DNA of 64,000 bases from Actinacidiphila rubida. Its GTDB lineage: Bacteria; Actinomycetota; Actinomycetes; Streptomycetales; Streptomycetaceae. The notes beneath the pieces were generated by a model. The model ran no database searches, had not been told where the DNA came from, and worked only from the letters and a program-made list of their open reading frames with translations. Within the stretch, counting starts at the first letter, position 1. Each line of letters opens with the position of its first letter. The position numbers and the translations under genes were made by a program. Location: assembly GCF_900110255.1 (NCBI RefSeq), contig NZ_FODD01000015.1, positions 62,001-126,000 of the forward strand, in the 5' to 3' direction. Shown here in pieces: positions 1 through 64,000 of this stretch.

Positions 1-189
1 GACACCGCCCGCTCCTTCCGGGGCCCGGCCGCCCGCCACGGCTCCTCGGGTGGCGGCGTACGCGTCAAGGCGGTCTGCGACTGCGGGCGCAACGTCCGCG
101 TCGTCCCGTCCGTGCTCGCCCAGGCGCCGATCATGTGCGGCGCGTGCGGGCAGCCGTTCCGCATCCCGGAGGTCGTGGGGGCCGCGTGA
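1..189 (+). CDS. C-terminal end of an unidentified protein with a zinc-ribbon-like tail
   Basis: The window opens inside a reading frame that runs without interruption to a TGA at 187-189. The 62 visible residues hold two cysteine pairs, CDC and CGAC, about 20 residues apart, a spacing that would suit a small zinc ribbon. The gene lies upstream of rpsP in the same direction, separated by about 210 bases. The N-terminus lies outside the window, so no function can be given. The four cysteines are seen; metal binding is inferred. Confidence 0.6.
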   Translation, partial: DTARSFRGPAARHGSSGGGVRVKAVCDCGRNVRVVPSVLAQAPIMCGACGQPFRIPEVVGAA

Positions 190-401
190 CGGACCCCGGG
201 ACCCGGGGGAGGTCCGTACAGATCCCCGGCCGGCGTGCGTGGGACCCGGCCGGGTATGGCAGAATGTTCAGCTGAGAACTCGACAGCCGTGCAGGAACCC
301 TCTCTCCTTCGGCTGACGCGTCCATCGGGCGCCCGATTCCCACAACCCCACGTGGATTTTCGTCGCGCCCAAACACGTCAACACCAGGAGAACCCACTCC
401 C

Positions 402-851
402 GTGGCAGTCAAGATCAAGCTGAAGCGTCTGGGCAAGATCCGTTCGCCTCACTACCGCATCGTCGTCGCCGACTCCCGTACCCGCCGTGACGGCCGGGCC
501 ATCGAGGAGATCGGCCTGTACCACCCGGTGCAGAACCCGTCGCGCATCGAGGTCGACTCGGAGCGCGCGCAGTACTGGCTCTCCGTCGGCGCGCAGCCGA
601 CCGAGCCCGTGCTCGCCATCCTCAAGCTCACCGGTGACTGGCAGAAGTACAAGGGCGAGCCCGCCCCGGCGCCGCTGCTCGTGGCCGAGCCCAAGGCCGA
701 CAAGCGCGTCCTGTTCGAGGCCGCCGCCAAGGACACCGCCGACGAGCCCAAGGGCGAGGCGATCACCCCGAAGGCGAAGAAGGCCGACAAGGCCGAGAAG
801 AAGGCCGACGACGCCGAGGCTGCCGCCCCGGCCGAGTCCACCGAGGCCTGA
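402..851 (+). CDS. rpsP: 30S ribosomal protein S16
   Basis: Small-subunit ribosomal protein that binds 16S rRNA during 30S assembly. The first 80 or so residues carry the typical S16 core ([20 protein letters not shown] near the start, then a segment resembling [19 protein letters not shown]). The protein is 149 residues, much longer than the roughly 80-90 of E. coli S16, because of an Ala/Lys/Glu-rich tail, which is usual in actinobacteria. The GTG at 402 is chosen because it begins the conserved core and an AGGAG lies about 12 bases upstream. It heads the rpsP-khpA-rimM-trmD-rplS cluster, with khpA starting 2 bases after its stop. Confidence 0.97.
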
Positions 852-853
852 GC

Positions 854-1093
854 ATGCTTGAGGAAGCCCTTGAGCACCTTGTGAAGGGCATCGTCGACAA
901 CCCCGACGATGTGCAGGTCGGCATGCGCAACCTGCGCCGCGGCAGTGTGCTGGAGGTCCGGGTGCACCCCGACGACCTCGGCAAGGTGATCGGCCGCAAC
1001 GGCCGGACCGCCCGCGCGCTGCGCACTGTCGTGGGTGCTCTGGGCGGCCGTGGCGTGCGCGTCGACCTCGTCGACGTGGACCAGGTCCGCTGA
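854..1093 (+). CDS. khpA: KH-domain RNA-binding protein KhpA
   Basis: A 79-residue single KH domain protein. The segment VHPDDLGKVIGRNGRTARAL contains the KH GxxG loop (GRNG), which contacts RNA. The family lies next to rpsP in most Gram-positive bacteria and acts with KhpB as a small-RNA or mRNA binding partner linked to cell-envelope control. It starts 2 bases after the rpsP stop, so the two genes are probably translationally coupled. Confidence 0.95.
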   Translation: MLEEALEHLVKGIVDNPDDVQVGMRNLRRGSVLEVRVHPDDLGKVIGRNGRTARALRTVVGALGGRGVRVDLVDVDQVR

Positions 1094-1170
1094 GGATCCG
1101 GGCCGGCGCTCGGCACATCTGAACACCGGCACGGGCCGGGGGTGGCGAAGGCCACTCCCGGCCCGCGCTT

Positions 1171-1210
1171 TTCACCGGCCTTCACCGGCCTTCACCGGCC
1201 TTCACCGGCT
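1171..1210. repeat. Four tandem copies of a 10-base unit
   Basis: The decamer TTCACCGGCC is repeated three times exactly, followed by a fourth copy ending in T, in the gap between khpA and rimM. It is probably a slippage product; no binding protein is suggested. Confidence 0.9.
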
Positions 1211-1289
1211 TGAGGCAGCAGCCTCCACCAGCTTCCACTAGCGTCAACCCGCCGCTCTCCCGCGGCGTCAATGTGAGCAGGAGTCTCCC

Positions 1290-1934
1290 GTGCAGCTCGT
1301 AGTCGGCCGCATCGGCCGCGCCCACGGCATCAAGGGCGAGGTCAGCGTCGAGGTGCGCACCGACGAGCCGGAGTTGCGGCTCGGCCCCGGCGCGGTGCTC
1401 GCCACCGACCCGGCCTCCACCGGCCCGCTGACCATCGCCACCGGGCGGGTCCACAGCGGCCGCCTGATGCTCCGCTTCGAGGGCGTCACCGACCGCACCG
1501 GCGCCGAGGCGCTGCGCAACACCCTGCTGATCGCGGAGGTCGACCCGGAGGAGCGGCCGGAGGACCCCGAGGAGTACTACGACCACCAGCTGGTCGACCT
1601 GGACGTGGTGACCCGCGACGGCCGCGCCGTCGGGCGGATCCTGGAGATCACGCACCTGCCCTACCAGGACCTGCTGGTCGTGGAGCGGCCCGAGGGCGGC
1701 GAGGTGCTCATCCCGTTCGTCAGCGCGATCGTGCCGGAGATCGACCTCGAGGAGCAGCGCGCGGTGATCGACCCGCCCCCCGGGCTGCTCGACGACGCCG
1801 AGGCCGAGGTGGCGAGCAGCCGCGGGACGGACGCCGAGGAGGCGGACGCCGCGGAGGACGCGAACGCCGCCGCGGAGACGGACGGCGCCGATCGGACCGG
1901 CGGCGCCGGCGACACCGGGTCCAGGGACGCCTGA
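1290..1934 (+). CDS. rimM: 16S rRNA processing protein RimM
   Basis: Assists 30S maturation by binding S19 and the 3' domain of 16S rRNA. The N-terminal barrel begins with [20 protein letters not shown], the usual RimM opening, and the second PRC-like barrel contains [11 protein letters not shown] and [11 protein letters not shown]. The protein is 214 residues. The last 40 or so residues are an acidic Ala/Asp/Glu tail often seen in streptomycetes. The stop is followed directly by trmD at 1936. Confidence 0.96.
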
Positions 1935-1935
1935 C

Positions 1936-2757
1936 ATGCGGATCGACGTCGTCACCATCTTTCCCGAGTACCTCGAACCGCTGAACGTCTCGCTGGTCGG
2001 CAAGGCCCGCGCCGCCGGCCGCCTCGACGTGCGCGTGCACGACCTGCGCGGCTGGGCCCACGACCGGCACAACACCGTCGACGACACCCCGTACGGCGGC
2101 GGCCCCGGCATGGTGATGATGACCGGGCCCTGGGGCCTGGCCCTCGACGAGACGCTGGCGGACGGCTACGAGGCCGGCGCGTCCGGACCCGCCCTGGTGG
2201 TGCCGACGCCCAGCGGCCGGCCCTTCACCCAGGCGCTGGCCGGCGAGCTGGCCGCCCGGGACTGGCTGATCTTCGCGCCCGCCCGCTACGAGGGCATCGA
2301 CAGCCGGGTCACCGCCGAGTACGCCACCCGGCTGCCGGTCTACGAGGTCTCCATCGGCGACTACGTGCTGGCCGGCGGCGAGGCCGCCGTCCTGGTCGTC
2401 ACCGAGGCCGTCGCACGGCTGCTGCCGGGCGTGCTGGGCAACGCCCAGTCGCACGCCGACGACTCGTTCGCCCCGGGCGCCATGGCCGACCTGCTGGAGG
2501 GCCCGGTGTACACCAAGCCCCCGCAGTGGCGCGGCCGCGGCATCCCCGACGTGCTGCTCAGCGGCCACCACGGCCGGATCGCGCGCTGGCGCCGCGACGA
2601 GGCACTGCGCCGCACCGTCGCCCACCGGCCCGACCTCGTCGAGCGCGCGGACCCCGCCGCGTTCGACAAGAAGGACCGGGAGATGCTCAGCATCCTCGGC
2701 TGGCAGCCCGGCCCGGACGGCCGATTTGGGCGGAACCCCGACGCCGTGGAAGAATGA
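1936..2757 (+). CDS. trmD: tRNA (guanine-N1-)-methyltransferase TrmD
   Basis: Methylates G37 at N1 in tRNAs using S-adenosylmethionine and protects reading-frame fidelity. The SPOUT trefoil-knot motif region YEVSIGDYVLAGGEAA is present, as is the N-terminal IDVVTIFPEYLEPL opening. The length of 273 residues fits the family. It begins one base after the rimM stop, in the standard rimM-trmD-rplS order. Confidence 0.97.
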   Translation: MRIDVVTIFPEYLEPLNVSLVGKARAAGRLDVRVHDLRGWAHDRHNTVDDTPYGGGPGMVMMTGPWGLALDETLADGYEAGASGPALVVPTPSGRPFTQALAGELAARDWLIFAPARYEGIDSRVTAEYATRLPVYEVSIGDYVLAGGEAAVLVVTEAVARLLPGVLGNAQSHADDSFAPGAMADLLEGPVYTKPPQWRGRGIPDVLLSGHHGRIARWRRDEALRRTVAHRPDLVERADPAAFDKKDREMLSILGWQPGPDGRFGRNPDAVEE

Positions 2758-2894
2758 GCGGCTGCTGCCTGTCCGGCGCGCGCCCCTGCCACAGGGGGAA
2801 CGACGTCCGCCGGGCCCGGCGGCATCACCCCTGACCCATCGTTGAACGACGTTCCGTCGATGACCTGTGGCATCGGCGAGGAAGCAGAACCACC

Positions 2895-3245
2895 GTGACC
2901 AACCTGATCGACGGCCTCAACTCCGCGTCCCTGCGGACCGACATCCCGGCCTTCCGCCCCGGCGACACCGTCAACGTGCACGTGCGCGTCATCGAGGGCA
3001 ACCGCTCCCGTGTGCAGCAGTTCAAGGGCGTCGTCATCCGCCGCCAGGGCGCGGGCGTCAGCGAGACCTTCTCGGTCCGCAAGGTCAGCTTCTCCGTCGG
3101 CGTGGAGCGCACCTTCCCGGTGCACACCCCGATCGTCGAGAAGATCGAGGTCGTGACGCGCGGTGACGTCCGCCGCGCCAAGCTGTACTACCTCCGTGAG
3201 CTGCGCGGCAAGGCCGCGAAGATCAAGGAGAAGCGCGACAACTGA
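2895..3245 (+). CDS. rplS: 50S ribosomal protein L19
   Basis: Large-subunit ribosomal protein at the 30S-50S interface. The 116 residues match L19 along their length, including [16 protein letters not shown] and the C-terminal [20 protein letters not shown]. It starts with GTG at 2895, 137 bases after trmD. Confidence 0.97.
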
Positions 3246-3290
3246 GTGCTTGACCTGTCCTTGGCGCGGTGCGGATAAGCTTCCGCCGCG

Positions 3291-4052
3291 ATGGACAGTG
3301 AAGCAGTGGCAACGGAACGCGACCCCCTGCCCGCCGACGAGGCGGACCCGCAGGAGCGGTCGCGTTTCGCTGTCCGGTGGCCGCGTGCGGCCGGCTGGTG
3401 GGACGAGTGGCGGCGGACCGTCCTCCTCGCCGTCGGCTGCACCGCGGCCCTGCTGCTGGTCAGCAACTTCGTCGTCGAGCCGTTCGAGGTCCCCAGCGGC
3501 TCCATGGAGAGCACGCTGCGGGTCGGCGACCGCGTGCTGGTCGACAAGCTCGCCTACCGGTTCGGCGGCACACCCCGCCGCGGGGACGTCATCGTCTTCG
3601 ACGGCAAGGACTCGTTCTCCACTTCCGGCGGGACGGACTACGTGAAGCGCGTCATCGGCGTCGGCGGCGACCGGGTCACCTGCTGCGACAAGCAGGGACG
3701 GCTCATGGTCAACGGTCACCCGATCGACGAGCCCTATGTCCACCCCGGTGACCAGCCCTCCCAGGTACCGTTCGACATCGAGGTACCTCAGGGAAGGCTG
3801 TGGGTGATGGGCGACCACCGCGACGACTCCCGCGACTCCCGGGACCACCTGGGTGATCCGGGCGGCGGCACCGTCCCCGTCGGCAAGGTCATCGGCCGCG
3901 CCGACTGGATCGCCTGGCCCGTCGGCCACTGGACGCGCCTGCGCCGCCCCGACGACTTCGCCGCGGTGCCCGCGCCGGCCGCCGCGTCCCCCGGCCCCTC
4001 CGGGACCGCCGCCGCGTCCGCCTCCCCGTCCCCGGCCGGCCGGCATGGGTAA
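3291..4052 (+). CDS. sipW: Type I signal peptidase (SipW-like)
   Basis: First of four consecutive type I signal peptidases, which cut Sec and Tat signal peptides on the outer face of the membrane. One N-terminal membrane segment (about residues 43-61) precedes the catalytic Ser71 in VPSGSM. The general-base Lys119 lies in YVKRVIGVGGD, and the WVMGDHR box follows. It is 253 residues with a low-complexity Ala/Pro/Ser tail. The stop overlaps the start of the next gene by 8 bases. The four-gene order matches sipW-X-Y-Z of S. lividans; assigning the W, X, Y and Z names rests on order. Confidence 0.93.
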   Translation: MDSEAVATERDPLPADEADPQERSRFAVRWPRAAGWWDEWRRTVLLAVGCTAALLLVSNFVVEPFEVPSGSMESTLRVGDRVLVDKLAYRFGGTPRRGDVIVFDGKDSFSTSGGTDYVKRVIGVGGDRVTCCDKQGRLMVNGHPIDEPYVHPGDQPSQVPFDIEVPQGRLWVMGDHRDDSRDSRDHLGDPGGGTVPVGKVIGRADWIAWPVGHWTRLRRPDDFAAVPAPAAASPGPSGTAAASASPSPAGRHG

Positions 4053-5391
4053 CCGGGGCAAGCCGCGGTACGGCCACCACAAGGCCGTGCCCGCCGGCGC
4101 GGACGCGGCCGGTCCGGCCGGCGCCACCGATGCCGCTGATGCCATCGACGCCCCGCAGGCGCCGCCGCTGCGCACTGGCACCTCCCGCGTCGAGCGCCGC
4201 AAGCTGGCCCGCAAGGTGCGCCGCAAGCGCCGCCGCTCCCTGGCCAGGGAGGTGCCGCTGCTGGTCCTCGTGGCCCTGGTGATCGCGCTGGTGCTCAAGA
4301 CGTTCCTGCTCCAGGCGTTCGTCATCCCGTCGGGATCGATGGAGCAGACCATCCAGATCGGCGACCGGGTGCTGGTCGACAAGTTCACGCCCTGGTTCGG
4401 CGCGCAGCCGCACCGCGGCGACGTCGTGGTCTTCCAGGACCCCGGCGGCTGGCTCACCGGCGAACCGCAGCCCAAGCCCGACCCGGTGGTCGTCAAGCAG
4501 GTGAAGCAGTTCTTCACCTTCATCGGGCTGCTGCCCGCCTCCGGCGAGCAGGACCTCATCAAGCGGGTCATCGGTGTGGGCGGCGACACGGTGGCCTGCT
4601 GCGACAAGACCGGCCACCTCACCGTCAACGGCAAGCCGCTGGATGAGCCGTACGTGTACGACGGGAATCCGCCGTCCCTGATGAAGTTCTCCATCATCGT
4701 CCCGCCGGGGCGCCTGTGGGTGATGGGCGACCACCGCTCGGACTCGGCCGACTCGCGGTACCACACCGACCAGGCTGGTGGCGGCACGATTCCGGTGAGT
4801 CTGGTGGTCGGGCGGGCCTTCGTGATCGCCTGGCCGCTGGGGCACTGGCAGCGGCTGCAGGAGCCGGGCACGTACGCGTCGGTGCCGGGACCGGATTCGG
4901 CACCGCGCACGGCCGCGTCGGGCCCCGCCGGCACGCCTGGCACAGGTACGCCCACTAGGGTGGGCTCGGCCAACAATGGTCAAAGGACGAACCAGCTGCC
5001 GACTCCTGCGGAACTCCCGATCGTTATGGGGGTGGTGGGCCTGTACCGGAAACGGGGCAGGCGAAGGTCAGGCGTGAGGAGTGGATGTGGGGGACCTGGT
5101 GGTCGGCGCGCGGTCTGGATCCGGCGAGCCCGAGAAGGAGGATGCCATGGTGCCCCCGGTCGACAACGCGGACTCCGACGGCATGGTCCCCGGACCCGGC
5201 GGGGAGGCCGCGCACGGCGCGGTTCACGGTTACGAGGCCCCGGGCAGCGGCCTGCCGCAGGGCAACGGCCATGCCCCGGGCAACGGCTTCGCGCCGGAGA
5301 ACGGGCTGACGCAGGAGAAGGGCGTCGCCCAGGCGGGCAACGGCCTGGTGCAGGGCAACGGACTGCCGCACCCCGGTGCCGCGTCCCCTGA
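4045..5391 (+). CDS. sipX: Type I signal peptidase (SipX-like) with an over-long C-terminus
   Basis: Second signal peptidase of the cluster. A basic N-terminus leads into a membrane segment (about residues 70-92), then catalytic Ser98 (IPSGSM) and Lys173 (DLIKRVIGVGGD) and the WVMGDHR box. The open frame continues to 448 residues, whereas the S. lividans SipX is about 320 as I recall. The last 100 or so residues are Arg/Gly-rich and lie over the first 300 bases of sipY in another frame. A second hydrophobic stretch near residues 325-335 (LPIVMGVVGLYR) may be a C-terminal anchor. The extra tail could be real, or a lost stop or frameshift near 5040-5090. Confidence 0.85.
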   Translation: MGNRGKPRYGHHKAVPAGADAAGPAGATDAADAIDAPQAPPLRTGTSRVERRKLARKVRRKRRRSLAREVPLLVLVALVIALVLKTFLLQAFVIPSGSMEQTIQIGDRVLVDKFTPWFGAQPHRGDVVVFQDPGGWLTGEPQPKPDPVVVKQVKQFFTFIGLLPASGEQDLIKRVIGVGGDTVACCDKTGHLTVNGKPLDEPYVYDGNPPSLMKFSIIVPPGRLWVMGDHRSDSADSRYHTDQAGGGTIPVSLVVGRAFVIAWPLGHWQRLQEPGTYASVPGPDSAPRTAASGPAGTPGTGTPTRVGSANNGQRTNQLPTPAELPIVMGVVGLYRKRGRRRSGVRSGCGGPGGRRAVWIRRAREGGCHGAPGRQRGLRRHGPRTRRGGRARRGSRLRGPGQRPAAGQRPCPGQRLRAGERADAGEGRRPGGQRPGAGQRTAAPRCRVP

Positions 5392-6295
5392 GCCGGCCCC
5401 CGGGCTGGCGATGGCGGGTGCCCACCGTGCGGGATCCGGCGGCCCCTCGGGCCCGTCGCGCACCGAAGGCGACGACGGGGAGCGCCCCGAGCCGTCCGGG
5501 GCGGGCGCCAAGCCGCGGTCGTTCTGGAAGGAGCTTCCGCTGCTCGTCGGCATCGCCCTGGTCCTGGCGCTGCTGATCAAGACGTTCCTGGTGCAGGCGT
5601 TCTCGATCCCCTCGGACTCGATGCAGAACACCCTCCAGCGCGGCGACCGCGTGCTGGTCGACAAGCTCACCCCGTGGTTCGGGTCCAGCCCGAGCCGGGG
5701 CGAGGTCGTCGTGTTCCACGACCCGGGCGGCTGGCTGCCGGAGAACCCGCCGGCGAGCAACAACCCGGTCGTCCGCGGGCTGCAGAAGGGCCTCAGCTTC
5801 ATCGGCCTGATGCCGTCGGCCGACGAGAAGGACCTGATCAAGCGCGTGATCGGGGTCGGCGGCGACACCGTCCAGTGCAAGGGCGACGGACCCGTCCTGG
5901 TCAACGGCAAGCCGCTGAACGAGCCCTATGTCTTCCCGGGCAACACCGCGTGCACGTCGTCGCTGCCGTTCAAGGTCACGGTGCCCAAGGGCCACATCTG
6001 GGTGATGGGCGACCACCGCCAGGACTCGCTGGACTCCCGGTACCACATGAACCAGCCCGGTAACGGCTTCGTGCCGAACAGCGACGTGGTCGGCCGCGCC
6101 ATCGTGATCGCCTGGCCGATCAACCGCTGGGACTGGCTGTCCATCCCGTCCACCTTCTCCCAGCCGGGGATCAACGCGGCCAACACGGGCGTTCCGGCAG
6201 CGATCGGGCTGGCCGGCGCGGCGCCGCTGGTCCTGGTGCGCAGGAGGCGGCTGTTGCGGGGCAACAGTCCAGTCAAGGCTCCGGCCAAGGGCTGA
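5087..6295 (+). CDS. sipY: Type I signal peptidase (SipY-like)
   Basis: Third signal peptidase of the cluster, 402 residues. A long disordered N-terminus rich in Asn-Gly pairs (about residues 45-100) precedes the membrane segment, the catalytic serine in IPSDSM, the lysine in LIKRVIGVGGD and the WVMGDHR box. A final hydrophobic segment and a basic end (RRRRLL) suggest a second membrane anchor. GTG 5087 is preferred because the following VGDLVVGARSG resembles the conserved start of orthologues and has a GAGGAG upstream. GTG 5081, or ATG 5147 with a strong GGAGG, are alternatives. Confidence 0.9.
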   Translation: MGDLVVGARSGSGEPEKEDAMVPPVDNADSDGMVPGPGGEAAHGAVHGYEAPGSGLPQGNGHAPGNGFAPENGLTQEKGVAQAGNGLVQGNGLPHPGAASPEPAPGLAMAGAHRAGSGGPSGPSRTEGDDGERPEPSGAGAKPRSFWKELPLLVGIALVLALLIKTFLVQAFSIPSDSMQNTLQRGDRVLVDKLTPWFGSSPSRGEVVVFHDPGGWLPENPPASNNPVVRGLQKGLSFIGLMPSADEKDLIKRVIGVGGDTVQCKGDGPVLVNGKPLNEPYVFPGNTACTSSLPFKVTVPKGHIWVMGDHRQDSLDSRYHMNQPGNGFVPNSDVVGRAIVIAWPINRWDWLSIPSTFSQPGINAANTGVPAAIGLAGAAPLVLVRRRRLLRGNSPVKAPAKG

Positions 6296-6329
6296 CCACG
6301 GCGCGTACCGCCCGGTAGGGTTCGGGCCC

Positions 6330-7067
6330 ATGAGCGCCACGACGACCCGCGGCACGGCCGCGATACGCAGGGACCGCGGCGGCCGGTCGGGACACCTGGT
6401 GTCCGGACTGGCCGTCGCCCTCGGCTGCGCCCTGTTCCTCGGTGGATTCGGCTGGGCGGCGCTGGTGTACCGCCCCTACACCGTCCCGACGGACTCGATG
6501 CGGACGACCGTGAACCCCGGGGACAAGGTGCTGGCCCAGAAGGTCTCGGCCTCGGACGTGCACCGCGGCGACGTGGTCGTCTTCCAGGACAAGCTGTGGG
6601 GCACCTCGCCGCTGGTCAAGCGGGTCGTCGCGGTCGGCGGCGACGTGGTCGTCTGCTGCGACAAGCAGGGCCGGATGACGGTCGACGGCAAGCCGGTCGA
6701 CGAGAGCTACGTGCACGGCGGCACGGCCTCGGTGGAGGCCTTCCACACGACGGTGCCGAAGGGCGAGCTGTTCATGCTCGGCGACAACCGGTCGGTCTCC
6801 CAGGACTCGCGGCTGCACCTGGAGGACGCCGAGAGCGGTTCCGTGCCGGTCGGCGACGTCAAGGGCAGGGTGGACGCCCGGGCCTGGCCGCCGAGCAGGA
6901 TGGGCATGCTTCCCAGGACCTCCGCGTTCGACGCGCTGGCCGGCGGCGGCCGGTCGGCACAGGGCCCGCTGCGCTGGATGGTCGCCATGATCATCGCCGG
7001 TGCCGCCCTGATCCTGGGCGGCGCGGCGTACGAGCCGGTGGCGAAGCTGGTGACGCGGCGGCGGTGA
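6330..7067 (+). CDS. sipZ: Type I signal peptidase (SipZ-like)
   Basis: Fourth signal peptidase, 245 residues. It has an N-terminal membrane segment, catalytic serine in VPTDSM, lysine in PLVKRVVAVGGD and the box FMLGDNR. The C-terminus has another hydrophobic segment (MVAMIIAGAALILGG). It is the most divergent of the four, which agrees with SipZ being the outlier in S. lividans. Confidence 0.92.
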   Translation: MSATTTRGTAAIRRDRGGRSGHLVSGLAVALGCALFLGGFGWAALVYRPYTVPTDSMRTTVNPGDKVLAQKVSASDVHRGDVVVFQDKLWGTSPLVKRVVAVGGDVVVCCDKQGRMTVDGKPVDESYVHGGTASVEAFHTTVPKGELFMLGDNRSVSQDSRLHLEDAESGSVPVGDVKGRVDARAWPPSRMGMLPRTSAFDALAGGGRSAQGPLRWMVAMIIAGAALILGGAAYEPVAKLVTRRR

Positions 7068-7143
7068 CCGCGTCGAAGTTCGCCTCCCTCGTGAGACCGT
7101 GTGACGCACAATGGGTGCACGTACGGCTGAAGGGGAACATGCC

Positions 7144-7470
7144 ATGAGCGCCGAGGACCTCGAAAAATACGAGACCGAGATGGAGCTGAAGCTCTACCGG
7201 GAGTATCGGGACGTCGTCGGCCTGTTCAAGTACGTGATCGAGACCGAACGGCGCTTCTACCTCACCAACGACTACGAGATGCAGGTGCACTCGGTGCAGG
7301 GTGAGGTGTTCTTCGAGGTGTCCATGGCCGACGCGTGGGTGTGGGACATGTACCGGCCGGCCCGTTTCGTCAAGCAGGTCCGGGTGCTCACGTTCAAGGA
7401 CGTGAACATCGAGGAGCTGAACAAGGCGGACCTGGACCTGCCGTCCGACGACTCCGGGTTCAACGGGTAG
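7144..7470 (+). CDS. DUF2469 family protein
   Basis: A 108-residue acidic protein beginning MSAEDLEKYETEMELKLYRE, the highly conserved opening of the actinobacterial DUF2469 family. The function is unknown. ATG 7144 is preferred over the in-frame upstream ATG 7111 because it starts the conserved region and has AGGGGA upstream. It sits between the signal peptidases and yraN, as in other streptomycetes. Confidence 0.93.
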   Translation: MSAEDLEKYETEMELKLYREYRDVVGLFKYVIETERRFYLTNDYEMQVHSVQGEVFFEVSMADAWVWDMYRPARFVKQVRVLTFKDVNIEELNKADLDLPSDDSGFNG

Positions 7471-7620
7471 GGCTGCCCGCGAGGGCCGCGGCCGGGCTGC
7501 CGGATCGTCCGTGCCGTCCGGGTTGTCCACAGGGCGGCTTTCAAGATCATCGCGAGGGCGGACCCCTCTGTCACAGTGAGATCACGGTGATTTCACGGAG
7601 AGTGACGGAGGTGGTCCGCC

Positions 7621-7983
7621 ATGAACGGACAGGGTGCGCTCGGGCGCTACGGCGAGGACGTCGCGGCCCGGATGCTGCGCGAGGCCGGTCTCGACGTCCT
7701 GGCCAGGAACTGGCGGTGCGGCCGGCGCGGCGAGATCGACATCCTTGCTGCCGACGGGGACGCCCTGGTGGTGTGCGAGGTCAAGACCCGGCGCGAGGGC
7801 CCCTTCCAGGCGCCCATGGCCGCCCTGACGCCCGCCAAGGTGGCCAGGCTGCGCGTACTGGCCGAACGCTGGACCGCGGAACACGGCGGCGCGCCACCGG
7901 GCGGCGTCCGCATCGACGTCGTCGGGGTCACCCTGCCCGCACGCGGCGCCGCGCGCGTCGAGCACGCCCGGGGGGTGGCGTGA
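7621..7983 (+). CDS. yraN: UPF0102 (YraN) endonuclease-like protein
   Basis: A 120-residue UPF0102 protein. The motif set [21 protein letters not shown] is the PD-(D/E)XK-like core (Asp, then Glu-Val-Lys) typical of YraN, which resembles Holliday-junction resolvases. The stop TGA shares its last base with the comM start, so the two are coupled. Conserved linkage to comM and dprA suggests a DNA-processing role, though none is proven. Confidence 0.93.
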
Positions 7984-9608
7984 TGGGCTTCGCCCGCACC
8001 TGCTCGGTCGCGCTGGTCGGTGTCGAGGGCGTGGTGGTGGAGGTCCAGGCCGATCTGGAACCGGGGCTGGCCGCCTTCACCCTGGTCGGCCTGCCCGACA
8101 AGAGCCTCACCGAGAGCCGGGACCGGGTCCGCGCCGCCATCGTCAACAGCGGCGAGACCTGGCCGCAGAAGAAACTCACCGTCGGGCTCAGCCCGGCCTC
8201 CGTCCCCAAGGGCGGCTCCGGATTCGACCTGGCCGTCGCCTGCGCCGTGCTCGCCGCGAACGAACGGATCGCACCGTCCTCCATCGCCGACCTGATGATG
8301 ATCGGCGAGCTGGGTCTGGACGGCCGGGTGCGGCCGGTGCGCGGGGTGCTGCCCGCGGTCCTGGCCGCCGCCGACGCCGGCTACCGGCACGTGGTGGTGC
8401 CCGAGCGCACCACCGCCGAGGCATCGCTGGTCCCCGGCGTGTCCGTGCTCGGCATCCGCTCGCTGCGCCAGCTGGTCGCCGTGCTCAACGACGAGCCCGT
8501 CCCCGAGGAGGACGAGGACCGGCTCGAACTGGAGGGCCGGCCCGATCCGATGCTCGCCGGTCTCACCCTGCCCGGCGGCACCGGGGACGGGCTCGCCAGC
8601 ACCCTGGGCGGGGACTCGGCCGCGGCCGACCGCCGCGACCTGGCCGACGTCGCGGGCCAGCCGGCCGCCCGCCTGGCCCTGGAGGCGGCCGCGGCCGGCG
8701 GTCACCACCTGTACCTCAAGGGCCCGCCGGGCGCGGGCAAGACGATGCTCGCCGAGCGTCTGCCGGGCATCCTGCCGCCGCTCACCCGTCAGGAGTCCCT
8801 GGAAGTCACCGCGGTCCACTCGGTCGCCGGGATCCTGCCACCCGGCCGCCCACTGGTCGACGCCCCGCCCTACTGTGCGCCGCACCACTCCGCGACCATG
8901 CCCTCGCTCGTCGGCGGCGGCAGTGGACTGCCGAGGCCGGGCGCGGTCTCCCTGGCCCACCGGGGGGTGCTCTTCCTGGACGAGGCACCGGAGTTCAGCG
9001 TCCGCTCGCTGGACGCGCTGCGGCAGCCTCTGGAGTCCGGGCACGTGGTGGTGGCGCGCACGGGAGGGGTGATGCGGCTGCCCGCGCGCTTCATGCTGGT
9101 GATGGCCGCCAACCCCTGCCCCTGCGGCCGCTTCTCGCTCCTGGGCGGCTGCGACTGCTCGCCGATGGCTGTGCGCCGCTACCAGGCGCGGCTGTCGGGC
9201 CCGCTGCTCGACCGCGTCGACCTGCGGGTCGAGGTCGACGCGGTCAGCCGCAGCGACCTGATCGGCCACGGCAGGGGCGAGTCGAGCGCGGAGGTCGCCG
9301 CTCGCGTCCTGCAGGCGCGGGAGCGGGCCGCCGCCCGCTACCAGGACACGCCCTGGCGGATGAACAGCGAGGTGCCCGGTCACGAGATCCGCACCCGCTG
9401 GCAGGTCGCGCCCGGTGCCCTGCACGCCGCCGAACGCGACATGGAACGCGGCCTGCTCACCGCCCGCGGCCTGGACCGCGTGCTGCGGGTCGCCTGGACC
9501 CTCGCCGACCTCGCCGGCCACGTCCGGCCGGACCCCGACGACGTCCTGCGCGCCCTCCAGCTCCGCAGCGGGTTCAGCCGCGGCGCGACCCTGGCGGGCA
9601 CCTCATGA
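7983..9608 (+). CDS. comM: YifB/ComM family magnesium chelatase-like AAA+ ATPase
   Basis: A 541-residue protein with an N-terminal Lon-like fold (FTLVGLPDKSLTESRDRVRAA), a Walker A GPPGAGKT near residue 250, Walker B VLFLDEAPEF, and a C-terminal Mg_chelatase_C domain. In transformable bacteria ComM is a branch-migration helicase that extends recombination tracts. It overlaps yraN by 1 base and dprA by 4 bases (ATGA), so yraN-comM-dprA form one operon. The gene is intact although its partner dprA is split. Confidence 0.95.
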   Translation: MGFARTCSVALVGVEGVVVEVQADLEPGLAAFTLVGLPDKSLTESRDRVRAAIVNSGETWPQKKLTVGLSPASVPKGGSGFDLAVACAVLAANERIAPSSIADLMMIGELGLDGRVRPVRGVLPAVLAAADAGYRHVVVPERTTAEASLVPGVSVLGIRSLRQLVAVLNDEPVPEEDEDRLELEGRPDPMLAGLTLPGGTGDGLASTLGGDSAAADRRDLADVAGQPAARLALEAAAAGGHHLYLKGPPGAGKTMLAERLPGILPPLTRQESLEVTAVHSVAGILPPGRPLVDAPPYCAPHHSATMPSLVGGGSGLPRPGAVSLAHRGVLFLDEAPEFSVRSLDALRQPLESGHVVVARTGGVMRLPARFMLVMAANPCPCGRFSLLGGCDCSPMAVRRYQARLSGPLLDRVDLRVEVDAVSRSDLIGHGRGESSAEVAARVLQARERAAARYQDTPWRMNSEVPGHEIRTRWQVAPGALHAAERDMERGLLTARGLDRVLRVAWTLADLAGHVRPDPDDVLRALQLRSGFSRGATLAGTS

Positions 9609-10465
9609 GCCCGCCGGGCCCGGCGGGGGAGGCCGTGGTGGAGGAGTTGCGGCGCTACTACGCCCGCGGCGGAGGCGCGGGCCGGGACGGACTGGAGGCG
9701 GCCGCCTGCTGGGAGGAGCGGCTCGCGCGGGTCGCCCTCACGCGGATCGCCGACCCCGGGGACGCGGTGATGGGCCGAGCGGTGCGCGAGACCGGCGCCG
9801 AGGAGGCGGTGGCTGCGGCACGGGAGGGCCGGAAACTGGCCGCCGCGAGCCCGCGGCGGACCGAGGGCTACCGGCTGCGCGCCCCGCGCGCCGACCCGGT
9901 GGCCGACCTCGCGGCGGCCCTCCGTGACGGCGGCCGGTTCGTCTGCCCGGGCGACGGCGACTGGCCGGCGCAACTGGACGACCTCGGCGACCAGCGCCCG
10001 TACGGGCTGTGGGTCCGCGGCGGGCCCTCGTTGCGGATGTGGGCGCTGCGCTCGGTCGCCGTGGTGGGGGCGCGCGCCTGCACGGACTACGGCGCGCACA
10101 TGGCCGCGCTGCTGGGCTCCGGTCTGGCGGCGGCCGGCTGGGTCGTGGTGTCCGGAGCCGCCTACGGAGTGGACGGCGCCGCGCAGCGCGCCGCGCTCGC
10201 GGCCGGCGGCGCGACGGTCGGCGTGGTCGCCGGCGGCGTCGACCGGCCCTATCCGCCCGGCAACGCCACGCTCATCGCGAGCATCGCCGAACACGGCCTG
10301 CTGGTCGGCGAGTTGGCGCCCGGGGAGCATCCGACCCGCAGCCGGTTCGTGCTCCGCAACCGTCTCATCGCCGCACTGACCCGCGGCACCGTGGTCGTCG
10401 AGGCCCGCCACCGCAGCGGCTCGCTGATCACCGCCCGCAGGGCGGCGGCGCTCGGCCGCGTCACC

Positions 10466-10477
10466 ATGGGCGTTCCC
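10466..10477. repeat. attL core
   Basis: The 12-base sequence ATGGGCGTTCCC is shared exactly with attR at 46152-46163. Bases outside it differ on both sides (preceded by CC here, GA at attR; followed by ACG here, GGT at attR). The crossover lies within it, at codons 288-291 of dprA. Confidence 0.93.
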
Positions 10478-10487
10478 ACGCCTATGC

Positions 10488-10523
10488 CGACGAGGTCCAT
10501 CCGATTCCGGATGGACCTCGTCG
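10488..10523. terminator. Perfect 16-bp hairpin inside the element-encoded tail
   Basis: Arms 10488-10503 and 10508-10523 are perfectly complementary around a 4-base loop (ATTC). The hairpin covers the last codons of the 20-residue tail and ends just before its TAG. There is no T-run, so it may be a terminator insulating the element from the comM-dprA operon, or a recombinase or accessory binding site in the attP arm. In the excised circle it would close the integrase gene. Confidence 0.6.
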
Positions 10524-10618
10524 CGTAGTCCCCTGACGCCCCGTCGGACCGGTCGCTACGGTTGAAGCTATCCAGGCTCGCCGTAGCGACCAGCCTGTTT
10601 CGGGAGGAGGGGGCGCTC

Positions 10619-11236
10619 ATGGCAGACGAGATTGCCGGGGACGAGGAAGGCCAACTGGAGGACTCTGGTCAGGAGACTATTCGCAGGATTTCCTTCAACA
10701 ACCGTGGGATCGTGGTCACGGGCGGCGCCAGCGTGAATATCGGGTCGATTGGGAGCGGCCACCAGGCCAGACGCGATCCTCGCGAGGACTTCCTCGCCGC
10801 AGTTCGTGCGCTGGCGTTGAGCGAAGCTAAGAGCGTCTCGTTGCTGAGCAGGGTCTGTATGACCGCTGGAGCGGCCATCGTGCTCTGCGGTGGGCTCCTG
10901 GCCCTGCTCAACCACGGCGGCGCTGTCGGGCCGTCTACGGCCCTGGGAGGCGTGCTGGTGGGGACCTGTGGGGGTGCGTTCGCCCTCCAGTCGAAACGGT
11001 CACACAAGCGCCTGACCGACGAGGCGCTCCGGGTGAGCCAGGAGCTTCAGCTTGACCACAGCCGCGAAGAGACGCTTGCCCTAATTCGCGAGATCGAGAA
11101 CCCCGCACTTCGTGATCGGCTCCGGTCGATGACTGCCATGCGGGAGCTGGGGTTGGCTCCGGCTCCTGAGGACGCCGCCAACCGTGTGTTCCTCACCCGC
11201 GACGACGACCCGCCTCAGATCGAGTCCGGCGACTGA
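10619..11236 (+). CDS. Two-helix membrane protein, possibly TRADD-N-associated type
   Basis: A 205-residue protein. Residues 1-60 are polar and contain a β-rich stretch (RRISFNNRGIVVTGGASVNI). Two hydrophobic segments follow, near residues 83-103 and 108-124, then a helical C-terminus. The arrangement resembles the 'TRADD-N-associated membrane domain' family of predicted bacterial signalling or defence proteins, but this is from memory and not certain. ATG 10619 follows CGGGAGGAGG, a strong ribosome site; an in-frame upstream ATG at 10562 has none. It is the first cargo gene after attL. Confidence 0.6.
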   Translation: MADEIAGDEEGQLEDSGQETIRRISFNNRGIVVTGGASVNIGSIGSGHQARRDPREDFLAAVRALALSEAKSVSLLSRVCMTAGAAIVLCGGLLALLNHGGAVGPSTALGGVLVGTCGGAFALQSKRSHKRLTDEALRVSQELQLDHSREETLALIREIENPALRDRLRSMTAMRELGLAPAPEDAANRVFLTRDDDPPQIESGD

Positions 11237-11344
11237 GCCTCGCCCGGGTAGCCACGCTGGGCCTCTATGGACGAGCATGAGGTCACCTGACCGCGTCTCA
11301 GAAATCTGGTGCAGAGCGGACTTGGCAAGTAGGACAATCGGTGC

Positions 11345-12073
11345 GTGACGATCGATGTCGACGCGTTCAACGCCAAGGCCATACCTGGCCTCGAAGCACT
11401 GACCAAGCTCATGCTTAGCGGAGCCTCCGACCATGCTCCCGCCCCCGAGGCGCTGCGACCATTCCAGGTCGGCTGGGGCTTCCTCGCGGCACTCCACCGG
11501 CAGGCCGCCGCAGTGGTTGTCCTCCACCACAACGGCTTGGCGCACGAGGCCGCGCCGAACCGCCGGCTCATGGTCGAGTACGTGGCCAAGCTCCAGTGGC
11601 TCGTGCGCGATGGCGACGCCGCCGTCGAGTCGATGAACAAGGCGCACCAATATGCGCACTCCAAGCTGCGTGAGGCGGCGGACGCCGGGGAGTACCAGTA
11701 CGACGCTGAGGCCGCCGACGCTGTGCGTGATGCTGTCATCCCTAGCGGCACCACCGACCAGTTCAACAACATGAAGAACCTGTTGGAGCGGCTTGGGGGC
11801 GGCCTGTTCCAGTCATGGGTCAGCGAGACCCAGCTCTCCCACGCGACACTCACTGCGGCCGGGTGCTTCTACAAGGACACCCTCGACAAGCTGGAGCTGC
11901 TCGCGGAGCCCACCTACGGGATCGAGGGCGACCCCATGGAGATGTCGCCGTACATCGCTTTCTTCTTCATGTACTTCGGCATGGCGGCGTTCAACGAGCT
12001 GATGAACGGTTCCCCATGGACCGACGAGCTGGACCGGATCGGCGCAGCGAACGGCCTCGCCTCCAGCGAGTGA
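11345..12073 (+). CDS. DUF5677-like protein
   Basis: A 242-residue soluble, helical protein from GTG 11345. It resembles the DUF5677 family of unknown function, with conserved-looking helices around RRLMVEYVAKLQWL and ESMNKAHQYAHSKL. The stop overlaps the GTG of the next gene by 4 bases (GTGA), so the pair is probably co-translated. Function not known. Confidence 0.6.
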   Translation: MTIDVDAFNAKAIPGLEALTKLMLSGASDHAPAPEALRPFQVGWGFLAALHRQAAAVVVLHHNGLAHEAAPNRRLMVEYVAKLQWLVRDGDAAVESMNKAHQYAHSKLREAADAGEYQYDAEAADAVRDAVIPSGTTDQFNNMKNLLERLGGGLFQSWVSETQLSHATLTAAGCFYKDTLDKLELLAEPTYGIEGDPMEMSPYIAFFFMYFGMAAFNELMNGSPWTDELDRIGAANGLASSE

Positions 12074-13245
12074 AGCCCGCTCTGGTGGTCCTTGAGTTCC
12101 CTGACACGCAACGAACCATCCCGATCGGAAGTGCCGTGACCGACCTGTCCGCTCCCCTCAGCCCAGACCAGCAGCGTCTGCTCGAAGTGATGTCCGATGC
12201 GTTTCTCAGGGACAACGAGTGGCCGACTTGGGACTTCGTACGGCGAACGCTGCGTCGGGAGAAGATCAACGCAGCCTCGGTCCTCACGTCCCTGCCGAAG
12301 CTAGGCGCGCAAGGCAACATCGGGTCGACGTACGGCCTGGTTCAGCATGATCGCGTCTTCCTGCCCGATGAGAGCCGACCCAACCTCACGGTGGCGGCAG
12401 GACTGCACCTTCCCCGCTTCTCGGCCTCTGTGAGCAGCCCGTTCCTCTTGGTCCTGGGCGTGATGGTGGAGATGGAGCACAACGCGCCCATCTCGTCGTC
12501 CACGGTCACCGAGGTGCGCATTAGCCCTAATGCGGTCAGGCATGCCCTTCCGTCGATCAGCGACACGTTTATGAGCTGGCTCCCGGACCTCCTTGCTCAT
12601 GAGCCGGCCACCTGGGGCGGAGGGTTTCGGGGAGGCTCTGCGGACGGGGGCTGGTCGCGAGGCATCCGACCTGAGATCGCCGACTATGCGGATGTGAGGG
12701 ACCTCCAGGCGTACGTCTCGCAGATCGAGGCGTGGTTGGCCGAGGCGCAGCAGGTGTACACCCCAGCCCCCATGTACGGGCAGGTTCCCGCGCAGTCGGT
12801 GTGGGCAAGTTCAACGTCCGACCCCGCTCCGGCCCCCGCCCCGCAATACGTGAATGAGTCGCTCATCGACGAGCTGGAGGCCAAGAACGATTCCACCTCC
12901 TGGGGCCTGGGCAAGCTGGTCGGCCTGCTGCGCGAACTCAACACCAACTTTGCTGACGAGCATCCGTATGCGTGCCACGCACTGTTGAGGGCGGTGCTCG
13001 ACCACGTGCCGCCGATCTTCAACACGGAGGGGCTACCGAAGATCACCTTCGAGCAGGTGGCGAGCAACTACGCGTGGAAGCAGACGGACAGGAAGTATGT
13101 CCTCAAGCTCAGGGACTTTAAGGCTCAGGGCGACGACGTGATGCACCGCCAGATTCGCAAGAGCCAGGACCTCATCACGATGGAGGACGTCCCGCCTCGC
13201 GCGTGGTTGAACGCGTTGCTTCGCGAGGTCATCGACGCCCTGTAA
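12070..13245 (+). CDS. Hypothetical protein with a C-terminal helical 'RAVLDHVPPIF' domain
   Basis: A 391-residue protein. The first 110 residues contain a likely winged-helix segment (EWPTWDFVRRTLRREKINAA). A Pro-rich linker near residue 250 leads to a C-terminal helical domain with LLRAVLDHVPPIF and VMHRQIRKS. I recognise the C-terminal block as recurrent in bacterial hypotheticals, but without known function. GTG 12070 is chosen for its 4-base overlap with the upstream gene; the same frame stays open upstream only as a shadow. Together with the DUF5677-like gene it may form a two-gene module. Confidence 0.6.
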   Translation: MKPALVVLEFPDTQRTIPIGSAVTDLSAPLSPDQQRLLEVMSDAFLRDNEWPTWDFVRRTLRREKINAASVLTSLPKLGAQGNIGSTYGLVQHDRVFLPDESRPNLTVAAGLHLPRFSASVSSPFLLVLGVMVEMEHNAPISSSTVTEVRISPNAVRHALPSISDTFMSWLPDLLAHEPATWGGGFRGGSADGGWSRGIRPEIADYADVRDLQAYVSQIEAWLAEAQQVYTPAPMYGQVPAQSVWASSTSDPAPAPAPQYVNESLIDELEAKNDSTSWGLGKLVGLLRELNTNFADEHPYACHALLRAVLDHVPPIFNTEGLPKITFEQVASNYAWKQTDRKYVLKLRDFKAQGDDVMHRQIRKSQDLITMEDVPPRAWLNALLREVIDAL

Positions 13246-13371
13246 CGCGACGAGCGCGCCACGATGGCCCTCCGCTGGCTGCGGACGGTCTCGTAGCCGA
13301 GCGTGGGGGTAGCTGGCGCCGGATAGATAGTGCCCAGAGGTCGCGGGAGGGGCCACGGAGGCCCGCTGTGG

Positions 13372-13737
13372 CTACGCGGTGCGCGGGCGCACCTGGCCGT
13401 CGTCCGTGACCTCGTACAGGTCGATCCGCAGGAGGCGCCGGACGCTGGCAGGCACGCGCTCGGCGTGCCAGACCGACGAGGTCGGCACGATCACGGCGTA
13501 CCTGATAGTCGGCTCGTCGAACGTCATGCGGCGCAGCAGTTGACCATAAGCAATGTCGGCGTCGGTGCCTCTCTCCGAGGTGCGGCCCTTCGCCTCGCCG
13601 ATCAGTCGCTGATCGATCCGTACGGCTTCGACGTCGGCGTCCTTGTCGGTCTTCTTGACGAGCGTCCAGCCCTCGGCCACGAGCCATCTCTGAAATGCCT
13701 CGACCACCCGGACTTCGTCGCTGCCCTCTGTCGCCAT
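13372..13737 (-). CDS. Small PD-(D/E)XK nuclease-like protein
   Basis: A 121-residue protein. It has an N-terminal helix (VVEAFQRWLVAEGW), then an acidic residue set in DADVEAVRI followed by RLIGEAKGRT, matching the D...ExK order of the PD-(D/E)XK fold. A helix with AYGQLLRRM follows. This fold is used by Mrr-like endonucleases, but the protein is unusually short and lacks an obvious DNA-recognition domain, so it may need a partner. The start ATG 13737 excludes an upstream open stretch with no ribosome site. It is transcribed away from the gene at 13847. Confidence 0.6.
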   Translation of the reverse strand: MATEGSDEVRVVEAFQRWLVAEGWTLVKKTDKDADVEAVRIDQRLIGEAKGRTSERGTDADIAYGQLLRRMTFDEPTIRYAVIVPTSSVWHAERVPASVRRLLRIDLYEVTDDGQVRPRTA

Positions 13738-13846
13738 GCGGCAGATGGTGCCATCAGGCACTGACAGAGCAGTCCTCCGGCAAACGCCGTGTCGCCGGAC
13801 GGGTGCCACGGAGGCAATATCAGCCCGGAGATGCTGGACTACACCC

Positions 13847-14419
13847 ATGAGGCTGGAGAAGAGTCGCAAGGCGCTCGCGTTGGCGGAGAAGTACTTGGAG
13901 ATCCTGGAGGAGCTCACCGACGATCAAGAGGAGTTCCAAGATTCCTTCGTCGGAGCCATCGCCGTGGTTCGCAGAGTCGGTCACACGATTGACTTCGAGT
14001 CCAAGAAGTTGGGGCGGACGGAAACATTCGATCAGTGGTGGAAGAAGAGCAGCGCGGACCATCGGTTCAAGTGCGTCAAAGATGCGAGGGATCTGGTCCT
14101 CCATGAAGGGGGGGAGGAGGCGCGGGTCAAGCACGAGGTCCTTGTCTCCGATGTGCCGATGGTGAAAGCGTCTGCCTACGATGCGACAGTGATCACAAAG
14201 TCACATACTGATTTCGTCGGGGACGAAGAGGGGCCGGAACGATACACCTTCAGCGCCCCGCCACCACCGGCCGACGCCGAAGAGGCTGGTCCGACGTATC
14301 GCCGAACCTGGGTTTTCGCGAGCGGAGAATGCGCCGGTGAGGAGCTGATCCCTGCGCTGCGAGGGTTCCTGGACTGGATGAGCGATGACGCCATTCCCAG
14401 AGCTGAGGCTGTCGGCTGA
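13847..14419 (+). CDS. Hypothetical protein, divergent from the small nuclease
   Basis: A 190-residue protein with a helical N-terminus (RLEKSRKALALAEKYLEILEEL), a motif DHRFKCVKDARDLVLHEGGEE in the middle, and a Pro-rich loop near residue 145. It is soluble with no signal peptide. It starts 110 bases from the divergent nuclease gene, so the two may share a control region. No family recognised. Confidence 0.5.
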   Translation: MRLEKSRKALALAEKYLEILEELTDDQEEFQDSFVGAIAVVRRVGHTIDFESKKLGRTETFDQWWKKSSADHRFKCVKDARDLVLHEGGEEARVKHEVLVSDVPMVKASAYDATVITKSHTDFVGDEEGPERYTFSAPPPPADAEEAGPTYRRTWVFASGECAGEELIPALRGFLDWMSDDAIPRAEAVG

Positions 14420-14557
14420 AGCCCTGCTTCGGGGCAACAGCGGGCTCAGTCGCAGGCATGCGGCCCGGTGCCCTTAGGGTACGGGGCCACTGCATCGACG
14501 CCGGGCTCGGGGCAAACTGGATGGGCCCTTGTGCCCGGGGGCCAGAATCCACGGAGG

Positions 14558-14758
14558 CTACTCGCAGGGCGGGTGCGCCGGGCCGTCCGGGGGTGTTGGC
14601 GGCGTCTCAGCCCTGCGGAATCGGTGCCAAGCGTCGCGTGCCCGACTGGCGGACGCTATGACGTCCGGGACCTGGTCCAGCACGCCCTTGATCGCGAAGA
14701 GCAGCACTGAGGCCACGCCAGCGATGGCGAGAATGATGATGATGGCGGTGCCGTCCAC
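14558..14758 (-). CDS. Small single-pass membrane protein
   Basis: A 66-residue protein from GTG 14758, preceded by AGGGAAGG on the minus strand. It has one hydrophobic segment (AIIIILAIAGVASVLLFAI) followed by a basic cytoplasmic-type tail. No family recognised. Confidence 0.5.
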   Translation of the reverse strand: MDGTAIIIILAIAGVASVLLFAIKGVLDQVPDVIASASRARDAWHRFRRAETPPTPPDGPAHPPCE

Positions 14759-14792
14759 CGATTCTGACCTTCCCTGTCATGGGTCAGATCGG

Positions 14793-14847
14793 GTGCGTAG
14801 GCAGCCTCGATCCGAGCCCTTACGGTTCGGACCGAGACACCTACGCG
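14793..14847. other. Long imperfect hairpin
   Basis: The left side reads GTGCGTAGG, then GCCTCG, then TCCGAGCC; the right side reads GGTTCGGA, CGAGAC and CCTACGCG. These pair almost continuously (8 bp with one G-T, then 5 of 6, then 8-9 bp with a wobble) around a 5-base loop. It could be a structured RNA, a cruciform binding site or a terminator. Confidence 0.5.
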
Positions 14848-15016
14848 GACGCAACGCGAAGATGTTCTCGGGCGTCAACTGACACAAGCCAGCCGACGTG
14901 CAGCTAAAAGTTGCGGTTCAGGAGGGTTGCCCCCCTCGCCTTGACCTGCGTCAACGGGCGCGATCAGCCTCAATTGATCAGCGACCGGTCAGATAGGGGA
15001 AGCCCAGTCTCCGGAG

Positions 15017-15058
15017 CGACTTTTCAGCCTGTCCTCCAGAGGTGTCGACTTTTCAGCC
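15017..15058. repeat. 13-base direct repeat pair
   Basis: CGACTTTTCAGCC occurs at 15017-15029 and 15046-15058, spaced 29 bases start to start, in non-coding sequence. Confidence 0.8.
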
Positions 15059-15157
15059 GACGGGCACATCGTAGCGCAGCCTGGGCGTCGTCGAGTCCAG
15101 GTGCGACCTAGCAACGACTAGCCGAGTGCGCGAGCAACAGGCCCATTTGCGTGTGGT

Positions 15158-15205
15158 ATTGACGGTGCATCACCTGGTGGGTGAAGGTCGTAGAAGTCTG
15201 TAGAA
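15158..15205 (+). promoter_or_regulatory. Control region shared in sequence with that upstream of 16924
   Basis: ATTGACGGTGCATCA (15158-15172) and TAGAAGTCTGTAGAA (15191-15205) lie just before the gene at 15228. Related copies (ATTGATGGTGTTTCA and TAGAAAACTGTAGAA) lie upstream of 16924, in the opposite order. TTGACG at 15159 could be a -35; the matching -10 is poor. The TAGAA-N5-TAGAA box is a candidate operator for the XRE regulator encoded between the two sites. Confidence 0.5.
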
Positions 15206-15227
15206 ACCAGAGGGAGTAGGGAAGGCC

Positions 15228-15470
15228 ATGACGCTACGGTTCATCGCTAAAGACCCGAACACCAACGGTGACAACTGCCCCACGGTGTGGGTGGACGCCA
15301 AGACGAACGACCTCGTCGTCCAGGGCTGGAACGTCGACGAGGAGACGGAGCGCGAGTGTCTGGAGACCGGCGGCATCCCGGACACCGAGTCTGTGGTCCG
15401 GCTGCCGGCCCGGATGGTCGCCGCGATCAGGGAGGCATGTGATGTCGCAGACGGTCCCGCCCTTCGCTGA
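15228..15470 (+). CDS. Small acidic protein of the DUF6879/XRE locus
   Basis: An 80-residue soluble protein beginning MTLRFIAKDPNTNGDNCPTV. Proteins with this opening commonly precede DUF6879 and XRE genes in streptomycetes. The strong GGGAAGG upstream supports the start. Its last 29 bases overlap the next gene. Confidence 0.7.
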   Translation: MTLRFIAKDPNTNGDNCPTVWVDAKTNDLVVQGWNVDEETERECLETGGIPDTESVVRLPARMVAAIREACDVADGPALR

Positions 15471-15966
15471 CCTGCTCGCCCAGTGCCAGACCTCGGCCGT
15501 CCACCTGGAGATGCGTGACGTCTACGGCGTGGCTGACGAGGACGCGGACTTCGCCGCCTGGCGGGCGGGCCATCGGCACAGCCTCGACAATCGCGCGCAG
15601 TGGTGGAACGTATTCCACGACAGCGTGGCCAAGGCGGTGGCGCGGGGCGTCGTCGTCCGGCGGGCCCGGGTCGTCTCGGAGCCGGTCACCGAGTACATCC
15701 GGTACGAGCACTCGTGCACGTTCCAGAACGTCATGGCGGGGGAGCAGGTGAGGTGGCTGCCGCGCTGCCTGGCCTCGGACCTGTTGCTGCCGGGCAACGA
15801 CCTATGGCTGTTCGACGACCGGTTGATCCGGTTCGGCCTATTCTCGGGCGACGGCGCGTTCGTCGGCCACACACTGAGCGACGACCTGCAACTCATCAAG
15901 GCGGTGTCCGACTCGTTCGAGGCTGTCTGGGACCGGGCTACGCCGCACGACCAGTACACGATCTGA
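15442..15966 (+). CDS. DUF6879 family protein
   Basis: A 174-residue protein with the DUF6879 pattern: AVHLEMRDVYGVADEDADF near the start, then RARVVSEPVTEYIRYEH, and a C-terminal WLPR...NDLWLFDDRLIRF block. The family is actinobacterial, of unknown biochemical role, and is usually paired with an XRE-DUF5753 regulator, as here (next gene 15 bases on). ATG 15442 overlaps the preceding gene by 29 bases. Confidence 0.8.
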   Translation: MSQTVPPFADLLAQCQTSAVHLEMRDVYGVADEDADFAAWRAGHRHSLDNRAQWWNVFHDSVAKAVARGVVVRRARVVSEPVTEYIRYEHSCTFQNVMAGEQVRWLPRCLASDLLLPGNDLWLFDDRLIRFGLFSGDGAFVGHTLSDDLQLIKAVSDSFEAVWDRATPHDQYTI

Positions 15967-15980
15967 TCAACTGAACCACG

Positions 15981-16829
15981 ATGACCGAGTCCCCATCGTC
16001 AGCCGTCCAGGCTGCCCGCCGACAGCTCGCCGCCCGCCTGCGTGAGATCCGCACGGACGCCGAGCTGTCGGCGACGCAGCTCGCCAGTCGGCTGGGGTGG
16101 TACCCGTCGAAGGTCAGCCGGATCGAGCACGCGACCACCCCGCCATCGTCCTCGGACATCCGGGCCTGGTGCGAGGCATGCGGGGTCCGGCGCGAGGCTG
16201 ACAACCTCGTCGCATCCGCCCAGGCCGCGGACTCGCTGTACGTCGAGTGGCGGCGCGTCCAGCGAAGCGGACTTCTGCAGCTCCAGCAGAAGCGCGGCGA
16301 GCTGTACCAGCGCACGCGCAACTTCCGGGTCTACTGCTCGAACGTGATCCCCGGGCTGCTCCAGACGCCGTCGTACGCCACGGCGCTGCTGCGTCAGATC
16401 TCCCGCTTCCACAAGACGCCCGACGATGTGGACGACGCGGTGGCTGCCCGGATGGAACGGTCGCGGGTGCTCTTCGTCGGCAATCACCGGTTCGCGATCC
16501 TGGTGGAGGAGTCGGTGCTGCGATACCGCGTTGGTGATGCGGAGGCGATGGCCGGCCAGCTCGGCTACTTGCTCACCCTGATGTCGCTGCCATCGGTCAG
16601 CCTGGGCGTGATCCCGTTCGCCGCTGAACGGCAGATCTGGCCGCTAGAGACCTTCAACGTGTTCGACGACGCGAGAGTCCACGTCGAGCTGCTGACCGCC
16701 GCGGTCAAGGTGATGGCTCCCACCGAGGTCGAACAGTACGTCACCGCCCACCGGGAGCTGAGCGCTCAAGCCGTCTTCGGCGCCGAGGCGCGAGACCTGA
16801 TCACGGCTGCGGTTCACTCTCTCGCGTAA
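15981..16829 (+). CDS. XRE-family regulator with DUF5753 domain
   Basis: A 282-residue transcriptional regulator. An N-terminal helix-turn-helix (SATQLASRLGWYPSKVSRIEH, about residues 33-53) precedes a DUF5753 sensor-like domain (FRVYCSNVIPGLLQTPSYA; VSLGVIPFAAE). Such proteins are abundant in streptomycetes and act with small DUF partners. The repeated TAGAA-N5-TAGAA boxes at 15191 and 16836 flank the genes it would be expected to control, which is an inference. Confidence 0.88.
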   Translation: MTESPSSAVQAARRQLAARLREIRTDAELSATQLASRLGWYPSKVSRIEHATTPPSSSDIRAWCEACGVRREADNLVASAQAADSLYVEWRRVQRSGLLQLQQKRGELYQRTRNFRVYCSNVIPGLLQTPSYATALLRQISRFHKTPDDVDDAVAARMERSRVLFVGNHRFAILVEESVLRYRVGDAEAMAGQLGYLLTLMSLPSVSLGVIPFAAERQIWPLETFNVFDDARVHVELLTAAVKVMAPTEVEQYVTAHRELSAQAVFGAEARDLITAAVHSLA

Positions 16830-16835
16830 GTCGCA

Positions 16836-16885
16836 TAGAAAACTGTAGAAGGGAATTGATGGTGTTTCAGCCCGCTGCCTACCGT
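16836..16885 (+). promoter_or_regulatory. Promoter with upstream TAGAA-N5-TAGAA box
   Basis: The box TAGAAAACTGTAGAA (16836-16850) is followed by TTGATG (16856-16861) and, 18 bases later, TACCGT (16880-16885), a plausible -35/-10 pair for the gene at 16924. Confidence 0.5.
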
Positions 16886-16923
16886 CGAATCAGACGGACC
16901 AGGCGCGGACGCGAGGGGCACCC

Positions 16924-17154
16924 ATGGCCAACGACGAGACCTTGACGGTCGGGAACACGGCCTACGACGAGCGGATCAGCCGCATGGGCGAGATCATCGA
17001 CATGCTCGGTGAACTCGTCCAGCTACGGCCCATCGAGACCGGTCGCATCTGGGTCGCGCAACGCTCGGACCTTCGGCCGGCCACTGCGGCGGAGTCGCTC
17101 AGCGCTCGGGCGGCGACGGCGAACACCTCGCACCGGATCCGGGAGGCGATGTGA
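16924..17154 (+). CDS. Small hypothetical protein
   Basis: A 76-residue soluble protein downstream of the XRE-DUF5753 gene and its own predicted promoter. Its end overlaps the next gene by 4 bases (GTGA), which indicates coupling. A short helix (RISRMGEIIDMLGELVQL) is the main visible element. Function unknown. Confidence 0.6.
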   Translation: MANDETLTVGNTAYDERISRMGEIIDMLGELVQLRPIETGRIWVAQRSDLRPATAAESLSARAATANTSHRIREAM

Positions 17155-17423
17155 GCCGCACCGTGCTGCGCTATGTGGACTGGCGGATCGTGCCCGACGA
17201 CGACGAGTCCACTCCGCCGATCACGTTCCAGATGGAGTGTGTTGCCTGCGCCATCCTGTACGGCGCGTACGACGCCAAGGCGCTGTCGCCTGCCTCCGAG
17301 GACTTCGCCGACGTGCAGGACTGGGCCCTGCGCCACTCTGGCCGCAACCCGGAGCACACGGCCTTCCGTGAGCAGGTCCACCGCTACTGGAAGACCTACA
17401 CGGTGGGCGGCTCTTCCTGCTGA
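17151..17423 (+). CDS. DUF7848-like small protein
   Basis: A 90-residue protein from GTG 17151. The pattern of RYVDWRIVPDD, MECVACAILYGAY and QDWALRHSGRNPEHTAFRE resembles DUF7848 proteins that accompany XRE/DUF397-type loci in streptomycetes. The two Cys in MECVAC could be half of a metal site. It runs 28 bases into the convergent gene at 17396. Confidence 0.65.
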   Translation: MSRTVLRYVDWRIVPDDDESTPPITFQMECVACAILYGAYDAKALSPASEDFADVQDWALRHSGRNPEHTAFREQVHRYWKTYTVGGSSC

Positions 17424-18070
17424 GGCGGGAGTTCCGGGGCGACCCGGTTCCACCTGTCATGCATCAGCTTCTCGATGCCCTTGAGTGCCGCAGCCTGCGC
17501 GCTCTGCGTCTTGGCCGCCTCCTCGATGGCATCCACCACCTTGCCCAGCCGGGCCTCAACGGATTCGCTGGCGAAGACGCTCTCGGCCAGAACGGCCAGG
17601 TCGATCACATACCGGGCCTGCTCGACCGGTCCGAACGGGCCGGTGCAATTGACTGTCGCCGTGTACGCAGTCGGTAGCCCGGCATTGAAGAAGGTATGCG
17701 AGACGTCGACCATGTACATCAGGCAGCGCTTCGGAGGCAGCGACGGAATGGTCCGGCCCACGACTCGGGCCAGCGTCTCCTCCCGCTCGGGATTGGTCGA
17801 GCGAAGTGGAGGGTCGAACGTGATACCAACATCGCGAGCCACCGTGGGGCCGATGTTCTCGACAGTGAGAACCAGGAGAGGTGACGTGGGGTGCCGCGGC
17901 CGGATGTCCACCACGACCTGCGGCTCATTCTGTTCCCGCTGCGCCTTGTCGGCCTGAGCGATGGCGGTGACGGAACTCCGGGCCTGAACGTGCCCGTACA
18001 CCAGTGCCCACGAAGCGGCTGCTGTGCTTGCCCCCGAGAGACCAAGGGCGATGACCGTTGCGGCGTCCAT
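17396..18070 (-). CDS. N-terminally anchored hypothetical protein
   Basis: A 224-residue protein with one N-terminal hydrophobic segment (VIALGLSGASTAAASWALVYG), a predicted β-rich middle (QVVVDIRPRHP, LLVLTVENIGPTVARDVGITF, reminiscent of an Ig-like fold) and a helical C-terminus. It would face the cytoplasm or outside from a single anchor. Function unknown. Confidence 0.55.
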   Translation of the reverse strand: MDAATVIALGLSGASTAAASWALVYGHVQARSSVTAIAQADKAQREQNEPQVVVDIRPRHPTSPLLVLTVENIGPTVARDVGITFDPPLRSTNPEREETLARVVGRTIPSLPPKRCLMYMVDVSHTFFNAGLPTAYTATVNCTGPFGPVEQARYVIDLAVLAESVFASESVEARLGKVVDAIEEAAKTQSAQAAALKGIEKLMHDRWNRVAPELPPQQEEPPTV

Positions 18071-18188
18071 TCCGTCAGGCTAGGTCGAGGGTCTGACACT
18101 GGCCTCGGGTAACCGTGACGTCATGCTCGTCGCATAGGCCGACCGCGTCAGATCGTCCAGCACATGCAGCGGTGACGCGACCGCCTCA

Positions 18189-19625
18189 TCACTCCTCCGC
18201 GTCGGCGTCCCCCTCCGTCCAACGCAGCGTGAGAGGCGGCAGATCCAGGGGCTCGGTGAGTCGCGTGATCTGTGCGTATTCACTCCGCCGGAGGAAAGTC
18301 AACATCGGGAGCGCGCTGGCCATGAACTCTGAAAGGTGGAAGGTGGCCGTCGTGCGCCCAGATGCGGCCCGCTTGATCAGGTCACACCAAATATGCCGAC
18401 TGCCGCCGCCTACAGCTATGGCTACCGATTTGACCGAAGATCGTCGCCCGAGTGCGCCTCGCAGGTCGCCCAGGATCTCTTCACGTCCGAGGGACGAGTA
18501 TTGCGGTGCCGTGTACTCGATCTGACCGCCCGCGGCGGACTCGATGACCAGCTCGCTGATCCTTACCCCGGCGGCATCGGCTCTGTCGAGCAGTTCAGCC
18601 AGGTCCACTTCCTCGATCTCTTCGTGCTCCAGGGAGGGCAACGAGGAGATTGGCCCTGTTGAGAAGAACGTTTGGTACCGGTCCGTGGTGAAACCCAACA
18701 GCCCAGCCTGTGTGAACCAGCGTGGCTCGGACCCGTACTCATGTGTCAGGGCCGTATCAGACACCAAACAGCTCTTCGCCCTGAACCAGTCGAGGTTCAG
18801 GTTCAGGAGTCTCTGCAAGTTCTCCGAGCTGGCGGGGACGTTAAGCTCACACAGCCGGCCAAGCGTGACGCCACGGCCGATGCGGCTCCAGAACTCGTTA
18901 TCGTCGGTACGGGCAATTTCGAGTAGTAGTTGGAGGCCAGCGGCGTCCAGGTCGGCCCTGACGTCTGTCGCACCGGGGAAGCTTGCTGGGGAAGCGCCCG
19001 AGCCCAGCCATACGGCGTGCAACAATCGAGTGAGTTGGTCGGCGTGAGATGGGTCCAGCAGTGACTCCGCTGCCTGCACGGCATCCCGCGTCTTGTCGAC
19101 CTCCGCACGCTGAGCTCCGGCGAAACCCAGTTCTACGGTGTAACTAGTCGACCGGGCCCGTTCCTGATCCACTACGCCCTTGCCGCCTTGCAGCACGGCA
19201 CGGGACAACAAGCCCACGACTGGGCGGTCACGTCGATCTGCGGACAGGGTCGTGAGGCTGTCCGGGTCGGCGACAAGTGTCCTCGCGTTCGCTGACTCCC
19301 GCTCCAGCTCGAAAGCGTGAGTTCGATCTCGCAGCGGAGCCAGTGGCATCAAGATGGGCTGTCGCTCCGAGATGACCTCAACGTCCTCCCTGAGGTACTG
19401 CGGATTCGTGTTGGTTCTAAGGAAGACCTGCCGTTCCTCCTCGCTCCCATCCCATCGGAGCACCAGGTCCGGCGCGTAGGTGTGGTTAAAGTATTCGGTC
19501 GACTCGATGCGTACCGCCTCATCGGACGATCGAAAGTTGGCGATCACCGCCCTCTTGATCGACTCCACATTGCGCGCCGGGTTGTCTCCCATGAGATTGG
19601 AGATGGCGACAGAGTATTCACTCAT
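18189..19625 (-). CDS. Hypothetical partner of the nuclease-like protein
   Basis: A 478-residue soluble protein with no family I recognise. The N-terminus (YSVAISNLMGDNPARNVESIKRAVIANF) looks αβ. The middle is helical with many acidic residues. A region near residues 355-440 (VRISELVIESAAGG, SVKSVAIAVGGGSRHIW) looks like an αβ domain. Its ATG overlaps the stop of the upstream nuclease-like gene (TGATG), so the two are almost certainly one operon and perhaps one complex. Confidence 0.55.
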   Translation of the reverse strand: MSEYSVAISNLMGDNPARNVESIKRAVIANFRSSDEAVRIESTEYFNHTYAPDLVLRWDGSEEERQVFLRTNTNPQYLREDVEVISERQPILMPLAPLRDRTHAFELERESANARTLVADPDSLTTLSADRRDRPVVGLLSRAVLQGGKGVVDQERARSTSYTVELGFAGAQRAEVDKTRDAVQAAESLLDPSHADQLTRLLHAVWLGSGASPASFPGATDVRADLDAAGLQLLLEIARTDDNEFWSRIGRGVTLGRLCELNVPASSENLQRLLNLNLDWFRAKSCLVSDTALTHEYGSEPRWFTQAGLLGFTTDRYQTFFSTGPISSLPSLEHEEIEEVDLAELLDRADAAGVRISELVIESAAGGQIEYTAPQYSSLGREEILGDLRGALGRRSSVKSVAIAVGGGSRHIWCDLIKRAASGRTTATFHLSEFMASALPMLTFLRRSEYAQITRLTEPLDLPPLTLRWTEGDADAEE

Positions 19626-20218
19626 CAGAACTCTCCCCTCTCGATCTGGTGCGCAACGATGAGTGCGCGATGCTGCGGCGTGATCACAAGCTTCTCTTGC
19701 TTCTTGTCGAGAACGATGAGCCAGAGGCGTTCGGAGACGTCCGTGACAAGCTGCTGGTCGATCAGTTGTTTAGCTTGGTCTTCGTCTTCGGTATCAAAGA
19801 CCCTTTTCAAGTTGCGAGGATTGAGAAGGCCCTTAGTTACCGCGTCGGACGTGCGAAGCTCTTTCCAAGTGTTTTGACGGAATGGGTGCCAGGTGATCCA
19901 CATGAAGTGGTCGGCGAGCCGCCCGTGGTCCCGGCGAGTCAGGTAACATTTAGCTACCCAGTCGTCGTAGTGCATCCCCTGGTCGCTCGCCGAGTCATAG
20001 TTCTTACACTCGGCCACGAAGAAGTGTCCCTCGAATTCTCCGCCGCTGAGGATCCCGCCGACGTCGAATGAATACGGCTGCTGTTCGCCATGGGGCCAGT
20101 TGAACTCCAGGCGCGAGGCCATCACCGAGTCTTCGTTGGTCCAGGAGCTGCGAACCCGAGTGGTAGCGTCAAGCCACTGCTTTGCCCGTCTTGCACCTTC
20201 CGCCCCCTTGATGTGCAT
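19625..20218 (-). CDS. PD-(D/E)XK nuclease-like protein
   Basis: A 197-residue protein. The core SFDVGGIL ... FFVAECKNY gives the D...ExK signature of a restriction-endonuclease-like fold, preceded by a helix (GARRAKQWLDAT). A C-terminal region WLIVLDKKQEKLVITPQHR looks β-rich. ATG 20218 is preferred to 20233 because AGGGGA lies at proper spacing. It is the first gene of a two-gene minus-strand operon. Confidence 0.62.
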   Translation of the reverse strand: MHIKGAEGARRAKQWLDATTRVRSSWTNEDSVMASRLEFNWPHGEQQPYSFDVGGILSGGEFEGHFFVAECKNYDSASDQGMHYDDWVAKCYLTRRDHGRLADHFMWITWHPFRQNTWKELRTSDAVTKGLLNPRNLKRVFDTEDEDQAKQLIDQQLVTDVSERLWLIVLDKKQEKLVITPQHRALIVAHQIERGEF

Positions 20219-20461
20219 CGCTTCCCCTGGCATGCCGCGATGGTAACGGCGGAAGCCGACTTTCGTAGCTGGTTAGTTGCCACTGGTTACGAGAAGGCAC
20301 ACGTTGGCCTGAAGTACGCCGTCGCGGTTGACTCGGACGGTCACCTGACACGGGCGTGGACGCACCTATGCCGGGTGTACGTCGGAGCTCCCCCTGGCCG
20401 GCTAACGGCGCGCTGTCGTACCCCGCCTCTACGCTCCTCTCAACGACGAGCCGGGGGGGCC

Positions 20462-21466
20462 ATGGCACCGCGAGAGCGCACCTGCGAAGAACCAACTTGC
20501 GAGCGCACATACACTGCGACGAACCGCTTCTGCACACGCCACCGGGCGAAGTGGGTGAACTGCTCGGAGGCGGACTGCGGGGCTGAGTTCTGGTCGGCCG
20601 GCAGCCGCTTCTGCTCCAAGCACCGGTACCCCGAACGTGAGTGTGCAGCGGATCAATGTCATCACCGCTTCAGGGCGTCCAACCGCTTCTGCTCCAGGTG
20701 CAGGGAAACCTGGCGCGAGTGCACCACCGAAGGCTGCGGGAACGTCTACCACGGCAACGCCTTGAACTGTCGCCCGTGCATGTCTGTTGAGCGTGAGTGC
20801 GTGGAGCGGGGCTGTACCACGCGCTATCGCGGAACCCAGTCGCGCTGCTGGGACCACCGTGCTGTCGAGAGGCGGTGCCAGCGGAACGGCTGCGAGAGCG
20901 TCTACAGAGGTACCACGCTCCTTTGCGTGGCCTGCCGGACGGTCGAAAGGGAATGCGCCGCGAAGGACTGCAGCGCCATCTACTGGGGTGACCGAAGCCT
21001 CTGCAACGACTGTCGCAAGTCCGACCGCCAGTGCCCCGACTGTGGAGGTACTTTTTGGGGACGGACGACCAGATGCGGTCCTTGTTGGTGGCGGCAAATT
21101 CCAGCCGACGTACGGTCCGCCATCGCCAGAGCCAATGGAAACGCCTACCGGGCTCGCAAACTGGCTGCACAGGTGGCTGGACCGGTCTCGGCTGCAGAGT
21201 ACGAGAGAATCAGGAGCGAGGGCCCCTGCGTCTACTGCGGCGAGCCAGCCACGGAGGTGGACCACGTCCGCTCACTGGCCAGTCACGGGGGATGGGAGCA
21301 TCCGTCTAACCTGGTCCCAGCCTGCCGATTCTGCAACGCAAGTAAGAGTGACCGGTTGTTGATCGATTGGGACCAAGCGAGGGTATTTCACGCGGTGCGC
21401 AGGTCCGAGAAGGTCGCTGCCGAATATAAGCGACAGCTCTCCGAGCTAGAGAGCTTGAGTGTATAA
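20462..21466 (+). CDS. HNH endonuclease with an eight-unit zinc-finger array
   Basis: A 334-residue protein. Residues 8-208 consist of eight modules of about 26 residues, each with C-x4-C-x10/11-C-x2-[C/H] (the eighth is C-x2-C-x10-C-x2-C), often with R-F/Y and ERE linkers. After a helical linker, residues 256-297 form an HNH domain: CVYCG, EVDHVRSLASHGG, NLVPACRFCN. The array suggests modular nucleic-acid or protein binding ahead of a nuclease. ATG 20462 with a G-rich ribosome site is chosen; the open frame upstream to 20090 lies over the divergent gene and has no Cys modules. Confidence 0.8.
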   Translation: MAPRERTCEEPTCERTYTATNRFCTRHRAKWVNCSEADCGAEFWSAGSRFCSKHRYPERECAADQCHHRFRASNRFCSRCRETWRECTTEGCGNVYHGNALNCRPCMSVERECVERGCTTRYRGTQSRCWDHRAVERRCQRNGCESVYRGTTLLCVACRTVERECAAKDCSAIYWGDRSLCNDCRKSDRQCPDCGGTFWGRTTRCGPCWWRQIPADVRSAIARANGNAYRARKLAAQVAGPVSAAEYERIRSEGPCVYCGEPATEVDHVRSLASHGGWEHPSNLVPACRFCNASKSDRLLIDWDQARVFHAVRRSEKVAAEYKRQLSELESLSV

Positions 21467-21567
21467 CTCGCGCTCGATTGGCGAGGATCGCAGCGGCCAG
21501 GGTCGCCGTCCCGCCGACCTGAGAACGCACCGTCGGACCCGAAGTGCGCGCCGCATCCTCGCTGTGG

Positions 21568-22236
21568 CTAAGACAGCCCCAAGCTTGCGAGTGCGGTCGT
21601 CCAGTCGATTGCGATCGCGGACTGGGCCCGGGCGAGGGTGACGGTGTGCGCGCACACCGCAGTGTGCAGGCGGTTCTCGATCTTGTCCTTGTCGTTGTTC
21701 GGCCCCGAGCCGGCCTTGTGTCCAGGTGAGGGAGGTTCCACCCATAGGTTCCGCGGATCGTTCGGGTCGCCACCCAGTTCGAGGCTGATCTGGTGGTCGT
21801 ACTCGGCGTCGCCCATCCGGCCGGTGTAGCCGTAGGAGGCCGCGTTGGCGGTCTTCTCCTTGCCCGTCACGTAGGACGACGGCCGGATGGTGGCCGTGTA
21901 TCCGGTCTTGCAGATAGTGGTGGTGATGGACGCTTGTGTCACGGCTGGTGAGATCGCGCCTGGCGTGCACTTGAGGTCAGGCAGCGGCTGTCCGTTCTCG
22001 TAGCGGTAGTGACAGGAGCCTGCGGCGGGCTGCGCCTGCACGGTGTAGTGCGCCTGCGGGCCGGGACCCACCTCCAGGTGACCGCCCGCCGTCGAGGTTG
22101 TTGCCGGGCTGGTGGTTGCTTCAGCCGGCGCTCCGTGGGCGGTGCCGTCGGGACTCGATGACGTCGTTGTGGCGCGGCATCCAGCCAGCGCGAGGATCGC
22201 GGTCAAAGCAACAGCAGCGGTGGCACGTGCGGCCAT
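21568..22236 (-). CDS. Lipoprotein with an HNH-like C-terminal motif
   Basis: A 222-residue protein. It has a signal peptide ending in a lipobox (ALAGC, Cys20), a Ser/Thr/Ala-rich linker, then a domain found in actinobacterial secreted proteins: CTPGAISPAVTQASI, ICKTGYTATIRP, and the HNH-like YDHQISLELGGDPNDPRNLW. A surface nuclease acting outside the cell is possible, but catalytic activity is only inferred from the DH...N spacing. Confidence 0.65.
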   Translation of the reverse strand: MAARATAAVALTAILALAGCRATTTSSSPDGTAHGAPAEATTSPATTSTAGGHLEVGPGPQAHYTVQAQPAAGSCHYRYENGQPLPDLKCTPGAISPAVTQASITTTICKTGYTATIRPSSYVTGKEKTANAASYGYTGRMGDAEYDHQISLELGGDPNDPRNLWVEPPSPGHKAGSGPNNDKDKIENRLHTAVCAHTVTLARAQSAIAIDWTTALASLGLS

Positions 22237-22413
22237 CGGGTCCCCCCGGCGCGTGAGTTGGGCTGCGCCGAGGCTACCCACTGTCTCCACTCACCACGCC
22301 GGACGAGCCTCGGCGTCGTCGGCCGCTGCGGGCGTCCACAAAACCGGTACGCGGAGCGGGACTCCCTGGCACGCTATGCGACGAGATCACCCAGTAGGAC
22401 GGAGCCGCCTGCC

Positions 22414-23673
22414 TTGATCATCCTGGACACCAACATCCTGCACAGCTTCGCGCTGGACAGCGTCAGCACCGACCTTCTGCAGACGTTCAGTAGGGCACGA
22501 GTGGACACCGTTGCCGTGCCGTGGGTCGTGCTGGAGGAGCTGGTGTCACATCGCGCGGTGCCGTACCGGGAGAAGCATCAGGCGGCCGTGGATGCGCTTG
22601 AACGCCTGCGGAGGGCGACACCGGACGGACATACGACACGTATACCCCCGCTCGACATCGAGCCGTTCCTGAGGCACTGGCGACGGAGGTATCAGGAGGT
22701 CGTCGACGTGCTGCCGACCAGTGACACGGCCCTGCGTGAAGCGCTGTTCCGAGAGGCCAACCAGCTGCCCCCGTGTAAGGCGGTGACCGTGACGGCAGGC
22801 GGCGACGCCGTGAAGACCGGCGGGAGGGACGCGGCGATCTGGCTCACGGCGGTCGAGTATGCGCGAGAGCACCCACGAGAGAAGGTCTACTTCGTAAGTA
22901 AGAACTGGAAGGACTTCGGCAGAGGCGACGCCTACCCCTCGCCAATGAGTCAGGACTTGCGCGGCCTTGAAGATAGGTTCGTGCATCTGACGAGCCTGGA
23001 AGAGCTTGTCGACCACTTCACCACAAAAGCCGAAGTAGATGAGGACGATGTCCGCACGGTTCTGTCGACCCCCGGGGGCGAACGGGCCGTGTCTCTTCGC
23101 GCATGGAAGGTGATGGGTCCCGGCCGAAAGCGCCGACCCGGGTTTAGGTTGCAAGCCCTCACTACCCCGATCGACGAGCTTGACGCTGAACCGGACCCGT
23201 CGGTCACGCCGACGGTCGATGAGTCTTGGGGCTGGTTGTTCCAGCCGACCGCGACTCTGGACTCTGTCCGAGAGCAGAAGGCGTATCGCATCGGAGATCA
23301 TCAGTGGTGCATCGCAACTGTGCGTTGGTTCTTGTCGGGGGTGGCCTTCAATAGGCAAGGACTGCTGCGATGCGGTACTGCTTGGGAGACGCGCATCCTC
23401 TTCAGTCCCACACAGCGGGGTGGGTCCCCGACTGTGCTCAGGTACTCACCCCCGCAGGCGCCGACCTTTGCTGAGTGGGCGACTCTGCCGCCCACCTACC
23501 TGCCAGAGGACCTCGACTTGCACGTTGCCGAGCGAGCCAGAGAGACGGCAGCGGAGTCGAACCTCCGCAACCACCTACTCCACGCTGTCTGGTCCGAGCG
23601 GGCTCGCGAGCGGGAGTGGTCACCTGTGGAGCTCGAATGGCCTTCGCCTCGTAGTCCGGAGGACGAGGCGTAG
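22414..23673 (+). CDS. PIN-domain protein with a long C-terminal extension
   Basis: A 419-residue protein with a likely TTG start at 22414 and AGGACGGAG upstream. The first 180 residues are a PIN nuclease domain: IILDTNIL at the N-terminus, VLEELV, and GGRDAAIWLTAVEYA giving the third acidic residue, resembling the DUF4935-type PIN group. The C-terminal 220 residues are of unknown fold. PIN proteins of toxin-antitoxin pairs are usually about 130 residues and have an antitoxin beside them; neither applies here, so a stand-alone RNase is more likely. Confidence 0.7.
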   Translation: MIILDTNILHSFALDSVSTDLLQTFSRARVDTVAVPWVVLEELVSHRAVPYREKHQAAVDALERLRRATPDGHTTRIPPLDIEPFLRHWRRRYQEVVDVLPTSDTALREALFREANQLPPCKAVTVTAGGDAVKTGGRDAAIWLTAVEYAREHPREKVYFVSKNWKDFGRGDAYPSPMSQDLRGLEDRFVHLTSLEELVDHFTTKAEVDEDDVRTVLSTPGGERAVSLRAWKVMGPGRKRRPGFRLQALTTPIDELDAEPDPSVTPTVDESWGWLFQPTATLDSVREQKAYRIGDHQWCIATVRWFLSGVAFNRQGLLRCGTAWETRILFSPTQRGGSPTVLRYSPPQAPTFAEWATLPPTYLPEDLDLHVAERARETAAESNLRNHLLHAVWSERAREREWSPVELEWPSPRSPEDEA

Positions 23674-23751
23674 CTGTTGCCCTCATGCAACGTTCATCAG
23701 TCGAGTGGTAGGGGAAGTCCCCTGTCATAGATGGGCGTTACGGTGGGCGGC

Positions 23752-24165
23752 ATGAGTGGTACGCCGTCGCCCGCAGGGTTGGTCCGTGAGTTTCACCATG
23801 TTTTCGGGCTCGACGCCCGCAGCACGCCGACGGAGGTGTCGGCCGACGTCGGCGCACACCGCTGGGAGCTGCTCGCCGAGGAGGCTGCGGAGGTCGCCGA
23901 GGTCTCGGTGACTGGGCCGCTTGATCAGCTGGCACGCGAGCTGGCCGACGTCGTTTACGTCGCGTACGGCACGGCCCTGGTACACGGCATCGACCTGGAC
24001 ACGGTGATCGCCGAGATCCACCGCTCCAACATGACCAAGGTGGGGCCCGACGGCCAGGTCGCACGCCGCGACGACGGGAAGATCCTCAAAGGCGACCACT
24101 TCGAGGCGCCGGACGTTGCGGCGGTGCTCCGGCGCCAGGGCTGGACACCGCCCGACCCGGGCTGA
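23752..24165 (+). CDS. MazG-like nucleotide pyrophosphohydrolase
   Basis: A 137-residue protein from ATG 23752 (144 if ATG 23731 is used). The EAAEVAEV helix and ELADVVYVAYGTAL give the E-x-x-E...E-x-x-D metal site of the all-α NTP pyrophosphatase superfamily, close to phosphoribosyl-ATP pyrophosphohydrolase-like proteins. Such enzymes hydrolyse NTPs to NMP and pyrophosphate and are common on phages and plasmids. It stands alone between the PIN and endonuclease genes. Confidence 0.8.
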   Translation: MSGTPSPAGLVREFHHVFGLDARSTPTEVSADVGAHRWELLAEEAAEVAEVSVTGPLDQLARELADVVYVAYGTALVHGIDLDTVIAEIHRSNMTKVGPDGQVARRDDGKILKGDHFEAPDVAAVLRRQGWTPPDPG

Positions 24166-24432
24166 CCGCCGGCCAGAACGCTGACGCTCCGTAGGCCCGG
24201 CCGCGACCTCTCGCGGCAGGGCCGCGCCTGGGGTGCCCGGGCCGTACAAGAGCTTGCGGGCACCCCCTCCGCGCGTCGCGGCGGGCTGGCGGAGAGCCAG
24301 CTCGTGCCCACCTGTGGCCATAGGTCCACTGTGGGTTGAAGGGTCTGTGATGCCGCTCTCGCCCGATACACTCTGATGGGCTATCAGGGAGACGGCAGTG
24401 CGGCCGTCGGGGCGTCTGAAGGTAGGCGAGCC

Positions 24433-25380
24433 ATGACAGATGTGCAGTCCGGTCTGACCGGCAAGAAGATCCACCCGGACGCATACGGGGCTCTGGTCGA
24501 GGCGCTGACCACGATCAATTGGAACAGGAACGCCTACCAGCAGGACATCCGTCGTCGCCTACGTGACCACCCCGAGCTGTTCGCTCGGCTCGACTTCTCC
24601 AACGGCGTCACGAAGCGCGAGACCTCGAACCAGCTGGTCAGCCTGCTGATGGCCGAGGAGAAGCGGTACCGTGAGCTGACGGTCGAGATGATGACCGACA
24701 TCTCGAAGCTCGACACGTTTCCGAACCTCACCAAGCAGGTGGACGCCGAGGACCTGTTGACCCAGGCGCGTGACGCCGTGGCCAACCTGCAGAAGTGGGC
24801 AGGGCGTCACGCCGAGATCGCGGAGGAGCGGGAGAAGTTCTCCGCCGAGCTGGCCGCCCACCGCGACCAGGTGGCGAAGACCCGCGGCTTCAGCGAGGTG
24901 CTCGACGAGCTGCGGCAGGAGTTCCTGAGTCTCCACGGCATGACCGATCGGCAGCGAGCGGGGATCGAGTTCGAGGGCTTCCTGCACCGGCTCTTCACCC
25001 TTTTTGACCTTCAGCCGACGCTGGCGTACAGCCTCAGCGGGGAGCAGATCGACGGCTCGATCTACCACGACACTAACCACTACATCGTTGAAGCGAAGTG
25101 GCTGGCCGGCACGGTCGAGGCCAAGCACCTCCGCGACTTCGACGGAAAGGTCCGGTTCAAGGGCAAGAACGCCTTGGGCCTGTTCGTCAGCGTCAACGGG
25201 TTCTCCGAGGGCGGCAAGGACTTGTTCCGCCAGGCCACATCCTTCGTCACGATGGACGGTGGCGACCTGTTCTGCGTGCTGGATGGACGCATCCGCATGG
25301 ACGAGCTGCTCGCTCGGAAGTCGGAGCACGCCAACCGCACGGGGGACTGCTACTTCCCGGCGACGCAGATGCACCTCTAG
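24433..25380 (+). CDS. Restriction-endonuclease-like protein with coiled coil
   Basis: A 315-residue protein. Residues 100-190 are strongly helical and probably coiled coil (ARDAVANLQKWAGRHAEIAEEREK). The C-terminal domain has FEGFLHRLF, QIDGSIYHDTNHYIVEAKW (D...EAK, a PD-(D/E)XK signature) and ALGLFVSVNGFSEGG, resembling Mrr-type restriction domains. No methyltransferase lies nearby, which fits a modification-dependent or abortive enzyme better than a classical restriction system. A small membrane protein follows 33 bases downstream. Confidence 0.75.
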   Translation: MTDVQSGLTGKKIHPDAYGALVEALTTINWNRNAYQQDIRRRLRDHPELFARLDFSNGVTKRETSNQLVSLLMAEEKRYRELTVEMMTDISKLDTFPNLTKQVDAEDLLTQARDAVANLQKWAGRHAEIAEEREKFSAELAAHRDQVAKTRGFSEVLDELRQEFLSLHGMTDRQRAGIEFEGFLHRLFTLFDLQPTLAYSLSGEQIDGSIYHDTNHYIVEAKWLAGTVEAKHLRDFDGKVRFKGKNALGLFVSVNGFSEGGKDLFRQATSFVTMDGGDLFCVLDGRIRMDELLARKSEHANRTGDCYFPATQMHL

Positions 25381-25413
25381 CACCACGCTCAGCGTTCAAA
25401 GAATGGGGGGACT

Positions 25414-25713
25414 GTGTCTGGTCGTGCTGGACGTTGGATCGAGGGCGTGGGGATCGGGCTGGCCGTCAATCTCCTCACAGCGATTCCCCTAAAGGTTGTC
25501 TGGCACCTTCAGTGGCAACGCATCATCAACGACTCCATGGTCACTTTCTCAATCTTGGTCTGTGTGGCCTTCCTCTACTGGGTCATCTCTGACTATCTGG
25601 CGGAACGGGCCGATGAAGCTGTACGCCGCCGCTTGGAACGTGCGGGTCGGTCTCGCGATGAGATCAGGCAAGAGATGCGCCGTCGTGAGCGCGCCAGGTG
25701 GTGGATTATCTGA
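25414..25713 (+). CDS. Two-helix membrane protein
   Basis: A 99-residue protein from GTG 25414 with hydrophobic segments near residues 10-25 (GVGIGLAVNLLTAIPL) and 43-60 (VTFSILVCVAFLYWVISD), and a highly charged Arg-rich tail. It follows the restriction-like gene closely and is followed by a strong hairpin, so the two genes may form a unit. Confidence 0.55.
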   Translation: MSGRAGRWIEGVGIGLAVNLLTAIPLKVVWHLQWQRIINDSMVTFSILVCVAFLYWVISDYLAERADEAVRRRLERAGRSRDEIRQEMRRRERARWWII

Positions 25714-25718
25714 TTGAC

Positions 25719-25753
25719 CGCGGGGGTGGTCCGAGCGTCGGACCACCCCCGCG
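25719..25753. terminator. Perfect 16-bp hairpin between convergent genes
   Basis: Arms 25719-25734 and 25738-25753 are perfectly complementary around GCG. It lies between the ends of convergent genes at 25713 and 25759, so it probably terminates both. Confidence 0.85.
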
Positions 25754-25758
25754 CGGTG

Positions 25759-25923
25759 TCACCGGTCGCGGACGGCGTATCCCACCGCCACGAGGGCGAC
25801 CAGGGTGTAGCCGAGAGTGCGGACCCCCGAGGGGGACCAGTTGTTGCCGATGGCGGACAGCAGCACGACGAGGGCGACGTAGGGCCAGGTCGTCGGGGCG
25901 CTGCGCGGGGGCTGGGCGTTCAT
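25759..25923 (-). CDS. Small two-helix membrane protein
   Basis: A 54-residue protein with two hydrophobic segments (TWPYVALVVLLSAIGNNW and TLGYTLVALVAVGYAV). ATG 25923 is chosen; the frame upstream lacks membrane or conserved content. Function unknown. Confidence 0.5.
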   Translation of the reverse strand: MNAQPPRSAPTTWPYVALVVLLSAIGNNWSPSGVRTLGYTLVALVAVGYAVRDR

Positions 25924-26144
25924 CGGTGTTCTCGGGACCTTCCTGTTCAACGCCCAGGCCACTCCGGGGCGTTGACTCCAGAGAAGCTGTCCGGGCGCCG
26001 AATGGCGAGGATCATGGACGGACCCGGGGAAAGCCGGACGTTTGTCCGTGGCGACGCCTACCCTGATGGGCACGGCCGGACAGTTCTGGACGGCCCCGGA
26101 CAGTCCCGGACGCCCGCGGACCCTGCCCAGCCTGCGAAGGAGGC

Positions 26145-27317
26145 TTGTTGTCTGCGGAAGACCTGACCGAGCACCTGCGCCGGCTGCGCGTCCGGGCTGG
26201 TAACCCCTCGGTCCGCGAGCTGGAGCGCCTTACCGAGCAGCAAGGCCCCCGCCGTCGCCTCAGCAGCTCGACGATCCACGACAAGCTGAACGGCAAGAGC
26301 CCGCTGAAGCTGCCCCAGCTCCTGGCGCTCGTCCAGGCGTGCGCTGACTACGCCCGTGCCCATGGCATCAGCCTGTCCAGCGAAGACCTCGACCAGGCTC
26401 TGTGGCGTGGACGCCTTGAGCCCACGCAGGCGCCTGCGACGGTCGAGGTGGCGACTCCCGCGCCGCCCTTTATCCCAGTTCCTTCCTTCCTAGTGGAAAA
26501 GCCGGACCTCAGCCCGCCCGAGTGGCTGTGGAATCTGCCGCCAGAGATCATAGAGCCACTCCGCAACGCCGGAATGGACGACGTAGTAGAGCTCATCGAA
26601 GGCCGTTCTGGAAAGCCTTTGACGGAGTGGCTGCCTCAGGTGTTCAGTGCTCTTTCCACGGCGGGCATGGCATACACGCCCTTCGTGCAATGGGCATCCG
26701 AGAAGCCGGTCCGTGAGCTTGTTCCCTTGATTGAAGCCGTCGGAGACAACAAGGATGACCCCGTCTTGACGAGCCTCCTTTATTGGGTTTCGAAAAACCA
26801 AAGTGCCGAGAAGCTTCCTTCTTTGGTTGTGGCGCTGCGAAGGGCGGCGGAAGAGTATTTTGATGGCCACGACCTAGCCCAGCGTCTGATCTCGTTCATT
26901 TCCGGCAAGGATGTCGGTGTGTATATAAGGGGATTGCGCAAGGACTGTGTTCCGGTTGTCAACGCATTTCGAAGCGCTACTTTGCTGAACGACTCCAATC
27001 GAATCGTTCGTGAGATTGGCCGGTACCGAACTGCTGTAGTTATACGCCTTGTTGGCGAATTCGGCGGGCCGGGAACGCCCGACGGTGACGCCGTGCTCGC
27101 GGCTGTGGGTAAGGGTAGTGACTATCACATCGCAGAGGTACTGCGAGAATTGCGCACCTCGCGGTTCTCTAGTGAGGTTAAGCGCCATCACCTCGTGCGC
27201 ATCGTTTTTGGCGTGGCTCCCGAAAGGCGCCTGCTGACTGCCGACGAGCTGGGCCGTCGGGGACTGCAAGAGGAATCGCAGGTCTTTCGTGATATGAAGG
27301 ATGTTCCGCCCTTCTAG
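26145..27317 (+). CDS. Helix-turn-helix protein with a long helical C-terminus
   Basis: A 390-residue protein from a TTG at 26145 or 26148 behind GAAGGAGG. Residues 1-90 resemble the XRE-like N-terminal domain common in streptomycete mobile elements (VRELERLTEQ, SSSTIHDKLNGKSP). From about residue 115 the base composition changes to a lower GC content with codons such as ATA, TTT and AAG, and the predicted structure becomes all-helical with no family recognised. This suggests a recombined gene with an acquired 3' part. Confidence 0.6.
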   Translation: MLSAEDLTEHLRRLRVRAGNPSVRELERLTEQQGPRRRLSSSTIHDKLNGKSPLKLPQLLALVQACADYARAHGISLSSEDLDQALWRGRLEPTQAPATVEVATPAPPFIPVPSFLVEKPDLSPPEWLWNLPPEIIEPLRNAGMDDVVELIEGRSGKPLTEWLPQVFSALSTAGMAYTPFVQWASEKPVRELVPLIEAVGDNKDDPVLTSLLYWVSKNQSAEKLPSLVVALRRAAEEYFDGHDLAQRLISFISGKDVGVYIRGLRKDCVPVVNAFRSATLLNDSNRIVREIGRYRTAVVIRLVGEFGGPGTPDGDAVLAAVGKGSDYHIAEVLRELRTSRFSSEVKRHHLVRIVFGVAPERRLLTADELGRRGLQEESQVFRDMKDVPPF

Positions 27318-27525
27318 TCCAACAGTCAGGATGCCTCAGGCCCGTCGTGCTAACAGCCCAACGGCAGAACGGCCCAACGGGGTAAGACTTGTGGCACCCC
27401 CGGGCAGCATAGTTTCATGGGGTGGTACGGCAGCAGGGTGCAGCCACCCGCCTCGCCCCATGGGCGGGTATTGGGCAGCGGAATCCGAGGCCGGTGACGG
27501 TAACACTCACCGGAGGATCACCACA

Positions 27526-27747
27526 ATGCCCACTCTGCAATTCAGCCGCGCGGCCATGAAGCAGGCCCAGGTGAGTCGAGGGGTCAGCCGTAAGGAGCTG
27601 GCCGCGCGACTCGGGCGGTCTGTCAGCCTCGTGAATCACTGGCTCTATGGCGTTAAGTCGCCAGACCTCATCAGCATCGGTCGCCTGGCAGATGCCCTCG
27701 GCGTTGAGTACACCGAGCTTATCGAGCGTGTCGAGGTGACCAAGTGA
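27526..27747 (+). CDS. XRE-family regulator
   Basis: A 73-residue single-domain helix-turn-helix protein (SRKELAARLGRSVSLVNHWLYG) from ATG 27526 behind CGGAGG. It sits at the head of the replication module and probably controls it. Its stop shares a base with the next small start (TGATG). Confidence 0.85.
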   Translation: MPTLQFSRAAMKQAQVSRGVSRKELAARLGRSVSLVNHWLYGVKSPDLISIGRLADALGVEYTELIERVEVTK

Positions 27748-27839
27748 TGGTTCTCAACGACGCGCGCCCGATGACGCCCGCCGAGTACAGGCGGCTGCTC
27801 CGACTCCTGTTCGGCCCTCGCAAAGGCCAGGCCCAATAA
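27747..27839 (+). CDS. Very small protein coupled to the XRE regulator
   Basis: A 30-residue frame, starting MVLNDARPMTPAEYRRLLRL, that begins in the stop of the XRE gene. The overlap and the amphipathic basic helix suggest it is real. Function unknown. Confidence 0.5.
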   Translation: MVLNDARPMTPAEYRRLLRLLFGPRKGQAQ

Positions 27840-28009
27840 CGCCGACATGACGAAGCCCCCCGTCGCGGCCAGGCGAACCGAGGGCTTGTCTCAAGGAATT
27901 TGGCGTCGGCTACCACCCCGACGCCGGAACACTGGAAAGGAGACCTGCACAACCGAAGAAACCGCGAGAGCAACCCACCGCAAGCAAAGGAACAAACGAA
28001 AGGCTCTCT

Positions 28010-30823
28010 ATGATCCTCCACCAGGAAACCACAGCGGTGATCCCCGGACAATCCAGGGCTCAATGCGACCGCCCGGGGTGCGCAATGGCACCGAGCAAGG
28101 GTCCGTTCGCCCAGTCATTCGCCCAGTATCGAGACGCCGGGTGGCTCGGAACGCTGCGGCTGCCCAAGCACGCCAAGATCCCAGTCCCCACCGGGTTCAC
28201 AGGCGAAAAACACTCCGGAGTCTGGCCCGAGGACAGCCGCCTTCATGGTTGGAGCCATGAGAGTTCCACCAACATCGGGCTCCGGCTGCCTGAGAACGTC
28301 ATCGCCATCGACATTGATCACTACGGTGACAAGAAGGGCGCCGATGAGGTTGCGAAGGCTGAGGCCGAATGGGGGCCGCTTCCGGCGACCTGGCGAGGGA
28401 CCAAGCGGGGCGCTGACAACCCGTCGGGAAAGCTGCTGTTTCAGGTGCCGCCTGGACTGCGCTGGCCCTCTCACCTGAACGGTGATGGATCACACGTCGA
28501 CATCATTCACCACGAGTACCGCTTCATCGTGGCGTGGCCGTCCGTGGTGTCAGTCGACGACGCCTCGAAGGCCACTATGACCGAGAAGTGGTACACGCCG
28601 TCGGGTGTAGAGGCGGACAGGGTGCCGCGAGTCGATGAGTTCCCAGAACTGCCTCAGCCGTGGATTGACGGCCTCCAGCAGCGCGCCAAGGATCAGCCCA
28701 AGACGAAGAACCTTCCGGACGTTCCCTCGATCCCTCACGACGTGGACCCCGAAAAGCCCTGGTACATCAACGCCCTCGTCAAGCCCTCAGCGACCGGTCG
28801 CGGTAACGGCAACAGCCTGTCGGTCGCGGGCGGCGCGGCCGAGATGTTCGTCAGGTCCGGCGTGCCATTCGAGGTTGCTATGGCTCTCGTCCTGAACTAC
28901 GAGCGGGCTTCTGACAACCCGCAGCCCGATCAGGTCGTCGCCGATCAACTCCAGCGAATGTGGGCGAAGGAGTCCGAGAAGCAGGAATCCGGGATGACCG
29001 AGCGGACCGGGTACCTGCAGCCCCGACGTGGTCACTTCGGGTACGAGACCCGCCGGGACTACATGGGCAAGAGGGGACCGGAGTCGGAGATCGTCCCATT
29101 CTCCGACTTCCAGGTCCAGGCCACCAGCGTTAGCTCTGCCGACGGCAGGACCGTCTGGACCGTCGACCTGATCCGGGACGACGGCAAGACCTTCCGCGAC
29201 GTCGAGTTGCCGGCCGAGGTCCTTAACAGCACGGCCACCTTGAGCGGGTGGGCTATGGGTTATCAGTGCTCTCTCATCTTCAGCGATGACCGGGCCCAGC
29301 GCGGGAAGCCGGGCGTGCGGCTGATGAAGCTGCTGCGATCCCAGAACCCGGTCGAGTGCCGGGTGATCAGTCACCTCGGCTGGGACGACACCGCGAAGGC
29401 GTTCATCACGTACGAGGGCGCCATCACCAGGAACGGGGTCAACCGGAAGGCCGGTGTCCGGCCCGCCAAGCACCTGGCCGTCAGCAAACTGGTCGATCAC
29501 TTCTACGGGTTCGACAAGACCGAGGAGGAGACGAGGGAGGTCCTGCGGGAAGTGCTGACCTTCCACGACGAGGAGTTCACGTCGGTGTTCACCTCGTGGC
29601 TCGCCGCGGGCGTGGTCAAGGGCCAGCTCATGCAGCGGACCTCGATGTTCCCGATCTTCCTGGTTCAGGCAGCCAGCGAGTCCGGCAAGACCACGGGCTT
29701 CGCGCAGCTGATTAAGCAGCTGTTCGGCAACCGCGCGAAGGAAGGGAGCATCGGGACCCGCGCATCGATTCGGGACTCCCTGACCGCCCATCGAGGTGCC
29801 CCGGTGCACGTGGACGACGCCGACGACATCGAGCACGTCAAGGAGGTCCTGAGGCAGGCCACTGCTGAGGGGGCGGTGGACAAGAAGGGCGAGGACCGGA
29901 CGTCGACCGTGCGGTCGAAGCTGCTCGCCCCGGTCTGGATCTCGATGGAGGGGTCCAGCCTCCTCGACGACAAGGCCATGAACGACCGGATCGTGTCAGC
30001 CTCGCTCCCCAACCCTAAGGGCCGGATGAGCCTGCACGACCCGACCAAGCCCCAATGGGACGACATCGTGGACCTGAGGAACCGGTACTCCGGGGAGCAC
30101 GGTCTGACGATCTACGCCGGGACCCTTGTGCAGATGATCCTCAAGGCGGCCGAGGAGCGGCTGTCGGAGTTCACCAAGCTACGCAAGAGCAGCGGTCGGC
30201 ACCACGACAAGATGGCCATCCTCCGTGTGGGGGCGCGCATCCTGTCCGACGTCACCGACGACCCGAGCCACGTCGAGCGTGTAGACGCGTGGGTCTCCAG
30301 CCAGGTGGACACCGGCAACGAGAACGCCCTCACTATGAAGCTGATCCCGGCCGCCCTCATGGCCCTTGGCGCTCCTGCCCTGCCGATCCGAATCAACCAG
30401 ACCCCGCACTACGGGGTGGTCTCCCCGGTACTGGTGGCCCCGGCTCCCAGCGAAGGTGTTGACGCTCCCAGCCGGGTGTGGGTGAACGTCGGCAACCTCG
30501 CGGCCTGGTGGGAGAGATATGCGGGCAACAAGCTCGACCCGAGGACCGAGACCAAGTCGGCTCTTGCAGAGCAGGCAAAGCGTCTCCCTGAAATGAAGGG
30601 CGAAAGCTCCGGAGATCGAAACGTCGACTGGATCCAGGCGTACGTGACCAGCACGGTCGCTGAGAACGGTAAGTCCCGGCCTCGCCCGCGTTACCAGCGG
30701 CTGCCGGATGCCATTTCCGCCCGCCTGCTTGACGAGCTGGGGATCGGCGAGGGCACCGACGAGAAGGTCAGCGGCGGCAACAAGCTGAACCCCGCGCAGA
30801 GCACGGCAGTGGAACGGGCCTGA
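28010..30823 (+). CDS. Primase-polymerase with C-terminal ATPase: replication protein
   Basis: A 937-residue protein. The N-terminal 250 residues match a bifunctional primase-polymerase (archaeo-eukaryotic primase type): NIGLRLPENVIAIDIDHY with Asp101 and Asp103, then GGKxLF-like SGKLLFQVP and HVDIIHHEYRFIVAWPS. A Walker A (ASESGKTT) lies near residue 557 followed by a probable Walker B (APVHVDDADD), as in superfamily 3-like replicative ATPases. It probably starts autonomous replication of the excised element. The repeat array directly downstream is its likely target. Confidence 0.82.
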   Translation: MILHQETTAVIPGQSRAQCDRPGCAMAPSKGPFAQSFAQYRDAGWLGTLRLPKHAKIPVPTGFTGEKHSGVWPEDSRLHGWSHESSTNIGLRLPENVIAIDIDHYGDKKGADEVAKAEAEWGPLPATWRGTKRGADNPSGKLLFQVPPGLRWPSHLNGDGSHVDIIHHEYRFIVAWPSVVSVDDASKATMTEKWYTPSGVEADRVPRVDEFPELPQPWIDGLQQRAKDQPKTKNLPDVPSIPHDVDPEKPWYINALVKPSATGRGNGNSLSVAGGAAEMFVRSGVPFEVAMALVLNYERASDNPQPDQVVADQLQRMWAKESEKQESGMTERTGYLQPRRGHFGYETRRDYMGKRGPESEIVPFSDFQVQATSVSSADGRTVWTVDLIRDDGKTFRDVELPAEVLNSTATLSGWAMGYQCSLIFSDDRAQRGKPGVRLMKLLRSQNPVECRVISHLGWDDTAKAFITYEGAITRNGVNRKAGVRPAKHLAVSKLVDHFYGFDKTEEETREVLREVLTFHDEEFTSVFTSWLAAGVVKGQLMQRTSMFPIFLVQAASESGKTTGFAQLIKQLFGNRAKEGSIGTRASIRDSLTAHRGAPVHVDDADDIEHVKEVLRQATAEGAVDKKGEDRTSTVRSKLLAPVWISMEGSSLLDDKAMNDRIVSASLPNPKGRMSLHDPTKPQWDDIVDLRNRYSGEHGLTIYAGTLVQMILKAAEERLSEFTKLRKSSGRHHDKMAILRVGARILSDVTDDPSHVERVDAWVSSQVDTGNENALTMKLIPAALMALGAPALPIRINQTPHYGVVSPVLVAPAPSEGVDAPSRVWVNVGNLAAWWERYAGNKLDPRTETKSALAEQAKRLPEMKGESSGDRNVDWIQAYVTSTVAENGKSRPRPRYQRLPDAISARLLDELGIGEGTDEKVSGGNKLNPAQSTAVERA

Positions 30824-31161
30824 CGTGGCGCCCGTTCCGGCGGCCGTTCTGGGCCCGTTCTGCGCCCGTTCCATCCACCAGAAACAAAGCCAACTCACAA
30901 CCGGAAAAATACCCGAACAAGCCAGCCCCAAAAATTCCCCCAAACACCCCCCAGGAACGGGCGGAACGGGCCACGGAACGGGCATAGAACGGGGGTGCCC
31001 GTTCTATCAGCCTGGCCGGTCAGAGCATATGAAGACCCCCATGGAACGGGGGAACGGGCCAGAAGAAAGATCTCTTTTTGTAGGGGGGAGGGGGGATCCC
31101 CCCTACCCCCCCCGGGGGCCGGAGGGGGCGCGTCTCTCCGCCGGAGCCCGTTCCCCGTTCC
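30811..31161. other. Phased repeat array, probable replication origin
   Basis: Fourteen copies of GAACGG/CCGTTC (mostly within GGAACGGGC) lie in both orientations at 30812, 30832, 30844, 30855, 30866, 30955, 30964, 30976, 30987, 30999, 31044, 31052, 31148 and 31155. Most neighbours are 11-12 bases apart, one helical turn. An A-rich, G-poor segment (30873-30950) lies between two clusters, and G-tract/C-tract sequence with a palindromic GGGGGGATCCCCCC lies at 31081-31135. Position after the primase gene fits an iteron origin. Confidence 0.65.
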
Positions 31162-31217
31162 ATCACCAGTACAACACCCCGGAGAACAGACCAATAACTG
31201 ATCAAGGCGGGCATGGA

Positions 31218-31510
31218 ATGGAGCAGTTCAGCCCCGTGATAGCGGCGGGCGTGGCGTGGGCCATCCGAGCGGCCATACCGCCGCCACGAGAACCCCGGAA
31301 GGGCAAGAAGAGCCCCGCATCTCGCAGAACCAATCAGCCCGGCGAAGAGACACCCGGCGTGACGCCCGAACCGATCAGCGACGAGCGTCTGGCCGCGATC
31401 AGGGGTCTGGGCACGACGAACACCGAACGATCTACACGCTCGACCAGGCCGTGGACGACCTGCTGGCCGAGGTCGACCGGCTCCGCGCCGCACAAACCGC
31501 CAACCGCTGA
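31218..31510 (+). pseudogene. Probably frameshifted small gene
   Basis: One frame from ATG 31218 (MEQFSPV...) reaches ISDERLAAIRGLG, a segment common in actinophage Ea22-like proteins. The continuation typical of that family (TIYTLDQAVDDLLAEVDRLRAA) lies in a different frame, from about 31419 to the TGA at 31508-31510. This suggests a deletion or frameshift near 31410. The family link is from memory. Confidence 0.5.
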
Positions 31511-31523
31511 GGAGACCAAGGCC

Positions 31524-31844
31524 ATGAACGACGACGAGATCGACGAGGCTTGCGACGCCATCGAGCGAGAGCTGGAGGGGCTGGGTGAGTTCCCGCCGGG
31601 CGAGTGGGTGACGGTGAACGGCCAACCCGTGTACCGCGAGAGCACCGCGTTCACCGCGCTGATCACCGACGAGAACGGCGAGTACAAGTTCACGACGCCC
31701 CTGGGCGCGGCCCTGGAGATCAGCCGCCGGGCGGCGAACGCCCCGCGGCCCCCGCTCAACGTGTCGCCGGCACCCGACGGACCGCCCGCGATGGATGCAC
31801 CGTGGTGGCCGCGCGAGTGGCTCCCGCCCGGCGCCACCAGCTAG
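31524..31844 (+). CDS. Small hypothetical protein
   Basis: A 106-residue protein from ATG 31524 behind GAGGAG. The acidic N-terminal helix (DDEIDEACDAIERELEGL) precedes a short β-rich segment (GEWVTVNGQPVYRE, DENGEYKFTTP) and a Pro-rich tail. Function unknown. Confidence 0.6.
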   Translation: MNDDEIDEACDAIERELEGLGEFPPGEWVTVNGQPVYRESTAFTALITDENGEYKFTTPLGAALEISRRAANAPRPPLNVSPAPDGPPAMDAPWWPREWLPPGATS

Positions 31845-32011
31845 CCGCCGCGGTGGCCCTACGGCGACGCGGGACGGGGTCTCCCGCGACACGAGACCCC
31901 GTCCGGGGCGCCGAGTACCGGCCGCCCTCTCCCAGGTCCAGGAAGACCCCGCCGGAGCCCTCGGCCCGGCTGACGATCAACCAAGGAGTGTATGAACCCA
32001 GAGGAGACATC

Positions 32012-32239
32012 GTGATCACCAGCACTCCCACCGTTGCGGTACTCATGCTGGTGCTCGACCAGTTGGGCGGTCAGCGGTCTCCCCGCGAGGTCTGGTCGTA
32101 CCTGGTGAAGGAGCTCGGGTACGCGGGCACCGTGACCGACGTGAACCAGGCCCTCCGCTCGATGGCCGATCGATGGCCGACCGTGGCCAGGCGAACGCTG
32201 GTCGGTGGCCGGGCCCTCTACTCGCTGACCGACGACTGA
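32012..32239 (+). CDS. Small winged-helix-like protein
   Basis: A 75-residue protein from GTG 32012 behind GAGGAGA (GTG 31988 is an alternative). The pattern SPREVWSYLVKELGYAGTVTDVNQALRSM then GRALYSLTDD resembles a small winged helix. No family recognised. Confidence 0.5.
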   Translation: MITSTPTVAVLMLVLDQLGGQRSPREVWSYLVKELGYAGTVTDVNQALRSMADRWPTVARRTLVGGRALYSLTDD

Positions 32240-32284
32240 CTACCGCGGGCTGGGCGCCCACCAGTCCAACACCCAAGGAGGTCT

Positions 32285-32599
32285 ATGAATGACTTCACGT
32301 TCGTCCGCGCCGACCGCGCAGCTCTGATGGTCGGGCTGTTCGTCGACGACCACGCGGTGACTGTCTCGGCGATGCCGCTGCTCGGCTACCGCCACCGCCT
32401 CGATGGCCACGCGGTGCCGGTCTTCGACGACGCGGGACGGCCCACCACTCAGGCTGAGGTCGAGGCCAACCTCTGCGGAGGCCACTTGCAAGGCGGCGGG
32501 TGCCGGAAGCTCGTGGCCCTCTACGACGCGACCGACCCCGACCAGGCGGACGCGGCATGGCGAGTAGCCGGCCAGACCCTTGACGCCATGATCAGCTGA
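32285..32599 (+). CDS. Hypothetical protein
   Basis: A 104-residue soluble protein from ATG 32285, with AAGGAGG upstream. Two cysteines (LCGGH and GGCRK) are the only notable residues. No family recognised. Confidence 0.6.
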   Translation: MNDFTFVRADRAALMVGLFVDDHAVTVSAMPLLGYRHRLDGHAVPVFDDAGRPTTQAEVEANLCGGHLQGGGCRKLVALYDATDPDQADAAWRVAGQTLDAMIS

Positions 32600-32641
32600 A
32601 ACCCCCGGTCAGGCGGGTGGCTGGGGTGCCATACTGCGCGG

Positions 32642-33463
32642 ATGGCGTTGAGGCACCTGGCCGAACTTCGGCTGTTGGCAGATGAGTTCACTGAGGCGGG
32701 CGGCTGGCCAGACGTGCCGTGTCCGGCGTGTGCCTCGGGAACACTTGCCCCCAAGGACAAGGAATCCGTTGCTGCCGAAGAATCGCGGTTGAGTCATGAG
32801 CGTTACAGCGAATGCGACGACGCCGAACCTGACTGGATCAGCGGGTACTTCCACGGATCCCTTCGGTGCACTCTTCCTTCGTGTGCGGAGAACGTCGCCG
32901 TGACGGGTGAGTTCCGAATCAGGGAAGGGGCCGGGTACAACGAGTACAACGGCATCTTGTATGGCTTCTCCTATCAAGCAAAGTGCTTCGTTCCGGCACT
33001 GCCGCTGATCCGTGAGGGGGACTCGTTTCCCCAAACGGTGAAGGACTTGCTTGTTGCCGCATCGGCGATCCTCTACCTGGACCCAAGCTCAGCGGCGAAC
33101 CGCGTTCGCGCTGCCATCGAGGAACTTCTCGATCTGCACCGTGTTCCTAGGACCTTCATATCTAAGAAGCACAAGCGCGTCCGATACACCGCGCACAAGC
33201 GCATCGAGCTGTTCAAGGAGCGGAAGCCGAAGTTCGCTGACGCCGCGGACCTGCTGATGGCCGTCAAGTGGATCGGTAACGACGGCAGCCACGGGAACGA
33301 GCTGGGCGTGGGCGATGTCCTGGACGGCGTTGAGCTGCTCAACCACGCCCTGGAGTTGACGTACGACACCAGTGCCGCTGACCTCAGGAAGAGGGCTGCG
33401 GCGATCAACAAGCATGGGGGCATCCCGCGGAAGCGTGCTGCGACCAAGGCGGGCAGGCCGTAG
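32642..33463 (+). CDS. DUF4145-like protein with two Cys pairs
   Basis: A 273-residue protein. The N-terminal half has CPACASG and CTLPSC, which could coordinate zinc. The C-terminal half (DLLVAASAILYLDPSSAANRVRAAIEELL; MAVKWIGNDGSHG) matches the DUF4145 helical pattern, a domain often attached to restriction and defence proteins. A terminator hairpin follows the stop. Confidence 0.7.
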   Translation: MALRHLAELRLLADEFTEAGGWPDVPCPACASGTLAPKDKESVAAEESRLSHERYSECDDAEPDWISGYFHGSLRCTLPSCAENVAVTGEFRIREGAGYNEYNGILYGFSYQAKCFVPALPLIREGDSFPQTVKDLLVAASAILYLDPSSAANRVRAAIEELLDLHRVPRTFISKKHKRVRYTAHKRIELFKERKPKFADAADLLMAVKWIGNDGSHGNELGVGDVLDGVELLNHALELTYDTSAADLRKRAAAINKHGGIPRKRAATKAGRP

Positions 33464-33481
33464 GAGTGCCTTAGGCACAGC

Positions 33482-33515
33482 AAGGCCACGGTGGCTGGGT
33501 GCCGACCGTGGCCTT
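33482..33515. terminator. Hairpin between convergent genes
   Basis: Arms AAGGCCACGGT (33482-33492) and ACCGTGGCCTT (33505-33515) form an 11-bp stem with a 12-base loop, between the DUF4145-like gene and the convergent gene at 33537. Confidence 0.85.
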
Positions 33516-33536
33516 CTGTGTGTGTGCTGTTGTGCG

Positions 33537-33752
33537 TTACTTCTGTGCCGGTTCCTGAACGACGATGGAAATCGTAGTTGGCTTCTCAATGGTGCCTCCA
33601 GGCGTGCTGGCTACGTGACCACTAAACGCGGTGATTGCAGCGACTACTAAGCCCAACAGGGGAGGCGTGATGCGGTCAATGGTGTTCCACCTTGCCTTCT
33701 CGGCATCGTACTTTGCTTGCTCGGCTAGATAACGAGCATCCTTCTTCGACAT
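33537..33752 (-). CDS. Small single-pass membrane protein
   Basis: A 71-residue protein from ATG 33752 with AAGGAGAG upstream. A charged helix (KKDARYLAEQAKYDAEKARW) precedes one membrane segment (PPLLGLVVAAITAFSGHVA). Function unknown. Confidence 0.55.
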   Translation of the reverse strand: MSKKDARYLAEQAKYDAEKARWNTIDRITPPLLGLVVAAITAFSGHVASTPGGTIEKPTTISIVVQEPAQK

Positions 33753-33974
33753 TCTTCTCTCCTTGTGTGATTGACAAAACTGACCTCCTTCTTGGGCAAT
33801 GCAAAGTCGACGCATCAGGCGTGATGCGTCGACCATTTCCCGTGTCTGAGTAAAATAGCGTGCGCGAGCCAGATTGTCAATGGAGGGTGGCCCGTCGGGC
33901 GCGTTATAGGAAGAGCTTATGCGTGGACCGGCTGGCCGTCAAGGAACGTCGTGAATCGGTCGTTGTGAGGGTCT

Positions 33975-34697
33975 CTATCTGGGAATGGAGCGCTCGATAG
34001 GCATTCCGTGTCTGTCGCGCGGGCTCTTCCGGTAAGACCGGCCGGGCCTTGTCGCCAGAAAGATCACCAGCAGTATGAGCGCGAGGAGTATTCCCGCAAG
34101 TGGCCACGGCACGACGAACGCTACAAGAAGGGCGGTGGTGTACAGCGAGGCAACGCCCGTTGCCCAAGTCGACCAGTGGTAGGCAGGGAGCCAGCGTGTA
34201 CCGCCGTAGAGGACCTTGCCCGTCCCGAGACGCACGCCGAAGTGGCTTCTGAGGAACTTCGCCGTGTCCGCCTTGTCCAGCTCTCTCCAGGCTTCGTGTC
34301 CAAGCAGCGCTCCGTACCTGCTCGTCAAACCGGGGAGCCCCGCCTGGCTGTCCTTCTTGTCGCTCAGAACCCACTTCACGCTGCTATTGCCTGGAAGTGT
34401 GTAGGGAAACCCTGGGTTGCTCGCAGCCCCGTCACGGGTTTGCACCCGCAAGGTGAGCCTCCGGCTGCCGGAATACCGCGGCTCTTCCACAACGTCTGCC
34501 ACGATCTCTTCGAGACTTACGGGCGAGGTGCTCTTGTTTCGTACGGTCACGCTCAGCCCGTAAGGGATGGACATTTTTACTTCGACGGACAGGTTGATGC
34601 CTGTCCTGACGAGCCCTCGGTACGTGATGACCAAGCCTGCTGAGGCTATGAGGGCGCCGTAGACGGCCAAGACCAGGTTGATCGCCGATGACGACAT
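33975..34697 (-). CDS. Membrane protein with a central soluble domain
   Basis: A 240-residue protein. One N-terminal membrane segment (INLVLAVYGALIASAGLVI), a predicted β-rich middle (SVEVKMSIPYGLSVTVRNKSTSPVSLEEI) and two hydrophobic segments near the C-terminus (LYTTALLVAFVVPWPLAGI and LALILLVIFLA) are visible. The β-rich part resembles that of the protein at 17396. Function unknown. Confidence 0.55.
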   Translation of the reverse strand: MSSSAINLVLAVYGALIASAGLVITYRGLVRTGINLSVEVKMSIPYGLSVTVRNKSTSPVSLEEIVADVVEEPRYSGSRRLTLRVQTRDGAASNPGFPYTLPGNSSVKWVLSDKKDSQAGLPGLTSRYGALLGHEAWRELDKADTAKFLRSHFGVRLGTGKVLYGGTRWLPAYHWSTWATGVASLYTTALLVAFVVPWPLAGILLALILLVIFLATRPGRSYRKSPRDRHGMPIERSIPR

Positions 34698-34864
34698 GCA
34701 TCGATCCCCGTTTGATGATTGATGCGGAGCCAGGGAAGTTGGGTCCAGAGTGTCCCACATGGCAACGGGTGTACGAGGGGGAATCGGCTGCTCTGATTAG
34801 CCTGGCAACTGCGCAACCATTGGGGCGTTTGTGGCTGGGCGACACTCGTGGGGACACGGGGGAG

Positions 34865-37207
34865 TCACAGCAGGACCGTGGCGGACGCCAGCAGGGTGGT
34901 GGGGTCGTAGAGCACCTGCTGAACACTTGCGATCTGAGGTGCTTCCGCCGGGTACACCAGCATGGCAACGTTCGAGAGGTAGGTGGTGTTGGCGGAGGTG
35001 GGCGTGCCCACGTGAGTGGGGACGATGGCCGCGAACGCTGCCCCGGCCGGCGACGTGAAGACGTTACTTACGAACGTCCAGGTTGCCGCCGGGACGGAGA
35101 CGCTATGAGACGACGTTGAAATGTAAGCCGAGCTGGCGTCGTACCAGTTGGCACTCATCGAGAACGTGGCGCCGTTGCTGGAGTACGCCCACCCGGCTAC
35201 GAGGTAGTACGCGGCGGGCGTTACGGAGAACATCTCAGATTCCACAAACGGGTTGGCGGTCGTGCCGTTGGGGGTGAGCAGGCCCGAGAACGGAAGCCCT
35301 CCGTGAGTCTGAGCGTTGGACTGGGTGATCGTGGCGCCGTTGTGACCGGTCCACGGACTGACCCCAGTGGTGAAGGTGGGGTTGACGTTGAGCGCTGCGT
35401 TGAGAACAGCGACCGAGGCGCAGTGGCCGATGATGACGCTTGGGTCACCTTGGTAGCCGGTCACCCAAGTTTGCGTTGCGGGGGAAGGAAAGTCCGGGTA
35501 GTCGCTGCTCGGTATCGCCTCCCAGGTGTGCAGAACGATGGGCGACGCGGACGTCGAGGCGTCGAACACGGACATCGGAACGGACATCCCCGCCCCAACG
35601 GAGGCCCAGGAGCCCGTGGTGTACCGGGCGTGCGTCCTGGCGGCCAGCGGTAGCGGAGTTCCGTTCAGAAGTCCGAACGCCACCGATCCCGAGTTGCTCG
35701 ACCGCGACTGCCGTATCACCACGTGGTAGGTGGTACCCGAGGTCAGGCCGCTGACGGGCAGGGGGACCGACAGGTACGGAACCGGCACCAGTTCGCTCGT
35801 GGTGTAGTACGCGATTCCGCCGGGGTTCGGGTTGATGTCCAGAACGGAGAACGTCCCGTCCTCTATGTCGAACGGCGCGACCACGTTGTTCTCTCCGCCG
35901 GTCGGGATGTGGGACAGCGTCCACTTGTCCGCCGGTCCGTCAGCGTCGACGGTGAGAACCTGCACGGCATCAGAGAAGAACATCGGGTTGGACTGGCCGC
36001 CCCAGGTGACCAGGGCGTTCGGAGTGGAGAACGTCTGACCGTTGTTGAAGGACGCGAACGGCAACGGCATGTCCGGCGCCTGCTTCCAGGGTCCCAGCGA
36101 GCCGTCCGAGTTGATCCCGGCGTAATAGACTTCGGTGCGCACAGTGCCGCTCTGGTCCGACCCGCCCGCAACGACCATCCAGTTGCCGATAACGGCCATC
36201 GCCGGACTGATCACGGCAATCGGCAGGTTACCCTGTGCCACCCAGCTGCCTACCTGGCCGTTACTTATGCTGGCCTTCCAGACTTTCTTCTGGACGTTGA
36301 CGCTTATGTCCTCGCCGCCAGCGATGTACACGAAGCTGTCGTTGTAGGTGACGCTGGCGTGCAGCGCGATGGCTGCCGGGATGGGCGTTTGAGAACTCCA
36401 CGCCCCGATGACTCCGGTGTTGGGGTCCCAACTCGCCGTCCAGGTGTTGGTGAGCCCCCCGGTAGATCCGACAGTCGGGGTGTAGTTGCCGCCGGTAAAG
36501 ATGACCGTGTCCGACGTTACGGCCAAAGCTCCGTCCTGGGCTGGCTGGGGCAGCGACGGCTGGGCCACCGGGGGCGAGACCGTCGAGCTGTCGATCGCCG
36601 CCGTTACGACGACCCCGGTCGAGGGGTGGCTGGTAACTGTCGCGTCGTACCCGCCGACGAAGATCACGTTGTTGCCAGCCACGCAGGTTTGCGGGTGGGT
36701 GGACGTGCCGTTCGAACCACCGGCCTGTACCGCCCACGGCTGCTGCGCGCTGATGCCGGTAGCGGCGTACATGACGTTGTTCGACGGTTTGGCCAGCGGC
36801 CCGGCGTCGGCCAGACCGAACGGCGCAGACAAGGCGTTGATCTGCTGCGCGGGTATCAGCGTCGACGCCAAGGCTCCGGCTGCCAAGTTGGGGGACCCTC
36901 CGCTATCGGTGTACAGGCTCACGTGAACGTCGGCTGCGTCCCCCGACGGCAGCATCGGCAGGACCACCCGGCCGATGGCCGTGCTGCCCGCAGGCATGAC
37001 AAACGGTTGGTCCAGGTCGTTGTTATCGCCGTAGTTCGTCCAGGTGAAGGACAAGCCCCCTCCGGGCGTGACGATCGCGTTGCCCTGGTACAGGACGTTG
37101 AACTTGTGGGTCCCGAGTTCCTGGCCGACCTGCGCGGCTGTCATAGTCGCGTTGAGGTCGCCGGCCAGGCCGTTCTGGGCGGCTGACGAAGGCGGCGGGG
37201 TTGGCAT
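34865..37207 (-). CDS. Kelch-like, phage-tail-type adhesin protein
   Basis: A 780-residue protein from ATG 37207 behind GGAGG. The N-terminus (TWTNYGDNNDLDQPFVMPAG) resembles actinophage minor tail proteins. Residues 150-450 contain about five kelch-like blades marked by GG pairs (VIFVGGYDA, VIFTGGNYT, VYIAGGED, MVVAGGSDQ, LVTWGGQ). The C-terminus, from about residue 615, looks like a carbohydrate-binding β-sandwich (NPTFTTGVSPWTGHNG ... NTTYLSNVAMLVYP). There is no signal peptide, which fits a phage structural or receptor-binding protein rather than a secreted one. Confidence 0.6.
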   Translation of the reverse strand: MPTPPPSSAAQNGLAGDLNATMTAAQVGQELGTHKFNVLYQGNAIVTPGGGLSFTWTNYGDNNDLDQPFVMPAGSTAIGRVVLPMLPSGDAADVHVSLYTDSGGSPNLAAGALASTLIPAQQINALSAPFGLADAGPLAKPSNNVMYAATGISAQQPWAVQAGGSNGTSTHPQTCVAGNNVIFVGGYDATVTSHPSTGVVVTAAIDSSTVSPPVAQPSLPQPAQDGALAVTSDTVIFTGGNYTPTVGSTGGLTNTWTASWDPNTGVIGAWSSQTPIPAAIALHASVTYNDSFVYIAGGEDISVNVQKKVWKASISNGQVGSWVAQGNLPIAVISPAMAVIGNWMVVAGGSDQSGTVRTEVYYAGINSDGSLGPWKQAPDMPLPFASFNNGQTFSTPNALVTWGGQSNPMFFSDAVQVLTVDADGPADKWTLSHIPTGGENNVVAPFDIEDGTFSVLDINPNPGGIAYYTTSELVPVPYLSVPLPVSGLTSGTTYHVVIRQSRSSNSGSVAFGLLNGTPLPLAARTHARYTTGSWASVGAGMSVPMSVFDASTSASPIVLHTWEAIPSSDYPDFPSPATQTWVTGYQGDPSVIIGHCASVAVLNAALNVNPTFTTGVSPWTGHNGATITQSNAQTHGGLPFSGLLTPNGTTANPFVESEMFSVTPAAYYLVAGWAYSSNGATFSMSANWYDASSAYISTSSHSVSVPAATWTFVSNVFTSPAGAAFAAIVPTHVGTPTSANTTYLSNVAMLVYPAEAPQIASVQQVLYDPTTLLASATVLL

Positions 37208-37235
37208 TGGTGAACCTCCATCGGTAGTCAAGGAG

Positions 37236-37307
37236 GCGGCCCCCACCGGAAGGAGTCGGTGGGGGCCGCATAAACCCGCGCCCGTGGCTGCGACGGCCGG
37301 GCGCGGG
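37236..37307 (-). terminator. Two consecutive hairpins
   Basis: Stem 1 has arms 37236-37248 and 37257-37269 (13 bp); stem 2 has arms 37275-37284 and 37298-37307 (10 bp). They lie between the stop of the coiled-coil gene and the start of the tail-like gene, and probably end or attenuate transcription from the former. Confidence 0.75.
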
Positions 37308-37310
37308 GGC

Positions 37311-38168
37311 TTACCGGCCGCTGAGTGGCGGCTGGACGGGCATGAAGATCTGGCCCGCGTCGGCGGGGCGCAGGGAGTGACCCGGCTTGGGCAGGAGGCG
37401 TTCCTTCCGGGCGTCGAGGATCTCGGTCTGGAGCTTCTCGCGACCCTGCCGGACGTACTTGCGGTCCAGTCCGAGCGTTCTGGCGAACCCATCCACGGCG
37501 CCTTCGACCGCAGCGAGCCTGTCGTCCGTCAGAGGCGCCGCGCCCGACGTGTGGTTAGAGAGCCTCCTGGCCCAGTCGATAAGGATCGTGGCATCAGACA
37601 CGGTCACCGTGGCGTCGGCGTTGCTCAGCGCGTCCTGCGCCGCCTTGGCGTCACTCCTGGTCGACTTCACCGCCTCATGCGCCAAGGCGAGGACCGTCTG
37701 GGCGTTCTGCCGGACACCCCGCGCATTCTCGACGACGGCTCGGCGACGGGCGGTCACCTCGCGGGCCGCATTGAGCCGGATGATGGTGTCGGTCTGGACG
37801 GCGGGGTCGGCGTCCTCCAGACGGGCGACCTCCTCGGCCTCCGCAGCCTGGCGCTCGTGCTCGACTGCCTCGGCCAGCCGGTCCTCCGCCGCCCGCTCGT
37901 CGACGAGGGCAGTCTTCACGGCGTCCGACGCCGGGTCTACGGCAGTCATGGCGGCGGCCAGCCGCTCGTGTGCCTCCTCCACGGCGCCCCTGAGGCTGGC
38001 CTCGTGATCCAGGAGGTCGGCCTGGTCCAAGAGGTCGCTGGCCTCCTTCTGTTTCACCACAGCCGCCGCTCTCAGCAACGTGGCCTTCGTATCGTCGGGC
38101 TCGTTGGCGACCGCAGCCATGAAGGCGGTGAGCGCCTGGTTCGGCTCGACGGGGGTGGGCTCGGTCAT
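37311..38168 (-). CDS. Coiled-coil protein of the phage-like block
   Basis: A 285-residue, Ala/Glu-rich, almost wholly helical protein (for example AEAVEHERQAAEAEEVARLED and QTDTIIRLNAAREVTARRR). ATG 38168 follows GGGAG. Such proteins in phage tail regions can be scaffolds or tail-assembly factors, but the role here is only inferred from its neighbours. Confidence 0.55.
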   Translation of the reverse strand: MTEPTPVEPNQALTAFMAAVANEPDDTKATLLRAAAVVKQKEASDLLDQADLLDHEASLRGAVEEAHERLAAAMTAVDPASDAVKTALVDERAAEDRLAEAVEHERQAAEAEEVARLEDADPAVQTDTIIRLNAAREVTARRRAVVENARGVRQNAQTVLALAHEAVKSTRSDAKAAQDALSNADATVTVSDATILIDWARRLSNHTSGAAPLTDDRLAAVEGAVDGFARTLGLDRKYVRQGREKLQTEILDARKERLLPKPGHSLRPADAGQIFMPVQPPLSGR

Positions 38169-38169
38169 G

Positions 38170-38601
38170 TCAGGCTCCCGAGATCGGTGCGGTGTGGAAA
38201 GGCGGCTGAGCGGGGACGGGGACGGCCGTCGGGACGACCCCTGTAGACGTTCGGTAGTCGAGGTGCTGGACCTGTGCGGTCCCACCGTTGTTGCTGATCG
38301 ATGACGCCGACGCCTGGCCGGTCGTGGTGGTGGTGAGGGACGCCTGCGGCTGCGGGTTCGGCGCGGTGGCCTGTGCCGGGTAGACCTGGGTACGGCGTAC
38401 GCCGTGAGTCGCGATCGCCTCGGTGATGGGCCCGTACCCGACCCGGGCGCCGACGTGAGGCATTGCGCCCTGCCGGGGCACCGCGTCGTTCTGCACGGCG
38501 TCGGAGGCGTGGCCGGCGATGTTGCCCAGGGACTCGCGTTGCGGTCCGAACGCCTTCTCGGCCTGCTCTCGGATCGCTCGCTGGGTGACGAGACCGAACA
38601 T
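38170..38601 (-). CDS. Hypothetical protein of the phage-like block
   Basis: A 143-residue protein. The N-terminus MFGLVTQRAIREQAEKAFG is helical and the C-terminal half is Thr/Ser/Gln/Pro-rich (SLTTTTTGQASASSI). It ends 1 base before the start of the coiled-coil gene, so they are co-transcribed. Confidence 0.55.
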   Translation of the reverse strand: MFGLVTQRAIREQAEKAFGPQRESLGNIAGHASDAVQNDAVPRQGAMPHVGARVGYGPITEAIATHGVRRTQVYPAQATAPNPQPQASLTTTTTGQASASSISNNGGTAQVQHLDYRTSTGVVPTAVPVPAQPPFHTAPISGA

Positions 38602-38603
38602 GG

Positions 38604-38840
38604 TCACCGGCCCTTCGTGACGGTCGGGCCGAGGGCGGCCTTGTAGATCAGGTCCTGAGCCAGCTCCCGCTCTGCGGGGTCGCTGCTGTACGGGTCCAGC
38701 ACCGGGCCGACCACGGTCGGTGTGTCCGGCACGTGGGCCTTGATGACGGTTCCCGGCAGGGCCGCGCCGCACGAGGTGCAGAACGCTGCGCCAGCCTTCT
38801 TCGACTTTCCGCATCCGTGAATGCACTTGATGCCGCTCAT
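38604..38840 (-). CDS. Small zinc-ribbon protein
   Basis: A 78-residue protein with an N-terminal zinc ribbon, CIHGCGKSKKAGAAFCTSCG (C-x3-C then C-x2-C), and a short helical end. ATG 38840 follows AGAGGAG. It begins a minus-strand transcript of four phage-like genes. Confidence 0.65.
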   Translation of the reverse strand: MSGIKCIHGCGKSKKAGAAFCTSCGAALPGTVIKAHVPDTPTVVGPVLDPYSSDPAERELAQDLIYKAALGPTVTKGR

Positions 38841-38848
38841 ACGCTCCT

Positions 38849-39097
38849 CTATTTGCCGTGTTCGATCTCGTACAGAATGTTCTTCAGTGAACGGCCCATC
38901 AGTAGCTGCTCTGTCCTGATGTTCTTCACGGCGGCCCGGGTGAGGAACAACAGACGTCCACTCGGAAATTCTGTTTGACCGCTCTCCCATCTCGACACTG
39001 TCGACGGTGGGCAACCGATCCGCTTGGCTAGCTCCCTCTGGGAGATTCCGAGTTGCAGCCTGGTCGAGCGAATACTTGATCCGAATGTTTCGGCCAT
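38849..39097 (-). CDS. XRE-family regulator (left arm of a divergent pair)
   Basis: An 82-residue helix-turn-helix protein (ISQRELAKRIGCPPSTVSRWESG). It faces away from the XRE gene at 39285 across a 187-base control region with palindromic operators. The arrangement resembles a cI/cro-type switch. Confidence 0.85.
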   Translation of the reverse strand: MAETFGSSIRSTRLQLGISQRELAKRIGCPPSTVSRWESGQTEFPSGRLLFLTRAAVKNIRTEQLLMGRSLKNILYEIEHGK

Positions 39098-39131
39098 CTG
39101 TCCTCCCGATAGCCCCAGAAAAGCACGGGGT

Positions 39132-39165
39132 GTTGCGCCAGCGCAACATTTGCGTTTTGCGCAAG
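39132..39165. promoter_or_regulatory. Palindromic operators between the divergent XRE genes
   Basis: TGTTGCGC-CA-GCGCAACA (39132-39149) is a perfect inverted repeat, and TTGCGCAA (39158-39165) is a second palindrome with the same half-site, TTGCGC; another half-site TTGCG lies at 39151-39155. Confidence 0.75.
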
Positions 39166-39284
39166 TAGAGCGGTACGACCCCCAGGGAAGCGTCTAACTT
39201 CCTGGCGGGGGATGCGCGCTGCTGTAATTGGTATAGCAAGCAGCGGCGGTTCGTTCTGCTGCCATCGGTTACAGGAGTTCGTTT

Positions 39285-39497
39285 GTGACACTCAAATTCT
39301 CACCCGAGGAACTGCGCCGAATTCGGGAGTCCAAGGGGATGACACAGCAGGCCCTGGGCGACGCCTACGGCCGACCGGCGTCGATCAACGCCTACGAACG
39401 GGGCAGGAACACCCCCGGCCTCGCCAGCATCGGACGGCTGGCCAAGGTCCTTGGCGTTCCGTACACCGCCCTCATCGTCGACACCGACCAGGTTTAG
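39285..39497 (+). CDS. XRE-family regulator (right arm of a divergent pair)
   Basis: A 70-residue helix-turn-helix protein (MTQQALGDAYGRPASINAYERGR) from GTG 39285 behind AGGAG. It leads into the transfer module and probably helps to control it. Confidence 0.85.
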   Translation: MTLKFSPEELRRIRESKGMTQQALGDAYGRPASINAYERGRNTPGLASIGRLAKVLGVPYTALIVDTDQV

Positions 39498-39504
39498 GGA
39501 GTCT

Positions 39505-39981
39505 GTGGCCGAGATCGAAGGCGAGGAATGGCGCCCGATACCGGGCTACGACGGGCTGTACGACGTGAGCAACCTGGGGCGGATCAGATCGTGGAGCAGG
39601 GCTAAAGATGGGGACTTGCTCAAATTCATCATTGGCCACCGCGGGTATCCGCAAGTGAACTTGTACTGCGACGGTCGCGTAAAAACGCGTAGGGTGCCGC
39701 AATTGGTGCTGGAGGCGTTCGTAGGACCTCGGCCCGCCGGGACTGTGGCCTGCTATGGCGACGGCATCAAGGGGAATGTTGCTCTGAGCAACTTGAGGTG
39801 GGACACAGCCAAGGCCAATGGATTGGAGATATCTCGCCAGGGCCGACACCCGGAATCCAAGCGGACTCACTGCGATAAGGGTCACGAGTACAGCGAGGCC
39901 AACACGAAGTGGATAGCCACGGCGCGATCTGGGGCTCGCAGGCCTAGGTGTCTCATCTGTAAGCCGCTGCCCAAGGACTGA
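39505..39981 (+). CDS. NUMOD4/HNH homing-type endonuclease
   Basis: A 158-residue protein from GTG 39505 behind GGGAG. The opening EEWRPIPGYDGLYDVSNLGRIRS is the NUMOD4 DNA-binding motif. The following region keeps the HNH-like order with NVALSNLRWDT, but the central His-Asn pair is not clear (it reads VACYGDGIKGN where H.D...KDN is expected), so catalysis is doubtful. A C-terminal Cys/His set (HCDKGHEYSEAN, RCLICKP) may bind zinc. Confidence 0.75.
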   Translation: MAEIEGEEWRPIPGYDGLYDVSNLGRIRSWSRAKDGDLLKFIIGHRGYPQVNLYCDGRVKTRRVPQLVLEAFVGPRPAGTVACYGDGIKGNVALSNLRWDTAKANGLEISRQGRHPESKRTHCDKGHEYSEANTKWIATARSGARRPRCLICKPLPKD

Positions 39982-39992
39982 GAAACGGATCA

Positions 39993-40030
39993 GCCGCCCC
40001 GGCCCATCACTCACGAGAAACCGGGACGGC
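39993..40030 (+). terminator. Imperfect hairpin before the transfer genes
   Basis: GCCGCCCCGG (39993-40002) pairs with CCGGGACGGC (40021-40030) with one mismatch around an 18-base loop. It may separate the HNH gene from the transfer operon. Confidence 0.5.
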
Positions 40031-40051
40031 CTCACACAGAAAGCAAAACAG

Positions 40052-40255
40052 GTGAGTAGTGCAGCTGTAAATAGCGAGACCCGCGCCGCAGCCGAGCTGG
40101 TGGCCGCAGGGGGAGAGCGAGCAATGCGGTTCATGAGCGGGCGCAACCTCAGCCGCAGCAACCGCCCCGGCTGGCGGCACGCCGACGCCATGAACGCCGT
40201 GGCCGGCCAGATCGACGTAACCGCCGTGGTGCAGATGCGCCGCCGCACCTACTGA
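40052..40255 (+). CDS. Small basic protein preceding the SpdB-like gene
   Basis: A 67-residue basic protein from GTG 40052, ending 20 bases before the DUF2637 gene. Small proteins of this size precede spd genes in other streptomycete elements. Function unknown. Confidence 0.55.
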   Translation: MSSAAVNSETRAAAELVAAGGERAMRFMSGRNLSRSNRPGWRHADAMNAVAGQIDVTAVVQMRRRTY

Positions 40256-40275
40256 GCAGCGGAGGAAGTGAACCC

Positions 40276-41262
40276 ATGAAGCACAAGACGCGCACCGAGC
40301 ACTACGAAGAGTCGTTCACCGTGGACGGCAAGACGCACACGATTCCGAAGACGCGCGAGGTGAAGGTGCCCGCCGTCCCGCGTGACTTCGACGCCACGGT
40401 CCTCAGCACGGTCACGAGGGTCACCTGCCTGGTGGTCGTCGCCGCCATGGTGTGGTCGACCGTGAGCATCGGTTCGATGCTGAGCCAAGTGGCGCCCACC
40501 TGGACCGCCTACATGATCGCGGGGGTCTTCGACCTGGCCTGGATCTCGGCCCTGGCGGTGGAGTGGCTCAGCCGGTACCAGCCCAACAAGGCCAAGTTCC
40601 CGAAGGCGGTGGGCTGGGCCGCCCTCGCGGTGTCCATCGCGGCGATCTTCGCCCACGGCCTGCTGGCCCACCAGCCGGTCGCCGGGGCTGTCGGTGCGGT
40701 GATCTCGGCCCTCGCCAAGGTGATGTGGATGCTGGTGATGCGCCACACCGCCAAGGCCCTGACGCCCGACCAACAGGCGTGGGTGGACGCCGAGATGTCC
40801 GAGGCGAACGCGCTGCTCGCGGTGACCGTCGCTCGCCGCCAGGTGGCCAGGGTCCGGGCTCGTGCGGCTGATGAGCTGGCCGCTCTGGAGTTCGGCCGGG
40901 CTGACTACCAGGTGAGCCAGGCGCCGCCCACCCCGGCCGAGTCTGCTGAAGCTGCCGACGAGACGGAACGTGAGCAGAACCCGGTTCCGGTGCTCCGTTC
41001 CGTGGGGGAGAACTCGGTTCCGGAACCGAGTTCCGCCGAAGTTCCGGTGGCGGAACCTGGGGCGGCTCCGGTGCCGGTCGTGGCGGTTCCGTCCGGCCGG
41101 AACTTCGGTTCCGACATCGGTTCTCGCACGGAACTCCTGAACAACCTGATCAACGGCGGAGTAACCGACCTGGCGGAACTGCGGAACCAGGTGCGGGATG
41201 CCGGGTTCACCGCCCCCTCGGACAGCTACATCCGCCGACTGGTGCGCGGGGTGGCCAAGTGA
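40276..41262 (+). CDS. DUF2637 / SpdB-like membrane protein
   Basis: A 328-residue protein. Residues 45-160 hold about four hydrophobic segments typical of DUF2637 (VTCLVVVAAMVWSTVSIG, WTAYMIAGVFDLAWISALAV, GWAALAVSIAAIFAHGLLA, AGAVGAVISALAKVMWMLVM). A cytoplasmic C-terminus ends in a short helical domain. SpdB proteins help spread plasmids between hyphal compartments after TraB transfer. Residues 230-305 are encoded by a segment loaded with GTTCCG/CGGAAC hexamers. Confidence 0.82.
   Translation: MKHKTRTEHYEESFTVDGKTHTIPKTREVKVPAVPRDFDATVLSTVTRVTCLVVVAAMVWSTVSIGSMLSQVAPTWTAYMIAGVFDLAWISALAVEWLSRYQPNKAKFPKAVGWAALAVSIAAIFAHGLLAHQPVAGAVGAVISALAKVMWMLVMRHTAKALTPDQQAWVDAEMSEANALLAVTVARRQVARVRARAADELAALEFGRADYQVSQAPPTPAESAEAADETEREQNPVPVLRSVGENSVPEPSSAEVPVAEPGAAPVPVVAVPSGRNFGSDIGSRTELLNNLINGGVTDLAELRNQVRDAGFTAPSDSYIRRLVRGVAK
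40964..41187. repeat. Fourteen GTTCCG/CGGAAC hexamers inside the SpdB-like gene
   Basis: Copies begin at 40964, 40984, 40997, 41017, 41021, 41030, 41041, 41051, 41086, 41098, 41108, 41129, 41174 and 41182. Several spacings are 10-13 or 20-21 bases. The Val codon GTT, rare in such GC-rich genes, is used repeatedly, which suggests selection on DNA sequence. Confidence 0.85.
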
Positions 41263-41516
41263 GCGCCGACAAGATCGCAAGCGAGCTGATGACGAACGAC
41301 GAGGTATCCGAGCGGCTGCAGAAGCTTGAGGAGCGGCTGGACCAGGCGAACATACGGGCTGCCTGGAACCGGTACCTGAGGGCGCTCGCCGCGATGGTGT
41401 TGGCCGCGTCAGGCACGGCTGGGGACCTGGCGGCATGTCGGAGCACAGCGGGCGACGCTCCGCACGATGGTCCGCCTCCTTCGTCCCCGCCCCTGGCAGC
41501 GCCCACCGGTCCCTAG
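41259..41516 (+). CDS. Small protein between spd and tra genes
   Basis: An 85-residue protein from GTG 41259, overlapping the SpdB-like stop by 4 bases. An N-terminal coiled-coil-like helix (MTNDEVSERLQKLEERLDQANI) is followed by a moderately hydrophobic stretch and a Pro-rich end. Function unknown. Confidence 0.6.
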   Translation: MSADKIASELMTNDEVSERLQKLEERLDQANIRAAWNRYLRALAAMVLAASGTAGDLAACRSTAGDAPHDGPPPSSPPLAAPTGP

Positions 41517-41522
41517 CCCCGG

Positions 41523-41555
41523 GAGCACCCCGTCCTCAAATGGGACGGGGTGCTC
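41523..41555 (+). terminator. 13-bp hairpin upstream of the translocase gene
   Basis: Arms GAGCACCCCGTCC (41523-41535) and GGACGGGGTGCTC (41543-41555) flank a 7-base loop. It lies between the spd operon and the translocase gene. Confidence 0.85.
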
Positions 41556-41655
41556 CTCAAATGCCCAGTACGGCCCCGGGCACCGTGCCCGCCCCCCGTC
41601 CGCCAGGCGCTCCGGAGTACCGCCGGAGCCCATGGCCTGCCCAACAGGAGACCCA

Positions 41656-43458
41656 GTGGCAGCGCACGACTGGTCGGCCCAGCACCGGACCGACCTGATA
41701 ACGACCCTCGTCCCCTCAACTGCGGTGACCGGCCTCGCCCTTGCTACCAACATGCAATACGGAGACACCGCGGCTGCTCTCGAACTCGTCGCGGCCGTCG
41801 CGTCCGGCTCGGTCTGCCTCGCCAGCTTCTCCAAGAGCTGGTCCGACGCGCTGTCGTGGGGCGCCGCAGCGGCCACGCTGGCGCTCGGGCAGGCCACCGC
41901 CACCACGTTTGCCGGGGCGGCCTGGCCCACTGCGTACGCGTGGGTGGCGGCCTCGGCGGCTGCCCTCGGCGCCCGGCTGGTCTACCGGCACCGGACCCGG
42001 CACGACGACCACGCCCGGGAGCTGGCCAAGCTGACCCTGTCCGCGAAGCACACCGCCCTGGAGACCGCCAGGCTCCGCCAGCAGATGGCGCTGCACCAGC
42101 TCATCAACGCCACCGGGAACGCCGAGCCGGCCATCAACCTCAAGGGCCTTACTCCGGAAGAGACGGCGATCCGGGAGGTCGTGCACGAGCTGTACAAGCG
42201 CGAGTTGCCGGGCGCGGCGGTGGAGCGCTCGGCCACCGGCTGGACCGCCGTACTGGACCTGCCCACCGGCCTGGACCCGGACAAGGTCATCCGGGAGTGG
42301 CCCCGCGTAGCGGCGGGCCTGGCGCTGCCCGGGGAGTTCGACCTGGCCAAGGGTGCTCTGTCGAGCCAGGTAGTCGCGCGATACCTGGACGGAGACCCGC
42401 TGGCGGCCCTCGTGGAGTACACAGCCACGGGTGCGGAGGCGTTCACGGACCCGGTGGTCCTGGGCGTGGACAAGTTCGGGGCCACGGCCGACGTCGAGCT
42501 GGCCTACAACCACACCCTCATTGCCGGGAGCAGCAAGTTCGGGAAGTCGAACATCACGAAGCTCATCGCCCTCCGGCTCGCGGCCCTGCCGGACACCGTC
42601 CTGTACGGCGTCGACATGAAGCCCGGCGCACCGGAGTTGTCGCTCCTGCGGCCGATCCTGCACGACCTGGCCACCAACCCCGAGCAGGCTCACGCCATGT
42701 TCGGCTGGCTCACCGAGGAGATGGAGGAGCGCGGCGCCATCCTGAAGGAGGCCGGTGACACCCGGTGGGACCCCCGAAGCCACGGACGTCCCGCCGTGTT
42801 CGTCATCGTGGACGAGCTGGCCGAGCTGGTGCGCCAGGGCGACAACGTGGCCAAGGGCGAGACGAAGATCAGCACGCGGGTCGAGTCGCTGCTGGCGCTG
42901 GCGCGGGCCTACGGGATCCACCTGATCCTGGCTACACAGCAGCCGTCCAACAGGGTGTTCGGGAAGACCACCGACCCTCGCGGCAACCTCACGGTTCGGA
43001 TCTCGGTTCGGATGAACGACCGGGGCCACGGTCAGTTCGTGTTTTCCAGCTCGAAGTGGGTGCCGGGCGACCTGGACGCCCCAGGCAAGTTCCTCATGCA
43101 GTCGCCGGACCACAACCGCCCGGCGCAGTACAAGGCGCAGTTCGTCAGCGATGAGGTGGCGGCCAGCGAGGTGGCCAGGCTCGGGCGAGAGCTGGTCCCG
43201 GCGCCCACCGGCAAGCGCCTGATCCTGCCCGCGCAGGACGGGCTCAACAACCAGGAAAGCGTGCGAGACCGCCTCAAGCACTACGGCCTGATGACCCGCC
43301 GCGAGTTGGAGGCCGGAACCGGCTTGACCGATAAGCAAGTCCTGAGGGCGTGCCAAGAAATGGCGGACGTGGAGCGGGACGAAGAGACCAACACGTGGCG
43401 CCTGGCGGTACTCCCGGGGGCTCCGTGGGGAGTCCGCGCGGTGGCAGCCACGGAGTAG
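41656..43458 (+). CDS. traB: FtsK/SpoIIIE-type conjugative DNA translocase (TraB-like)
   Basis: A 600-residue protein from GTG 41656 behind ACAGGAG. Hydrophobic segments in the first 120 residues anchor it in the membrane. A Walker A (GSSKFGKS) is near residue 292 and a Walker B (AVFVIVDELAEL) near residue 380. The C-terminus (HYGLMTRRELEAGTGLTDKQVLRA) looks like a winged helix, comparable to the FtsK γ domain. TraB proteins move double-stranded DNA between mycelial cells as hexamers, guided by short repeats. A strong terminator follows. Confidence 0.88.
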   Translation: MAAHDWSAQHRTDLITTLVPSTAVTGLALATNMQYGDTAAALELVAAVASGSVCLASFSKSWSDALSWGAAAATLALGQATATTFAGAAWPTAYAWVAASAAALGARLVYRHRTRHDDHARELAKLTLSAKHTALETARLRQQMALHQLINATGNAEPAINLKGLTPEETAIREVVHELYKRELPGAAVERSATGWTAVLDLPTGLDPDKVIREWPRVAAGLALPGEFDLAKGALSSQVVARYLDGDPLAALVEYTATGAEAFTDPVVLGVDKFGATADVELAYNHTLIAGSSKFGKSNITKLIALRLAALPDTVLYGVDMKPGAPELSLLRPILHDLATNPEQAHAMFGWLTEEMEERGAILKEAGDTRWDPRSHGRPAVFVIVDELAELVRQGDNVAKGETKISTRVESLLALARAYGIHLILATQQPSNRVFGKTTDPRGNLTVRISVRMNDRGHGQFVFSSSKWVPGDLDAPGKFLMQSPDHNRPAQYKAQFVSDEVAASEVARLGRELVPAPTGKRLILPAQDGLNNQESVRDRLKHYGLMTRRELEAGTGLTDKQVLRACQEMADVERDEETNTWRLAVLPGAPWGVRAVAATE

Positions 43459-43473
43459 CTCCCTGGCCGGTGG

Positions 43474-43504
43474 GAGGGGGTGCGAGACCCGCTCGCACCC
43501 CCTC
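43474..43504 (+). terminator. 13-bp hairpin after traB
   Basis: Arms 43474-43486 and 43492-43504 are perfectly complementary around ACCCG, 15 bases after the traB stop. Confidence 0.88.
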
Positions 43505-43575
43505 TCGGCATTTCGGGGCAGGAGCTGAATTACGAGAGGGCTGGTCATTCCCGGCGAGAGTGGGTGCGAGACCCG
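43478..43575. repeat. 14-base direct repeat downstream of traB
   Basis: GGGTGCGAGACCCG occurs at 43478-43491 and 43562-43575. The GACCCG part resembles the GACCCGGA repeats bound by TraB of pSVH1, as I recall them, so a transfer locus is possible. The rest of 43505-43663 is AT-rich and probably carries the promoter of the next gene. Confidence 0.55.
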
Positions 43576-43663
43576 TTTCGCATAAACGAAATAATTGTGC
43601 CAATAATTCCCAGAATGTTTTAATTGGAATTACCGGGAAAACGGGACTAGAAGGGGATTAGAA

Positions 43664-44191
43664 ATGGCCGTCGAGAACTCCACGCAGACCGAGTCCAACC
43701 GCTGCGCGTGCAGTCGTTACAGCGTCCTTGTCAACGTCCGCGAGGACGATCGTGGCGACCTGGTCTGGGACGACGAGCTGACCACCGGCTGCACCGCCAC
43801 CGCCCGCAAGACGTTCGCCCAGGGCCACGACGCAAAGCTCAAGAGCCACCTGATCAAGTGGGGTGCTGCGGGCTACGAGGTCCGCGTGGAGGACGGGGCC
43901 ATGATGACCACCGCCGACGCCGTCACCATGGCTCGCGACTACGGATTCGGTGACAAGGTCGCCGCCGGTATCGCTCGCGCCACCGCCAAGATCCAGGCCA
44001 AGGCAGACCGAGCAGCCAAGAAGGCTGCCCCGGCGCCCGGCGACGACCCCCAGGACGCCACCGCTGAGCCCCAGACCGTCACCGCCAAGGTCGGCCGGTG
44101 GGAGCGGGAGGGGGTCGTGGACGGCGACACCTTCACCTACACCGACAGCAAGGGCGAGACCCAGACCACGACGACGTTCACCCTCGTCTGA
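43664..44191 (+). CDS. Hypothetical protein of the transfer module
   Basis: A 175-residue protein from ATG 43664, preceded by AGAAGGGG and an AT-rich promoter-like region. An αβ N-terminal domain with Cys residues (NRCACSRYSVLVNV, DDELTTGCTA) leads to a Lys/Ala-rich helix and a short β-rich end (KVGRWEREGVVDGDTFTY). It has its own terminator. No family recognised. Confidence 0.6.
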   Translation: MAVENSTQTESNRCACSRYSVLVNVREDDRGDLVWDDELTTGCTATARKTFAQGHDAKLKSHLIKWGAAGYEVRVEDGAMMTTADAVTMARDYGFGDKVAAGIARATAKIQAKADRAAKKAAPAPGDDPQDATAEPQTVTAKVGRWEREGVVDGDTFTYTDSKGETQTTTTFTLV

Positions 44192-44203
44192 CCCGACCGC
44201 GCC

Positions 44204-44230
44204 GCGCCCCCGCCATCGTGGCGGGGGCGC
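44204..44230 (+). terminator. 11-bp hairpin before the integrase gene
   Basis: Arms GCGCCCCCGCC (44204-44214) and GGCGGGGGCGC (44220-44230) flank ATCGT, between the hypothetical gene and int. Confidence 0.85.
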
Positions 44231-44252
44231 TTCTGACTGAACAGGAATCTCA

Positions 44253-46529
44253 ATGACGAAGCGCGTGGCAGTCCTCGAACGGGTGTCGACTGAGGAGCAG
44301 GTGAACGGCTACGGCCTGGAAGTCCAGGACACGGCATGCATGGCATACGTCAAGCAGAAGGGCTGGACGCTCCACGACGTCTACAAGGACGAGGGCGTGT
44401 CCGGGTCGCGAACCAGCCGGCCAGGGTTCGACCGCCTGATGGAGGATGCAAAGGCAGGCAAGATCGATGTTGTCGTGGTCCACAAGTTCGACCGCGTAGG
44501 CCGCACGGGGCGGGCCTTCTGGCGCTGGATCTGGCAGCTCGAAGACCTCGAAATCGCGATCGTGTCCGTCACGCAAGAGATCGACACCACGACCACGCAC
44601 GGCAAGCTCATGCTCCAGCAGTACGCGGCGTTCGCCGAGCTTGAGTACAACCTGATCCGCGAGCGGACCCAGGCCGGGTTGCAGGCGAAGGCCAACGCGG
44701 GCGGGTGGCTCGGCGGCCAGCCCCCGTACGGCTACCGCATTGAGGGGAAGGGCAAGCGCGGGTCGGTGCTGATCATCGACGAGCACGAGGCGAGGGTCCT
44801 CAGGCTCATGTGGTCGATGGCTGTAGGTGAGGCGCTGAACACCCGCGAGATGGCATCCCGGCTCAATGCGCAGGAGTTGTACACCCGGTCGGGTGTGCCG
44901 TGGTCGCACACCAACCTTCGCGCCAAGCTCCTCGCCGACTCCACCACAAAGGCGATCGTGACCTTCAGGAACCCGAACCGCTCGAAGGCCGGGCATGGCG
45001 CCAAGCTCAACAAGGACGGCCTCCCGAAGCACGGCGAGTCGGTGGTCATCCCTTTGGCGCCGATCTTCACGCCTGAGGAGGTGGCCGACCTCGTGCGGGC
45101 CATGGGGCGCCTCGCCAACGGTGCCCCGAAGTCGAAGCCCTACGGGTACCCGCTCTCGAAGCGCCTCTTCAACGCGTGCGGCGGTCACTACGTCGGCATG
45201 AAGCGGACCGGCCGGCCAGGGCGCTGGTATCGCTGCTCGGGCAAGGCGCCTCGCTGGCCGGGCGGCCCCCAGTGCGACTGCGACGCGGTCGACGCCGACG
45301 CGATCGAGGTCGCCGTCTGGTGCGAGGTGGTGAAGCTGCTCGGAGATCCTGACCGGCTCCAGGCGATGGCCGCCGAATGGATCGGCATGACAGCAGGCGA
45401 TCAAACCAGCCACGCCGACCGCATTGGTGACCTTGATCGTCAGATCGTGGACCGTCAGAAGGCGCTGGCCACGATGGTCGTCGACTACGCCAAGGCTGGT
45501 CTTCCGGCGGTGACCGTCCAGGCCGCGACCCGCGCCCTCACGGAGGAACTCGATCAGCTTCGGGCGATGCGGGCCGAGGCCGCTTCGTGGCTGGCGGAGA
45601 CTGAGGCGGCGGACCAGCGCGCTAAGGACCTCCAGGCGCTGGCCCTGGTCGCGCGGGAACGACTGCACGACATGACCCCAGACGAGCAGGGCGAGATCCT
45701 GGCCCTGCTCGACGTCAAGGTGACGATCACCGGCCCGGTGCCGAGGCCACGACTCGGCGCAGCCTGCTCCCTGACTCAGTCGTTCCGCGACGCCGGGCGG
45801 CTGGTGCCCGACGAGCTGACCGACAACGAGTGGGCAGCTGTCGAGCCGATGGTCAAGGCGTGGGAACCCGCCGCGCACCGCTTGCTGCCGGGCCGGGACG
45901 TGGTGAACGCACTCCTATACAAGGCGCGCACCGGGATTCGGTGGCGGGACATGCCCGAACGGTTCGGGAACGGCAGCTCGATCCACAGCCGGTACAAGCG
46001 GTGGGCTGACGACGGCACCTGGTCCTGCATCCTCGACGCGCTACCCCGGGAGGGTGTCCCGGCCCACGTCCCGAACCTGGTTCCACCCCTTCGTGTAGAG
46101 GGGAGAGTCGATCCGCGAATGGTGGCCGGGACCCAGGCGGACACCCGCGGAATGGGCGTTCCCGGTCCCTGCACCAGCGGTCTGTCGGCGGGGGTGCACG
46201 AACTCCTGCGCGGGGAGGCGGTGGTGGTCACCGACGCCGCGGAGGTCGTCGAAATGGTCGGCGAGATCGGCGCCGACCTGGCACCGGTCCGACGCGGGCA
46301 CGCCCTGCCGCGCGACGGTCTGGCCCCCGCCGCGGCCCGCGTGCTGGAGGCCCTGCCGGGACGCGGGGAGGCGACCGTCGAGGCACTGTCGGCGGCCGCC
46401 GGAGCCGCCGTCCCCGACACGCTCGGAAGGCTCCACGAATTGCGCGCCCTGGGGTTCGTCGAGCACACCGAGACCGGCTGGGCGTTGGTCCGTACCGCTG
46501 ACGGAGGGGGGACGGGGCGGGTCTGTTGA
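44253..46529 (+). CDS. int: Large serine integrase, fused in frame to the DprA C-terminus
   Basis: A 758-residue frame. Residues 1-150 are a resolvase domain with catalytic Ser12 (LERVSTEEQ) and [11 protein letters not shown]; a recombinase domain ([28 protein letters not shown]) follows, then a zinc-ribbon region with several Cys (FNACGG ... YRCSGK ... CDCDAVD) and a coiled coil. Residues 515-590 resemble the DUF4096/IS5 transposase N-terminal domain ([32 protein letters not shown]). The attachment core is codons 634-637; from codon 638 the sequence is host DprA. In the excised circle the protein would end after 653 residues with the tail now found at attL. Confidence 0.93.
46152..46163. repeat. 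attR core
   Basis: ATGGGCGTTCCC, identical to attL at 10466-10477, in the same reading frame (Met-Gly-Val-Pro) in integrase, DprA and the reconstructed intact dprA. Confidence 0.93.
46164..46529 (+). pseudogene. dprA: DprA, 3' part
   Basis: Residues following the core ([18 protein letters not shown]) continue the DprA motif broken at 10477. The end of this part ([23 protein letters not shown] ... [20 protein letters not shown]) is the winged-helix domain typical of DprA C-termini. It has no start of its own and is read only as the tail of the integrase. It ends at TGA 46527-46529. Confidence 0.95.
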
Positions 46530-46849
46530 CGCTATGGACACACCATCAGGTGACAGGAAAACGCCGTGACCAGGGGGGATTCCGGAAGCTGCCGGAACGG
46601 CCGCGTGAGACCCGGATGATGGCCCACACGACCGCAACCCTGCACCCGTCCGGAAACCCTCCCCGGACCCGCTCGACCCTCGTACGCAGAGGAACGTATC
46701 TGCGCATGTCCCAGACCGATGACGTAGCAGCCAGCGACGCCACGGTCACGCTACGCTCGCGGAGGCTCGACTCCACGGCCGCACCCACCCGTACGCGATC
46801 GGCCCGCCCCCGATCGGCCACGACACCCCAGAACGGCTCTCCACGACGC
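46530..46849. other. Region before whiG without a supported gene
   Basis: These 320 bases separate the dprA remnant from whiG. An open frame crosses them in phase with whiG but lacks conserved content, so they are taken as the whiG leader and promoter region. No clear motif was found. Confidence 0.5.
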
Positions 46850-47683
46850 ATGCCCCAGTACACCCCCGGGACCGGAAGGACGACGGCAGCGACCGCCGCC
46901 CGCGCCACCGCTCGGCCCGCCGCCCCCACGTCCCTGGACGCGCTGTGGCGGAGCTACAAGGCCACGGGGGACAAGCGGCTGCGCGAGCAGCTGATCCTGC
47001 ACTACTCGCCTCTCGTGAAGTACGTGGCGGGACGGGTGAGCGTGGGCCTGCCGGCCAACGTGGAACAGGCCGATTTCGTCTCCTCCGGCGTCTTCGGGCT
47101 CATCGACGCCATCGAGAAGTTCGACCCCGACCGCGCGATCAAGTTCGAGACGTACGCGATCACCCGGATCCGCGGCGCGATGATCGACGAACTGCGCGCC
47201 CTGGACTGGATCCCGCGGTCGGTGCGGCAGAAGGCGCGCGCGGTGGAGCGCGCCTACGCCACTCTCGAGGCGACGCTGCGCCGCACCCCCACCGAGCCCG
47301 AGGTCGCCGCCGAGATGGGCGTGCCGCTGGAGGAGCTGCACGGGGTGTTCAGCGCGCTGTCCCTGGCGAACGTGGTCGCCCTGGAGGAACTGCTGCACGT
47401 CGGGGTCGAGGGCGACCGGCTCAGCCTGGTCGACACCCTGGAGGACACCGGCGCCGACAACCCCGTCGAGGTCGCCGAGGACCGCGAGCTGCGCCGTCTG
47501 CTGGCGCGGGCCGTCAACACGCTGCCCGAGCGGGAGAAGACCGTGGTGACCCTCTACTACTACGAGGGCCTGACGCTCGCCGAGATCGGGCAGGTCCTCG
47601 GCGTCACCGAGAGCCGGGTCAGCCAGATCCACACCAAGTCCGTCCTCCAACTCCGGGCAAAGCTGGCGGACGTGGGCCGCTGA
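46850..47683 (+). CDS. whiG: Sporulation sigma factor WhiG
   Basis: A 277-residue FliA-type sigma factor that starts spore formation in aerial hyphae and activates whiH and whiI. The regions are complete: region 2 ([65 protein letters not shown] split here) and region 4 ([20 protein letters not shown], then a helix-turn-helix [12 protein letters not shown]). ATG 46850 begins the conserved MPQ start. The organism is therefore a sporulating streptomycete or relative. Confidence 0.96.
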
Positions 47684-47713
47684 GCCGCCCGCGGCACCTT
47701 CTACAGTGGGGGG

Positions 47714-48319
47714 ATGCCCAGGATTCGAGCGGCCTCGGTGGCCGAGCACCGGTCCATGCAGCGGCGAGCCCTGCTCGACGCCGCCCGCTCCCTGCTGTCC
47801 GAGGGCGGCACCGAGGCCCTCACCTTCCCGGCGCTGGCCGAGCGCACCGGCCTGGCCCGCTCGTCGGTGTACGAGTACTTCCGCTCACGCGCGGCCGTCG
47901 TCGAAGAGCTGTGCGCGGTCGACTTCCCGGTCTGGGCCGCCGAGGTCGAGGCCGCGATGGAGGCCGCCGGGACGCCCGCGGACAAGATCGAGGCGTACGT
48001 CCGCAGCCAGCTCACCCTGGTCGGCGACCGCAGGCACCGGGCCGTGGTGGCCATCTCCGCGGGCGAGCTGGAGGCTGGCGCCCGCGAGCGGATCCGCGCC
48101 GCGCACGGCGGCCTCGTCGCCATGGTGGTCGCCGCGCTGTCCGCCCTCGGGCACCCCGAGCCGAGGCTCACGGCCATGTTGCTGCAGGGCGTCGTCGACG
48201 CCGCCGTGCGGCGGATCGAACTGGGCGCCGCCGAGGTCCCCGAGGCGATCGTGGAGGCGGCCGTCGGCATGGCGCTGTACGGCGTCACCCGGCAGGGCGG
48301 TCGCGCGCCGCGGGAATGA
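47714..48319 (+). CDS. TetR-family transcriptional regulator
   Basis: A 201-residue regulator. The N-terminal helix-turn-helix (LTFPALAERTGLARSSVYEYF) is typical TetR, followed by a helical ligand domain. It begins 30 bases after whiG and overlaps the end of the convergent peptidase gene by 35 bases. The ligand and targets are unknown. Confidence 0.9.
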   Translation: MPRIRAASVAEHRSMQRRALLDAARSLLSEGGTEALTFPALAERTGLARSSVYEYFRSRAAVVEELCAVDFPVWAAEVEAAMEAAGTPADKIEAYVRSQLTLVGDRRHRAVVAISAGELEAGARERIRAAHGGLVAMVVAALSALGHPEPRLTAMLLQGVVDAAVRRIELGAAEVPEAIVEAAVGMALYGVTRQGGRAPRE

Positions 48320-49001
48320 CGGCCGGCCCGCCGGGCAGCGGACCCGACAGCGGCAGCAGTCGCGAGGGCCCGGACCTGCGCAGCCCCGGCGGCAGCAGCG
48401 ACAGCGGGTCGAGATAGACGTCGCCGCGCAGCAGCCCCCAGTGCAGGCACGACTCGGCGCAGTGCGGCAGCCGCACCCCGCCCAGTGCCCCGACCCGCCG
48501 GCCCGCCGCCACCGGCGTCCCCACCGGCAGCTCCGCGCGCACCGGCTCGTAGGTGGTGCGCAGCCCGCCCGGCAGCGCGATCACCACCACCGGCACTCCG
48601 GCGACCGCCCCCGTGAAGGCCACCTCGCCGGGCGCCGCCGCCCGCACTGCCGCACCGGGGCCCGCCCTCAGATCCACCCCGCGATGCCCGGCCGCCCACG
48701 GTGAGGCCGGCGGGTCGAACGCCCGCAGCACCACCGGCCGCCCCCGCGGCCCCGCCCCCGTCACCGGCCAGCATCGTGCGCCCGGGCCCGCCACCCCCGC
48801 GCACCCCGGAGCCGCGCCGCGGCTGCCGGCGCTGCCGGCGCTGCCGAGGGCGCTCGCCCGGCTGACGCTGCTCGCGCCGCCGAAGCCGCCCGCCGGGCCG
48901 GCTGCCAGCAGTACAGCCGCCAGCACCGTCGTCCACCACGTCGTCGACGTCGTCGTCCACGCCGCCGTCCCTGCCGTCGTCCCTGCCGTCGTCACGATCA
49001 T
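48285..49001 (-). CDS. M23 (LytM) family peptidase
   Basis: A 238-residue exported protein. A hydrophobic N-terminal signal or anchor (TVLAAVLLAAGPAGGF) precedes an M23 domain: GHRGVDLRAGPGAAV gives the His and Asp metal ligands, and CLHWGLLRG gives the HxH-type end with one clear His; the second position is Leu instead of His, as HWG alone is seen in many actinobacterial members. It may be a degenerate or accessory cell-wall peptidase. Confidence 0.82.
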   Translation of the reverse strand: MIVTTAGTTAGTAAWTTTSTTWWTTVLAAVLLAAGPAGGFGGASSVSRASALGSAGSAGSRGAAPGCAGVAGPGARCWPVTGAGPRGRPVVLRAFDPPASPWAAGHRGVDLRAGPGAAVRAAAPGEVAFTGAVAGVPVVVIALPGGLRTTYEPVRAELPVGTPVAAGRRVGALGGVRLPHCAESCLHWGLLRGDVYLDPLSLLPPGLRRSGPSRLLPLSGPLPGGPAVIPAARDRPAG

Positions 49002-49267
49002 GGCTCCACGATGGCCCACCGGACCCCGCCCGCGATGATCTTGGTCGGCGACCTGTGGAAAACCCGGTGGTCGCCTGTTGCTCCGCCGGTCCCGTACACT
49101 TTCTCTGGCGATCCGGGTCACCGGGTCGACTTCGCACGCCCCGCCACCTACCCCCGTACTGGGGCGGTGGCCGCGCTCCTCGGTCCCTTGCGGCACGGCG
49201 CGTCGGGGCGTCAGGCGCGGCCCCCGTCCGGAGGCCGCGGTAACCGAGCACCTCAAGGAGTACGGCC

Positions 49268-50215
49268 ATGGCCGTCGTCACGATGCGGGAGCTGCTGGAG
49301 AGCGGCGTCCACTTCGGGCACCAGACCCGCCGCTGGAACCCGAAGATGAAGCGCTTCATCTTCACCGAGCGCAACGGCATCTACATCATCGACCTGCTCC
49401 AGTCGCTGTCGTACATCGACCGCGCCTACGAGTTCGTCAAGGAGACCGTCGCGCACGGCGGCTCCATCATGTTCGTCGGCACGAAGAAGCAGGCGCAGGA
49501 GGCCATCGCCGAGCAGGCGTCCCGCGTCGGCATGCCCTTCGTCAACCAGCGCTGGCTGGGCGGCATGCTCACCAACTTCTCGACCGTCTACAAGCGCCTG
49601 CAGCGCCTGAAGGAGCTCGAGGAGATCGACTTCGAGGACGTGGCCGCCTCCGGCCTCACCAAGAAGGAGCTCCTGGTCCTCTCCCGTGAGAAGGAGAAGC
49701 TGGAGAAGACCCTCGGCGGTATCCGCGAGATGCAGAAGGTGCCCAGCGCCGTCTGGATCGTGGACACCAAGAAGGAGCACATCGCCGTCGGTGAGGCGCG
49801 CAAGCTCCGCATCCCGGTCGTCGCGATCCTCGACACCAACTGCGACCCCGACGAGGTCGACTACAAGATCCCGGGCAACGACGACGCGATCCGTTCCGTC
49901 ACCCTGCTCACCCGCGTGATCGCCGACGCCGTCGCCGAGGGCCTGATCGCCCGCTCCGGCGCCGCGCTCGGCGACAAGAAGGCCGAGGGTGCGGCCGAGC
50001 CGCTCGCCGAGTGGGAGCGTGACCTGCTCGAGGGCGAGAAGAAGGCGGACTCCACCGACGCGGCCGACGCCGCGACCCCGGCCGAGGCGCCCGCCGCCGA
50101 CGCCCAGGAGACCGAGGCGCCCGCCGCCGAGGTCAAGGAGACCGAGGCGCCCGCCACCGAGGCCGCCGAGGGCGACGCCCCCGCCGCGGCCGAGGGCGAC
50201 GCCCCGCAGGCCTGA
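49268..50215 (+). CDS. rpsB: 30S ribosomal protein S2
   Basis: A 315-residue S2 protein with the diagnostic segments [31 protein letters not shown] and the [12 protein letters not shown] motif. The C-terminal 60 residues are an Ala/Glu/Pro-rich extension with repeated [14 protein letters not shown]-type units, usual in actinobacteria. It heads the rpsB-tsf-pyrH-frr cluster and is followed by a hairpin. Confidence 0.97.
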
Positions 50216-50241
50216 CGCCTTCAGCAGTTCCACGCGTGACG

Positions 50242-50267
50242 ACGGCGGGGGCGCACGCCCCCGCCGT
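50242..50267 (+). terminator. 12-bp hairpin between rpsB and tsf
   Basis: ACGGCGGGGGCG (50242-50253) and CGCCCCCGCCGT (50256-50267) are perfectly complementary. It may reduce read-through so that S2 exceeds EF-Ts. Confidence 0.8.
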
Positions 50268-50310
50268 TCACCCGTAGATCCACCGACCATTCGGGAAGAG
50301 ACTTAGACCC

Positions 50311-51147
50311 ATGGCGAACTTCACCGCCGCCGACGTCAAGAAGCTCCGCGAGCTCACCGCCGCGGGCATGATGGACTGCAAGAACGCCCTCACCGAGGCC
50401 GAAGGCGACCTGGACAAGGCCGTCGAGATCCTCCGGGTCAAGGGCCAGAAGGGCGTCACCAAGCGCGAGGGCCGCTCGGCCTCCAACGGTGCCGTCGTCG
50501 CCCTCATCGCCGACGACAACGGCGAGGGCGTCCTGCTCGAGCTGAAGTGCGAGACGGACTTCGTCGCCAAGGGTGACAAGTTCGTGGCCGTCGCCGACAC
50601 GATCGCCGCGCACGTCGCCGCGACCAAGCCGGCCGGCATCGAGGCGCTGCTCGCCTCCGAGATCAAGGACGGCCAGACCGTCCAGGCGTACGTCGACGAG
50701 GCGAACGCGACCCTCGGCGAGAAGATCGTCCTCGACCGCTTCGCCCAGTTCACCGACGGCTACGTGGCCGCCTACCTGCACCGCACCAGCCCGGACCTGC
50801 CCCCGCAGGTCGGCGTGCTGGTCGAGCTGGACAAGGCCGACGCGCAGACCGCCAAGGACGTCGCGCAGCACATCGCCGCGTTCGCCCCGACCTTCCTGAC
50901 CCGCGACGAGATCCCCGCCGAGACGGTGGAGAACGAGCGCCGTGTCGCCGAGGCCACCGCCCGCGAGGAGGGCAAGCCCGAGGCCGCCCTGGCGCGGATC
51001 GTCGACGGCCGGGTCAACGGCTTCTACAAGGAGAACGTCGTCCTGGAGCAGGCGTTCGCCAAGGACGCGAAGAAGACCGTCCAGAAGGTGCTCGACGAGG
51101 CCGGCGTGACGCTCAAGCGCTTCGCGCGCTTCCGCGTCGGCGTCTGA
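50311..51147 (+). CDS. tsf: Elongation factor Ts
   Basis: Nucleotide-exchange factor for EF-Tu. The 278 residues begin with [22 protein letters not shown] and contain the contact motif [12 protein letters not shown]. The length matches actinobacterial EF-Ts. Confidence 0.97.
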
Positions 51148-51192
51148 CGTCGTCGGAGCAGCGAAAGACCCGCGGCCCCGCTAGGGTCGTAC

Positions 51193-51282
51193 GCGGCCGG
51201 CCGTCCGCCGGCCGGCCGCAGATGTGACGAGGAGGCCGTTGCCGTAGAGGGAACCCGAGAGGACCCGCGGCAATGGCCTCCT
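51193..51282 (+). terminator. Two hairpins between tsf and pyrH
   Basis: An 11-bp perfect stem (51193-51203 with 51209-51219) is followed by a 15-bp stem with a single wobble (51230-51244 with 51268-51282) around a 23-base loop and ending in TTT. The second could terminate tsf transcripts or attenuate pyrH. Confidence 0.75.
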
Positions 51283-51306
51283 TTGTACGTGCACGAGGAG
51301 AACCCC

Positions 51307-52089
51307 ATGGACGAAGGCGCCGACCACGTCGCCAAGGCTCAGGCGTCCGCTGCCCGCAGCGGCGTCGCCCCCCGCCGCTACCTGCTGAAGCTCTCCGGCG
51401 AGGCGTTCGCCGGGGGAGGAGGGCTCGGCGTCGACCCCGATGTCGTGCACGCGATCGCGCGCGAGATCGCCGCGGTCGTCAGGGACGGCTACGAGATCGC
51501 CCTCGTCATCGGCGGCGGCAACTTCTTCCGCGGCGCGGAACTGCAGCAGCGGGGCATGGACCGGGCCCGCTCCGACTACATGGGCATGCTCGGGACGGTC
51601 ATGAACTGCCTGGCCCTCCAGGACTTCCTGGAGAAGGAGGGCATCGAGACCCGCGTGCAGACCGCCATCACGATGGGCCAGGTCGCCGAGCCCTACATCC
51701 CGCTGCGGGCCGTCCGGCACCTGGAGAAGGGCCGCGTGGTGATCTTCGGCGCCGGTATGGGCATGCCGTACTTCTCCACCGACACCACCGCCGCCCAGCG
51801 CGCCCTGGAGATCGACGCCGCGGCCATGCTCATGGGCAAGAACGGGGTCGACGGGGTCTACGACTCCGACCCCAAGCACAACCCGGACGCGGTCCGCTTC
51901 GACGCGCTGGAGTACAGCGAGGTCATCACCCGCGACCTGCGGGTCGCCGACCTCACCGCGATCACCCTGTGCCAGGACAACAAGCTGCCGATCCTGGTCT
52001 TCGAGCTGCTCGCCGAGGGGAACATCGCGCGGGCCGTGAAGGGTGAGAAGATCGGCACGCTGGTCAACGACCAGGGCACCCGGGCGTGA
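51307..52089 (+). CDS. pyrH: Uridylate kinase
   Basis: Phosphorylates UMP to UDP in pyrimidine synthesis. The 260 residues contain the amino-acid kinase glycine loop ([16 protein letters not shown]) and GGGNFFRG, and the C-terminal nucleotide region ([18 protein letters not shown]). ATG 51307 follows GAGGAGAA; a GTG at 51283 in frame is less likely. Confidence 0.96.
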
Positions 52090-52192
52090 TGACCCCCCGC
52101 CGTCATCCGCGCGGCAGGACCGCCGTCACAATGGCGTCTGCCGCACAAGCCGTCCACATCGACGTCCGCCTTCTGAAAACCAGGAGCACATG

Positions 52193-52750
52193 GTGATTGA
52201 AGAAACCCTCCTCGAGGCCGAGGAGAAGATGGAGAAGGCCGTGGCCGTCGCCAAGGACGACTTCGCGGCGATCCGAACCGGCCGTGCGCACCCGGCGATG
52301 TTCAACAAGATCGTGGCCGAGTACTACGGCGCGGTGACCCCGATCAACCAGCTCGCGTCGTTCGCGGTGCCCGAGCCCCGGATGGCGGTGATCACCCCCT
52401 TCGACTCCAGCGCCCTGCGCAACATCGAGGAGGCGATCCGCAACTCCGACCTCGGCGTCAACCCGAGCAACGACGGCCGTATCATCCGGGTGGTCTTCCC
52501 GCAGCTCACCGAGGAGCGCCGCCGCGAGTACATCAAGGTCGCCAAGGCCAAGGGCGAGGACGCGAAGATCTCCATCCGCGCCGTCCGCCGCAAGGCCAAG
52601 GAGACGCTCGACAAGCTCGTCAAGGACGGCGAGACCGGCGAGGACGAGGTGCGCCGCGCGGAGAAGGAGCTCGACGACACCACGACGAAGTACGTGGCGC
52701 AGATCGACGAGCTGCTCAAGCACAAGGAAGCGGAACTGCTGGAGGTCTGA
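52193..52750 (+). CDS. frr: Ribosome recycling factor
   Basis: Splits the post-termination ribosome with EF-G. The 185 residues match RRF throughout ([34 protein letters not shown]). GTG 52193 gives the conserved [13 protein letters not shown] start and is six bases from AGGAG; ATG 52190 would be only three. Confidence 0.96.
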
Positions 52751-52840
52751 GCCCCGGCAGTCCCGCGGCCCTGCCGCATCCGCACCCGCACGCACACTCC
52801 CCGGCCCGCACCACCTGACGACGACGCGAGGCGAAGCTCC

Positions 52841-53818
52841 GTGAACGACTCTTCCTGGGGCGCTTCGCCACGCGCCGCGCATGCGGCGGGTTCCGCCATG
52901 GAATCCGGGGCCAGCAGGAAGACTCCCACCATGCCGTCATCGCCGCCGCCGGCCGGGCCGCCGCCCGCCCAGGACCCGGCTCCGCAGCCCGCTCCGGTGA
53001 AGAAGTCCGCAGGGCGGAACCTGCGGGCGGCGATAGGGGTCGGCGTCGGGCTCGGCGCCGTCATCGTCGCGTCGCTGTTCATCGTCAAGGCGGTGTTCGT
53101 CGCCGTCGTGGTCGCCGCCGTGGTGACCGGGCTGTGGGAGCTGACCTCGCGCCTCGCCGAGCGCAAGGGCATCCGCGCGCCGCTGATCCCCCTCGCGGTG
53201 GGCGGCGCGGCGATGGTCGTCCTCGGCTACCTGCGCGGTGCGGACGGCGCGTGGATCGCCATGGCGCTGACCGCCCTCGCGGTGCTGGTCTGGCGGATGT
53301 CCGAGCCTCCGCAGAACTACCTGCGGGACGTCACCGCCGGGGTGTTCGCCGCGTTCTACGTGCCGTTCCTCGCCACCTTCGTGGTGATGATGCTGGCCGC
53401 GGACGACGGTCCCCGGCGCGTGCTGGTGTTCCTGCTGCTCACCGTCATCAGCGACACCGGCGCGTACGCGGTCGGCTGGCGGTTCGGCAGCCACAAGCTG
53501 GCCCCGCGGATCAGCCCCGGCAAGACCCGCGAGGGCCTGGCCGGCGCGATGTCCTTCGCGATGGTGGCCGGCGCGCTGCTCATGCAGTTCTTCATCGACG
53601 GCGGCCACTGGTGGCAGGGCCTGCTGCTGGGACTGGCCGCCGCCACGAGCGCGACCCTCGGCGACCTCGGCGAGTCCATGATCAAGCGGGATCTGGGCAT
53701 CAAGGACATGGGCTCCCTGCTGCCGGGCCACGGCGGCATCATGGACCGCCTCGACAGCCTGCTGCCCACGGCGCCCGTCGTGTGGCTGCTGCTCGTCGCG
53801 TTCGTCGGCAAGGGCTGA
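52841..53818 (+). CDS. cdsA: Phosphatidate cytidylyltransferase
   Basis: Makes CDP-diacylglycerol from phosphatidate and CTP, the precursor of membrane phospholipids. The 325-residue protein has a Pro/Ala-rich N-terminus, about seven membrane segments and the CDS signature SMIKRDLGIKDMGSLLPGHG followed by GIMDRLDSL. A GTG start is used at 52841. Confidence 0.95.
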   Translation: MNDSSWGASPRAAHAAGSAMESGASRKTPTMPSSPPPAGPPPAQDPAPQPAPVKKSAGRNLRAAIGVGVGLGAVIVASLFIVKAVFVAVVVAAVVTGLWELTSRLAERKGIRAPLIPLAVGGAAMVVLGYLRGADGAWIAMALTALAVLVWRMSEPPQNYLRDVTAGVFAAFYVPFLATFVVMMLAADDGPRRVLVFLLLTVISDTGAYAVGWRFGSHKLAPRISPGKTREGLAGAMSFAMVAGALLMQFFIDGGHWWQGLLLGLAAATSATLGDLGESMIKRDLGIKDMGSLLPGHGGIMDRLDSLLPTAPVVWLLLVAFVGKG

Positions 53819-53825
53819 CGGCCGC

Positions 53826-53900
53826 AGCCGCGGGAACGGCCGCAGTTGCGGGGGCGGCCGGCACGGACGGGGCTGCCGGAGCCGCGGGAACAGCCGCAGT
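53826..53900. repeat. Two near-identical 21-base repeats after cdsA
   Basis: AGCCGCGGGAAC-N-GCCGCAGT occurs at 53826-53846 and 53880-53900, differing at one base (G or A), in the gap between convergent genes. Confidence 0.75.
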
Positions 53901-53928
53901 CGCCGGACCTCAGGGCCGCGGCGGTCCG

Positions 53929-55074
53929 TCAACCGCGGCGCAGGGTGTTGAGCCGCGCGGCCTGCCGGGTCAGGTGGTCGCGTTCGGCGAGGGTGGGCGC
54001 CTTCCGGGCCGCCTCGGCGTAGAGGCCGGCCGCCGTCGCCAGGTCGCCGTCCCGCTCGTGCAGATAGGCCGCCACGGCGGTGTGCCGGGGCAGCGAGTCG
54101 TGCAGCTCGGCGAGGGCAGCGAGGCCCGCCCGCGGCCCGTCGGCCTCGCCCACCGCGACCGCGCGGTTGAGCCGGACGACGGGGCTGTCGGTCAGGCGCG
54201 TCAGCTCGTCGTACCACTCCACGATCTGCACCCAGTCGGTCTCCGCGGCGGTGGGCGCGTCCGCGTGCAGCGCGGCCACGGCCGCCTGCGCCTGGAACTC
54301 GCCGAGCCGGTCGCGGGCCAGCGCCGCCTGCAGGACGGCGACGCCCTCGGCGATCGCCGCGGTGTCCCAGCGGGTGCGGTCCTGCTCGGCGAGCGGCACG
54401 AGACTGCCGTCCGGCGCGGTCCGCGACGCGCGGCGGGCGTGGTGCAGCAGCATCAGCGCGAGCAGCCCCGCCACCTCGGGGTGGTCGACGCCGGCCGCGA
54501 GCTGCCGGGTGAGACGGATGGCCTCCGCGGCCAGGTCGACGTCCCCCGAGTAGCCCTCGTTGAAGACCAGGTAGAGCACGCGCAGCACGGTCGCGACGTC
54601 GCCGGGCCGGTCCAGGCGCACGGCGGACACGGTGCGCTTGGCGCGGCTGATGCGCTGCGCCATCGTCGCCTCGGGCACGAGGTAGGCCCGGGCGATCTGG
54701 CGGGTGGTCAGGCCGCCGACCGCGCGCAGCGTCAGCGCCACCGCGGACGACGCGCTCAGCGACGGGTGCGCGCACAGGAAGTACAGCTGGAGCGTGTCGT
54801 CCACGCCGGCCGCGGGGCCCGGCGCCGGTTCCTCGTCGATCAGGTCCTCCCGGCGGCGCCGGGCGGCGTCCGCCCGGGTCGCGTCGAGGAACCGGCGCCA
54901 CGCCACGGTGACCAGCCAGCCCTTCGGGTCGCGCGGCGGGTCGGCGGGCCACACGCGGACCGCCTCCACCAGCGCGTCCTGCACCGCGTCCTCGGCCGCC
55001 GCGAAGCCGGCTCCGCGGCGGACGAGGACGGCGATCACCTGGGGCGTGAGGCTCCGCAGCAGGGCCTCGTCCAT
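53929..55074 (-). CDS. ECF42-type RNA polymerase sigma factor
   Basis: A 381-residue extracytoplasmic-function sigma factor. Region 2 ([35 protein letters not shown]) and region 4 ([25 protein letters not shown]) precede a long C-terminal tetratricopeptide-like extension (DUF6596) that replaces an anti-sigma factor for control. The neighbouring DGPF/YCII gene is the diagnostic partner of this group. The open frame continues to 55797 upstream, but ATG 55074 begins the conserved part. Confidence 0.9.
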
Positions 55075-55082
55075 GCCTGGGG

Positions 55083-55490
55083 TCACTCGGTGACGGTGGG
55101 GTGGTCGCCGAGGAACGGGCGCAGTTCCAGCCACTCGTGGATCGGCTTCCCGCCGGAGCCCGGCGCCGCCGACAGCTCTCCGGCCAGCTCGACCGCGCGC
55201 TCGTAGGTGTCGACGTCGATCACCATCCAGCCGGCGATCAGGTCCTTGGTCTCCGCGAACGGCCCGTCGGTGACCGGCGGTCGTCCCTCCCCGTCGTACC
55301 GGACGAACGTGCCCTCCGGCGAGAGCGCCTGGCCGTCGACGAACTCGCCGGTCTTCTCCAGCCGCTTCGCGAAGTCGTCCATGTACTGGATGTGGTCGGT
55401 GACCTCCTCCGGCGTCCACTGGTCCATCGGGACGTCGTTCACCGCGGCCGGCGCGCCACGGTAGTGCTTGAGCAGCAGGTACTTGGCCAT
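55083..55490 (-). CDS. YCII/DGPF-domain protein, partner of the ECF42 sigma factor
   Basis: A 135-residue protein containing [20 protein letters not shown], the DGPF motif. Proteins of this kind are encoded with ECF42 sigma factors and are often part of their regulon. It lies 8 bases upstream of the sigma gene in the same operon. Confidence 0.92.
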
Positions 55491-55657
55491 CGTGGATCTC
55501 TCCTCGGTGTTCGCGCGGCCCCTTCCGGCCGCCTTCCTCCCAGGGACGGAGCCGTCCGCCGGTTCTCGACATCACCGCCCGGAATTCTTCCGCGAATCCC
55601 TCCCGGGAAGCAGCCCCGCCGCGCCCCCGGCCCGCCCCCGCCTCCCGCCACCCCCCG

Positions 55658-55725
55658 CCGACCGGCTCCCGGCGGCCCGCGCCACGCTGCCCCGACCGGC
55701 TCCCGGCGGCCCGCGCCACGCTGCC
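55658..55725. repeat. Perfect tandem duplication of 34 bases
   Basis: Bases 55658-55691 and 55692-55725 are identical. They lie in the 318-base gap between the YCII gene and rlmN, which is C-rich and otherwise shows no gene. Confidence 0.9.
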
Positions 55726-55808
55726 GATCGGCCCGCGTTCGGCCCCGGTTCGGCCGCGGATCGGGCCGGACGGGGTACGCGCGGCGATCTGAGACACTGG
55801 AAAACATC

Positions 55809-56927
55809 ATGCCTGCACCCGGAGAACTGACCTTTGCCGTGCCGCGCGGAGCCAAGAAGCCGCCGCGGCACCTTGCCGACCTGTCGCCCGTGGAGCGCAG
55901 GGAGGCGGTGGCCGCGCTCGGGGAGAAGCCGTTCCGGGCGAAGCAGCTGTCGCAGCACTACTTCGCGCGGTACGCGGACGATCCCGCGGCGTGGACGGAC
56001 ATCCCGGCGGCGGCTCGCGGGCGGCTCGCGGAGGACCTGCTGCCCGAGCTGATGACGGTGGTGCGGCACGCGGCCTGCGACGGCGGGGACACCCGCAAGA
56101 CGCTGTGGCGGCTGTTCGACGGCACGCTCGTGGAGTCGGTGCTGATGCGCTACCCGGACCGGGTGACGATGTGCATCTCGTCACAGGCCGGCTGCGGCAT
56201 GAACTGCCCGTTCTGCGCGACCGGGCAGGCCGGCCTCGACCGCAACCTGTCGACCGCCGAGATCGTGCACCAGATCGTCGCCGGCATGCGCGCGCTGCGC
56301 GACGGCGAGATGCCGGGGGCCGCGGGGGAGGGGCCGGCCCGGCTGTCGAACATCGTGTTCATGGGCATGGGCGAGCCGCTCGCCAACTACAAGCGCGTCG
56401 TCGGCGCCATCCGCCGGCTCACCGATCCGGAGCCGGACGGCCTGGGCCTGTCCCAGCGCGGCATCACCGTCTCGACGGTGGGCCTGGTCCCGGCGATGTA
56501 CCGGTTCGCCGACGAGGGCTTCAAGTGCCGCCTCGCGGTGTCCCTGCACGCCCCCGACGACGAGCTGCGGGACACCCTCGTCCCCGTCAACACCCGCTGG
56601 AAGGTCCGCGAGGTGCTCGACGCGGCCTGGTACTACGCGGAGAAGTCCGGCCGCCGCATCTCCGTCGAGTACGCGCTGATCCGCGACATCAACGACCAGG
56701 CATGGCGCGCCGACCGGCTGGGCAAGCTGCTGAAGAACCACCGGGTGCACGTCAACCTGATCCCGCTCAACCCCACGCCCGGCTCCAAGTGGACCGCGTC
56801 GCGGCCCGAGGACGAGCGGGCGTTCGTCGCGGCCCTGGAGGCGCACGGCGTCCCCGTGACCGTGCGGGACACCCGCGGCCAGGAGATCGACGGGGCCTGC
56901 GGGCAGCTCGCCGCGTCCGAGCGCTGA
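55809..56927 (+). CDS. rlmN: 23S rRNA (adenine-C2)-methyltransferase RlmN
   Basis: Radical-SAM enzyme that methylates A2503 of 23S rRNA and A37 of tRNA. The 372 residues contain the iron-sulphur motif [14 protein letters not shown] (C-x3-C-x2-C), the SAM-binding [11 protein letters not shown] and the C-terminal methyl-carrying region ending [10 protein letters not shown] 55809 is the first codon of the conserved part. Confidence 0.95.
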
Positions 56928-57036
56928 GCCGCCGGGCCGTCGGGCCGTCGGAGCACCTGACGGCACCGAGGCGAACACCGGGCAAAAGCGGCTGGTACGG
57001 TGCATGCGCACCGGACATCGGCACAAGTGAACATCC

Positions 57037-57136
57037 GACAGGGGAGCGCCTGAGACGGCGCTGAGAGTGCGGCTGGGAATCCGGTTCCCAGGCCGCAGAC
57101 CCTCGAACCTGATCCGGGTCATACCGGCGTAGGGAG
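57037..57136 (+). promoter_or_regulatory. TPP riboswitch
   Basis: The leader has GGGGAGCGCC, then the conserved CTGAGAG (57060-57066), a variable stem, GACCCTCGAACCTGATCC and GGGTCATACCGGCGTAGGGA. These are the hallmark elements of the THI box. It ends just before thiB, whose ribosome site (AGGGAG) lies in the last helix, so it probably blocks translation start when thiamine pyrophosphate is bound. Confidence 0.95.
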
Positions 57137-57141
57137 TCAGC

Positions 57142-58251
57142 ATGAACAGCACCATCCACAGGCGTGCCCTGGGCGCGCTCGCCGTGGCCACGGCCTGCGC
57201 CGCCGCGCTCAGCGCGTGCGGCTCGTCGTCGGGCACCAAGGCCGCCGGCGGCGGTACGGCGTCCGGCGGCGGAAGCAGGACCGTCACGGTCGTCAGCCAC
57301 GACTCCTTCGCCGCCTCCAAGAGCGTGCTCGCCGAGTTCACCAAGGAGACCGGCTACACCGTCAAGGTGCTGCGCGGCGGCGACGCAGGGGCGGCCGTCA
57401 ACCAGGCGATCCTCACCAAGGACCACCCGCGCGGCGACGTCTTCTTCGGCGTCGACAACACCCTGCTCTCGCGCGCCCTCGACAACGGCCTGTTCGACCC
57501 CTACACCGCCAAGGGCCTCGACCAGGTGCCGTCCGACGTCCAGTTGGACGCCACCCAGCACCGGGCCACGCCCATCGACTCCGGCGACGTGTGCGTCAAC
57601 TACGACCGGGCCTACTTCGCGGCGCACGGGATCGCGCCGCCGCAGACCTTCGCCGACCTGGTGAAGCCGCAGTACAAGAACTTGCTGGTGACCGAGAACG
57701 TCGCCACGTCCTCGCCGGGCCTGGCGTTCATGCTCGGCAGTGTCGCGACCTACGGCGACTCCGGCTGGCAGTCGTACTGGAAGCAGCTGAAGGCCAACGG
57801 CGTCGAGGTCGTCGACGGCTGGGAGCAGGCGTACAACGACCGCTTCTCCGGCTCCGCCGCGGGCAAGAAGGCCAAGGGCGACCGGCCGCTGGTGGTCTCC
57901 TACGCGTCCAGCCCGCCCGCCGAGGTGGTCGGCGTGACCCCGCCGCCCGCGCAGTCGCCCGTCGGCGTGGCCACCGGCACCTGCTTCCGCCAGATCGAGT
58001 TCGCCGGGCTGCTGCACGGCGCCAAGAACCCGGCGGGCGGCAAGGCGTTCATCGACTTCATGCTCAGCAAGGCGTTCCAGCAGGACATGCCGCTGCAGAT
58101 GTACGTCGACCCGGTCGTCAAGGGCGCCGTCGAGCCCGCGGTGTTCGTGAAGTACGGCGCGAAGGTCGACCACCCGACGACGCTGCCGCCGGCCGAGATC
58201 GCGGCCAAGCGCGACGACTGGGTCAAGGCATGGACGTCGACCGTCCTGTAG
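57142..58251 (+). CDS. thiB: Thiamine ABC transporter substrate-binding lipoprotein
   Basis: A 369-residue periplasmic-type binding protein. A signal peptide ends in the lipobox ALSAC (Cys26), then a Gly/Ser linker and the extracellular-solute fold (VSHDSFAASKSVLAEFTKETG, a ThiB-type opening; DVFFGVDNTLLSRAL). The TPP riboswitch directly upstream supports thiamine as the ligand. Confidence 0.93.
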   Translation: MNSTIHRRALGALAVATACAAALSACGSSSGTKAAGGGTASGGGSRTVTVVSHDSFAASKSVLAEFTKETGYTVKVLRGGDAGAAVNQAILTKDHPRGDVFFGVDNTLLSRALDNGLFDPYTAKGLDQVPSDVQLDATQHRATPIDSGDVCVNYDRAYFAAHGIAPPQTFADLVKPQYKNLLVTENVATSSPGLAFMLGSVATYGDSGWQSYWKQLKANGVEVVDGWEQAYNDRFSGSAAGKKAKGDRPLVVSYASSPPAEVVGVTPPPAQSPVGVATGTCFRQIEFAGLLHGAKNPAGGKAFIDFMLSKAFQQDMPLQMYVDPVVKGAVEPAVFVKYGAKVDHPTTLPPAEIAAKRDDWVKAWTSTVL

Positions 58252-60023
58252 TCCCGGCCGGCCCCGAAGGCCCCGAAGGCCCCGAAGGCCGCGACGGCTC
58301 CGACGGCTCCGCTCCCGCCCCCGCCTCCGTACGGGGACGGGGCGGGCGGGGCCGCGCCACGGGCGTGCGGCTCGCGCTGATGGCGCTGCCGCTCGCCTTC
58401 TTCGCGGTGTTCTTCGCCTACCCCGTCGGCGCGATCGTGGCCCGGGGGCTCCACCAGGGCGGCCGGTGGCGGTTCGGGGCGGTCGGCGACGTGCTCGGCG
58501 ACCCGTCGATCCGCCACGTGCTGTGGTTCACCTGCTGGCAGGCGGCCGCGTCCACCGCGCTGACGCTGGCGGTGGGGCTGCCCGGGGCGTACGTCTTCGC
58601 CCGGCTGGAGTTCCCCGGCAAGCGGCTGCTGCGGGCGGTGGTCACCGTCCCGTTCGTGCTGCCCACCGTCGTCGCCGGTTCCGCGTTCCTCGCGCTGCTG
58701 GGCCGCGGCGGGTTCACCGACAGCCTGCTGGGCTTCCGCCTGGACACCAGCGTGTGGGCGATCCTCGTCGCGCACGTCTTCTTCAACTACGCGGTCGTGG
58801 TGCGCACCGTCGGCGGGCTGTGGGCCCAGCTCGACCCGCGGCAGGAGGAGGCGGCGCGCATGCTCGGCGCCGGCCGCCTCGCCGCGTGGCGCCGGGTCAC
58901 GCTGCCCGCCCTGGCACCCTCGGTGGCGGCGGCCGCGCTGATGGTCTTCCTGTTCACGTTCACCTCCTTCGGCGTCATCCAGATCCTGGGCGGCCCCACC
59001 CGGTCGACCCTGGAGGTGGAGATCTACCGGCAGACCGCGGAGCTGCTGGACCTGCCGACGGCCGCGGTCCTGACGCTGCTGCAGTTCGTCGCGGTCGCCG
59101 TGATCCTCGGCGTGCACGCGTGGACGGTGCGGCGCCGCGAGTCCGCGCTGCGCCTGGTGGACGCCGCCCGCACCGCGCACCGCCCGCGCGGCGGCGAACG
59201 CGCCCTGCTGGCAGGAGTGCTGGCCGTCGTCGCCCTGCTGATCCTGCTGCCGCTCGGCGTGCTCGTCGCCCGCTCCTTCGACGGCCCGAACGGCTACGGT
59301 CTCGCGTTCTACCGGGCACTGGCCTCCACGGACGGCTCCGGCGACGGCGGCACCTTCCTCGTGTCGCCGCTGGAGACCGTCTGGAACTCGCTGCGCTACG
59401 CCGCCGTCGCCACCGTCATCGCGCTGGCGGTCGGCGCCCTCGCCGCCGCGGCCCTGGCGCGCCGGGCCGGACGCGTGATGCGCGGCTTCGACGCCCTGCT
59501 GATGCTGCCGCTGGGCACCTCGGCGGTGACCGTCGGCTTCGGCTTCCTCATCACCCTGGACAAGCCGCCGCTGGACCTGCGGGACTCGTGGCTGCTGGTG
59601 CCGCTCGCCCAGGCGCTGGTGGGCGTGCCGTTCGTGGTGCGGGTCATGCTGCCGGTGCTGCGGGCGGTCGACGCGCGGCTGCGGGAGGCCGCCGCGGTGC
59701 TGGGCGCGTCCCCGCTGCGGGCCTGGCGCGAGGTCGAACTGCCCATGGTGGCACGGGCGGTGGGCATCGCCGCGGGCTTCGCCTTCGCGGTGTCGCTCGG
59801 CGAGTTCGGCGCGACCGTGTTCATCGCCCGGCCCGACAGCCCCACCCTGCCGGTCGCCGTCGCCCGCCTGCTCGGCCGGGCCGGCGAGATGAACTACGGG
59901 CAGGCCATGGCGCTGAGCACCATCCTGATGGTGGTCTGCGCGGCCAGCCTGCTGATCCTGGAGACCGCCTGGCAGCGCCGCCCGGACGGCCGCCGCACCA
60001 CCGTCCCGACCGGGGAGTTCTAG
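58230..60023 (+). CDS. thiP: Thiamine ABC transporter permease
   Basis: A 597-residue fused permease with about twelve membrane segments and two binding-protein-dependent loops (EEAARMLGAGRLAAWRRVTLP near residue 210 and REAAAVLGASPLRAWREVELP near residue 490). The N-terminus has a GPEG/DGS tandem tract (residues 11-25). ATG 58230 overlaps thiB by 22 bases. It corresponds to ThiP, a single chain carrying both membrane domains. Confidence 0.92.
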   Translation: MDVDRPVVPAGPEGPEGPEGRDGSDGSAPAPASVRGRGGRGRATGVRLALMALPLAFFAVFFAYPVGAIVARGLHQGGRWRFGAVGDVLGDPSIRHVLWFTCWQAAASTALTLAVGLPGAYVFARLEFPGKRLLRAVVTVPFVLPTVVAGSAFLALLGRGGFTDSLLGFRLDTSVWAILVAHVFFNYAVVVRTVGGLWAQLDPRQEEAARMLGAGRLAAWRRVTLPALAPSVAAAALMVFLFTFTSFGVIQILGGPTRSTLEVEIYRQTAELLDLPTAAVLTLLQFVAVAVILGVHAWTVRRRESALRLVDAARTAHRPRGGERALLAGVLAVVALLILLPLGVLVARSFDGPNGYGLAFYRALASTDGSGDGGTFLVSPLETVWNSLRYAAVATVIALAVGALAAAALARRAGRVMRGFDALLMLPLGTSAVTVGFGFLITLDKPPLDLRDSWLLVPLAQALVGVPFVVRVMLPVLRAVDARLREAAAVLGASPLRAWREVELPMVARAVGIAAGFAFAVSLGEFGATVFIARPDSPTLPVAVARLLGRAGEMNYGQAMALSTILMVVCAASLLILETAWQRRPDGRRTTVPTGEF

Positions 60024-61061
60024 ATGACGGCCCTGCTGCGGATCGAAGCCGCCACCGTACGGTTCGGGGACCGCGCCGCGCTCGACGGCGTCGACCTGGA
60101 CGTCACCGCCCACGAGACCGTGTGCGTGCTCGGGCCCAGCGGCAGCGGCAAGTCCACGCTGCTGCGCGCGGTGGCCGGGCTCCAGCCGCTGGACGCCGGG
60201 CGGGTCCTGCTCGACGGCGCCGACCAGGCCGGCACCCCGCCGCACCGCCGCGGCGTCGGCCTGATGTTCCAGGACCACCAGCTCTTCCCGCAGCGCGATG
60301 TCGGCGGCAACGTCGCGTTCGGGCCGCGCATGCACAAGATGCCGCGCGAGCGCCGCGACCCGCGGGTGGCCGAACTCCTCGACCTGGTCGGCCTGCCCGG
60401 CGCCGCGCACCGCGCGGTGAGCACGCTGTCCGGCGGCGAACAGCAGCGCGTGGCGCTCGCCCGGGCGCTCGCGCCCGAGCCGCGGCTGCTGATGCTCGAC
60501 GAGCCGCTCGGCCAGCTCGACCGCTCGCTGCGCGAACGCCTCGTCGTCGAACTCCGCCAGCTGTTCGGCCGGTTGGGCACGACGGTGCTGGCCGTCACCC
60601 ACGACCAGGGCGAGGCGTTCGCGCTCGCCGACCGGGTCGTGGTGATGCGGGGCGGCACGATCGCGCAGAGCGGAACCCCGCTGGCCGTGTGGCAGCACCC
60701 CGCCTCGGAGTTCGTCGCGCGCTTCCTCGGCTTCGACACCATCGCCGACGGCGTGGTCAGCGGTGGTGTCGCCGTCACGGCCTGGGGGAAGCTGCCGGTG
60801 CCCGACGGCACGCCCGAGGGGCCCGCGCGGGTGCTGGTGCGCCCGCCCGGCGTCCTGCTCGGCCCGGCGGACGAGGGCCTGCCGTGCGAGGTCCGCGCCC
60901 GCACCTTCCGCGGCGGCCGGGTCGCACTCGTCCTCGGCGTCACCGGCGCGGAGCGCGCCCCCGCGCTGGAGGCGGAGAGCACCCTGCGTGACGCGCCCGC
61001 CGAGGGCGACCGGGTCGGCGTCACCTTCGACCCCGGGGAAGTCGTCGTCCTGGACCGATGA
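60024..61061 (+). CDS. thiQ: Thiamine ABC transporter ATP-binding protein
   Basis: A 345-residue ATPase. Walker A (LGPSGSGKSTLLRA), the Q-loop (FQDHQLFPQRDV), signature LSGGEQQRVALARAL and Walker B (LLMLDEPLGQ) are present. The C-terminal 100 residues form a TOBE-like regulatory domain, longer than in E. coli ThiQ. It directly follows thiP. Confidence 0.92.
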   Translation: MTALLRIEAATVRFGDRAALDGVDLDVTAHETVCVLGPSGSGKSTLLRAVAGLQPLDAGRVLLDGADQAGTPPHRRGVGLMFQDHQLFPQRDVGGNVAFGPRMHKMPRERRDPRVAELLDLVGLPGAAHRAVSTLSGGEQQRVALARALAPEPRLLMLDEPLGQLDRSLRERLVVELRQLFGRLGTTVLAVTHDQGEAFALADRVVVMRGGTIAQSGTPLAVWQHPASEFVARFLGFDTIADGVVSGGVAVTAWGKLPVPDGTPEGPARVLVRPPGVLLGPADEGLPCEVRARTFRGGRVALVLGVTGAERAPALEAESTLRDAPAEGDRVGVTFDPGEVVVLDR

Positions 61062-61118
61062 CTTCCGGCGTGCCGCCTCGTCCTATGGGCAGGACTCACA
61101 CAGACGAGGGAGAGCACC

Positions 61119-61592
61119 GTGCAGAAGATCACCACGTTCCTCTGGTTCGACACCCAGGCCGAGGAGGCCGCGGAGCTGTACACGTCGCTGTTCGACGACT
61201 CGCGGATCGTGAGCGTCCAGCGGAACGGCGAGGGCGGCCCGGGCATGCCGGGCTCGGTGCTGGTCGTCGAGTTCGAACTGGCCGGTCAGCGCTACCTGGC
61301 GCTCAACGGCGGGCCCGTCCACACCTTCACCGAGGCGGTGTCGCTCAGCGTGGACTGCGGCTCCCAGGAGGAGGTCGACACCCTGTGGGACCGGCTGACC
61401 GCGGACGGCGGCGAACCCGGCTCGTGCGGCTGGCTCAAGGACAAGTACGGCCTGTCCTGGCAGATCGTGCCGCGCAGGCTGCCCGAACTGCTCGCCGACC
61501 CCGACCAGGAGGCCGCGCAGCGCGTGATGGGTGCGATGCTCGGCATGCAGAAGATCCAGATCAAGGAGCTGGAGGCGGCCTACGCCGGCTGA
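61119..61592 (+). CDS. VOC-family (PhnB-like) protein
   Basis: A 157-residue protein beginning QKITTFLWFDTQAEEAAELY, the usual start of the 3-dmu-9_3-mt/PhnB-like vicinal-oxygen-chelate group. GGPVHTFTEAVSL and DKYGLSWQIVPRRL are typical. The substrate is unknown. GTG 61119 follows the SD-like GAGGGAGAG. Confidence 0.9.
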   Translation: MQKITTFLWFDTQAEEAAELYTSLFDDSRIVSVQRNGEGGPGMPGSVLVVEFELAGQRYLALNGGPVHTFTEAVSLSVDCGSQEEVDTLWDRLTADGGEPGSCGWLKDKYGLSWQIVPRRLPELLADPDQEAAQRVMGAMLGMQKIQIKELEAAYAG

Positions 61593-61647
61593 CGCCCCGC
61601 CCGCGACGCGGCCCGCCCGCGACGCCGGCCCGCCCCTCTCCGCCCGG

Positions 61648-62814
61648 TCAGCCCCAGGACAGGCGGGCCAGCGCGGCCGGCACGTCCCGGACGCTGTCGA
61701 CCAGGGCGATGCGGTCGGCCATCGGGCGCTGCCCGGCCAGCGCGGTGAGCAGCGGCCACACGGGCAGCGTCGTCGTCCAGTGCGCCCGGTCCACCAGCAC
61801 CATCGGCGCCGGCTCGCCGCGCGACCCGTAGTAGTTCGCGGTGGCCGCGTCGAAGACCTCCTGCACGGTCCCGGCCGCGCCCGGCAGGAACACGACGCCG
61901 GCATCGCAGCGGGACAGCAGGCCGTCCTCGCGCGTGGCATTGGCGAAGAACTTCGCGATGTGCGAGGCGAACGGGTTCGGCGGCTCGTGTCCGTAGAACC
62001 AGGTCGGCAGGCCGTAGGAAGGGCCGCCGTCCGGCCACCGGTCGCGCACCGCCATCGCGGCGGCCGCCCACTCGCCCACCGAGGGGGCGAACGCCGGGAC
62101 CTTCGCCAGCACGTCCAGCGCCTTGACGAGCATCACGTCGTCGTAGGGCGCCCCGTACGCGCCGAGGTTGGCCGCCTCCATCGCGCCGGGACCGCCGCCG
62201 GTCGCCACCGTCAGCCCCGACCTGGCCAGGTCCCGGCCGAGGCGGGCGGCGCCCGCGTACGCCAGGCTGCCGCGCTCCATCGCGTGGCCGCCCATCACGC
62301 CCACCACCCGCGCGCCGCGCATCAGTTCGTCGAGCGCGTCGGACAGCGCGTCGTCGTGCACCGAGCGCAGCATCGAGGACAGCACGTCGCCGTCGGCTCC
62401 GGTCCGCCGGGACCAGGCGTACGTCAGGGCGTCCGGCGTGCCCGGGTAGCCGTCGCCGTCGCCCAGGCCCGCGTACAGCTCGTCGGGGGTGTAAGGGGCA
62501 GCGCGGTACGGGTCGAACGGCAGGCCGGGGATCGGCGGGAAGACCAGCGCGCCACCCGCCCTGATGTGCGCCAGCGCCTGCGGTTCCATCCGGCAGCCGA
62601 GGAAGACGGCCCGCGAGGAGTCCACCACCAGCAGCGCGAAGGTGCGCTCGGTCAGGTCCAGGGCCTGCAGCCGGCATCCGGCGAGGCTGCCGCCGAGCGC
62701 CGCCCGGTCGAACTCCTCCAGGCTCCGGATCTCGCGTATCGGGACGCTCCCGGCCGTCCCGGCCATCGCGAATCGGTCCAACTCGGCGTCATCCGACGGC
62801 ATCTGTGCGGGCAC
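61648..62814 (-). CDS. LOG-like Rossmann-fold nucleotide-binding protein
   Basis: A 388-residue protein with two parts. The C-terminal half has VVGVMGGHAMERG, VATGGGPGAMEAAN and LPGAAGTVQEVFDA, close to the lysine-decarboxylase-like LOG fold in which PGGxGTxxE is the usual motif; here PGAAGTVQE replaces a Gly. The N-terminal 150 residues are an extra domain of unknown function. LOG enzymes release cytokinin bases from nucleotides, but activity here is not certain. Confidence 0.82.
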   Translation of the reverse strand: MPAQMPSDDAELDRFAMAGTAGSVPIREIRSLEEFDRAALGGSLAGCRLQALDLTERTFALLVVDSSRAVFLGCRMEPQALAHIRAGGALVFPPIPGLPFDPYRAAPYTPDELYAGLGDGDGYPGTPDALTYAWSRRTGADGDVLSSMLRSVHDDALSDALDELMRGARVVGVMGGHAMERGSLAYAGAARLGRDLARSGLTVATGGGPGAMEAANLGAYGAPYDDVMLVKALDVLAKVPAFAPSVGEWAAAAMAVRDRWPDGGPSYGLPTWFYGHEPPNPFASHIAKFFANATREDGLLSRCDAGVVFLPGAAGTVQEVFDAATANYYGSRGEPAPMVLVDRAHWTTTLPVWPLLTALAGQRPMADRIALVDSVRDVPAALARLSWG

Positions 62815-63060
62815 CCCTGCACCCTAGCCCCCGCCGCCGCGGCCGGTCCGGGGAGGCCGGTGAAGGGCAGTTGAAGGGCAGGGGAGGAGCGGGCGGCGCC
62901 CGGGTGCGGCCGGGCGGTCGAAGCCGGCGCCCGTCCCGGGCCGGGACGGGCGTGCGCGGGGCACGGCCGGCCGTCGCGCGGGGCCGCGGGACGCGCGGGC
63001 GCCGGGCACGGTCGGGACGTCGCGCCGGAGGACGGTCCTGCCGCGGGAGTCCGCGGTGGG

Positions 63061-63993
63061 CTACGGGACGGTGCTGAGCGCGGCGACCAGGAAGGCCACC
63101 GGCACCAGGACCGCCGCGAGTGCGCCGGCGCGGGCCGCGAGGGCGGCGCGCAGCACCGAGGGGGCGGCGGCCACCTCCTGGAGCGCGCCCCGCGCCTCGG
63201 GCCGGTCGTCGCCGGTCTCCGCGAGGCCGACCGCGGCGGTGGCCAGCACGCACACCGCGATCAGGGTGAACGCGAAGACCGTCACGGGGCCCAGCGTGTG
63301 CCCGCCGCCGGACTGCAGGGCGTACGCGGACAGGGCCGCTGCGGCGGTCGCGCAGAGCAGGCCGAGCGGGCGGCCGATCCGCCGCGACTCGTGCTGCAGG
63401 ATCCGCCCGGCGAGCAGGCGCACCGCGCCCGGCCGGAACGCGGCGAGCAGCCGCCCGCAGAGGTACACCAGTCCCGGTCCGGCGAGCACCAGGCCCGCGG
63501 CGGTGACGATCCACCCGCCGATCGCGGCCGGGGCGATCACGCCGAGCCCGCTGGGCAGCGGCACCCCGGAGTGCTTGGGCGCGGCCACCTCGACGGCCAG
63601 GCCCACCGCCACCAGCGCGACGCCCCACGGCAGGCTGCCGGGCGCGTCGTGGGTGTCCTCGGGCCGTCCGGGCCGCATGCCGGCCACCACCGCGCAGGCC
63701 GCGGCCGCCGGGACCAGCGCGAGCAGGACCGCCGCACCGGCGACCGGCAGCGCACGGCCCGCCGCGAGCACGCCGGGGCCGACGCCGTCCCACGGACCGC
63801 CCGTGACGTCGCCGCGCAGCAGCAGGAACAGCAGCAGGCCGAGCGCGCTGCCCACCGCGCAGACCAGGGCCGTCGTGGCCGCCGCCAGCACGGTGATCCC
63901 GTTCCTGCCCAGGCCCACCGAGGACATCCCCTCGCGCGGCCAGTCGGCGGACTGCCGGCGTCCGACCGCGGAGGCCAGCTGCACCGTGACCAC
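63061..63993 (-). CDS. Multi-pass membrane protein, possibly incomplete
   Basis: At least 310 residues with about seven hydrophobic segments (for example ITVLAAATTALVCAVGSALGL, GVALVAVGLAVEVAA, AGALAAVLVPVAFLVAAL). The open frame starts 7 bases from the window edge, so the true start may lie outside. Its sequence is reminiscent of actinobacterial ABC permease-type membrane proteins, but I do not recognise the family. Confidence 0.55.
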   Translation of the reverse strand: MVTVQLASAVGRRQSADWPREGMSSVGLGRNGITVLAAATTALVCAVGSALGLLLFLLLRGDVTGGPWDGVGPGVLAAGRALPVAGAAVLLALVPAAAACAVVAGMRPGRPEDTHDAPGSLPWGVALVAVGLAVEVAAPKHSGVPLPSGLGVIAPAAIGGWIVTAAGLVLAGPGLVYLCGRLLAAFRPGAVRLLAGRILQHESRRIGRPLGLLCATAAAALSAYALQSGGGHTLGPVTVFAFTLIAVCVLATAAVGLAETGDDRPEARGALQEVAAAPSVLRAALAARAGALAAVLVPVAFLVAALSTVP

Positions 63994-64000
63994 GACCGGG

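Follow-up and report, generated by a model that had tools for sequence, protein, structure and literature searches.

Judging from sequence comparison, a clade of large serine integrases in actinobacteria has its attachment site, attP, within the 3'-terminal coding part of the integrase gene, int, and integration would exchange the C-terminus of the enzyme; we give this reading a probability of roughly 0.86. Joined sequences indicate the arrangement for 15 of the 55 int copies that were read. The member with which we begin belongs to an element integrated in dprA, within the 64-kb stretch of DNA analysed here (hereafter 'the window'), for which the relevant features are as follows.

44253..46151, + strand: element-encoded part of int, 633 codons, a large serine recombinase (Pfam Resolvase at residues 10-152)
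45816..46031, + strand: DUF4096 (IS5-transposase-like) domain of int (Pfam)
46083..46118, + strand: 12-residue motif, the last conserved int segment ahead of the core (comparison with relatives)
46152..46163, + strand: attR core, ATGGGCGTTCCC, in phase with both int and dprA
46164..46529, + strand: 3' part of host dprA, appended to int (translation, joined forms)
44253..46529, + strand: chimeric chromosomal reading frame, int plus DprA C-terminus, 758 aa; homologous chimeras in two further loci (L009, L010)
9605..10465, + strand: 5' part of host dprA, 287 codons (PF02481; TIGR00732 match)
10466..10477, + strand: attL core, ATGGGCGTTCCC (core repeat search)
10478..10528, + strand: tail codons of int (TPMPTRSIRFRMDLVA) with their TAG, which continue DprA in the chromosome and int in the circle
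10478..46151, no strand assigned: integrated element, about 35.7 kb between the cores, putatively AICE-like by gene content

An earlier, sequence-only reading of this DNA had int passing through the core in phase and on into host DprA, and the translation agrees with it base for base: the frame at 44253-46529 has no internal stop, and hence none ahead of 46152, yields 758 aa and closes with TGA at 46527-46529. At 46152 the core ATG falls on int codon 634, with 633 codons ahead of it; at attL it is dprA codon 288, from which 20 codons, four of the shared core and 16 of the element only, lead to the TAG at 10526-10528. Rebuilding the join at the core gives the circle form of int that this reading had expected, 653 aa with the C-terminal end MGVPTPMPTRSIRFRMDLVA, and an empty-site DprA of 412 aa; residues 2-403 of the latter, junction included, align at 74% over 405 columns (three gap positions) with the uninterrupted DprA of a congeneric genome. 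The element has a short common core at both ends, and the empty site exists in relatives (intact dprA in G027). In the 64-kb window, ATGGGCGTTCCC occurs exactly twice (10466-10477 and 46152-46163), and allowing one mismatch adds no further place; in the shuffle control, with one mismatch allowed, the mean was 0.57 places and two places were reached in 7 of 100 shuffles. The 5' part of dprA scores 183.4 bits with TIGR00732 against a cut-off of 191.15, as expected because the gene is cut.

By domain order, int is a large serine recombinase with predicted recombinase activity. Its serine catalytic domain (Resolvase, residues 10-152, E 9.4e-41) stays whole on integration; an unusual, IS5-transposase-related DUF4096 domain occupies residues 522-593, and Zn_ribbon_recom (301-356, 24.6 bits vs 25.3) and Recombinase (177-224, 16.5 vs 21.1) match below their Pfam cut-offs. 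The other genes of the element include an FtsK_SpoIIIE translocase (41467-43458), a Prim-Pol protein (28010-30823) and an HTH plus DUF5753 protein (15981-16829), and a match to the TraB model lies far below its cut-off; judged by these genes, the element resembles an integrative conjugative element more than a phage. Relatives in dprA and PNKP with both ends on one contig span about 12-14 kb, compared with 35.7 kb in the window. The window element also holds a nuclease-like run at 20090-25380, possibly a defence cluster (HNH 20090-21466, PIN_12 22258-23673, MazG/PRA-PH 23731-24165, Mrr_cat 24376-25380), a reading frame adjoining attL with a CyanoTRADDas_TM (TRADD-N associated two-transmembrane) domain (10562-11236) and an 875-aa reading frame on the minus strand with a kelch-repeat match under the Pfam cut-off (34865-37492).

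The read-through past the core is unremarkable in length, because all three phases downstream of it are open for more than 110 codons (121, 134 and 111) in this GC-rich DNA, and the agreement in phase between int and dprA, taken alone, is a 1-in-3 event. What comparison with relatives places beyond chance is the conserved tail across the core and its phase with int.

Matches to int at E 1e-90 were found in 37 of 394 genomes of the family, the window's own included, and at E 1e-120 in 19 of 392 genomes of one genus, the two genome draws overlapping. Of eight matching loci in a named collection, those of Streptomyces sp. AcH 505 and S. pacificus are int fused in phase to DprA and match over almost all of the 758 aa, and the other six match the DprA part only. 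The window's integrase had no match at 1e-60 among plasmids and none among viral contigs. The 55 int copies with a 3' end that was read include the window's; 15 were joined at attP and 40 were not, and one locus (L112, G675) was dropped because its coordinates and tail mark it as a duplicate of the L010 genome. The int tree holds 54 of the 55 copies, the partial one of G327 being left out, and on it nine YccF labels besides G115 were assigned solely by likeness of the int end. An exact-repeat search for cores gave no clear answer in most of 20 sequences, because the cores are short, and host-gene homology was used in its place; by this means attL was located for nine dprA relatives and both PNKP cases independently of phase, with attL and attR on different contigs in G222 and G436. 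A hidden Markov model of the tail found, beyond its own training tails, only that of G241, the joining of which was not counted, since its core rests on a 6-base match.

All 15 rebuilt circle forms run in phase from int via the core into the tail, a count in which phase formed part of the search for attL in the YccF and DUF6421 elements and the twelve dprA and PNKP cases are free of that bias. The 15 comprise ten elements in dprA (the window's and the nine relatives located by homology to the dprA 5' part), two in PNKP, one in YccF and two in DUF6421, and the same tail motif follows the core in different host genes. The motif is SIRFR or PIRFR at dprA, IPFRIM at PNKP and F.FEIA in Janus-type phages. 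At dprA the tails read SIRFRMDLVA (window), SIRFRMELV (G436), PIRFRVAIAA (G347, G222, G536), PIRFRLAIAA (G395, G417), PIRFRLDHAAA (G167) and PIRFRMDRVAA (G394), and in the tenth element, G286, the DprA frame at attL gives an unrelated reading and a different frame gives PLRFRLQTAA.

The R-F-R of the tail is kept in ten of ten dprA elements, and its variation is synonymous only: the first Arg is written with five codons (CGA, CGC, CGG, AGG, AGA), the Phe with one (TTC) and the second Arg with three (CGG, CGC, AGG), first-position C-to-A changes among them. The two shortest dprA tails lack four whole codons. Together, the purely synonymous variation and the loss of whole codons point to a protein-level constraint on the motif. 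Outside I-R-F-R the tail appears loose: over the eight tail codons compared, 72 differing pairs were synonymous and 124 were not, which is overall only somewhat better than the 194 synonymous to 526 non-synonymous for random single changes. In G286, DprA stands in phase 2 to int at attR, and int in the chromosome stops 638 residues from the match start, while the circle form still reaches the tail, which has stayed in phase with int. The element has thus lost the host phase and kept the tail phase, which argues that the int-tail frame is what is kept and that the int-DprA phase is dispensable; selection seems to keep the circle form of int.

Elsewhere, the extension that int receives in the chromosome varies from a few residues to about 600. 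In G171 and G267, the break in PNKP lies near model residue 250, with TIGR04075 pieces to either side, and int continues in phase into the 600 residues that are left, giving fused frames of 1254 and 1233 residues from the match start, and the tail at attL is VSRGVIPFRIMVPTG or VSRGIIPFRIMVAA. By Pfam name, in-phase continuations seen at attR only lead into an AMP-binding enzyme (G252, G462), a cytochrome P450 (G136, G172b) and an MFS transporter (G519). A dihydropyrimidinase-like target, named by eye and without confirmation from Pfam, is sense and out of phase, and the DUF4191 (G027), CoA-binding (G120) and YccF (G115) genes run antisense to int; in the YccF element the tail, SPIRFRLTLA, sits 8.9 kb upstream of int. 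Because the chromosomal extensions are arbitrary and some targets are antisense, the DprA fusion looks like a tolerated by-product.

Phages provide a comparison of the two states. Seven of ten free Streptomyces phages (Janus, Hank144, phiScoe1, Triumph, Spernnie, Diane and Animus) have an uncut int in which STKGIR is followed, after a short link, by FEFEI and the last few residues, and the other three (phiHau3, BroPlease and Nishikigoi) carry other tails. Among IMG/VR contigs, a set that shares some phages with the free-phage set, 32 were found and 30 read, two partial genes (L199, L206) having been left out before the count: 23 of the 30 show STKGI followed by F.FEI, one of these genes being truncated where its contig stops, and five have phiHau3- or Nishikigoi-type ends. 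Two further contigs (L180 and L194), which end at the int stop and bear the swapped ends STQGITRAEAERAAA and STKGITGAGLVGSAA, are taken as prophages, and L194 may be the prophage of G014. In the prophages of G024 and G014 the shared stretch measures 18 and 20 bases, int at attR ends in STKGITGDSPVRSAA or STKGITGAGLVGSAA, and the phage tail (FRFEIADKPQT or FKFEIADTQQA) closes a gene at attL, DUF6421 in G024; the last codons of DUF6421 are probably what forms the new int ends. On these sequences, free genomes show an uncut int and prophages a swapped end.

The tail codons and their surroundings also contain candidate signals for the 3' end of the transcript.

10488..10523, + strand: 16-bp perfect hairpin in the tail codons, predicted 3' end signal of int in the circle
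10551..10591, + strand: second inverted repeat, with 11-bp arms, downstream of the tail (inverted-repeat search)
46706..47683, + strand: whiG sigma factor gene, next after dprA and on the strand of int (NF004935 WhiG, 429 bits, cut-off 343)

Folded as RNA, the hairpin of the window reaches -40.7 kcal/mol, against -18.9 in shuffles (z -7.55); a terminator scan requiring a T-run found none near attL of the window. Within the 150-base stretch at the tail stop, a 50-base hairpin beating all 40 shuffles is present on 10 of 16 attL sides, the near-identical G347 and G536 both among the ten, and on 0 of 16 attR sides; it is absent at G167, G436 and G286 and weak at G171, G115 and G014. The hairpin was considered as the main conserved feature and kept as a secondary observation, since G436, short-tailed like the window element, lacks one and most others have theirs past the stop. 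With its stop and hairpin beyond the core, int may leave its transcript end behind on integrating, and the broken host gene may gain a predicted 3' signal. In the window, whiG, which encodes a sporulation sigma factor, directly follows dprA, and an int transcript without its own 3' end could run towards it.

We propose that, in the circle or virion, int reads across the core into a conserved C-terminal tail, about 15-25 residues long, often with a strong hairpin close behind that would end the int transcript. Site-specific integration would then sever this end: at attL the interrupted host gene would receive the tail together with its stop codon and hairpin, and at attR int would continue into host DNA up to the first stop. 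The integrase present before integration and that made from the integrated element would accordingly differ in their C-termini, both presumably being produced as protein. The tail would work only before integration, most likely serving the unintegrated state, with its replacement tolerated and the DprA-tailed form most likely a by-product; excision would presumably fall to the tail-less enzyme together with a directionality factor. The C-terminal swap suggested by the sequence-only reading is therefore retained in a wider form, with attP inside the int frame and the C-terminus, the stop codon and often a 3' hairpin exchanged, on the strength of 14 relatives besides the window and of free phages compared with prophages; a state-dependent change of the integrase is supported, and a functional switch is predicted at most. 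Structure predictions were of low confidence and were not used as evidence (mean pLDDT 67 for an intact phage integrase, its last two blocks about 45 and 39 and its tail low-confidence, and 49 for the fusion form).

Such a switch is an explanation that we advance tentatively: attP x attB recombination, or the stability of int, would depend on the tail, and losing it would leave integration effectively one-way for as long as no directionality factor acts. It would account for the tail motif being kept over dprA, PNKP, YccF and phage members, though every integration removes the tail, and for the consistent difference between free and prophage forms of the Janus type. However, conservation of the tail in the circle does not establish that its loss matters, and with the chromosomal ends being arbitrary, any effect would come from the loss of the tail and not from the gain of DprA. 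A further reading, which we find doubtful, would make one gene the source of two enzymes, one for integration and one for excision: the tailed form of the circle or virion performs attP x attB recombination, the tail-less or host-tailed form of the integrated gene cannot repeat it, and directionality is written into the DNA rearrangement, besides any directionality factor.

Alternatively, the tail could be an ssrA-like degradation tag that renders int unstable in the circle and stable once integrated, the truncated DprA inheriting the tag. The ends of the dprA-element tails invite this idea (AA in eight of ten and LVA in the window, nine of ten together), as does the host tmRNA tag, which ends in FALAA; moreover, the repressor of mycobacteriophage BPs loses such a tag on integration, and the BPs integrase also has a C-terminal proteolysis signal (PMC4557955). 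The explanation is nevertheless unlikely: the G436 tail ends in ELV and that of G171 in PTG, Janus-type free forms end in KAS, KTA, KSA, TVA, STR and the like, with AA in 0 of the 23 contigs read, the Janus prophage forms end in SAA or AAA, the reverse of what a tag predicts, and conservation is centred on I.FR and not on the final residues.

That the DprA-tailed integrase, or the phase with the host gene, is itself selected is quite improbable and is not borne out by the relatives. In its favour, int and DprA are in phase in nine of ten dprA elements, and the identified sense targets are in phase (dprA, PNKP, P450, AMP-binding, MFS and DUF6421), with the dihydropyrimidinase-like one out. However, the dprA elements are related and nine of ten are not nine events, G286 has lost the phase, the YccF, DUF4191 and CoA-binding targets are antisense, and in-phase targets are the easiest to recognise among many unresolved ones, the P450, AMP-binding and MFS cases having been seen at attR only. 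A frame plot of host phase at attR ranked the right frame first in just 4 of 10 known dprA cases and was not applied to the unresolved targets. Finally, a coincidence, in which a single element lost its int stop by mutation and the open frame is meaningless, would suit the three long open phases past the core and is extremely improbable given the same architecture and conserved tail in relatives down to about 30% identity to the window integrase, and in free phages.

An attP exchange of the kind favoured here, with the end of the integrase itself replaced, has partial parallels. In phage lambda, int is subject to retroregulation by sib, a 3' signal that lies beyond attP and is parted from int by integration; the likeness is the int 3' signal across attP, whereas lambda int keeps its own stop and protein sequence and belongs to another enzyme family. 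In BPs-type phages and Mycobacterium abscessus prophages, the attP core lies in the repressor gene, with viral and prophage C-termini that differ (PMC4557955, PMC8092301, PMC9934374); nine M. abscessus systems use tyrosine integrases (PMC8092301), and the prophage repressor product is typically the shorter. The BPs type is thus alike in having the attP core inside a coding sequence and a C-terminus changed on integration, but the gene there is the immunity repressor, whereas here it is a serine integrase itself that has its end replaced by host-encoded residues. Archaeal suicidal tyrosine integrases (SSV1, pTN3, pT26-2) have attP inside the integrase gene, which is split on integration, and are said to be exclusive to archaea (PMC8371274). 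They share the location of attP within the integrase gene, but theirs split off the catalytic C-terminal part, whereas the present enzyme loses only its last tail and keeps its N-terminal catalytic domain and the bulk of the protein whole. The Streptomyces phage phiJoe likewise has a large serine recombinase with attP beside int, 18 bp upstream, attP being usually adjacent to int according to that report (PMC5311408); unlike the present case, the phiJoe protein is unchanged. One candidate prior report of attP within or at the end of an integrase gene (PMC6511857) was rejected, as it describes an engineered circuit that is unrelated. Among the papers listed by full-text searches of the open literature, which excludes subscription journals and preprints, none described a serine integrase with its own end exchanged.

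The directionality of serine integrases is a live question both in phage biology and for genome-editing tools, and this clade, whose members would shed a conserved part of the enzyme on integrating, would supply two natural forms that can be compared for the role of that part. The clade would constitute a bacterial, milder counterpart of the archaeal suicidal integrases. For genome mining, caution is advisable, as integrase genes of this clade mined from integrated copies would carry a foreign C-terminus.

Two additional loci deserve mention. In G287 (L045), the int end resembles the P450 junction (FETTVNLIGG) and continues with DAYPLP and a stop, with no P450 reading after it, and could represent an uncut attP; on the tree it lies closest to L170 (G347b). 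In G120 (L058, L059), on a contig other than that of the int copy, dprA appears split near residue 187 by about 6 kb, perhaps by another insertion in dprA.
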